DNA of 30,931 nucleotides, taken from positions 1-30,931 of IMG/VR virus record IMGVR_UViG_3300020183_000323, one strand, 5' to 3'. Origin of the DNA: a virus. The first letter of the stretch is position 1. Each line of letters starts with the position of its first letter. Below are positions 1 through 30,931 of this stretch, one piece after another. The position numbers were made by a program, and so were the translations under genes. Below the pieces are notes generated by a model. That model did no database searches, was not told where the DNA came from, and was given only the letters and a program-made list of their open reading frames with translations.

Positions 1-10
1 CAAACTCAAC

Positions 11-36
11 CCTGAACAATCATAGCATTATTCAGG
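11..36 (-). terminator. Possible hairpin after the leftward head operon
   Basis: An inverted repeat CCTGAA/TTCAGG extends inward, after one C-A mismatch, by AAT/ATT, leaving the 6-base loop CATAGC. It starts 8 bases beyond the stop codon of the 82-aa gene on the leftward strand. No T-run follows on either strand, so a classical intrinsic terminator is not supported. It may be an RNA end or processing structure, or chance. Confidence 0.25.
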
Positions 37-44
37 TTTGGTCA

Positions 45-293
45 TCAATTATCCCAGATTGCCTCTTTCTGTTTCTGTTGCATTGCCGCAAATTTTTTGC
101 GCCATTCAACGATGTTGTCTGAATCGATTCGGACTGGAGCCTCACCCTCTTCGGGGATCATCCGACCTAGCATCGCTAGTTGGTTGCCACTCAAGAGGTT
201 TACATCTTCTACTTCAAATAATAGGTCACCGAGGGGTCCGAAAATCTGCATCTCCCCTTCAGAGTTCACAAAAATACGTTCCATATCATTCAC
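45..293 (-). CDS. 82-aa hypothetical acidic protein, last gene of leftward head operon
   Basis: I do not recognise a family. The protein is small, acidic and Met/Gln-rich near its C-terminus (KKFAAMQQKQKEAIWDN), with no signal peptide or membrane segment. The first codon is GTG at 293, but an ATG three codons in (position 284) sits a short distance after GGGTGA and may be the true start. Either start puts it right at the stop codon of the giant gene: the GTG start overlaps that gene by 8 bases and the ATG start follows the stop by one base. Such coupling suggests translational linkage and co-expression with the head genes. A small head or chaperone-like protein is possible from position, but nothing in the sequence proves it. 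Confidence 0.7.
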   Translation of the reverse strand: MNDMERIFVNSEGEMQIFGPLGDLLFEVEDVNLLSGNQLAMLGRMIPEEGEAPVRIDSDNIVEWRKKFAAMQQKQKEAIWDN

Positions 294-3200
294 CCATCAT
301 TGAATAAACCGTGGATTCGGCAAGTTTTAGGCGTTTTGCGATTTCGGATACCGAAAGCCCACTGGCCTTGAGCGCCGATATTCTTGCTTTAACGCTTGAC
401 TCACGCATTCTCCTGGTCAATCTAGTACCTGGGACATCTCTACTTTCCCCACTCATTGCTCCGGTCAGAGAGCCGCCGCGGCCTTTTGCGGTTTCGATTC
501 GTTTCAACTCTTCGTCGATCATGGATATGAAGTTGTTTTTGAAGTCGGGCTTACCCAGTTTCGGGTCGTTCTTTGGATGGTCGAAAATTGGAACGTGGCC
601 GCCCTGCTCTACCGATATTTTGTTGTATTTCAAATACGCCTCATATGGAGTTGTTTTGTCGTCAATTTTCAGATCGTCCGCCGTGATGTCTTTCCAGTCA
701 CCAGCTGAAATTTTCCTAGAAACCCACTTCTTTGTCATCGCAGTATTGAACGGCTCAACTTCGTCGAGGTCCATTGCTGGGTGATTGATGACCACATCGA
801 TGCCGTGTTCCTTCTTTATAGATTCGCGTTTTCGTGCGGCTGCAATCAAATTCGTAAAACTTGCCCATGGATTGACTCCGACCGCATTCATGAAACTGTC
901 GGGCATTTCAGCTCCACGCAAACCTCGCGCATCTGAAACTATGGATTCCACGTCCGATAGGTCAAAACCACCTAATGTCAGTGATTCCGCGTATCTGGCT
1001 TGTATGACAGATGATGCACTGGCAAGCGTGTCTTTTCTTCCTGTTTTTGCTTCAAACAAAATCGCCATCGGATCAAAGAATGTGGATGCTAGGCGACCGT
1101 TTTCCGAAAGTGTCGAAAGTCGTGCACTTGGTGCAATGACGTCGGCGCCGCTCGTACTTACGTCGCTGACCGAATCACCTTTCACCGTAAGGGTTCGTGT
1201 GGAAGTTTCCGGACGGAGAACAATCAAGTTTCTGCCGTACTGAGCGTCTGCCTTCGAGTTTTTTCTCCTGCTGCTACTGAACGCCGCCTGTCTTCCCATT
1301 TTCCCGGCGGCTGGAACACGGTGTTGAATTTCGATGTCGTCCCCATAAATGTTTTTTAGTTGGTTTTCGCGGACTTCACCGAATGTCTTTTGCAGCGCCA
1401 TTCCGGACGATGGTCTGATTGCTGTCGTTTTTTCGTCGGTAGCGCCGGCTGGAATGCTGAACAGCATAGATTCTGCCGAGCGTCTAATTTTTGGAACATC
1501 GAAGCCACTGTTGGCAAAACTGTTCCCGTCTTGCGTTTTTCTGCCTTGGTGTACGGTTTGGTATCTGCCAGTATCTAGTAGGCCGTTCACGTCGTTCATC
1601 AACACAGTCGTTCTGTTGTCAAACGGGCTTTCAAATTTTTCTATTGCATCGTCAATTGCGGCATTCCATTGTTCTGGCGTCATTTCTTTAACTTCTTTTA
1701 TGAAGTCATCTATTTGCGCTACGAGTTTTGTATCGCCTCTTCCACGAGCTATTTCTTGAGCAACCTGCAGCCGCATGCCGAAGCTGTTGTCTTCTTCGGG
1801 TGAGTACATTTCCCTAAATATGTCAAGGTCGGTTTTGGTTTTGTCGGTGGCCAATTTCCGTGCATACGCTTTGTAATCACCGGATAATTGTGTCTTTCCC
1901 TGTAAATCGCTTGCGATTCTTGCTGCTGTTTGTTTGCGTCTGTCATCGACCGCTTCACGAATTATGCGAGGCATAATTTCTCGTTCTTGTCGTTCAATGT
2001 CCACGCCAAGGTCTTTTGAGCGAGCAAGAATATCGGCGGTATTTTGACTGCTCATTGCGCCGGTAAGTCCAGAGACCGGCGGTTGATTGCGCCGGTAATT
2101 CAAAACTGATTCCGGGTTGACCTCGCGGCCCTCGTTGTGCATTTTTATCGCCCTTGCAACAAGGGCATTAGCGGCAAACTCAACGTTTTGGCGATCTTCC
2201 AAATTGTTCTTCGCCGAAAACCCGAACAACGGCTTGTTTTTACCGATCAACTGGAGTTCGTCATTAGGACCCAAACCGCTGGTAACAGTTGCATCATCGC
2301 CAATAATCAAATACCCCGCCCCTCGCAGATTCTGTTCCCACCGATTGAGCATCTCGCGATCCTTGACGTCTCTGAACCGGGTGTATCCCAGGCCCTGTTC
2401 ATTTGCCTCGCGTTCAGTAAGCGGCGTCGCAATATCCTTTGGTACGGCCTTGTGAGCGTTTCTTCCGTAGTACCCCTGCGTGCCCAGGCCTCTTGATGCG
2501 GGGTATGCACTCAAAAACCCCATGGTTGGACTTTCGTCAAGTCTGGCGAAAAGCCTTTCATAACTATCCACGACCCCTTGTTCCTCGGGAATGTATTTTT
2601 CAACGCTGTCGATGATTCTTTGGTAGCCGTCTTCGTTTGCTTTTATCCAGTCATGATTGAGGTCATATTCGACACCTTCCTTAAAAGACTGCCGATCGGA
2701 TCTGCCGTTGAGTCCGAATTTTTCGTTTAGGAGTTGCGCCTCGTATTGTGTTTTGGGGGTGATTTTTCTTTTTGGGTCTCGCATTGCTTCAACTATTCGC
2801 TGTCTGGATGCGAGTCTGTCAAGTGCGTCTTCACGTTGACGGCGTACACGGCTCAGTGTCATTTGATTTAGGGCCCCCGTATTTCCGGACGCGCCCGCAT
2901 TTTCCGCCCCTCCACCATCGGTCTTATCGGGGTCAAGTACGCCACCGTCCAAAGACGGTGCACCGACGTGGATTGCGGCACGCAATCCGTTGCCGACGGC
3001 AAAATCTTCGTCGGTCAGGTTTCGTCCTTCCTCAATCAGCGTTTTCAATTCGTCTTCCGGGATGTCTTCTAAACGAACTATCCCCTGCTCTTTTTGTGTT
3101 CTGGCCTGATCCGAAAGAAACTTTTGCAGTACGAGTTCTTTTCGGGATTGCTTAATTTTGTTCAGAATTTCGACTTCGATGTTTGTTTTCTCTTCTGCTT

Positions 3201-6200
3201 CAATTTCTGCCAGCTCAGCTTTGGTTAGGTTTCTTGGTTTACCGCCATCGAACACGTCCAGATTGCCGAGGTCAACATCATCCTTTATGCTCATGGTTAC
3301 GCCGAAATCGGCGCCCAACCAATCTCCTGTTTGCTTGTAGTGATCGTAGGCTTTTTGCAATTTTTCGACCCGAGCTTCGCTTTCGGCCACCCGCGATGTT
3401 TGTTTTTGGGCATTGTTTTCCGCGACCGCGGAGTAGTGCATTGCCCCAGTGAGACCGTCATAAGATTTTTTGGGCGACCGATCGGTGCGCTCAGGTGCGA
3501 GAGAAAGGTTTACTATTGCGTTTCCTGGGTGGTATTTTCCGTCTTTATCGTTCCATTCGAACGGATGTAGGCCGATTGAGGGTTCTTCGTCTGGAACGAT
3601 TTCGAACTCTTCAATTCGCCCGCCGGAAAGTTTGAACGCACGGTCAAAGGACTCCCCGCGGGCGCGTAGATTTTTGAAGGTTGATTTATTTACCAATGAA
3701 TCGTCGTATTTCAAGCCGACAAGTTTTCCGTCCGGCGAAAGCCCTACACCACGATCAAAACTCAGCTTGAGCGCCTGAAGGTCTTCTGTTGAAACAAATA
3801 CCGTATTATCAAAGGACGAAACCACCGCAGATTCTTCAATCGTCGATCCGGATGTGGGCTTAACTCTTTGCACACGGCCGTCAACATTGACGGAATACTG
3901 CGAGCCTTGAGATGTTTCGAATTGTGCGTATCGCTGTATGGGCTTTCTGTCGGAACGTGACATCGCCCCAGTAAGGCCGCCCGACTTCGCCTTTTCAATT
4001 TCTGCCCCCGTAGCAAACATCACCCTGGCTTCTCCGGTGTACGGACGAACACGTATCCATGACAAGTCTGGCATCTGCTCTAACTGTTCTTCTGTGACGT
4101 TCGTGTCAAAATCTATTGTGTTCGCAGGTATGTATTTTAAGTTGCGGGCGCGCGAGATTTTGTTGAAGCCGTAAAGCTCTTCAGGCGTGAGATCGGGTTT
4201 GCTCGCGGGGTCGGGAAACTCGATATTGTCCAAAAGTTCTTTTCGCAATTCGATGAGTTCGGCTTTTGCGTCTGCCGACATGCCGACAACATTGTCGCGA
4301 GACGGCAATCCCGCAATTAGATTTGCCATGGCGCCAGCGGCCTGTTTCTGACGAACCGTGCTAGGTCCAGGTGTATCAAAACCAAAATCTTTGTCCATAT
4401 TCAATAAAGCAAACCCCTCGGCAACTCTTTCTGTTCTCAGCGATTTTGCGTATTTTGATGTATCGGCAAGGATTCCCTTTTCGTCAAGAACCCCTGCGGC
4501 CTCGCCAAAAACCCCCTGATTTACGTCCCACCCCAACGCCTCGCTGAGTATTTCGCTCATGCGCGCAGTAATTCTGTTTACTCTTCTTTCCTGACCCTGC
4601 TTTGGTCGCGAGACACCGCCCGTCCTGTATGTATCCCCAGTAGTCATCCATTGCGCAGTGTGTCCAACATCCATAACCTGATAGTTCAAAGAGCTTCTCC
4701 CTGACGGGAGAAGGGTGTCGTGACCGGAAAAAGCAAATGCCCTAATCAGCGACCCCTCGTTCGCCGCTTCTCTTGGGTTGCCGTTGATCCCCAGTCCCCA
4801 ACCAACGAAGTGCGTGAAAAAACCTTTTTCACTATTGTTCATATCGTCAATCTTGTATGTAAGCGATTTCCCGGTGGCGAGCGCATACATTGTTCCGGCG
4901 GCCGAGTCACCTAGTTCTGGTCCGGCGGTTCTTATTTGGTCAACGACGGGCGGAGAGTTGATTCCGGTTTTTAGACCGTAACCCTCCAATTGTGAGACTA
5001 GGTCAAGGTTGTGTCCCCCCTCGTGAAAAACTGTTGAACTTAGCGTGAGGCGCGTAAAGCGTGTGAACGATCCAACGGTTGAACCGTACGGCCGTGAAAA
5101 GTCTGGACTTTCTACATCTTCTACGAGGTCGTCAGGTAGTCCAATTTTTTGGTTGGGCACCAACCTTCCGCTCACTATTGATAGACCCGCAGACCCGGAA
5201 CGGGAGTCGTTGGTGGAAAAAGACAGGATCATGCCCTTTAGTTGTGGAAATCTGTCTGTGAGTCTCTTCATGTTCGTAAGCGTGGTAAGAATCTGCGTCT
5301 GAGCTTGATTCTTTTTTTCCGATACAAAAGTTTCGACGTCCCCAGACGTCAATTGATCCAAACGTTTGACCAGTATCTCCCTTTCACGTTTCCTTCTTCT
5401 GAGTTTGTCTTGCATTAGTTTTTCGGTTTCATCAAGAGTCATTCCATGGAACGAAAGCCCATTTGCTTCGTCAAGTAAATCCGTGTTTTTGGGGTCGTTA
5501 CGAAGCTTGTCCTGAACAGCTCGTATTTTGGTCAATTTTTCTTGATATCGCTGAAGCTTCGATTCGGCTTCGGTCATTTTGCTTTCCAGATCTTGCATCC
5601 ATTCCCGAACATATTTATCTCTGTCCGGACCACTACGCAGATACGCGTACTTCTTATTTATTCCATCCATGAGTTGCGAACCACTGGCTCGCCTAATCAT
5701 GGCCGTATTGTCCACATACCCCGTTTGACTCATTGAATCAATAAGACCAACACCTGCTGCTTCGGCGAGTTTTTCGAGTACGCCAGGTTGCTCTATAAAA
5801 GTTTGTCCGTCTGGCAATCGACCCAACTCGTCCATTATGTTGTCGCCAAATCCGGCTGCCGCCACAAGATTGGCCGCATCCGTATCAAGCACGCGAATCG
5901 CCTTGTTCGTGTCAAGCTCAATAGTCATTGCGCCAGGGTTCGCGTCTTCTCGCCCGGGCCGATCGTACATTCGCTTTCCTCGTGTACTAATTGCTCCGGT
6001 AAGCGCAGAACCATCTGGGGTTCTTCCGGTGACCTTACGCGGACTAAGTGCTCCGGTGAGACTCGGTCCCATCGGACCAGAGATTCCCGAACCCGTGCTC
6101 GAACGTCGCGACCTCGATGGAAGAAGTCTGGAGAGACCTGAACCTCTCGGACTTGGACTTGGAACCGGCGTTCCGGTCGGAGTCACCGGCCCTCCGGTTA

Positions 6201-8193
6201 TGGTGCTTACCCCAAATTCGTTATTTCGTTCATGCCAAACATCTGGCATCACTGTGCCAGTAAATTTGGTGCTTGTTGGTGGGTGATTGAAAATTCTATT
6301 CATTGCCGCATATACGTTGTCGGTGATCTCAGTTTCTGTTTCCGGGGTTGGAAACAGGCTCGGGTTGGTTGCCTGAAACGCGGCGTGCTCCCTGGCGAAA
6401 CTTTGTACAGCTTGAGGACCAAAATGTCTTATCGCCGCGTACGCTTCCGCTCGAGTTTCAATCAGGTTTGACTGGCCGTATCGTGCGCCGATCATGCGCT
6501 GCAGTAGTTTGAAATCTTCGTCGGTGCCCCCAACGTCATCGGTCATTGTGCTGTAAAGCTCCCGGTAAAGCTCCTCGACAGCTTCTTTCATGTCTTTTGT
6601 CGTGCGCCTTACACGCTGTCCGGTCGGGAGTGTTTCGTACCGATTGCCGGATTGGAAACTTTCGATTCGTGCGATCATTGCCTGAATTCGCGCAAGACGC
6701 GGGTCCCCTAATGGGTTAGTCATGTTTCTAAGGTCAATTTGCCATTCGCCGTTTTTACCCTTCGTAAGCGCGTCCGGCGAAAAACCCAGGTTTTCCATTG
6801 CCTGCCCGAAGTGGTTGATGTGCCCAAACTCGTGAGTCCCCGTATACAAACCCTGGGAACGCATATTGAATTGCGATCCGTGCGCAGTATGGTTTTTGTC
6901 GTTGCCGTCACCTTTGGCCAGGTAGTAGGCGGCAACCGGGTTGAATCGCACCGACAAGTGAAATCCGCTTTGGCTGATCGGTGCATTTGGGTCGTATACC
7001 GTTTGACCTTTTTTGTTTACGCTTGAAGCTGTTCCGCGAAGATCCATTTCCCAGCCGTTGCCGGGATCGTTCGTTCCAACTACCAGTTTGGTAATCCACT
7101 TGGCTTTTTCTGGATTTTGTTTGAGCTCCATGAAAAAACTCTGAAAATAAGAGTCGAGGTAATCTTCCATTTGGACTCTTTGGAGTGTTGTCAGCGGAGC
7201 GTTTTTCAGCGCATTGTCCCAAAATTGTGCAGCCTCCGCCGGGTCGACATTGGGCATCAGCTCCTGCACTGCGGCCAAAAAATACGCCCTGCCTGCAGCG
7301 TTTTGTTTGAAATGCCGTACTGGCTGCCCACTGGGAAGCGTGAATAGTCCGTTCTTAAAATCTTGTGAGGTGGAAAAAGCTTGGTTTATCATCGAGCGTC
7401 CACGCTCAAGATTTTCTCTTGCGCCGACTAAAGCCTCGCCGCCATATCCCGTTGGGTAATCTCTGGCGCCCGGGGACATCGCCCCGATGAGTCCGCTGGT
7501 CGCAGCTCGACGAGCCAATCGTGCACCGGACGAAATAGCGCCTTTCGGTTTCATGGGCACAGGAATGAAGCAGTTTGAACCTGTTATGTCCGTGAATTGG
7601 TTGGCGTTCGGCGTACCGGGCGGGCAACGGAGTTTGTTCTTGTCGTCAACCCACAGTCCCCGTGCTTTGGCAACCATGGACAGAAGTGAGTAAATACTGT
7701 CTTTTATTTTCGGGCCAAGAGACTTTTGACCGAACCCGTCAAGGAGCGCTTGGTCCATATTGTTTATCGGACCAAAGCGTGGTCTTTTCTTTTTGTCGGG
7801 TTTCCGATTCAGCAACTTGCCTTCGCCGATGTCGTCGCAAAGATTGAAATGAAACCCAGGCGGCACGAGAGGGAGTGGATCGCCCGGCGCCCAATTCTCC
7901 AGCCACTGCGTGTACGGCTTCATGCTCGAGTTGCTAACCGTCGCAGCTTCGGCGTTTCGTTTCTTGGTTTTGTCGTCGAGCTGTTTGAAGAACATTTCGC
8001 CGAACGGTTTCAGCGGCTTTACCGTTCTGCTCAGTCGGTCGCCCATTTTGTCAACAGGCTTGTTCGACTTGGTTCGTGTCTCGGGGTTGCGCTTGGGAAC
8101 GTGCGTGTACGAAATGTGGCGGCCGATTGACGGGCAACACTCAAATGGTTCTACGTTTTCCATACGGCTATCTATACCGACCTCTATCCTCAA
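286..8193 (-). CDS. Giant 2635-aa polyprotein-like head-operon protein with LTGAMS spacers, two HExxH modules and a C-terminal HTH
   Basis: One uninterrupted frame occupies a quarter of the window. The motif [LI][TI]GA[MLI]S recurs at residues ending 240, 717, 736, 1412, 1586 (His instead of Ser), 2048 and 2581. Looser forms lie near 708 (ISGPM), 756 (NPGAM) and 1775 (NTGAL). Between these spacers lie unlike modules. Residues 1-235 form a basic N-terminal region with a Cys pair at C190/C208. Residues 240-700 hold HEFGH at 454-458 with a downstream RAEAY (E583), a metallopeptidase-like pattern. Residues 660-760 are a Pro/Ser/Arg-rich linker. Residues 757-1407 contain a coiled coil and then HEGGH at 1057-1061 with VAEGF (E1259). 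Several unrecognised modules follow. Residues 2601-2635 are a helix-turn-helix (GLSVSEIAKRLKLAESTVY). The frame begins at TTG 8193; ATG 8163 gives 2625 aa, and neither has a well-spaced Shine-Dalgarno. From position it is a head-operon product; cleavage into several proteins is my inference. Confidence 0.85.
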   Translation of the reverse strand: MRIEVGIDSRMENVEPFECCPSIGRHISYTHVPKRNPETRTKSNKPVDKMGDRLSRTVKPLKPFGEMFFKQLDDKTKKRNAEAATVSNSSMKPYTQWLENWAPGDPLPLVPPGFHFNLCDDIGEGKLLNRKPDKKKRPRFGPINNMDQALLDGFGQKSLGPKIKDSIYSLLSMVAKARGLWVDDKNKLRCPPGTPNANQFTDITGSNCFIPVPMKPKGAISSGARLARRAATSGLIGAMSPGARDYPTGYGGEALVGARENLERGRSMINQAFSTSQDFKNGLFTLPSGQPVRHFKQNAAGRAYFLAAVQELMPNVDPAEAAQFWDNALKNAPLTTLQRVQMEDYLDSYFQSFFMELKQNPEKAKWITKLVVGTNDPGNGWEMDLRGTASSVNKKGQTVYDPNAPISQSGFHLSVRFNPVAAYYLAKGDGNDKNHTAHGSQFNMRSQGLYTGTHEFGHINHFGQAMENLGFSPDALTKGKNGEWQIDLRNMTNPLGDPRLARIQAMIARIESFQSGNRYETLPTGQRVRRTTKDMKEAVEELYRELYSTMTDDVGGTDEDFKLLQRMIGARYGQSNLIETRAEAYAAIRHFGPQAVQSFAREHAAFQATNPSLFPTPETETEITDNVYAAMNRIFNHPPTSTKFTGTVMPDVWHERNNEFGVSTITGGPVTPTGTPVPSPSPRGSGLSRLLPSRSRRSSTGSGISGPMGPSLTGALSPRKVTGRTPDGSALTGAISTRGKRMYDRPGREDANPGAMTIELDTNKAIRVLDTDAANLVAAAGFGDNIMDELGRLPDGQTFIEQPGVLEKLAEAAGVGLIDSMSQTGYVDNTAMIRRASGSQLMDGINKKYAYLRSGPDRDKYVREWMQDLESKMTEAESKLQRYQEKLTKIRAVQDKLRNDPKNTDLLDEANGLSFHGMTLDETEKLMQDKLRRRKREREILVKRLDQLTSGDVETFVSEKKNQAQTQILTTLTNMKRLTDRFPQLKGMILSFSTNDSRSGSAGLSIVSGRLVPNQKIGLPDDLVEDVESPDFSRPYGSTVGSFTRFTRLTLSSTVFHEGGHNLDLVSQLEGYGLKTGINSPPVVDQIRTAGPELGDSAAGTMYALATGKSLTYKIDDMNNSEKGFFTHFVGWGLGINGNPREAANEGSLIRAFAFSGHDTLLPSGRSSLNYQVMDVGHTAQWMTTGDTYRTGGVSRPKQGQERRVNRITARMSEILSEALGWDVNQGVFGEAAGVLDEKGILADTSKYAKSLRTERVAEGFALLNMDKDFGFDTPGPSTVRQKQAAGAMANLIAGLPSRDNVVGMSADAKAELIELRKELLDNIEFPDPASKPDLTPEELYGFNKISRARNLKYIPANTIDFDTNVTEEQLEQMPDLSWIRVRPYTGEARVMFATGAEIEKAKSGGLTGAMSRSDRKPIQRYAQFETSQGSQYSVNVDGRVQRVKPTSGSTIEESAVVSSFDNTVFVSTEDLQALKLSFDRGVGLSPDGKLVGLKYDDSLVNKSTFKNLRARGESFDRAFKLSGGRIEEFEIVPDEEPSIGLHPFEWNDKDGKYHPGNAIVNLSLAPERTDRSPKKSYDGLTGAMHYSAVAENNAQKQTSRVAESEARVEKLQKAYDHYKQTGDWLGADFGVTMSIKDDVDLGNLDVFDGGKPRNLTKAELAEIEAEEKTNIEVEILNKIKQSRKELVLQKFLSDQARTQKEQGIVRLEDIPEDELKTLIEEGRNLTDEDFAVGNGLRAAIHVGAPSLDGGVLDPDKTDGGGAENAGASGNTGALNQMTLSRVRRQREDALDRLASRQRIVEAMRDPKRKITPKTQYEAQLLNEKFGLNGRSDRQSFKEGVEYDLNHDWIKANEDGYQRIIDSVEKYIPEEQGVVDSYERLFARLDESPTMGFLSAYPASRGLGTQGYYGRNAHKAVPKDIATPLTEREANEQGLGYTRFRDVKDREMLNRWEQNLRGAGYLIIGDDATVTSGLGPNDELQLIGKNKPLFGFSAKNNLEDRQNVEFAANALVARAIKMHNEGREVNPESVLNYRRNQPPVSGLTGAMSSQNTADILARSKDLGVDIERQEREIMPRIIREAVDDRRKQTAARIASDLQGKTQLSGDYKAYARKLATDKTKTDLDIFREMYSPEEDNSFGMRLQVAQEIARGRGDTKLVAQIDDFIKEVKEMTPEQWNAAIDDAIEKFESPFDNRTTVLMNDVNGLLDTGRYQTVHQGRKTQDGNSFANSGFDVPKIRRSAESMLFSIPAGATDEKTTAIRPSSGMALQKTFGEVRENQLKNIYGDDIEIQHRVPAAGKMGRQAAFSSSRRKNSKADAQYGRNLIVLRPETSTRTLTVKGDSVSDVSTSGADVIAPSARLSTLSENGRLASTFFDPMAILFEAKTGRKDTLASASSVIQARYAESLTLGGFDLSDVESIVSDARGLRGAEMPDSFMNAVGVNPWASFTNLIAAARKRESIKKEHGIDVVINHPAMDLDEVEPFNTAMTKKWVSRKISAGDWKDITADDLKIDDKTTPYEAYLKYNKISVEQGGHVPIFDHPKNDPKLGKPDFKNNFISMIDEELKRIETAKGRGGSLTGAMSGESRDVPGTRLTRRMRESSVKARISALKASGLSVSEIAKRLKLAESTVYSMMGE
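451..7491 (-). repeat. Dispersed LTGAMS peptide-motif repeats within the giant gene
   Basis: The Met-type codon closing each core lies at 7477-7479 (LIGAMS), 6046-6048 (LTGALS), 5989-5991 (LTGAIS), 3961-3963 (LTGAMS), 3439-3441 (LTGAMH), 2053-2055 (LTGAMS) and 454-456 (LTGAMS). The looser forms end at 6070-6072 (ISGPM), 5926-5928 (NPGAM) and about 2869-2871 (NTGAL). Most copies follow a Gly/Ser and sit in Gly/Ser/Arg/Pro-rich, probably disordered linkers. Codons vary between copies (for example GGA or GGC for Gly, GCA or GCC for Ala). Conservation is therefore at the peptide level, not a DNA repeat. Confidence 0.85.
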
Positions 8194-8254
8194 TCATCCC
8201 ATACTGGCGGTTCAAAGAATCGATATGGGATGCGGTGAAGCCGCACCGCGTGGA

Positions 8255-9802
8255 TTAGAAATCTTGTGGCTTGGTCGCGTCGATTTCCTCGGAGAGAAGC
8301 TCAAACTCCATCAACGACGAAAGGAACTTGCCTTCCTCGGAACCGGCTACCACCGCACCATCAGATTCGGACTTTTCACTACCACCCCAGTTTGCTGGAA
8401 TGAGTTCTGACAGCCCGAGAGCCTTCGCCCTCTTCGTGATATGCGCTTTTGCGGCGCTCTTATCCTTGGCTCGACCGAAGGCCTGTATCGCATTCTTTAG
8501 GTCAGATTCGTCCTTGATCGGATACGACCCGTCGGGGAGTGCTGATCCCTCTTTGGCCATTTCCGCTCTTGTTTCATCCGAATATGCCCGCTTTAGGGCA
8601 ATCTCTGCAGCCTCTGCTTCGATTTCTTGCGCCTCTTCTGAGGTGTACTCGTCGTATCCAAGCACATTGCCCTCAAGGCTGACGAATACATCGTAGGACT
8701 TCCCGTCGATTCCATCAATTTCAACGGCGTATGCGTCGAAGCCGTCGAAAATATCTGGCTCAACCTTCATGACTTCGCCCTGAACGCTCTTTACGGCAAT
8801 GTCTGCAGCATCATGGAATCCGATGACAACTCGCGACTGATTTGCGGTCTTGAATTCGATATCGCTCATTTCGAGTTTGTGCCAACCGAGAATTTCTCCG
8901 CTCGAGCCGTCGACAAAAACCTCGACAGGTGTTCCGTCTTTTCTTTCTACGTCGAGAACAAAGGAGTCGGCCGCTTCGCTGTATCCGGAGTCGAGAACTT
9001 TCCCGCTGATTGCGTCTTCGACCATGCCTTCGACTTCAAGAAGTGACGGCATGCCGTTTTCCGCAACGCAACCACCAGGGCATGATTCGCATACTTGGTG
9101 GCCAGCCGGATAAACCTTGCGATCCATACCGCAGATAAAGGGTTCGTCGTCAAAGTCGTCAGACTTGTAACCGAGGGTTGCCAGACGTCTTGAGCGCATC
9201 TTCTTGCGCATTGACATAACGTCCTCGTCCTCTTCCTCTACATCGTCCATCATCTTGTATCCGGTGGGAGCACAACCGCCCTTGCACTCGGCACAGGGCG
9301 CGTTGACCATAGTTTCGCTGGCCTTGCACATGAAGCCACCGGTCGCCATCTTTTTCCCAGGCTTCTTCTTGCCTGCAACGGCCATGTACTGCGGGTCGGC
9401 ACCAGCCGCCATCGCGGATTCCATTTTCTCAATGTCCGACTCTTCGACATCTTCGTCGTCTTCTTCGATTGCTTCCATTTCCTCGTCAGAGGGCATTTCG
9501 GAGTCATCAAGCTCCTCGTCTTCGTCGTCTGACATCATCGACGATGCAACCATTGGCCGACGTCTTTGCATCGCCATTGCAGCCTTCTCGTCGTCGGCGA
9601 AAGTTGTTTCGTCGATTGTCATGTCGTCATTTTCCATGTCAATGTCCTCATCTTCTTTGGCTTGAACTGCCAACGCTCCGCATTTCCCACAGACTTTAGC
9701 GCCTGGGGTGTAGCCACAGTCGTTAGTCGCCATACCTTTAGCACACGAGATAATTTCCCCGTCCGATGAAAGTTTTGCGATTAGTTGTTTCCTGTCAGCC
9801 AT
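8255..9802 (-). CDS. 515-aa acidic Cys-knuckle and PepSY-like head-operon protein
   Basis: The start ATG at 9802 has an AGAGG ribosome site about 9 bases upstream and overlaps the 155-aa gene by 8 bases. A longer frame reaching 9859 lacks such support. Three Cys clusters of similar form appear: C20/C29/C38/C41, C159/C170/C173/C177 and C224/C238/C241/C245. Each ends in CxxC and looks like a metal-binding knuckle. Residues 48-128 and 185-195 are extremely Asp/Glu-rich. Residues about 262-310 and 335-386 look like two PepSY-type repeats (VEVFVDGSSGEILGW, then YDVFVSLEGNVLGY). Residues 422-470 form a basic helical segment (LKNAIQAFGRAKDK, then ALGLSELIP) that I recall from other phage head proteins. 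By position and acidity it could be a scaffold or internal head protein. It does not look like an HK97-fold major capsid protein. Confidence 0.85.
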   Translation of the reverse strand: MADRKQLIAKLSSDGEIISCAKGMATNDCGYTPGAKVCGKCGALAVQAKEDEDIDMENDDMTIDETTFADDEKAAMAMQRRRPMVASSMMSDDEDEELDDSEMPSDEEMEAIEEDDEDVEESDIEKMESAMAAGADPQYMAVAGKKKPGKKMATGGFMCKASETMVNAPCAECKGGCAPTGYKMMDDVEEEDEDVMSMRKKMRSRRLATLGYKSDDFDDEPFICGMDRKVYPAGHQVCESCPGGCVAENGMPSLLEVEGMVEDAISGKVLDSGYSEAADSFVLDVERKDGTPVEVFVDGSSGEILGWHKLEMSDIEFKTANQSRVVIGFHDAADIAVKSVQGEVMKVEPDIFDGFDAYAVEIDGIDGKSYDVFVSLEGNVLGYDEYTSEEAQEIEAEAAEIALKRAYSDETRAEMAKEGSALPDGSYPIKDESDLKNAIQAFGRAKDKSAAKAHITKRAKALGLSELIPANWGGSEKSESDGAVVAGSEEGKFLSSLMEFELLSEEIDATKPQDF

Positions 9803-10262
9803 CGATGTTGTACCTCTTAAACTGCATAGCGCCGGAGAGGCAACCTTTGGGGTTGCCACACCCAGCGCACGGATTCGCGCGCTTTTCTCCAGAAACCATG
9901 CAGTTATATTTGTTGGAAACGGCCGCTAAGCCGCCGTTTTTAGGATAACCCATTACTGGCTTGTTCTGTTGCACCATCCGTCGTCCGGATGTCAAATTGA
10001 TGCGAGCACCAGTTGTCTTGACAAGGAGATCTGCAATTTCATTTATTTCTGCGTCGGTGAGGTGGTCGATTTGCGATATGCAAATGCCGTCGGCCGTTGT
10101 TTTTACATTGAATCCGTCTTCTGAAGCCAGAAGGCCAACAAGGGAATTGACAAGATTTATTTGACTTTTATCGATGAGTAGCTCAATTGACCCCGCATCG
10201 ATGCTTTTTGTCTGGATTCGGCTCGAGATTTCCGAGCGCAGTTTCTGCGGTGCGTTATTCAT
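9795..10262 (-). CDS. 155-aa Cys-knuckle protein ending in an LSGAM motif
   Basis: The start codon overlaps the stop of the protease gene by one base (TAATG), a strong sign of translational coupling. Residues 1-100 are a mixed alpha/beta region that I do not recognise. The C-terminus has Cys residues at 121, 132, 135 and 141, spaced like the knuckles of the next gene's product. It is followed at once by LSGAM (142-146), a close variant of the LTGAM spacer of the giant protein. Only nine residues remain after the motif, so cleavage there would remove a short tail (QFKRYNIDG). No membrane segment is visible. It is probably a minor head or internal protein, but the function is unknown. Confidence 0.8.
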   Translation of the reverse strand: MNNAPQKLRSEISSRIQTKSIDAGSIELLIDKSQINLVNSLVGLLASEDGFNVKTTADGICISQIDHLTDAEINEIADLLVKTTGARINLTSGRRMVQQNKPVMGYPKNGGLAAVSNKYNCMVSGEKRANPCAGCGNPKGCLSGAMQFKRYNIDG

Positions 10263-12751
10263 TATCTTTTTCTGAAAGCGTCGAGTTCTGGCATTCTTCG
10301 TCTTGGAATATCTTGTCTCATGCCCCTGGCACGGTTGGTTAAGGGACTCACCTCGCGGAATCGGGTGTAGGAGCCGTCAGCGATAACTTCTGACATCAGT
10401 TCGGCCGCCTGATTGAAAAGATCCGCCGCCGCTTCGTCCTTGTATAAATCCCTCATTGTTTGGGCTTGCGCGCGCATGGCACTCACATTGTTTTCGAGGC
10501 TGTACTCATATCCATCAACTGCGTTGCTCTTTGGGCTGAATTCTCCACGTAAGAGATCTTCTGTCTGCCAGAATATGGCTGCACTTTCGTCGTCGAGACC
10601 ACGACCATTTGGCGTGTTTGGTCCGTCCCTTTCAAGAAGCGCTTCACGGAATTTTTCGGCAAGAGCTTCTCGTTTGCGGAGCTGGTTGATATATCGCTGC
10701 TCCATTTGCCTGACTCTCTTGCGGTTCATCTTGAGACGTGCGGCCACCTGGTCAAGCGTTTCTCCGCCCATTCGTGATTCAAAAATTTCTCTCGGTGATC
10801 TGCCGGGCTTTACTGCGCCCATTGCACCCGTGATACCCCTACCGGCTGGCACGGGCACCCTGGGTCTGACGGGTCTTGTTGGTGCGGGAATTGGCGGCTT
10901 AACCGGAGGCTTGACTGGTGCTGGTGTTCGTTCCGGTGCGGGCTCTGGAATTTTTTCTGGCACGGGTTGTTCCTCTGGATTCGGAACTCTCGGCATCATT
11001 CTTGCAGGCTTTGGTTTCTTCCTTTTCGGAACATAGGGTCGCTCAAAAATGGTGCCGTCTTGCACAAGAAGGTCTCCGTCTGCGTTTCTTGCATCGGGAT
11101 TAAATCTCACTCTTGTTGCGCCACGTAGTGTTGCGCCAAGTTTCTTTTCTTCGAAGTCGTCAATCAACTCAATCAAATTGTCATACGAATTATCATCGAG
11201 CCGGTCAATGTTCTTGATGGCCAACCCAACATCCAAGAGCTCTACATCCAGCCCCTTCTCGTCGGCCTCATTTATCGCACCCATCAGACCAATGTCATCT
11301 GCGCTATGAACAAAAAGGTGTTTGCCCGGGTTGTTGTCCTTGAAGGCATTCCAGGACGGCATTGGCGTGCCACAGGAATCGCAGCAACCACCATCATCAT
11401 CTTTCCCTGAGGATGCCTCCCACCCGAAAGCATGGGCCGGACGGTTTGTGTCGGTTGGTACGTACACGACCTGTGGCTTTACTTCCTCGGAAGTTCCGAA
11501 CATGTATTCACTTCCTTGTGAGTGGTATGGAATTCGGAGTGTTGTGTTTACACCATCACGTCGCATTTCGGCGACGATCATGTTTTGGTCGGCGTACATA
11601 ATTCTGCAAGGTCCACCAAAGTGCCTTGCCACAGCCTCGGTAAGCGCCAAACGCGCCACGTCTTGTGGGCGTGCCAGCACAACGTTTGCTGCGTAGACGT
11701 CACCGATGTGATTTTTTGTTTCAATTTCCGCTTCGTCCGACTTCTTCTTGGTATGTTCGTAGCGGTCTAGGAGTCTTCTTCCCTTTGCGGCAAGTTTTGC
11801 CGCATCTGAGCGATCTTGTGGAACAGGTTCGCCCCAGGCAGCCGCTGAGAGCGCCAAACGCGTCGGTCTTCCCTTTGCGTCTTTCATTGGTCCCCTGGGA
11901 TTCGTGAAGAAGCGCGTAAGAAAAGAACCTTTTCTTCTCATCTTCTGTGGGGTGTCTGCGGCACCCTTGACGCCCGGTTTTAGATTTGCGCCCTCTTTGC
12001 GCTTGAAGTGCGCTCGACCGGCGGCCGTCAATCCGCCCTTTGGATCACGCAAGACTGGTTTGTCTGCTGCTTTTTCCTCTGGGCAACAATCGTCTTCAAG
12101 TGATTTGCCTTTGATTGGCACACAGTTCGGCACCATCTTGCCGCCCTTGCCCTTCTTCATTCCAACCTGCTTGTAGCCGGGCCAACACGGGCCATTTTCG
12201 GCTTTGACTTCGGTGTTTTGTTTGTCGGACTTGATTGAGATCGTTCCGGTGAGTTGGTTTGCACCGTGAAGAACCGGAGAAACTTCGTACAGTTCCACTT
12301 CTTTCAAGAGATTGGCGCTTTGTGCCGGGTCAAAAACCGCGTCTAAGGTTTTGTAGCCGATCGACCACTCTTGCTCGGCGCCAAAAAAGACGACGTTTGC
12401 AAAAGCCTCACGACCGCGTTCTGATTTTAGATTGAACTGAACCCTGGCAAACAAACCACCTACGCCACCCGAACGCATTTTGGACGGGAGCCGCGGGTCG
12501 TTGGGTGGTACTTCGTAGATTTCCAACACCTTGCCGATGGGTTCATTCCAATTGTGGCCCCATACAACACGCGGCTTGCGGCGTTTTAGGCTGCCATTGA
12601 AGGCACCCGGCAAGACCACGTCACCGACGGAGTCCTTATTGCCGATTGCGGCGACAAAACACTCAACGATTCCACGTGCCTCGTCTACGGCGACCTGGCC
12701 GTCGAGGGCCTTGTATTCGGCTGTCGAGGGTTGAATGCTCGTATTCTTCAA
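10262..12751 (-). CDS. 829-aa prohead protease fused to a long multi-domain extension with an HTH
   Basis: Residues 1-172 match the HK97-type prohead serine protease (S78/U35-like). His66 in VVWGHNW and Ser130 in EWSIGY are the likely catalytic residues, and the domain ends with YEVSPVLHGAN. Family members, usually about 200 aa, cleave scaffold and capsid proteins during maturation. This one continues with a C189/C210 segment (MVPNC), a conserved-looking basic block at 231-331 (GGLTAAGR, AAWGEPVP; it resembles what I recall as DUF6321), and a DSCG cluster. An Asp-rich loop NPDARNADGD precedes QDGT, and a Pro-rich tether (about 575-640) leads to ITGAM (640-644) and a sigma-region-4-like HTH (about 664-693, LKMNRKRVRQMEQRY). 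LTGTIS at 167-172 resembles the spacer motif. The start is TTG 12751, supported by CGGAGT 8 bases upstream. The extension may be cut off and packaged. Confidence 0.92.
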   Translation of the reverse strand: MKNTSIQPSTAEYKALDGQVAVDEARGIVECFVAAIGNKDSVGDVVLPGAFNGSLKRRKPRVVWGHNWNEPIGKVLEIYEVPPNDPRLPSKMRSGGVGGLFARVQFNLKSERGREAFANVVFFGAEQEWSIGYKTLDAVFDPAQSANLLKEVELYEVSPVLHGANQLTGTISIKSDKQNTEVKAENGPCWPGYKQVGMKKGKGGKMVPNCVPIKGKSLEDDCCPEEKAADKPVLRDPKGGLTAAGRAHFKRKEGANLKPGVKGAADTPQKMRRKGSFLTRFFTNPRGPMKDAKGRPTRLALSAAAWGEPVPQDRSDAAKLAAKGRRLLDRYEHTKKKSDEAEIETKNHIGDVYAANVVLARPQDVARLALTEAVARHFGGPCRIMYADQNMIVAEMRRDGVNTTLRIPYHSQGSEYMFGTSEEVKPQVVYVPTDTNRPAHAFGWEASSGKDDDGGCCDSCGTPMPSWNAFKDNNPGKHLFVHSADDIGLMGAINEADEKGLDVELLDVGLAIKNIDRLDDNSYDNLIELIDDFEEKKLGATLRGATRVRFNPDARNADGDLLVQDGTIFERPYVPKRKKPKPARMMPRVPNPEEQPVPEKIPEPAPERTPAPVKPPVKPPIPAPTRPVRPRVPVPAGRGITGAMGAVKPGRSPREIFESRMGGETLDQVAARLKMNRKRVRQMEQRYINQLRKREALAEKFREALLERDGPNTPNGRGLDDESAAIFWQTEDLLRGEFSPKSNAVDGYEYSLENNVSAMRAQAQTMRDLYKDEAAADLFNQAAELMSEVIADGSYTRFREVSPLTNRARGMRQDIPRRRMPELDAFRKR

Positions 12752-12818
12752 GGGCAGACTCCGTTAGTAAACAAGGTTCCCAACAATAATAAAATAAGTA
12801 AATCCAATCTGGCGGAAC

Positions 12819-12830
12819 ATTTACGTAAAT
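12819..12830. repeat. Perfect 12-bp palindrome ATTTACGTAAAT, copy 1
   Basis: This self-complementary 12-mer lies in the gap between portal and protease genes, 68 bases upstream of the protease TTG. Its identical partner is centred exactly 20 bp away, about two turns of B-DNA. That suits a protein bound to one face of the helix. Single-stranded RNA could also pair copy 1 with copy 2. Confidence 0.8.
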
Positions 12831-12838
12831 CTTCCTGA

Positions 12839-12850
12839 ATTTACGTAAAT
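12839..12850. repeat. Perfect 12-bp palindrome ATTTACGTAAAT, copy 2
   Basis: Identical to copy 1, and its last base is part of the portal stop codon. In the leftward transcript the two copies could form a 12-bp stem with the loop TCAGGAAG. No U-tract follows, so an operator or RNA-processing element seems more likely than an intrinsic terminator. Confidence 0.8.
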
Positions 12851-15135
12851 CAGAAATCGAAGCGCAGCTTGCACCTACAGTTGACCGTCAGGTGCGGTGG
12901 GGCAAGCGGGTCGCCGGGGAAACGAATCTTCAAATTGTCGACGGAAAAAGAATCCGTCAACCCGACGGACTTTCCGTGAAGCGAAACGTGATCGGCGCGA
13001 ACCTTGGCATCTTTTCTGGTTATCCATGTTTTGTTGACTGCGCCAATCTGTTTGGCCGCAAAATATGTTCCTGCGTTGAAAGCCGTTTGCGATTCGTGTT
13101 CGGCGATGACTCTCCTGCGTTTTAGGAGCAAATTGACGAATACGGCTGCTATTGCGGTTTTTAGCAAACCAGATTTGTCTTCTTTGTCGTCAAGTGATGA
13201 TGCGATTAGAATTGCCGCCTCGATTTCTTTTCGGGTGTTGGCATTCACGCTTTCTACTCTTTTTGTTTGGGCAGCAAGATATTCGTCTAGTTCTTCTTCG
13301 TCAAAATCGGTTGGCATACCAGACCGCTCTTCGGCAAGGTTGGCCGCATCGACAACAATCCCGGAAAGAAGGGGTCGGATATCTTCGCCCAACTGTTTAT
13401 TCCAAACCACTTCGTCAAAAATTGCCTCAATTTTTAGGGTTCCGGTAGCAAGTTGTTTCCTTGCTTTTGCTCCCGTGGCTTTTTCCAACACGACCCGTTG
13501 TTGTCGCTCAAAGTTTCTTTCGAGCTGATTATCAAGAATTTCCGTCCACCTACCTACATTGTCGTCGGCTTTCGTATCCCACTCATCTTCTTCAAAATCA
13601 AAAAAGTTTCCGGACTTGACTTGCATGTCCGGCGAATAGGCTGATGTCATTCCCGGCGGCATCGGCACGTCAGACGTTTCCGTCATCGGTCCTGCAGCCT
13701 CAGCTGCTAAAGCCTGTTCCATTGTTTCGGGACGACCTGCGGCTGGTGGGGCCTCTCCAACTATCCCGCCTTCGCCAACCAAGCTGCCAGGTATCCCCGG
13801 TGGTTGACCTGGGGGAGTAAGCCCTTGGGGTGCTTGACCAGGTGCGCCACCTTGGGCTGCCGCCATGGCTGCTTGTTGCTGCTGTGCCTGTTCTTGTGAG
13901 TTGAACGGTTTGTCTGTGTACCCGATCGGAGTCAGGTTCGGATTTGCAAGTAGAGCTTGCATCAAGTCTGATTCAATTAGTTTTCTTCCGGTTCCGTCGC
14001 GGTATTCGTTGCCCGTAATCAGACCAGCTTGAAACTCCTGCATGAGGTAGCGTTCACGCTCCTGCTTGTAAAGAACAAGAACCGGAACGTCGTCCACATC
14101 AAAGTCAACGTAATAGTCTTCGTCTAATTCATCGAGACCTCGGCCGATCAATTCAAGATGGGGCATCATTGTTTCATTCCAAAAGACACGATGTTCTTCT
14201 GCGGCGTTTGAGAACGTGCGTCCTGCTGCGTTTCCGATGACCGACTCGGGCACGCCGAACGCCGCCAGGATTTCTTCTTTCGTCAACTGACGCATTTGCA
14301 CGTAGTTTGCGTCTCTTGGTGACGCACCGGTGTCAACGAAGTCCACGCCCTCATCCGAGGAAACTACGGAGACCGCCCCAGCGCGACCGATATTACCCCT
14401 GAATCTATTGCGTAATTCATCTTTGTCGTCGTCGTCAATTTCGCCTCGCACAACAAGAAGACCGCCCGGCCTTCCGTCGTTGATCAAAAAGTTCCTGTTG
14501 TAAATTTTTGAAAGATTCTCGATCTCAATTGCGATACCGGCCGATTCCATCGGGGTGAGCGAAAGATAAGGGTCAAGTGGGTGTGGTTTTCTAACCCAAA
14601 TCACGTCTCTTGCTGGAACAATGGTCTTTGTCCCATTTCTTAGGTCGACCTCAAATCCACTTACAAATTTTTTCTTGTCGGGGATCGGCGATGTGTGTCC
14701 GGGGGGAAGAAGTTGAAGCCCAATTATTCCGCCGTCACGGCCACGGATAATTTCGATGAACGCACCTCGCGACGACATCAAAAGTTGTGATGAAAGCCTG
14801 TACCTAAATACGAATGCATTTTCGCCGTAGTTTGCTCTTGAATTCAAAATCCTGAGCAGCGGGTGATTTTTCTTGTCGACTTTTTCTCCGTCCGGAGAAT
14901 TGTCTTTTCTTAGGATCGCCGGAAGACGCGACTGATTGCCGGCAATAGCGTCGATGCACCTATTTACCCAAACAACCCGCTGAAAGCCTTCGCGGTATGC
15001 ACGGTCAATGTCCCATGAATCCTTATAGGGCTTGCCAGTCTGATTCGGATTGAAAGCAACAGGTGCGCCTGGTGTTATAATCGATTTGGCTGAGGCGTTT
15101 TGCCCTTGCTTATTGGATACTTGATTCCAAGGCAT
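12850..15135 (-). CDS. Portal protein fused to a MuF-like head morphogenesis domain
   Basis: Residues from about 40 to 400 resemble HK97/SPP1-type portals: an N-terminal clip region (RVVWVNRCIDAIAG), central segments with YNRNFLINDGRPGGLL and LTKEEILAAFGVPESVIG, and the helical stretch around FSNAAEEHRVFWNE. The portal is the dodecameric ring through which DNA enters and leaves the capsid. A Gln/Ala/Pro-rich linker at about 410-505 leads to a C-terminal domain like phage Mu protein F (about 520-761). It ends in the typical Pro-His, then CRC, then hydrophobic pattern (APPHLTVNCRCKLRF), in the family normally a minor head protein. Portal and MuF are usually separate genes, so at 761 aa this is a fusion. 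The ATG at 15135 follows the membrane-protein stop by 10 bases. The gene points away from the terminase, the reverse of the usual order. Confidence 0.93.
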   Translation of the reverse strand: MPWNQVSNKQGQNASAKSIITPGAPVAFNPNQTGKPYKDSWDIDRAYREGFQRVVWVNRCIDAIAGNQSRLPAILRKDNSPDGEKVDKKNHPLLRILNSRANYGENAFVFRYRLSSQLLMSSRGAFIEIIRGRDGGIIGLQLLPPGHTSPIPDKKKFVSGFEVDLRNGTKTIVPARDVIWVRKPHPLDPYLSLTPMESAGIAIEIENLSKIYNRNFLINDGRPGGLLVVRGEIDDDDKDELRNRFRGNIGRAGAVSVVSSDEGVDFVDTGASPRDANYVQMRQLTKEEILAAFGVPESVIGNAAGRTFSNAAEEHRVFWNETMMPHLELIGRGLDELDEDYYVDFDVDDVPVLVLYKQERERYLMQEFQAGLITGNEYRDGTGRKLIESDLMQALLANPNLTPIGYTDKPFNSQEQAQQQQAAMAAAQGGAPGQAPQGLTPPGQPPGIPGSLVGEGGIVGEAPPAAGRPETMEQALAAEAAGPMTETSDVPMPPGMTSAYSPDMQVKSGNFFDFEEDEWDTKADDNVGRWTEILDNQLERNFERQQRVVLEKATGAKARKQLATGTLKIEAIFDEVVWNKQLGEDIRPLLSGIVVDAANLAEERSGMPTDFDEEELDEYLAAQTKRVESVNANTRKEIEAAILIASSLDDKEDKSGLLKTAIAAVFVNLLLKRRRVIAEHESQTAFNAGTYFAAKQIGAVNKTWITRKDAKVRADHVSLHGKSVGLTDSFSVDNLKIRFPGDPLAPPHLTVNCRCKLRFDF

Positions 15136-15145
15136 AATTTATTGG

Positions 15146-15316
15146 TTATTCCATCCCCAGCAGATATCCGACCAACCCGCTCGTAACGCCGCACACGATA
15201 AACCCAATCGGGGGCGCGAAAAGGAACCCACCCACCGTTGTCATAATTATAAATGACGCGATGAGCCAATTGGCTACAGTCGGCCGCCGGAATCGCAATT
15301 TGGGTGAGATTTTCAT
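15146..15316 (-). CDS. 56-aa protein with two predicted membrane helices
   Basis: Translation gives a short basic N-terminus (MKISPKLRFRRP), a first hydrophobic segment at about 14-36 (WLIASFIIMTTVGGFLFA), a PP turn, and a second segment at about 38-54 (GFIVCGVTSGLVGYLLG), ending in ME. The two-helix hairpin with a positively charged start is a believable small inner-membrane protein. The stop codon lies 10 bases before the portal start on the same strand, so it would be the first gene of the leftward operon. Its upstream sequence has only a weak ribosome site. Small phage membrane proteins of this shape include holins, but no lysis gene is adjacent and I do not assign that role. The opposing-frame reading is less protein-like. 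Confidence 0.7.
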   Translation of the reverse strand: MKISPKLRFRRPTVANWLIASFIIMTTVGGFLFAPPIGFIVCGVTSGLVGYLLGME

Positions 15317-15389
15317 ACAACGAGACTACCACTCATCGGCAATCACCTAAATTACTATGGATGGTGAGCCCCTATCAGGACGAATCCGA
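15317..15389. promoter_or_regulatory. Divergent intergenic region between head and terminase operons
   Basis: These 73 bases separate the leftward membrane-protein/portal genes from the rightward terminase gene, so promoters for both directions could lie here or inside the flanking gene ends. I see no convincing sigma-70 -35/-10 pair. The only clear signal is AGGA at 15377-15380, the ribosome site for the terminase start at 15390. Confidence 0.3.
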
Positions 15390-16694
15390 ATGACCAACTG
15401 GAATGAAGTATTGAAATATCTTGAGCCGAAGAAGGCTTTGTTTTGCCCTGAAGAACCCTCTTTGACCCAAAAAGTTTTTTTGCGCAGTTATGCCCTGGAA
15501 GCTCTTTTTGGAGGAGCTGCCGGCGGTGGTAAGAGTTCGGCCCTTCTTATGGCGGCGCTGCAATACGTGGACGTTCCGGGATATTCGGCGATTCTTTTTA
15601 GAAGGACTTTTGCGGACCTGTCGCTTCCTGGTGCCCTGATGGACAGATTCAGGCAATGGGTAGCGATGCATGATGACGTTCATTGGAACAACAACACCTA
15701 TGTGGCGACATTTCCCTCCGGCGCAAGAATTTCTTTCGGATACCTTAATAATGTCAACGACTATTTGAGATACAAGGGTTCAGAATTCCAGTTCATTGGC
15801 ATGGACGAGGTGACCGAAATACGGGAAAACGACTATCGATACCTGTTTTCGCGTCTTCGCCGACCAGCCAGCGGCCCGTTATCGAAGGTTCCGCTAAGGA
15901 TGAGGGCGGCATCCAACCCGGCCCCAAACTGGGTCAGACAACGATTCATCGTCGAGGGCAAGAATCAGAACAGAATTTTTGTGCCATCCAAGCTCACCGA
16001 CAACCCAGGCATCGACCCCGACTCCTACCGTCAGGCGTTGGCAGCGCTGGACCCGATCGAGCGCCGCCGCCTAGAAATGGGCGATTGGTGGGCGACGACA
16101 CTCGGTACGTATTTTGATCGAACATGCTTCATCATCGTCGACCCGAATGAGGTGCCCCAAGTCCATTCGACAAGCAGGGCAGTTCGATTCTGGGATTTGG
16201 CAGCGAGCGAACCGACGTCAAATAATCCGGACCCAGACTGGACGGTGGGCACTTTGGTCCTTTTGGACCAGGGCGTTTCGTACATTTTGGATGTAAAACG
16301 CGCAAGACTCAAAAACGAGAAAGTGGAAAACCTCATTCTTCAGACGGCCATCGAAGACGGCCATGTTGTATCAGTTCGAATGGAGCAAGAACCGGGTTCA
16401 TCCGGTAAAGCCCTGATCGACAACTACGCGCGCTATGTGCTACCTGGCTATGACTTTTCTGGTATTAGGTCAACTGGAGACAAAGAAACAAGAGCTAGGC
16501 CGTTTGCTGCAGCAGTAGCTAATGGAAATGTTCGCCTTGTTCGTTCTGCATGGCTAACAGATTGGCTTGATGAATTTAGCTCCTTTCCTGAGGCGTGTTC
16601 GCACGACGACCAGGTTGACTCGGCAGTTGGCGCGTTTACATTCCTCACCGGCCTGGGGTTGCCTCAAAGGAGAAAAGCCACTATCCTCCTCTGA
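15390..16694 (+). CDS. Terminase large subunit
   Basis: The packaging motor ATPase and nuclease that pumps DNA through the portal and cuts it. Numbered from the ATG at 15390 (434 aa), Walker A is GGAAGGGKSS at 41-50 and Walker B is FIGMDE at 135-140. The C-terminal RNase H-like nuclease shows D269 (RFWDLAASE), the E332/E334 region (RMEQEPGSSGK) and D406/D407/D410 (HDDQVDS). The frame is open from ATG 15357, but that start has no ribosome site, while 15390 has AGGA 9 bases upstream, so I prefer the shorter form. The length is normal for a Terminase_6-type protein. No small terminase subunit is recognisable next to it. It heads the rightward gene set, divergent from its functional partner, the portal. 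Confidence 0.96.
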   Translation: MTNWNEVLKYLEPKKALFCPEEPSLTQKVFLRSYALEALFGGAAGGGKSSALLMAALQYVDVPGYSAILFRRTFADLSLPGALMDRFRQWVAMHDDVHWNNNTYVATFPSGARISFGYLNNVNDYLRYKGSEFQFIGMDEVTEIRENDYRYLFSRLRRPASGPLSKVPLRMRAASNPAPNWVRQRFIVEGKNQNRIFVPSKLTDNPGIDPDSYRQALAALDPIERRRLEMGDWWATTLGTYFDRTCFIIVDPNEVPQVHSTSRAVRFWDLAASEPTSNNPDPDWTVGTLVLLDQGVSYILDVKRARLKNEKVENLILQTAIEDGHVVSVRMEQEPGSSGKALIDNYARYVLPGYDFSGIRSTGDKETRARPFAAAVANGNVRLVRSAWLTDWLDEFSSFPEACSHDDQVDSAVGAFTFLTGLGLPQRRKATILL

Positions 16695-16714
16695 CAGAAA
16701 GTAGTAGCCTGTCA
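16692..16714 (+). other. Inverted repeat overlapping the terminase stop codon
   Basis: TGACAG and CTGTCA form a 6-bp stem with an 11-base loop. The left arm contains the terminase stop codon, and the next gene's AGAGGAG ribosome site follows. No T-run is present, so terminator function is not supported. It could be a minor mRNA structure or chance. Confidence 0.25.
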
Positions 16715-16732
16715 TACACAAAGAGGAGCAAC

Positions 16733-17278
16733 ATGAACAATACCCCGCTCACACCAGAGTGTGAATCGATCATTGCCGACATATCGAAGGCTTTAGACCT
16801 TTTGCGTACGGCCGCCCAAAACGCCGCAAACCTAATCAAGGCGGTGGAATCATCATCAATTGATGACTCATGCGAACTTGCCGCGGCAATGAACAGGGCA
16901 AAAGCAGAAACAAAAGAGCTGTTTGAACTCCTGTCCGCCGACGTGATTTCCAAAATGGGTTCACTACCGGAACACATTCTGGCTGACGGCACCATAGTTG
17001 AGCGTCGTGCGGGTTCTGCCAGAAAAAAGTGGGACCACCTTACGCTCGCAAAATCAGTTACGGAAAAATTGCACCAAATGGCAATCGACATGGATACGGG
17101 CGAGATGACGATGAGCAATCAGGACATTGCGATTCGCCTTCTCGACTATGTTGCCCCCAGCTATTGGCGGGTAAAGAAACTGGCCGACCTTGGGATAAAC
17201 GCAGACATGTACTGCGAGGTCACCGAGGGCGGGGTAAACCTAATCATTCGCAAGGGAGGAACCAGCGATGACGAATAA
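16733..17278 (+). CDS. 181-aa hypothetical protein preceding the Rad52-like gene
   Basis: I do not recognise a family. The protein starts with a long helical, Ala/Leu-rich region (residues about 10-75). A conserved-looking patch follows around 84-105 (DGTIVERRAGSARKKWDH), and the C-terminal half contains VAPSYWRVKKL. There is no signal peptide, membrane segment or Cys cluster. A strong AGAGGAG site precedes the ATG by 5 bases. Its end overlaps the Rad52-like gene by 11 bases, so the two are probably translationally coupled. A recombination-associated or DNA-binding role is suggested by this coupling and the basic patch, not by homology. Confidence 0.85.
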   Translation: MNNTPLTPECESIIADISKALDLLRTAAQNAANLIKAVESSSIDDSCELAAAMNRAKAETKELFELLSADVISKMGSLPEHILADGTIVERRAGSARKKWDHLTLAKSVTEKLHQMAIDMDTGEMTMSNQDIAIRLLDYVAPSYWRVKKLADLGINADMYCEVTEGGVNLIIRKGGTSDDE

Positions 17279-17942
17279 AATAGACAAATACCAACAACTT
17301 TCCGAGCCGTTTGCTCCAGAAATGGAGCGGACAATCACCAAGGGCGGTACGTCGCTCGTTTACATTCCGGTGAGCGAAGTCATAAACCGGCTCAACAAAG
17401 TGCTGGGCGTCGACAAGTGGACATTTGTTGTCCTCAAGTGCGACCGCGACCCAATCGACACCGATTTCGTCATTGCCCATGTCCAGATTCGCTGGTACTA
17501 CAGCGACGGCATCGGATACGTCGAACGTGACGGGATCGGCGGCCAGCGCATCAAGCGAAACAAGGCAGGTCAAATTGTCGACCTCGGCGATGAATTCAAG
17601 GGCGCAATATCGGATGCCCTGAAGAAGGCTGCGCAAACATTGGGGGTTGGTTTGTATTTGGCGCGCAGTGAAGACGCAATCGAGATCGAAGCAGTCCTGG
17701 ATGCGCAGTCGGCTCCCGCCCCAAAAGAGCCAGCCCGAGCTGAGACATCACCAAAATGGGCTGCTTTTCTCAGCGTGAGCAAGAAACTCAGCGCCGAGCA
17801 AAAGGAAGAGCTGAAGCGTCGTTGGGCAGAGTTCAGCGACGGTGCGGCTACCCCGACGGCCGCAACCGCGACCGAAGAAGAGATTGAGTTTCTCGCCGCC
17901 GAGGCGCTCGACATTCAACTAGGTAGCAAGGCTGAAGAATAG
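17268..17942 (+). CDS. Rad52/Rad22-family single-strand annealing protein
   Basis: Phage annealases of this family coat single-stranded DNA and pair complementary strands during recombination-dependent replication and repair. The family signature is clear: a VYIPVSEVINRLNKVLG helix near residues 31-47, KWTFVV at 50-55, the beta strands FVIAHVQIRWYY at 67-78, a GIGG turn at 89-92, and DLGDEFKGAISDALKKAA (105-122) followed by LGVGLYL (125-131). The C-terminal about 75 residues are low-complexity Ala/Glu/Thr, then a helical tail, as is usual for family members of about 200 aa. The ATG at 17268 has GGGAGG about 8 bases upstream. It sits directly before a PD-(D/E)XK nuclease gene, the classic annealase-plus-exonuclease pairing of phage recombination systems. 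Confidence 0.93.
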   Translation: MTNKIDKYQQLSEPFAPEMERTITKGGTSLVYIPVSEVINRLNKVLGVDKWTFVVLKCDRDPIDTDFVIAHVQIRWYYSDGIGYVERDGIGGQRIKRNKAGQIVDLGDEFKGAISDALKKAAQTLGVGLYLARSEDAIEIEAVLDAQSAPAPKEPARAETSPKWAAFLSVSKKLSAEQKEELKRRWAEFSDGAATPTAATATEEEIEFLAAEALDIQLGSKAEE

Positions 17943-17944
17943 CC

Positions 17945-18724
17945 TTGTCCCAACTGCCTGAATATGTTTCCGCATCGTCGATCGGCACGTTTCAACAGTG
18001 CCCGCTGAAGTACAAACTCTCACGGATTGACCAAATAAAAGAACCGCCGACGAGGGAAACCCTGCTGGGGAATTTTGTACATGAGGTGATGGAAGGCTTC
18101 TACGCCATCGGGTCCGACCGTGAGCGCAATGTGGCGACAGCTCAGCAAATTTATTCCGAGGTGTGGGAGTCCGGCGACTGGGCGGCCAAGGTTTCCCCAT
18201 ATCTCAGAGAAATGTCCATGAAGTTATTCAGGTGGAACGCCTGGTGGTGTATCGAGAACATTTTCAAGATTGAAAACCCAGACACAATCGACGTCAAAGG
18301 AATTGAGTTGGAACTTGACGTAACAATCGATGGTGTCCGTATCAAGGGTTTCATCGACAGGCTGGCAACGATCAACGGCAGGGATACGATTTCCGATTAC
18401 AAAACGGGCAAAACGCCAAACGCAAAATATATGTCTGACAAGCACTTTCAGCTTTTGCTTTACTTTGTCTGCCTGTCGCAAGGATTGAGCCTGAATGAAC
18501 CGATGCTTGAACTGCTGTATCTCAAAGACGCTCAGGTTAGGACAGTCGAACCAACACCCGAGCTGTGTGCCGGCGTTGTGGAAACGGTGGTGACGGTCAA
18601 TTCCAAAATACAAAACGCTTTCGAGGCCGAACAGTGGGAGGCCGTTCCGTCAAAACTGTGCGACTGGTGTTTTTTCAAATATAATGGTTGTACTCATTAC
18701 ACAAAAAACATGAGGAGACGTTAG
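17945..18724 (+). CDS. Cas4/RecB-like PD-(D/E)XK nuclease with Fe-S-type cysteines
   Basis: Motifs in order are SSIGTFQQCPLKYKL (11-25, with C19), His46 in GNFVHEVMEGFY, Asp138 in GFIDRL, Asp151-x-Lys153 in ISDYKTGK, Gln169 in HFQLLLY, and C239, C242 and C248 near the C-terminus. The single early Cys plus three late Cys is the 4Fe-4S arrangement of Cas4 and AddB-type nucleases, which resect DNA ends. No CRISPR genes are near, so an exonuclease partner for the Rad52-like annealase is the best reading. The start is TTG at 17945, two bases after the annealase stop, with GAAGA upstream. A later start would remove part of the conserved N-terminal motif. Confidence 0.92.
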   Translation: MSQLPEYVSASSIGTFQQCPLKYKLSRIDQIKEPPTRETLLGNFVHEVMEGFYAIGSDRERNVATAQQIYSEVWESGDWAAKVSPYLREMSMKLFRWNAWWCIENIFKIENPDTIDVKGIELELDVTIDGVRIKGFIDRLATINGRDTISDYKTGKTPNAKYMSDKHFQLLLYFVCLSQGLSLNEPMLELLYLKDAQVRTVEPTPELCAGVVETVVTVNSKIQNAFEAEQWEAVPSKLCDWCFFKYNGCTHYTKNMRRR

Positions 18725-18726
18725 TA

Positions 18727-19263
18727 ATGATCATGAATGATGAAACATTTGCCAGACTCGTAGCTGACAATGTAAAAAATAGGACCACGGCCCCCCAGAA
18801 CAAGTACCTTGAACTCCCAGAAAATAACGCAAAATGGCAACGGGCGTTGAACGCATTGATTAGAAACTTGGATTCGCAGATTGCCGAAATCACATCCGAT
18901 GCGCAGGCCGACTCGGAGAGATACTCAAATGTTGGTGACGCCGGCACAGAATTATTGGCTCAGGCCGTCGCAAACTACGACGCCAGAAAACAAAAAATTG
19001 AGCGCTTTCGTTTTTATGTTGTAAAAAAACTTGCCGATGTGGTGCTGACGGACCAAGCAAACAAGACACACCTCGGTTCAGGGGAATCACTCGTCCATCG
19101 TGCCATCCGTAAACACATGGATATGAGTCGTATATATGGGATTGAAAACACCCCCCTGGATCGCGCGCTTTATGACTCCCTCAACGGAATTTGGTCGTTT
19201 GATGACATCAAGGAGGACGACCTTCTTGAATACAGCTTCAATGACCATGCGCCGGCGCTCTAA
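18727..19263 (+). CDS. 178-aa hypothetical helical protein
   Basis: I do not recognise a family. The sequence is predominantly helical and charged, with a segment at 75-105 (LAQAVANYDARKQKIERFRFYVVKKLAD) that could form a coiled coil. The ATG at 18727 lies about 11 bases after a strong GAGGAG inside the end of the nuclease gene. A longer frame from 18688 would discard that signal. The final 23 bases overlap the following HNH gene. Its place within the recombination cassette suggests an accessory role in DNA metabolism, but there is no motif to support one. Confidence 0.85.
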   Translation: MIMNDETFARLVADNVKNRTTAPQNKYLELPENNAKWQRALNALIRNLDSQIAEITSDAQADSERYSNVGDAGTELLAQAVANYDARKQKIERFRFYVVKKLADVVLTDQANKTHLGSGESLVHRAIRKHMDMSRIYGIENTPLDRALYDSLNGIWSFDDIKEDDLLEYSFNDHAPAL

Positions 19264-19549
19264 GAAAAAAGAAAAAGAGTACGTCGAGCGGCGGAAAATA
19301 GTCTCGCGGTTGCTTCGGGAGCGGCCGTTTTGTGAAGCGTGTCCGGTGTTTGCGAAACACGACCGTTTGTCCACGTATGTAAGAAAAAACAGTGTGGATG
19401 TTCATGAGTTGGTCCGCCGATCGCAGGGCGGGTCGATATTGGATATTGATAATTTGATGTGTGTTTGTCGTAGTTGTCATCGGCGTATCGGTAACTTCCC
19501 AGCTCTTGCGTTTGAACTTGGTCTGGCTAAGCGTGGCTGGGAACGCTGA
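19241..19549 (+). CDS. Small HNH endonuclease
   Basis: The 102-aa product begins with a Lys/Arg-rich stretch, followed by a zinc-binding CxxC (C31, C34) and a second C76-x2-C79. The HNH catalytic core is H55 in DVHELVRRSQGG, N71 in DIDNL and H80 in CRSCHRR. The family makes nicks or double-strand breaks; small phage HNH proteins near terminase genes can support packaging-site cleavage or recombination. The ATG at 19241 (or 19247) lies inside the end of the previous gene and has no well-spaced ribosome site, so translational coupling is likely. There are no intein or intron signs around it, so it looks like a phage functional gene and not a homing insertion. Confidence 0.88.
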   Translation: MTMRRRSKKKEKEYVERRKIVSRLLRERPFCEACPVFAKHDRLSTYVRKNSVDVHELVRRSQGGSILDIDNLMCVCRSCHRRIGNFPALAFELGLAKRGWER

Positions 19550-19565
19550 ATGTTAGATTTCATAA

Positions 19566-20087
19566 ATGCGAACTGCCGGGATAGACCTTTCTCTTACGTC
19601 CACCGGCCTGTGCATATCAAAAGTTCCGAGAACTATAAGGTCAAAACTTCGTGGTGCTGAGCGTCTAATCGAAATAAGAGATGAGCTATTGAAACAGCTC
19701 ACAGAAAATAATGTTGATGTAGTTGCCCTGGAGGGCTATTCGTACTCATCAAGATTTTCCCAAGCCCACTCAATAGGGGAATTGGGTGGCGTAGTGAGGG
19801 TCGCACTTTGGGAATCTGGAATAAAGATTGTTGTAATACCCCCGACCAATAGGGCCAAGTTTGCTACCGGCCGAGGAAATGCGTCCAAGGACGAGGTCGT
19901 TGCTGCGGTCCTTAGTATGACCACGATAGAGAGGCAGCCGGGATTGGACGATCTCTGTGACGCCTGGATTTTGGAGCAGATGTTGCGATACATTTTAGGT
20001 GAAAGAAGTTTGAGTCTTTCTGAAAAACAACTAGCCGCTCTTGAAAATATAGAGCACGAAATAAAGGAGAATGCAGATGGTGTTTGA
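19566..20087 (+). CDS. RuvC-like Holliday junction resolvase
   Basis: An RNase H-fold nuclease expected to resolve branched DNA before packaging. The N-terminal strand has the signature GIDLSLTSTG with Asp7. The second acidic residue is Glu56 in VVALEGYSY, and the last acidic cluster is D128/D129/D132 in GLDDLCDAW. This is the usual D-E-D arrangement of the RuvC family. The length of 173 aa is typical. The start ATG is 17 bases after the HNH stop and has a weak ribosome site. The gene end overlaps the next start at 20077. Together with the annealase and nuclease it completes a recombination set. Confidence 0.92.
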   Translation: MRTAGIDLSLTSTGLCISKVPRTIRSKLRGAERLIEIRDELLKQLTENNVDVVALEGYSYSSRFSQAHSIGELGGVVRVALWESGIKIVVIPPTNRAKFATGRGNASKDEVVAAVLSMTTIERQPGLDDLCDAWILEQMLRYILGERSLSLSEKQLAALENIEHEIKENADGV

Positions 20088-20421
20088 TCGAAGCGCACCG
20101 ATTAGCCAAGTTGAAATAGAACATGAACTGCTTCGCCTTCTCGACCTGCTCGAACAGGAGACCGAGGCGTTTGAAAAAATCGCCGAAGATAACGCCAAGA
20201 AGGATTCCCTGCACAAAGCGAACTGGGCAAAAGAATACCTGTCCGGTAAGGGGTCGGTAAAAGAACGGGAAGCTTGGGCCGACTACAAAACCGCCGATAT
20301 GGACTTTGACGCAAAAATTGCGGAGGGGCTTTTGAAATCAAAACGCGAAAAACTCTTGTCGCTGCGAACGAGTATCGACGCCCTTAGAACGCTGAACGCG
20401 AATGTCAGGGTTCAGGTTTAG
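20077..20421 (+). CDS. 114-aa hypothetical coiled-coil-like protein
   Basis: I do not recognise a family. It is highly charged and helical: EIEHELLRLLDLLEQETE early and KSKREKLLSLRTSIDALRTL late, both with heptad-like Leu spacing. The start at 20077 has AGGAGA with correct spacing. The upstream ATG at 20071 touches that site, so it is unlikely. It overlaps both neighbours by about 10-20 bases. Its role is unknown, probably within the DNA-metabolism cassette. Confidence 0.82.
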   Translation: MVFDRSAPISQVEIEHELLRLLDLLEQETEAFEKIAEDNAKKDSLHKANWAKEYLSGKGSVKEREAWADYKTADMDFDAKIAEGLLKSKREKLLSLRTSIDALRTLNANVRVQV

Positions 20422-20971
20422 GGTGATTCACAAAAATCTAAAAATCGAGAATTTGAAGCCTGCACCGTGGAGGTGCAATCACGTTCAGTCGCCAGAGATG
20501 AAGGTTTTGACTCAATCGATTGTTCAACATGGTTGGTTATACCCAATTATTGTTTCGTCGTCCAGCATGGAGATAATCGACGGTTTTCATAGGTGGGTGT
20601 GTGCACAAAATAATTCAGACATTTTTGAACGCGATCTCGGTGTTGTTCCGTGTTTACTTGTCGACGTGTCGGCCATTGATGCGATGGTCATGCATGTTCA
20701 GCTGAATCGACCGAAGGGGAACCTTGTTGCCAAGAAACTTTCAAACTTGATTAGGTCGGTTACCTACTCCAAAAAATACGACGAGTTGGAAATTCAAAAA
20801 AAATTGATGATGACCGACCAAGAGTTTGAACTATTGCTTGACGGAACGCTTTTGAAGGGCAAGAAACTGTCGGAGCACACTTACTCTCGGGCTTGGGTTC
20901 CGATTGAGGCTCCCGCTGGCAGCAGCCCGCAGTCGGTTAAAATTGAGAGGCCGCCAAACGCTGACAGGTAA
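20402..20971 (+). CDS. ParB/sulfiredoxin-like domain protein
   Basis: The first half matches the ParB N-terminal fold: LKPAPWRCN at 18-26, a helix with VLTQSIVQHGWLYPIIV, then the key IIDGFHRW at 58-65 (compare the IIDGxxRx box of ParB-like nucleases), followed by VPCLLVDV and QLNRPKGN. There is no obvious ParB helix-turn-helix DNA-binding domain of full plasmid type, and no ParA or centromere-like repeats nearby. A phage regulator, CTP-binding switch or nuclease is more likely than a partition protein. The ATG at 20402 overlaps the previous gene by 20 bases. A GTG at 20423, just after that gene's stop, is an alternative start. Confidence 0.85.
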   Translation: MSGFRFRVIHKNLKIENLKPAPWRCNHVQSPEMKVLTQSIVQHGWLYPIIVSSSSMEIIDGFHRWVCAQNNSDIFERDLGVVPCLLVDVSAIDAMVMHVQLNRPKGNLVAKKLSNLIRSVTYSKKYDELEIQKKLMMTDQEFELLLDGTLLKGKKLSEHTYSRAWVPIEAPAGSSPQSVKIERPPNADR

Positions 20972-21026
20972 ATCCCGCGACGAGGGGGCAAGTGTTAGAA
21001 TTTGGGGTAGCCAGAAAGGCTTGTTT

Positions 21027-21254
21027 ATGGTCGTCCCCAATGTAACTCCCGATGTTGAGCCAGTCCCCGGGCCGGTGCCTGGTGTTGGGGGCGGTCGAAG
21101 ACGACCGACATTTTTGCGTCGTGCAGCCGCTTATGCGCTGAGACGTGCCGCTGATCGTTTACAGCGGCAGGGCAGAAGAAGAACGGCAGCCGGTCAAGGC
21201 AGAGCGCTCATTCGTGAACGCAGGGGCCGTCTTTTGGGTGGAGTTGCGGCCTAA
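21027..21254 (+). CDS. 75-aa Arg-rich basic protein
   Basis: The product begins with a Pro/Val-rich stretch (residues 4-20). It continues as a highly basic helix-prone region with 17 Arg and no Lys (RRRPTFLRRAAAYALRR, then GRRRTAAG). Start ATG 21027 has AAAGG 7 bases upstream. A longer in-frame reading from 20904 overlaps the ParB-like gene and lacks a ribosome site. The composition suggests nucleic-acid binding. Lying between the DNA cassette and the connector genes, it might be a DNA-condensing or internal head protein, but this is inference. Confidence 0.75.
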   Translation: MVVPNVTPDVEPVPGPVPGVGGGRRRPTFLRRAAAYALRRAADRLQRQGRRRTAAGQGRALIRERRGRLLGGVAA

Positions 21255-21273
21255 TCCACAATTGGAGAAATAA

Positions 21274-22137
21274 ATGTTGGTTTCGGTTTCCGATCTAAGA
21301 ACATACATGGACGTTACGTTCACCAATAGGCAGACTGATGCTGCCGAATTTGTTCTAGCCGGATTACAAAGCGAGATGGAAGCCTATTTGGGTCGCCCGA
21401 TTGAGTCCGGAGAGCAAGAAGAGCAGCACGTAATTCCGGCATCTTTTTACGCAATGCCACAGACAAGTTTTTTCTACGAACGAGAACAGAGCACAACTGA
21501 CGCAACGGTTGAGTATGTGACTCCAGGAATTCACCTACCGCTGAGAAGGTCTCCAGTGATATCGGTTGCAAGCGTCCACGTTTCCTCGATTTCCAGCAGC
21601 GTTTATTTGGGTGAAGCGGTACAACGATCCGCAACCATTTCTGATGCGAATGTATCGGGTGGCTTCATAGTCTTTACAACCCCAACCGCACACAAGTTCA
21701 CCGTGGGCCAAAGGGTTTCGGTCAGCGAAGTGAGCCCGTCCGCATACAACGTCAGCGCTTCAGAGGTTGTCGAGGTAACGACGACCACCTTCAAGGTAAA
21801 AACACCGCCAGATACAAATTTTTTGGATTACAACTCCGGAGGCAAGGCTTCTGCGGTTGGCACCGGTTACGTGGTGCACAGATGGGGTCTAGAGATTTTC
21901 GGCGGATTACCCAATGACGTAGTTACAGTCGTTTACACGGGTGGTCTTGATGGGGCAGATATACCAACCATGAAACTTATGATTCTTCGAGCTGCGACAA
22001 GGGAGATGCAGAATATGCACGACGACGTTGTCGGAGTTAAAGATTTGAATCCAAGAAACGTTGCCGTTGCGGAAACCGGCTTCCTTGAAAAAGAACTATC
22101 CGTACTCAAAACTTTTCGCCGTAGGAGAATAAGTTGA
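21274..22137 (+). CDS. Head-tail connector (adaptor) protein
   Basis: The N-terminal helix (VSVSDLRTYMDVTFTNRQTD, then ALQ-type helices ending in MEAYLGRPIE) resembles head-completion adaptors of the HK97 gp6 / SPP1 gp15 type, which form the ring under the portal. The C-terminal helix (MKLMILRAATREMQN) fits too. At 287 aa it is longer than usual because of a Ser/Thr/Val-rich beta insertion at about 90-205, which could be exposed on the neck. GGAG precedes the ATG by 6 bases. It begins the neck gene series that continues without gaps to the sheath. Confidence 0.82.
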   Translation: MLVSVSDLRTYMDVTFTNRQTDAAEFVLAGLQSEMEAYLGRPIESGEQEEQHVIPASFYAMPQTSFFYEREQSTTDATVEYVTPGIHLPLRRSPVISVASVHVSSISSSVYLGEAVQRSATISDANVSGGFIVFTTPTAHKFTVGQRVSVSEVSPSAYNVSASEVVEVTTTTFKVKTPPDTNFLDYNSGGKASAVGTGYVVHRWGLEIFGGLPNDVVTVVYTGGLDGADIPTMKLMILRAATREMQNMHDDVVGVKDLNPRNVAVAETGFLEKELSVLKTFRRRRIS

Positions 22138-22586
22138 CCGTAGATATAGACATCAAAGTTAAGGGAGTCGCAAAAACTCAGGCTCGTTTTACCGGGATGA
22201 TTGCCCGGTCGAAAGCATTTGAACCCATTTTCATCAAAGCCAAAAAGCAACTTGAACTGTCCAATGCCGCAAACTTCGCAGCTAACGGTCTTCCGGCGGG
22301 CGGATGGGCTCCCCTTGATCCGCAGTATGCGGCATTCAAGGCGGCAAAGTTTCCTGGTCGTCCAACACTCGTAGGAAACGGCCGACTGTTTCGGAGTGTT
22401 GCGACGATGTCGAGTGGTCTGTCTTCAATCTCCCCGACAAAAGCCGAGTTCGGTACCAATGTTGAGTATGCAAAATTTCATCAATACGGAACGCGCAAAA
22501 TGCCGAAACGTAAAATTATTTTTGAGCCGGCTGGTTTCGCCAAAAACACTGCCAATGACGCAACCAAGTGGATATCTGCAGGGTAA
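22134..22586 (+). CDS. Phage virion morphogenesis / tail completion protein (Mu gpG-like)
   Basis: The motifs WAPLDPQYAAFKA, LVGNGRLFRSV and YAKFHQYGTRKMPKR are typical of the Mu/P2-type virion morphogenesis family that completes the neck and tail. The start is TTG at 22134, overlapping the connector stop by four bases, with an AGGAG site 7 bases upstream. A length of 150 aa is normal. The basic C-terminal end is also typical. Confidence 0.88.
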   Translation: MTVDIDIKVKGVAKTQARFTGMIARSKAFEPIFIKAKKQLELSNAANFAANGLPAGGWAPLDPQYAAFKAAKFPGRPTLVGNGRLFRSVATMSSGLSSISPTKAEFGTNVEYAKFHQYGTRKMPKRKIIFEPAGFAKNTANDATKWISAG

Positions 22587-22589
22587 GTC

Positions 22590-23189
22590 ATGCCTGGCGA
22601 ATTGATGTACGGTGCGCATTTTGCGAAGGACTATGTCACGACCTTCTTGCAAGCCGACCTTCCGATTAGGTTGAATCGATATCGCAACGGTTGGAACGTT
22701 GACGATAACTCTTTGCCCAATCCGCAGTTATATGTCAGTTATGAACCATTGGCTTTGGATACGTGGCCAACGATTATTACGGTCGCAATCAATGCAAGTT
22801 CCTTCTCGCGGTTCAATCATGAACCCGGTTTTGACCCGGTTTATTACGTCACCTATGCCCTTAGAACCTACGTTTGGGTTAGGGGTGGCAATTCGGAAGA
22901 AGCAACCCTTATGCGAGATCGCTTGACTGCGGTTGTCCGTTCTGCACTGCTTGACTATCCCTGTTTTACTCGGCATGACGCAACAAGGGATGCAAGAGTT
23001 GAAGAAACAAATCTGTCGGAAGAATACTCAGACCTCACCCTTCTGAAGGGTGACAGAGTGATGGCCGGCGCATTCGTCGGGTATAACGTCATTATGGAAG
23101 AGGCGATCACAAGAGAGCCGTTCGGAACTTTGGAAGAGATTGACCTTGAAGTCGTTTCTCAGCCATTGACGCAGCCCTTCACGGTATAA
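22590..23189 (+). CDS. Probable tail terminator / neck protein
   Basis: The position directly after the virion morphogenesis gene and before the sheath is where the tail terminator lies in myoviruses. The protein has a mixed alpha/beta pattern: LPIRLNRYRNGW, strands YYVTYALRTYVWVRG, then helix EEATLMRDRLTAVVRSAL. This fits small terminators that cap tube and sheath. I do not see a diagnostic motif, so the call rests on order and fold-like pattern. Start ATG 22590 has AGGG 6 bases upstream. Confidence 0.65.
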   Translation: MPGELMYGAHFAKDYVTTFLQADLPIRLNRYRNGWNVDDNSLPNPQLYVSYEPLALDTWPTIITVAINASSFSRFNHEPGFDPVYYVTYALRTYVWVRGGNSEEATLMRDRLTAVVRSALLDYPCFTRHDATRDARVEETNLSEEYSDLTLLKGDRVMAGAFVGYNVIMEEAITREPFGTLEEIDLEVVSQPLTQPFTV

Positions 23190-23196
23190 TCGGTTC

Positions 23197-23640
23197 ATGT
23201 ACTTTTTCAAATCTGTGCTTGACATCGCCGAAGTTGAACTTCAGGACGGCCAAATTCTCGTAAAAAACCTCACAGGAAGACCGTTTCGTGTTGGTACCCC
23301 TGGGCAATTAGTAAGACCGGACGGTCTTGCCGTGGTCCAATCGAACGATCCGATTGTTCGACATAATCTAAATTTGAACAGGATTGCCGAAATCGGCCAT
23401 GTTGTTGCAAAAAAGTCTTCATCAGCCCCAAAGAAAGCTCGAAAGAAGAAGTCGGAGTCGTCCGATGGGGCAGGGCAGCCAGAAGTGGTTGCCGTTGAGG
23501 AAGCAAAAGTCGACGAAGCGGAAGCCGAGACCCCAGCAGTCGAGGCAACCCCAGTCGAGGCGGCTGACGTGCCTGTGGAAACAGGGGTAGATGTCGAGCA
23601 GCCAAAACTTGCGCCAAACGTGGACGAAGGTTCACTATAA
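23197..23640 (+). CDS. 147-aa protein with acidic Ala/Glu/Val-rich tail, before the sheath
   Basis: Residues 1-70 form a compact beta-rich domain (ILVKNLTGRPFRVGTPGQLV). They are followed by a Lys-rich stretch at 71-88 and then a low-complexity Ala/Glu/Val/Pro tail up to 147, which is probably disordered. I do not recognise the family. The gene lies between the likely tail terminator and the sheath, so a minor neck or tail component is plausible. The ribosome site is weak and the ATG follows the previous stop by 7 bases. Confidence 0.8.
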   Translation: MYFFKSVLDIAEVELQDGQILVKNLTGRPFRVGTPGQLVRPDGLAVVQSNDPIVRHNLNLNRIAEIGHVVAKKSSSAPKKARKKKSESSDGAGQPEVVAVEEAKVDEAEAETPAVEATPVEAADVPVETGVDVEQPKLAPNVDEGSL

Positions 23641-23689
23641 TCGCAGTAGCTCATATTCGTAGCTGATCTCCTTATTGACGGAGGAAAAA

Positions 23690-25141
23690 ATGCCAGGTGT
23701 AGTTGTAACGACAGCGGTCCGCACGGGCCCAACCAATGCTCAAGTCATGCCGACCGCGACGCTCTTTGTTGCGGGCGTGACCGTGAGGGGTCCTGAAGGA
23801 AAGGCTATTGCCGTTTCAAGCATCGCCGAGTTTGAAGCCGTTTACGGTGGATACACATCAGACGGTTGGGTGAATCAAACTCTTGAAACATTCTTTGAAG
23901 AGGGTGGCGCGCGCGCTTATGTTTCGCGCGTTATCCCAGATGATGCACTCAATGCAACTCTCGAACTCGACAATGCAACGGCGGACACTTGCATGGTGCT
24001 TACTGCTTCCGGTGAAGGTGCATGGGCGAACGCTGGTGGCTTGAAGGCTTCGGTGGCAAACACCGCTGGCTCATTCAAAATCACCATCCTTCTCGACAAC
24101 GAGATTGTTTATGCAACGTCGCTACACACGACGGTCGCTGATGCGGTTGACGAGATTAACGGAAGCGCCACTGGCGGTCTGTACATCACGGCGGCTGCCG
24201 GTGCCAACTCGGGTGTTCCTGTCACAATTGCCGCATCCAACTTCGCTGGCGGCGCAGATGGCGGAGCGCTTGATGATGGCGACCTTGCTGAAGCGCTTGC
24301 GTTCTTCATTGATTCGTTTGGTCCGGGAGCAGTTGCGGCGCCCGGCTTCTATTCGTCGGGCAATTATGACGCGTTGATTAGCCACGCAGTTCAATACGGA
24401 AGAATTGCGCTTCTTGGATTCGATCGCGATGAGACGCCGGCCGCAGCAGCTGCAACAGCTGCCGGTTATGCGGATGCTGTCGGCGCCGAGTACACGGCAT
24501 TCTTCTACCCGTGGGTGAAGATTCCAAACGGCAACCTGACATCGGTAATTCCTGCTGAGGGTTATGTTGCGGCAAAGCGCGCGAAGGTTCACAACGAAAA
24601 AGGCCCGTGGACGCCATACGCTGGCGCCTCGACGGAAGCTGCTTTCGTGACTGCTCCCTACAAAGTGCTGTCGTCTCAAGAAGAGGCGCAACTTGTCGAT
24701 GCCGCGGTCAACCCAATCAAGTTGGTCAACGCAACCGTGCGCGTCTATGGTGCACGTTCGGTCTCTAGCGACGTAAGCAATTTCCGTTTCATCAACGGTC
24801 GCGAGACACTGAACTACATCGTGTACGAGTCAAAGTATTCTCTTGAGTCGTTGGTGTTCCAACCAATCGACGGCCGTCGCGCACTGTTCGCAAGAATCGG
24901 CTCGACGCTGACAGCGATCATGGACAGAATCCGTGTTGCTGGTGGCGTCTATGAGGCGGTTGATGCGAATGGCAAGCTTGTCGACCCCGGCTACTCGGTT
25001 GTGGTCAATGACTCGCTGAACCCGGTCAGTCAGCTGGCCAGTGGAACGATCAGGGCGCGCGTCGGCGCCAGAATCTCTTCGATTGGTGAAACGATTGAAG
25101 TAGAGATCGTCAAATCCAACCTTACGGCGTCAGTTGCCTAA
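23690..25141 (+). CDS. Contractile tail sheath protein
   Basis: Forms the outer contractile cylinder that drives the tube into the host. The N-terminus (PGVVVTTAVRTGPTN, then ATLFVAGVTVRGPEG) and SIAEFEAVYG followed by FFEEGGARAYVSRV are sheath signatures. The C-terminal domain shows VNPIKLVNATVRVYGARS, FRFINGRETLNYI and the final hairpin IGETIEVEIVKSNL. Start ATG 23690 follows GGAGG by 5 bases; the upstream TTG at 23675 is unlikely. The 483-aa length is normal. It is followed 19 bases later by the tube gene, the conserved sheath-tube order. Confidence 0.95.
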   Translation: MPGVVVTTAVRTGPTNAQVMPTATLFVAGVTVRGPEGKAIAVSSIAEFEAVYGGYTSDGWVNQTLETFFEEGGARAYVSRVIPDDALNATLELDNATADTCMVLTASGEGAWANAGGLKASVANTAGSFKITILLDNEIVYATSLHTTVADAVDEINGSATGGLYITAAAGANSGVPVTIAASNFAGGADGGALDDGDLAEALAFFIDSFGPGAVAAPGFYSSGNYDALISHAVQYGRIALLGFDRDETPAAAAATAAGYADAVGAEYTAFFYPWVKIPNGNLTSVIPAEGYVAAKRAKVHNEKGPWTPYAGASTEAAFVTAPYKVLSSQEEAQLVDAAVNPIKLVNATVRVYGARSVSSDVSNFRFINGRETLNYIVYESKYSLESLVFQPIDGRRALFARIGSTLTAIMDRIRVAGGVYEAVDANGKLVDPGYSVVVNDSLNPVSQLASGTIRARVGARISSIGETIEVEIVKSNLTASVA

Positions 25142-25160
25142 TCCATACGGAGGATAGATA

Positions 25161-25604
25161 ATGTCAAAGAAACTTGCTCAGCGCCAGATATTCGCGGAAA
25201 TCGCCCCGATTACCGGCCAAGACATTTTGGGTCCGACACTGTCGGGATTTTTCGCCCAGATCTCCGGTGGCGAAATCACAGCTGCCGTTGAAAAAATCTA
25301 TGTCGGTGGAGAAAAGTTTCCGGAAGTGCTTTGTGCGCCATCCGAGGTCGGTGACGTGACGTTGACCCGCCACTATTCAAGCGACGAAAGAACCATCCTC
25401 AAGGATGTTCGTAAGGTCGTGGGTCGCGCCTACTACGAAATCAAGGTTTATGACACAAATTGCGACCTGATTAGCAATCAGTCCGAGCGCGTATATTCAA
25501 AGGCGCTTCTTGTCGGCCTTACCGAGCCAGATGGAGACTCCTCGTCCGGCGCCCCAGCGACGTTCGCTTTGACCTTTGCCGTCAGCGGCGAGCCCACACA
25601 GTAG
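25161..25604 (+). CDS. Tail tube protein
   Basis: The inner tube on which the sheath polymerises and through which DNA passes. The size (147 aa), the beta-rich pattern (VGDVTLTRHYSSDERTIL, then RAYYEIKVYD) and a late strand FALTFAVSGE fit T4 gp19-type tube proteins. The GGAGG site is 8 bases before the ATG, and the gene follows directly after the sheath gene. Confidence 0.88.
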   Translation: MSKKLAQRQIFAEIAPITGQDILGPTLSGFFAQISGGEITAAVEKIYVGGEKFPEVLCAPSEVGDVTLTRHYSSDERTILKDVRKVVGRAYYEIKVYDTNCDLISNQSERVYSKALLVGLTEPDGDSSSGAPATFALTFAVSGEPTQ

Positions 25605-25667
25605 TAGCTAATAAGCTCCCGTAGGTGGTTGCGCCGCGGACCATGAAGAGTTGCTAGTGTTGCGTCC

Positions 25668-26168
25668 ATGAGCAACAACGAAATCTACTCGATTGAAACA
25701 GAATTGCCCGCAGAGTTTCCGGATGACAACGTCCTTGGTCAACTCAAGAACGTCATCGCCAAGAAGGTCAAGCGTAAGCCAATCTTCTTGAATGTTCCAG
25801 AGCGTCCTGGGGTTCAGATTCTTATCAGCCCAAACATCACGCAAAACCAAATCAAGGCGTGGCAGAAAAACTGTGGCTCGGAAACCAAGAACGGTATTGA
25901 TGCAACCAAGTTTGCGTGCACCGTCATTGGCCACACGACCATAGGTATTTACCTCAACGGAGACGAGGTGCTGGAGGAAGGCAAATCACTTGGTTTTGCA
26001 TCGCCGGCCGTTCTTGAAATGACGCAAACAAAGCGAGCAATTCCTGATGCAATCCAGGCTTTCTTCGGCCTCGATCCGCACGTTGAATCAGCCGCACTTG
26101 CAATCATTGATGCTTCCGGTTACGGCGACTCCGTGGAGAGTACCGAAAACCCTACGATACAGTCCTAG
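25668..26168 (+). CDS. Tail assembly chaperone, zero-frame product (gpG-like)
   Basis: The 166-aa product sits between tube and tape measure, the conserved place of the tape-measure chaperone. It has a compact domain (PGVQILISPNITQNQIKAWQ) and a helix LEMTQTKRAIPDAIQAFFG before a short tail. The slippery site at 26147-26153 lies 13 bases before the stop codon, so some ribosomes extend it into the -1 frame. The ribosome site before the ATG is weak. Such proteins coat the tape measure during tail assembly and are absent from the virion. Confidence 0.88.
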   Translation: MSNNEIYSIETELPAEFPDDNVLGQLKNVIAKKVKRKPIFLNVPERPGVQILISPNITQNQIKAWQKNCGSETKNGIDATKFACTVIGHTTIGIYLNGDEVLEEGKSLGFASPAVLEMTQTKRAIPDAIQAFFGLDPHVESAALAIIDASGYGDSVESTENPTIQS

Positions 26169-26344
26169 ACGATCTAGCTGAAGACAACCGCGTCATAACG
26201 GCGGCAAGGTTGAGTGAGGTGTTTGGGGCTAGTCCAATCGACATTCTCAATGTGAGTATTGACGAATGGCTCATTTTGGTGGCCTGTGGTAAAGTTATTG
26301 AGGCGGATCGGCTCGCCGCCGAACGCGAAGCACAGGGGTATTAG
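25668..26344 (+). CDS. Tail assembly chaperone frameshift fusion (gpGT-like), shift at 26153
   Basis: Reading the zero frame to CCT at 26151-26153, stepping back one base, and continuing to TAG at 26342-26344 gives 162 + 63 = 225 aa. The added part has sensible composition (AARLSEVFGASPIDIL, then IDEWLILVACGKVIE). It has no start codon or ribosome site of its own, so it is expressed only by shifting. In lambda-like systems the longer form is made at a low ratio and links tape measure to tube. The tape measure starts 30 bases later. Confidence 0.85.
26147..26153 (+). promoter_or_regulatory. Programmed -1 frameshift slippery heptamer A AAC CCT
   Basis: In the zero frame the heptamer is read A AAC CCT, the canonical X XXY YYZ form. 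After slipping, the tRNAs pair with AAA and CCC and the next codon is TAC at 26153. A weak 5-bp hairpin CTAGA/TCTAG (26165-26177) starts 11 bases downstream and might help. Confidence 0.88.
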
Positions 26345-26374
26345 CCCGTATTTAGTAGGTAGCTGAGGTCATCG

Positions 26375-29300
26375 GTGGCTGACGAACGCGTATCAATAGT
26401 AATCGATATAGACGTCAAGGATGTTGCGTCTATTGCTGCCGTACAAGCGGCTCTCGCAAATCTAAACAGGACCACAAAGCATAACGCCGCTTCAATGCGG
26501 ATCATGCGTGGCGAGAACCAGAAGGTGACTGCCGGTCTTATTGGTGCCGGCAAGGGAGTGAAAACCCTTCAGGGACAGATGGGCAAACTCAACACCGCTG
26601 CAAAAATTTTCCAGAAAACCGCCCGCGTCCTCATGTTCACGATTATCGGTATGGGCATTGAATTCGTGATTACGGCCGCGGCGCTCGCGTCAGTGAACCT
26701 TGTGTTTGCAACTGGTCGATTTCTTGCCAAAGCTTACAACTACACGATGCAGGCGTTGGCGGGAACGCTCGCGGCTGTTGGCGTAGCAGCGCTTGGAGCT
26801 GCGGCGGCGTTTAGGGAGGTGACCGCCGCCCAGCAAGCTTTTAGATTCAAGGGATCAGACAATCATGCAGCCGGAATCGCTGATGCGACTGGGGCACTAA
26901 GAAATCTGTACGCGGATTCGACGCTGGCTACGGCAGGTATCACTGCGCTGAACCAGGCGTTTGCGGCGGTGACCAAAAATTCGGCATTTACGGCGCAAAC
27001 CCAGGCAAGCCTTAAGGCGATGATGGATTTTGCTGCCGCGTCAGGAGACACCACCAAGGGTTTGAGTGCCGCAGCTTCTTTTCTTGGTTTGATGCAAAAA
27101 GAATCAAAATTTACGAAAGAGGCTTTGGCTGCGGCCGCACAAGTCGGTCCGGAGTTTGATAAAGCACTCAAGAAATTGCGAGGCTCCGGAAAAATAAAAG
27201 ACACCAAGGACCTGATGACCGCCATACAGTCCGGCGCACTAGCCAAAGAAGCGGGCGTGACTGGTGCAGCAGACGCAGTGTCAATGACCTTGGTTGCTCA
27301 ATTCAAAGGATATATGACCCAACTTTTTGGTGAGATGGCTTCCATCGGTCAAGACCTTTTGAACCCGTTCAAAAAAGCACTGTTTGACATATTCCTCGTT
27401 GTCAGAAGGACGATGAGAAGAATCAGCTCGGACCTTCTCGCTTTTGGTAAAGGTAGTGCGATCGACGCGATAGTAACCGCAGTCGAAAAGATTTCAGATT
27501 TTTCGGTCAACCTGTTCAGAAAGTATTTGCCTGCAGCTGACGGATTTTTTGCTCGAACCAACAAGGTGTTTGTAGCAATGGAGCGGTACACGAGAAGATT
27601 CCTCGACGTGATTCGGCCGCTTCAAAAAGGCGGAACGATCATCATTGATATGTTCGGTAAACCGATTTCGGAGATATTCAAGGGTTTTGGCAGAAACATC
27701 CGGGATTTCAGCACGCTAGCCGTGGAAAACAAGGACAAATTTTTGGAATTCGGTGAGTCGCTAAAAAATCTTGTGGCTGCGTTTTTTGATATGTCGCACC
27801 AGTTCAAAAAAATGTTCACCGAAGCTCTCCCCATAATCAACAGGGTCGTCAATGCTTTGGCTCTTTTGATTAGAATTGTCGGGGATTTTTTCGGTCTTAT
27901 GTCAAAAGCCGGACCGCTTGGTGCATTCATGCCGGTGCTTGGGGCCATCATGGCGATAATGAAGGGACGGCGTTCCGGTGGTGGTATAGGAGGCAAGTTT
28001 TTACGCGGTTCGTATGGACTGGCGATGGGTAATACGCCCGGCATACCTTTTGCCATGCGTGGCGCACAGGGTCCGGACGCAGCCTTGGCGGGCGCCATGG
28101 GGGGAATAAATACGGCAGCCCAAAACCAAACAGCCGCGGCCAGTAATTTGCAAGGTTCGGCACAGAAACAGCAGTTTGCCGCGGTGGAGTTGTCGGGTGC
28201 GGCACGCGCGTTGTCGTTAGCGGCGCAGGCTAACATGCGCTTTGGGGCGGCAACGGGCGCAAACGGAATGGCCGCACAGATCGCCACCAAACAGCGACAA
28301 AATTATGCAATTCTGAAAAATGCGCAGGGTCAATACATCGATCCGACAACCGGAAAAGTCATAAGAAATACCATAGCGACCGATGAGGCATTTCAAAATT
28401 ACATGAATCGAAATGTCGCCGTTACTGCGAAAATGAATCTTCCGCAACCGGCGGCTGGTAATGCGATCGTGACTGATGCGACTGCACCGTTATACGGTCA
28501 ACATAGTGGCTTTATGCGCATGATGCAAAGACGGCAAGCACAAATGGAGACTTCCGGCCCGTTTCACCATCTTCCAGGCTTTGTTCCCAACACGGCAAAA
28601 CCCTTCCCTGGTACCGGTACCCCTGTTAGAAATCCGTTCATGCCGGTCGTGTCGACACCAAGCACGCCAGTGATGGTTCCGCAGCCTATGGTTTTACCCG
28701 CGGGGACTGTCGCGCCTGGAGCCGGAGCCGCCTTGACGGGAGGTATGGGGGGATTCAGATCGGGTATAGCAAATTTGTTCCCTAACTTCCGAGGCAACGC
28801 GCTAACAGCCAAAGGGTCCATAAGCCAGTACTACAGAGCGATGAAAGCTGCCGGCAAGAATCGTTCGGCGGTCGTAGGAGCCGGATTGAAAAAAACTGCT
28901 TTGGCTCTCACCGGTGGCAGTTTGATGAGTGGGGGATATCGAGCAGCCATCCAGGCACAGCAAGAAGCATTCGTGGAAAAGGGTGGAGATCCCAACGCCT
29001 TCAAAGCCAAGAGGGGCGCAGCAGTCAAGTCTGCACTAAAAGCAAACATGGGACTGGGGAACATGGCATTGAGCTTGGGTGGATCGTATTTGGCGAATAA
29101 ATACGGCACCGAAGAAGCACAAGGCGCACTGCAGGCGGGAGCTGGTCTGATGATGATGTCCCCACTGGCCGGTATCGGAGTTGCGGGAATCGGAACCGCA
29201 ATGTCATCGCAGACAACCAAGGGTGGCGTCATGTCCGGTATGGTCGGCGGAGCAGCAACAGGCGCCCTTATCGGAAGTTTCATACCCGGAATCGGAACTG

Positions 29301-30931
29301 CCCTCGGAGGAATAATTGGCGCCGGCGTGGGTGGGCTTGTTGGCTGGTGGAAGTCAGACCAAAACAAAAAGAAGATGCGCGACGACGTCCAGAAAAGAAT
29401 GTCTGGAGCAATGTTGGTTCCGATCGCTGCGGCGATGGTTGAGGGGAGTTCGAAAGCCGCAATAGATGCGGCGGAAGCCAATGTCAAAAAAATGAAAAAG
29501 ATGAAAGGTGCGGGCTCCGACGCTCAAGGCAAGTATCTCGACAAACTCGTGAAGGACGGTCTCATTTCGGTGGAGGAAAAGGAACGAGCCTTCGCAGACC
29601 CGAATGCACGACAAGACCTTTTCAACAAATTAAATAAAGACGCAGCGCTTCAACTCAAGGTCACGACGAAAGTGATGGGCCGTTTCGATAAGACCATGGA
29701 CGGGCTAACACAGGCGACCGGCATGACCGAAGAAGAAATCATGGCACTTGCCTCAAAGATGGGCGTTGACCTTTACGACGAAACCAAAACGCTCGAGGAA
29801 CAAATTACCGCGTTGGGTAAAGCGATGAAACTGACGGCGAAAGAACTTGACAATGCGATCAAGGATGTGGTCCTCAAGAATTTGGACAGGCTCGAAAACT
29901 TCAAGACGAATTCCGAGCTAGAAGAAGCTGTCGACTCGGCACAAAACGCTTTTAACAGTGCTCCGAACATGGACACCGCCCGGAGCGTGATCGGTCAGAT
30001 GGTGACGTTCCTGCAAACAAAATATCCGAACAATCAAGCAAAAGTTCTTGGCTCACTGTTCGAAATGTTCGATCCATCGAGCGACAATTATGTCTTTGGC
30101 CCGAAAGGCCCACTGGGGGGCGCAAAAAATATGCCCACAGATAAACGAAAAGAAATGGAAGACGCAATCAACAAGGAGTTTTTGACTCCTGCCATAGCTG
30201 ATGCGGCAGGAATCGGCGCCACGCAAATCGGTGGAATGTTGAGCCAGGAAGAGATTTTGGGCGGCCCTCAGGCAATGAAAAACGTAGAGGGGGCGATTGC
30301 GACGGTTCTCAGGAGCGGAGACCAGGGAAGAATAGACAAGATGCAAAACTTTTTGAAATACGGCAATCTTGCTAACAAGAGTCCTGCCGAAGCGGCGAAC
30401 GCGATCGAGAGAGCCCTTGGTTTCGAGCCGGGAAGCATATTTGCCGGAGGTTCTTTCACGAAACGAGACACAACAGAACTTTTCGCAAAGCTTTCACTAG
30501 AGAAAGAAACTCAAAAGCAGCTCACGGCGGCAGTAGCCAATGGACTCAACGAGAAACCGAGTTGGTGGGATAATGACGTTCCGGATTGGTGGACCAGAGG
30601 TTTGAAAGCGAAGTCTGATAGTGGGGGAACGTTTACGTTGCTTCCTGGTGATGACACCAAAACCCCGCGAGCAAAACAATTCGGCGACACATCGGTTTCA
30701 AGGAGACTGCGGTCGACTTTGGGTGCGCATGCCGCAATGGATGGCAGACTGACCGGCAAGCGAACAATCACGAGCTCGTACAGAACTTTCAATCTCGGTT
30801 CGCCAAGCTCGGATCACGCGTCGGGGGCGGCATACGACCTGACCGGTCAAAATCTTGGTCAGTACGCAAAAATGGTTCGCAGCGGGGGTGGCTTTGCAGA
30901 ATTCCACGGAGTGAATGCCAATCGCCACTTG
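26375..30931 (+). CDS. Tape measure protein with C-terminal M15 peptidase-like domain (3' end beyond window)
   Basis: The frame is open from GTG 26375, which has GAGG about 7 bases upstream, to the window end (1519 codons). The N-terminal third is a helical Ala-rich tape with membrane-like segments at about 85-150 (LMFTIIGMGIEFVITAAALA). A Gly/Pro-rich low-complexity middle (about 530-820) and a glycine-zipper stretch at about 950-995 follow. The end carries SSDHASGAAYD at 1478-1488. This is the SxHxxGxAxD zinc-site motif of VanY/M15 peptidases, with H1481 and D1488, and the window is cut right after NRHL, where the final His ligand is expected. It sets tail length and probably cuts peptidoglycan cross-bridges during entry. 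LAGAM (571-575) and LTGGM (787-791) resemble the head spacer motif. Confidence 0.93.
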   Translation, partial: MADERVSIVIDIDVKDVASIAAVQAALANLNRTTKHNAASMRIMRGENQKVTAGLIGAGKGVKTLQGQMGKLNTAAKIFQKTARVLMFTIIGMGIEFVITAAALASVNLVFATGRFLAKAYNYTMQALAGTLAAVGVAALGAAAAFREVTAAQQAFRFKGSDNHAAGIADATGALRNLYADSTLATAGITALNQAFAAVTKNSAFTAQTQASLKAMMDFAAASGDTTKGLSAAASFLGLMQKESKFTKEALAAAAQVGPEFDKALKKLRGSGKIKDTKDLMTAIQSGALAKEAGVTGAADAVSMTLVAQFKGYMTQLFGEMASIGQDLLNPFKKALFDIFLVVRRTMRRISSDLLAFGKGSAIDAIVTAVEKISDFSVNLFRKYLPAADGFFARTNKVFVAMERYTRRFLDVIRPLQKGGTIIIDMFGKPISEIFKGFGRNIRDFSTLAVENKDKFLEFGESLKNLVAAFFDMSHQFKKMFTEALPIINRVVNALALLIRIVGDFFGLMSKAGPLGAFMPVLGAIMAIMKGRRSGGGIGGKFLRGSYGLAMGNTPGIPFAMRGAQGPDAALAGAMGGINTAAQNQTAAASNLQGSAQKQQFAAVELSGAARALSLAAQANMRFGAATGANGMAAQIATKQRQNYAILKNAQGQYIDPTTGKVIRNTIATDEAFQNYMNRNVAVTAKMNLPQPAAGNAIVTDATAPLYGQHSGFMRMMQRRQAQMETSGPFHHLPGFVPNTAKPFPGTGTPVRNPFMPVVSTPSTPVMVPQPMVLPAGTVAPGAGAALTGGMGGFRSGIANLFPNFRGNALTAKGSISQYYRAMKAAGKNRSAVVGAGLKKTALALTGGSLMSGGYRAAIQAQQEAFVEKGGDPNAFKAKRGAAVKSALKANMGLGNMALSLGGSYLANKYGTEEAQGALQAGAGLMMMSPLAGIGVAGIGTAMSSQTTKGGVMSGMVGGAATGALIGSFIPGIGTALGGIIGAGVGGLVGWWKSDQNKKKMRDDVQKRMSGAMLVPIAAAMVEGSSKAAIDAAEANVKKMKKMKGAGSDAQGKYLDKLVKDGLISVEEKERAFADPNARQDLFNKLNKDAALQLKVTTKVMGRFDKTMDGLTQATGMTEEEIMALASKMGVDLYDETKTLEEQITALGKAMKLTAKELDNAIKDVVLKNLDRLENFKTNSELEEAVDSAQNAFNSAPNMDTARSVIGQMVTFLQTKYPNNQAKVLGSLFEMFDPSSDNYVFGPKGPLGGAKNMPTDKRKEMEDAINKEFLTPAIADAAGIGATQIGGMLSQEEILGGPQAMKNVEGAIATVLRSGDQGRIDKMQNFLKYGNLANKSPAEAANAIERALGFEPGSIFAGGSFTKRDTTELFAKLSLEKETQKQLTAAVANGLNEKPSWWDNDVPDWWTRGLKAKSDSGGTFTLLPGDDTKTPRAKQFGDTSVSRRLRSTLGAHAAMDGRLTGKRTITSSYRTFNLGSPSSDHASGAAYDLTGQNLGQYAKMVRSGGGFAEFHGVNANRHL

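Follow-up and report, generated by a model that had tools for sequence, protein, structure and literature searches.

Large effector proteins of phages are already known, and the separation of their domains is mostly guesswork. The locus considered here, a window of 30,931 nucleotides of viral DNA (IMG/VR record IMGVR_UViG_3300020183_000323), raises the question of what a short peptide does when it recurs along a giant protein encoded among head genes: does it mark places where the chain is cut, or does it serve another purpose?

The giant protein of the head operon

The original prediction of a 2635-aa ORF in a head operon, downstream of a prohead protease, is borne out. The ORF exists on the minus strand, and the gene order on that strand runs from the portal-MuF fusion through the S78 protease, the 155-aa and the 534-aa proteins to the giant (Table 1). 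The protease ORF matches Pfam S78 (9.3e-12), DUF6321 (7.2e-30) and PHROG 80 (4.6e-31), as well as TIGR01543 at 1.3e-13, yet below that model's cut-off. The head module is of the HK97 type, with portal and S78 in the window and a PF05065 capsid gene downstream in 10 relatives; the window stops short of this gene. An in-frame Met at residue 11 lies downstream of the TTG start of the giant. Its ortholog in the relative G001 (2771 aa) shares 53% identity with it across residues 1-1585 and 51% across 2048-2595 (BLAST), and hence we take the ORF to be a real gene.

Table 1. Features of the head operon on the window, with positions of modules and peptide copies in their proteins
Feature	Residues	Window positions	Strand	Remarks
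Portal-MuF fusion, 761 aa		12850..15135	(-)	Pfam and PHROG; query for finding relatives
S78 (HK97-type) prohead protease + DUF6321 + sigma70-r4-like HTH, 829 aa		10262..12751	(-)	
ITGAMG copy in protease ORF	640-645	10817..10834	(-)	Between protease body and HTH
155-aa protein		9795..10262	(-)	C-terminal LSGAM, not a true copy
534-aa head-operon protein		8255..9859	(-)	Without motif
Giant multi-module protein, 2635 aa		286..8193	(-)	TTG start; ORF and translation
N-terminal module	1-234	7492..8193	(-)	Conserved at start of homologous giants (BLAST)
Copy 1, LIGAMS	235-240	7474..7491	(-)	
Module	241-711	6061..7473	(-)	Zincin-like HEFGH, aa 454-458, window 6820-6834
Copy 2, LTGALS	712-717	6043..6060	(-)	
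Copy 3, LTGAIS	731-736	5986..6003	(-)	
Module	737-1406	3976..5985	(-)	Second HExxH, HEGGH, aa 1057-1061, window 5011-5025
Copy 4, LTGAMS	1407-1412	3958..3975	(-)	Within pLDDT<50 stretch
Small beta-rich domain	1413-1580	3454..3957	(-)	
Copy 5, LTGAMH	1581-1586	3436..3453	(-)	In or adjoining pLDDT<50 stretch 1569-1585
Alpha/beta module	1587-2042	2068..3435	(-)	
Copy 6, LTGAMS	2043-2048	2050..2067	(-)	Inside pLDDT<50 stretch (model 1) or at its edge (model 2)
Module, predicted ADP-ribosyltransferase fold	2049-2575	469..2049	(-)	
Copy 7, LTGAMS	2576-2581	451..468	(-)	Inside pLDDT<50 stretch 2573-2594
C-terminal helix-turn-helix module	2582-2635	289..450	(-)	

The giant carries exactly seven copies of [LI][TI]GA[MLI][SH], the very number originally predicted. 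Among 20,000 composition shuffles of the protein 19,931 had no copy and the maximum of two was reached in a single shuffle; 3,000 dipeptide-Markov sequences never had more than one. Three looser copies had also been proposed: looser ones do exist (e.g., ISGPMG at aa 704 and, in a loop modelled with low confidence around 1770, NTGALN), but others such as AAGTMY are probably due to chance. The 155-aa protein ends in LSGAM, which was considered as a copy and rejected, since the homologs have LS[NSG]SMQYKE in a Cys-rich tail. The ITGAMG of the S78 protease ORF is a copy missing from the original list.

Turning to the modules, the HExxH of module 241-711, which has no Pfam match, is conserved at the equivalent position in all relatives that bear the motif. 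Homologs of the small beta-rich domain are flanked by ISGRM (in G010) or by GVSGKM/ISGKM (in G005), and the alpha/beta module that follows is present in many relatives at varying positions, with a tandem pair in G007. The region 1413-2042 yielded no usable fold match in Foldseek or VIA-align, and 1587-2042 no reliable PDB match. The predicted ADP-ribosyltransferase module matches SopF (Foldseek E 6.7e-4; VIA-align Z 12.3, rmsd 4.2, 238 aligned residues), OspC3/CopC (VIA-align Z 7-8) and DarT (Z 5-6). The C-terminal module shows weak matches to Pfam HTH_23/HTH_7 and a resolvase/Fis HTH in the structure model.

Spelling and placement of the peptide among relatives

As a query the whole giant gave one weak match among cultured phages (E 3e-3) and none in IMG/VR; relatives were found with the portal gene instead. 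In their portal-to-major-capsid interval we observed several giants per genome, of up to 6494 aa, bearing the same type of peptide, with about 15-35 copies over the giants of each genome that has a complete head interval. Across phages its core is Gly/Ala-x-Met followed by Ser/Ala/Gly/Thr, the general form being [phage-specific]-[S/T/V or E]-[G/A]-x-Met-[S/A/G/T], and each phage has one spelling: ISGRM, I[ST]GKM, DSGAM, PSGSM, GPVGxM, xEAGM or LTGAM. An unsupervised search recovered DSGxM 27 times (0.27 expected), PxGSM 19 (0.12), ISGxM 16 (0.10), EAGM 28 (0.39) and GPxGxM 10 (0.07). The spelling matches among different proteins of one genome and differs between genomes: residue M-4 is identical in 57% of same-genome pairs of different proteins versus 13% between genomes (permuted maximum 24%), and M-1 in 45% versus 15%. 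Met follows the phage-specific prefix in 112 of 119 cases, the next residue is mostly S/A/G/T, and conservation mostly stops there. Codon identity among copies is mostly near background (e.g., 0.40 v 0.35 and 0.46 v 0.44); hence, the copies are not mere DNA copying, and the conservation lies at the protein level.

The peptide is restricted to large head-interval proteins. Its density is 8-16 per 10,000 aa in the head interval versus mostly <1 in the rest of the genome; by size, the density is 14.8 in proteins of at least 750 aa versus 1.3 in smaller ones. One head-interval family of 1450-2459 aa is nearly without copies. The original prediction had mentioned comparable spacers in actinophages, which cultured phages did not confirm: no motif repeat was found in GMA6, Gray, DalanDe, Cantare or Gilgamesh, and the motif belongs to uncultured relatives. 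A search for relatives of the portal in bacterial genomes found none, and no earlier description of the motif was found in the open-licence literature on PLxRFG, polyvalent proteins, polyproteins and giant genes.

That the copies lie between modules, as originally predicted, finds support in several patterns. Of the 210 copies, 109 have a homology break no more than 25 aa away, versus 62 +/- 6.5 expected, and the copies avoid known domains, being located where modules meet and in linkers predicted to be flexible. In relatives they bracket Pfam domains such as NUDIX, J-domain or Clp_N, and Zeta, with a copy directly preceding a J-domain in two cases. Two AlphaFold models cover four distinct copies, each of which lies within a pLDDT<50 stretch or at its border. 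Homologous modules recur in other orders and in other proteins, pointing to shuffling between giants, and include protease-like, ADP-ribosyltransferase-like, chaperone, NUDIX and kinase kinds. Gene fusion or fission junctions are not enriched at copies (7 of 28 versus 6.3 expected), a count that speaks against the notion of the motif standing in place of a gene boundary. A docking motif, too, would be consistent with the linker position and the enrichment at domain boundaries.

Cleavage site or other function

With moderate confidence we favor the giants being polyproteins and the peptide a cleavage site with Met at P1, probably cut by the S78 protease, the products being packaged and delivered. 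In the scheme that we infer, independent effector, enzyme and DNA-binding modules would be strung into head-operon polyproteins with the peptide between them, as a proteolytic site with Gly/Ala at P3, Met at P1 and a small P1' (Ser/Ala/Gly/Thr). The S78 prohead protease, encoded upstream and itself bearing the peptide, would cut the chains after the Met during head assembly, and the freed proteins would be packaged alongside the DNA and injected into the next host. The protease does lie in the same head operon as its putative substrates. Further, G/A-x-M-[SAGT] shares the form of prohead-protease sites (fixed P3 and P1, small P1'), though the form only. The original prediction saw Gly in place of the Glu of T4 sites; instead, it is Met that does not vary, with a small residue after it, and Met stands where T4 and SPN3US have the P1 Glu. 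Read with Gly/Ala at P3, Met at P1 and a small P1', the peptide has the shape of the measured specificity of the SPN3US prohead protease gp245 (A-x-E-S, cut between Glu and Ser; PMC10052503).

The polyprotein part of the original prediction gains strong comparative support from copies that bracket modules, a spelling specific to each phage and the large head-interval proteins that bear them. That the prohead protease makes the cut is less certain, the capsid protein, which such a protease normally cuts, being without the phage-specific motif, and the zincin-like domains inside the giants being alternative proteases. No phage-specific motif was found in the major capsid proteins of 11 relatives; these have an invariant Met behind the delta-domain helix, in the sequence GRNGANM. 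The S78 domains are 68-96% identical even as the motif spelling changes, and an altered protease specificity is therefore not evident. Because the capsid protein is without the motif and gene-split junctions are not at the copies, the identity of the enzyme is uncertain, and the peptide may instead be a docking motif. Such a motif would lie in disordered linkers and be bound by a partner that co-evolves with it, be it scaffold, capsid interior or portal, so that the chain is pulled into the procapsid uncut. Linkers are where linear motifs are found, and such motifs change together with their partner; some linkers hold copies spaced 7-42 residues apart, which could give avidity, and restriction to the head interval is also compatible. 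However, single-module head proteins, which would equally need a packaging signal, have almost no copies, and a strictly kept Met with a small residue after it, beyond which conservation mostly stops, is more like a P-side cleavage profile, making docking rather unlikely in our estimate.

It is likewise conceivable, if doubtful, that the sites are cut by the zincin-like (HExxH) modules within the giants, in the procapsid or after injection, a mode also put forward for polyvalent proteins and for DdrB of phage P1. HExxH modules are present in 14 of 14 examined genomes that bear the motif and absent from two relatives that lack it, and autoprocessing by such domains has been proposed (PMC5512222). 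The link of 14 versus 2 is weakened by the phage L077, which has HExxH modules, yet no motif was found there; moreover, many copies lie in proteins without a zincin, where cutting would therefore have to be in trans. The clear shuffling of modules between giants might bring to mind short shared DNA favoring recombination, but the copies differ in codons, with serine as both TCN and AGY, and are conserved at the protein level, which largely refutes this very improbable explanation. The invariant Met with its small next residue also resembles a real N-terminus, as if shorter proteins arose by re-initiation at internal start codons. The residues before the Met, however, are conserved across synonymous codons, and where Met is replaced in the window the codon is ATT or CTT rather than GTG/TTG; on this codon evidence we reject internal starts as scarcely credible.

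Relationship to known systems and implications

Setting the cleavage reading against known systems, the prohead proteases SPN3US gp245 and T4 gp21 ([LI]-x-E) likewise recognize two fixed residues around a variable one with a small residue after the cut, are encoded with head genes, and act on many head or ejection substrates, with several cuts in one protein (gp53). They differ in having Glu at P1, where Met is the putative P1 here, and in that their known cuts for the most part take off N-terminal propeptides, whereas the cleavage proposed here would separate unrelated domains; the spelling in the present phages, furthermore, varies between close relatives. The polyvalent proteins (Iyer et al., 2017) are very large multi-domain proteins of portal-terminase phages, predicted to be capsid cargo, with HExxH zincin-like metallopeptidases as a common hub domain and with ADP-ribosyltransferase-fold and HTH modules; the authors themselves draw the analogy to RNA-virus polyproteins (PMC5512222). 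The giants, too, join several unrelated domains in a chain: the window has an HTH and a predicted ADP-ribosyltransferase fold, and relatives add NUDIX, J-domain and Zeta. The two HExxH motifs of the window giant are candidate zincin-like sites, and the portal and S78 genes of its operon would suit a packaged protein. In contrast, the available part of the article mentions no repeated phage-specific inter-module peptide, such as several giants per genome share here, and the window giant matches no Pfam polyvalent-associated (LPD-type) family at E<=1, though distant members may escape sequence models. P1 DarA and DdrB are comparable as large head-internal defense proteins processed around encapsidation, but no multi-copy spacer is described for them in the available parts of the sources (PMC5512222; PMC12810830). 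The Bendigovirus phages of Gordonia (GMA6, Gray, DalanDe) are related in portal, S78 protease and major capsid protein; unlike the present phages, they have, between these head genes, individual genes for an ADP-ribosyltransferase toxin, an RNA ligase and an HTH protein in place of giants, and no motif repeat was found in them.

More tentatively, it is possible that widespread tailed phages make their effectors as giant polyproteins whose phage-specific Gly-x-Met sites are cut by the prohead protease in the procapsid into dozens of packaged proteins, a counterpart of RNA-virus polyproteins with a code diverging between close relatives. If true, the punctuation peptide would allow module boundaries in giant phage proteins to be read directly, predict for mass spectrometry exactly where packaged proteins begin, and allow the specificity of prohead proteases to be tested readily. 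It would also account for the 17-65 kb between the portal and capsid genes that are given to a few enormous genes, and provide a route to annotating otherwise unrecognizable modules, several of which resemble host-takeover enzymes.

Copies of a short peptide in the giant and its relatives

The original prediction of seven copies of the LTGAMS-like peptide in the giant was confirmed exactly as given, with shuffling excluding chance as their source, and an extra copy, ITGAMG, separates the protease body from the HTH in the window's protease ORF. The window record (30,931 bases, IMG/VR) is classed as linear and is probably a fragment; its terminase and tail genes are on the other strand from the portal-protease-giant operon, a divergent arrangement that is unusual.

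Features of the window record by position and strand
Feature	Coordinates	Strand	Placement
Terminase and tail genes	15357-30931	plus	opposite the head operon
Portal-MuF fusion	12850-15135	minus	head operon, first of the listed genes
S78 prohead protease + DUF6321 + sigma70-r4-like HTH, one fused ORF	10262-12751	minus	after portal-MuF
155-aa protein		minus	between S78 ORF and giant
534-aa protein	8255-9859	minus	between S78 ORF and giant, after the 155-aa protein
Giant ORF, 2635 aa	286-8193	minus	last complete large gene of head operon

The 534-aa protein combines a PepSY-like stretch with a C-terminal domain of roughly 70 aa, which is sometimes present in two copies in relatives and also ends the protease-containing protein of the Gordonia phage DalanDe.

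Used directly as a query, the giant recovered almost no matches. The window portal matched 175 loci in IMG/VR, and we retained 80 of them; the nearest cultured phages, at <60% identity, infect Gordonia, Brevibacterium and Streptomyces. In the larger contigs among these relatives we examined the portal-to-capsid interval: 17-65 kb separate the portal from the capsid gene downstream, and in phages with the motif several giant proteins fill this space. The largest, of 6494 aa (G026, contig of L063; L144 1-19486), carries ten DSGxM-type copies with NUDIX and Zeta-toxin domains. The same interval also encodes a conserved family of large, almost motif-free proteins (1450-2459 aa; L120-L122, L107-L110), which may be single-piece structural or enzymatic proteins. 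In some relatives (G017, G018, G024, G025, G026) S78 is itself fused to multi-module proteins of 2758-5467 aa.

Phage-specific spelling

When over-represented patterns were sought without supervision, phage by phage, the same peptide build emerged in each case: DSGxM (27 copies, 0.27 expected), PxGSM (19, 0.12), ISGxM (16, 0.10), EAGM (28, 0.39) and GPxGxM (10, 0.07). With a generic pattern, copies in different proteins of one genome agree at M-4 in 57% of pairs versus 13% between genomes (permuted maximum 24%), and at M-1 in 45% versus 15%. The phage-specific prefix is followed directly by Met in 112 of 119 cases, and then mostly by Ser, Ala, Gly or Thr. As judged from these sequences, the motif belongs to the family and its spelling to the individual phage. 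Codon agreement among the relatives' copies is just slightly above background and both serine codon families occur; selection therefore works at the peptide level. The window copies (0.395 observed versus 0.239 expected, n = 76) are too few for firmness.

Placement between modules

Copy density in the portal-capsid interval is 8-16 per 10,000 aa, versus mostly <1 elsewhere in six-frame ORFs (2.3 in relative G007). In proteins of at least 750 aa there are 194 copies over 131,528 aa, and in smaller ones 5 over 39,091 aa. No more than 25 residues separate 109 of the 210 copies from a homology break between giants; randomly placed positions gave 62 +/- 6.5, the highest value among 1000 being 82. 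Homologous modules are flanked by their own phage's spelling: the window module 1413-1580 by GLTGAMS and GLTGAMH, its G010 homolog by ISGRMG copies, and that of G005 by GVSGKM and ISGKM. NUDIX, Zeta-toxin, and J-domain or Clp_N domains each lie between copies in relatives, the J-domain starting immediately after one (ITGRM|SNPRQWARSRDLYEILGV). In AlphaFold models spanning residues 1400-2060 and 2035-2635 of the window giant, each of the four distinct copies covered falls within a stretch of pLDDT <50 or at its edge.

The final giant before the capsid gene (L098 7403-17794; L143; L144) combines NUDIX and Zeta-toxin domains, with the phage's own motif between modules; two of the phages add a J-domain or Clp_N domain. 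Within the window giant, module 2049-2575 structurally matches SopF (Z 12.3 over 238 residues), OspC3/CopC (7-8) and DarT (5-6), and is predicted to adopt an ADP-ribosyltransferase fold, which in itself does not prove activity; the portal-to-capsid interval of Gordonia relatives includes an annotated ADP-ribosyltransferase encoded by its own gene. The final 54 residues form an HTH, and module 1413-2042 gave no usable structural match.

Probable cleavage and its candidate enzymes

The motif profile has a fixed Met, a fixed Gly/Ala two residues before it, a variable residue between and a small residue after. This is the form of the site of the SPN3US prohead protease, which acts on numerous head and ejection proteins, cleaving behind A-x-E and preferring Ser at the next position (PMC10052503). 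On this likeness we interpret the peptide as a site of processing, with the chain cut after Met. Proteolytic punctuation, as the original prediction of a polyprotein cut at these copies had it, is a probable reading; the rival is a docking motif without cleavage.

The peptide would most probably be read by S78, an assignment we make tentatively and place a little short of an even chance. Against it, the phage-specific motif is absent from the capsid proteins of 11 relatives and is not favoured at gene-split junctions, and the S78 domains are 68-96% identical although the spelling changes. Alternatively, resident zincin modules might do the cutting, a role already suggested for polyvalent proteins (PMC5512222); the window giant has HExxH zincin-like motifs at residues 454 and 1057, the former conserved in the relatives' corresponding giants.

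The group's capsid proteins (alignment; L088-L096, L097-L128) have an invariant Met directly after the delta-domain helix (GRNGANM or ..TM), also found in cultured Gordonia and Brevibacterium relatives; the cultured relative Gilgamesh is without that stretch. This Met could be where the capsid protein is cut, with a P1 identical to the motif's.

Under the name polyvalent proteins, PMC5512222 describes large phage proteins that join several domains, zincin, ART and HTH modules among them, and likened these to polyproteins already in 2017. We found no description of a genome-specific punctuation peptide common to several giants in the open-licence papers searched. Large multi-module phage proteins are hence already known; a punctuation peptide specific to each genome and running across several of its giants appears to be new.
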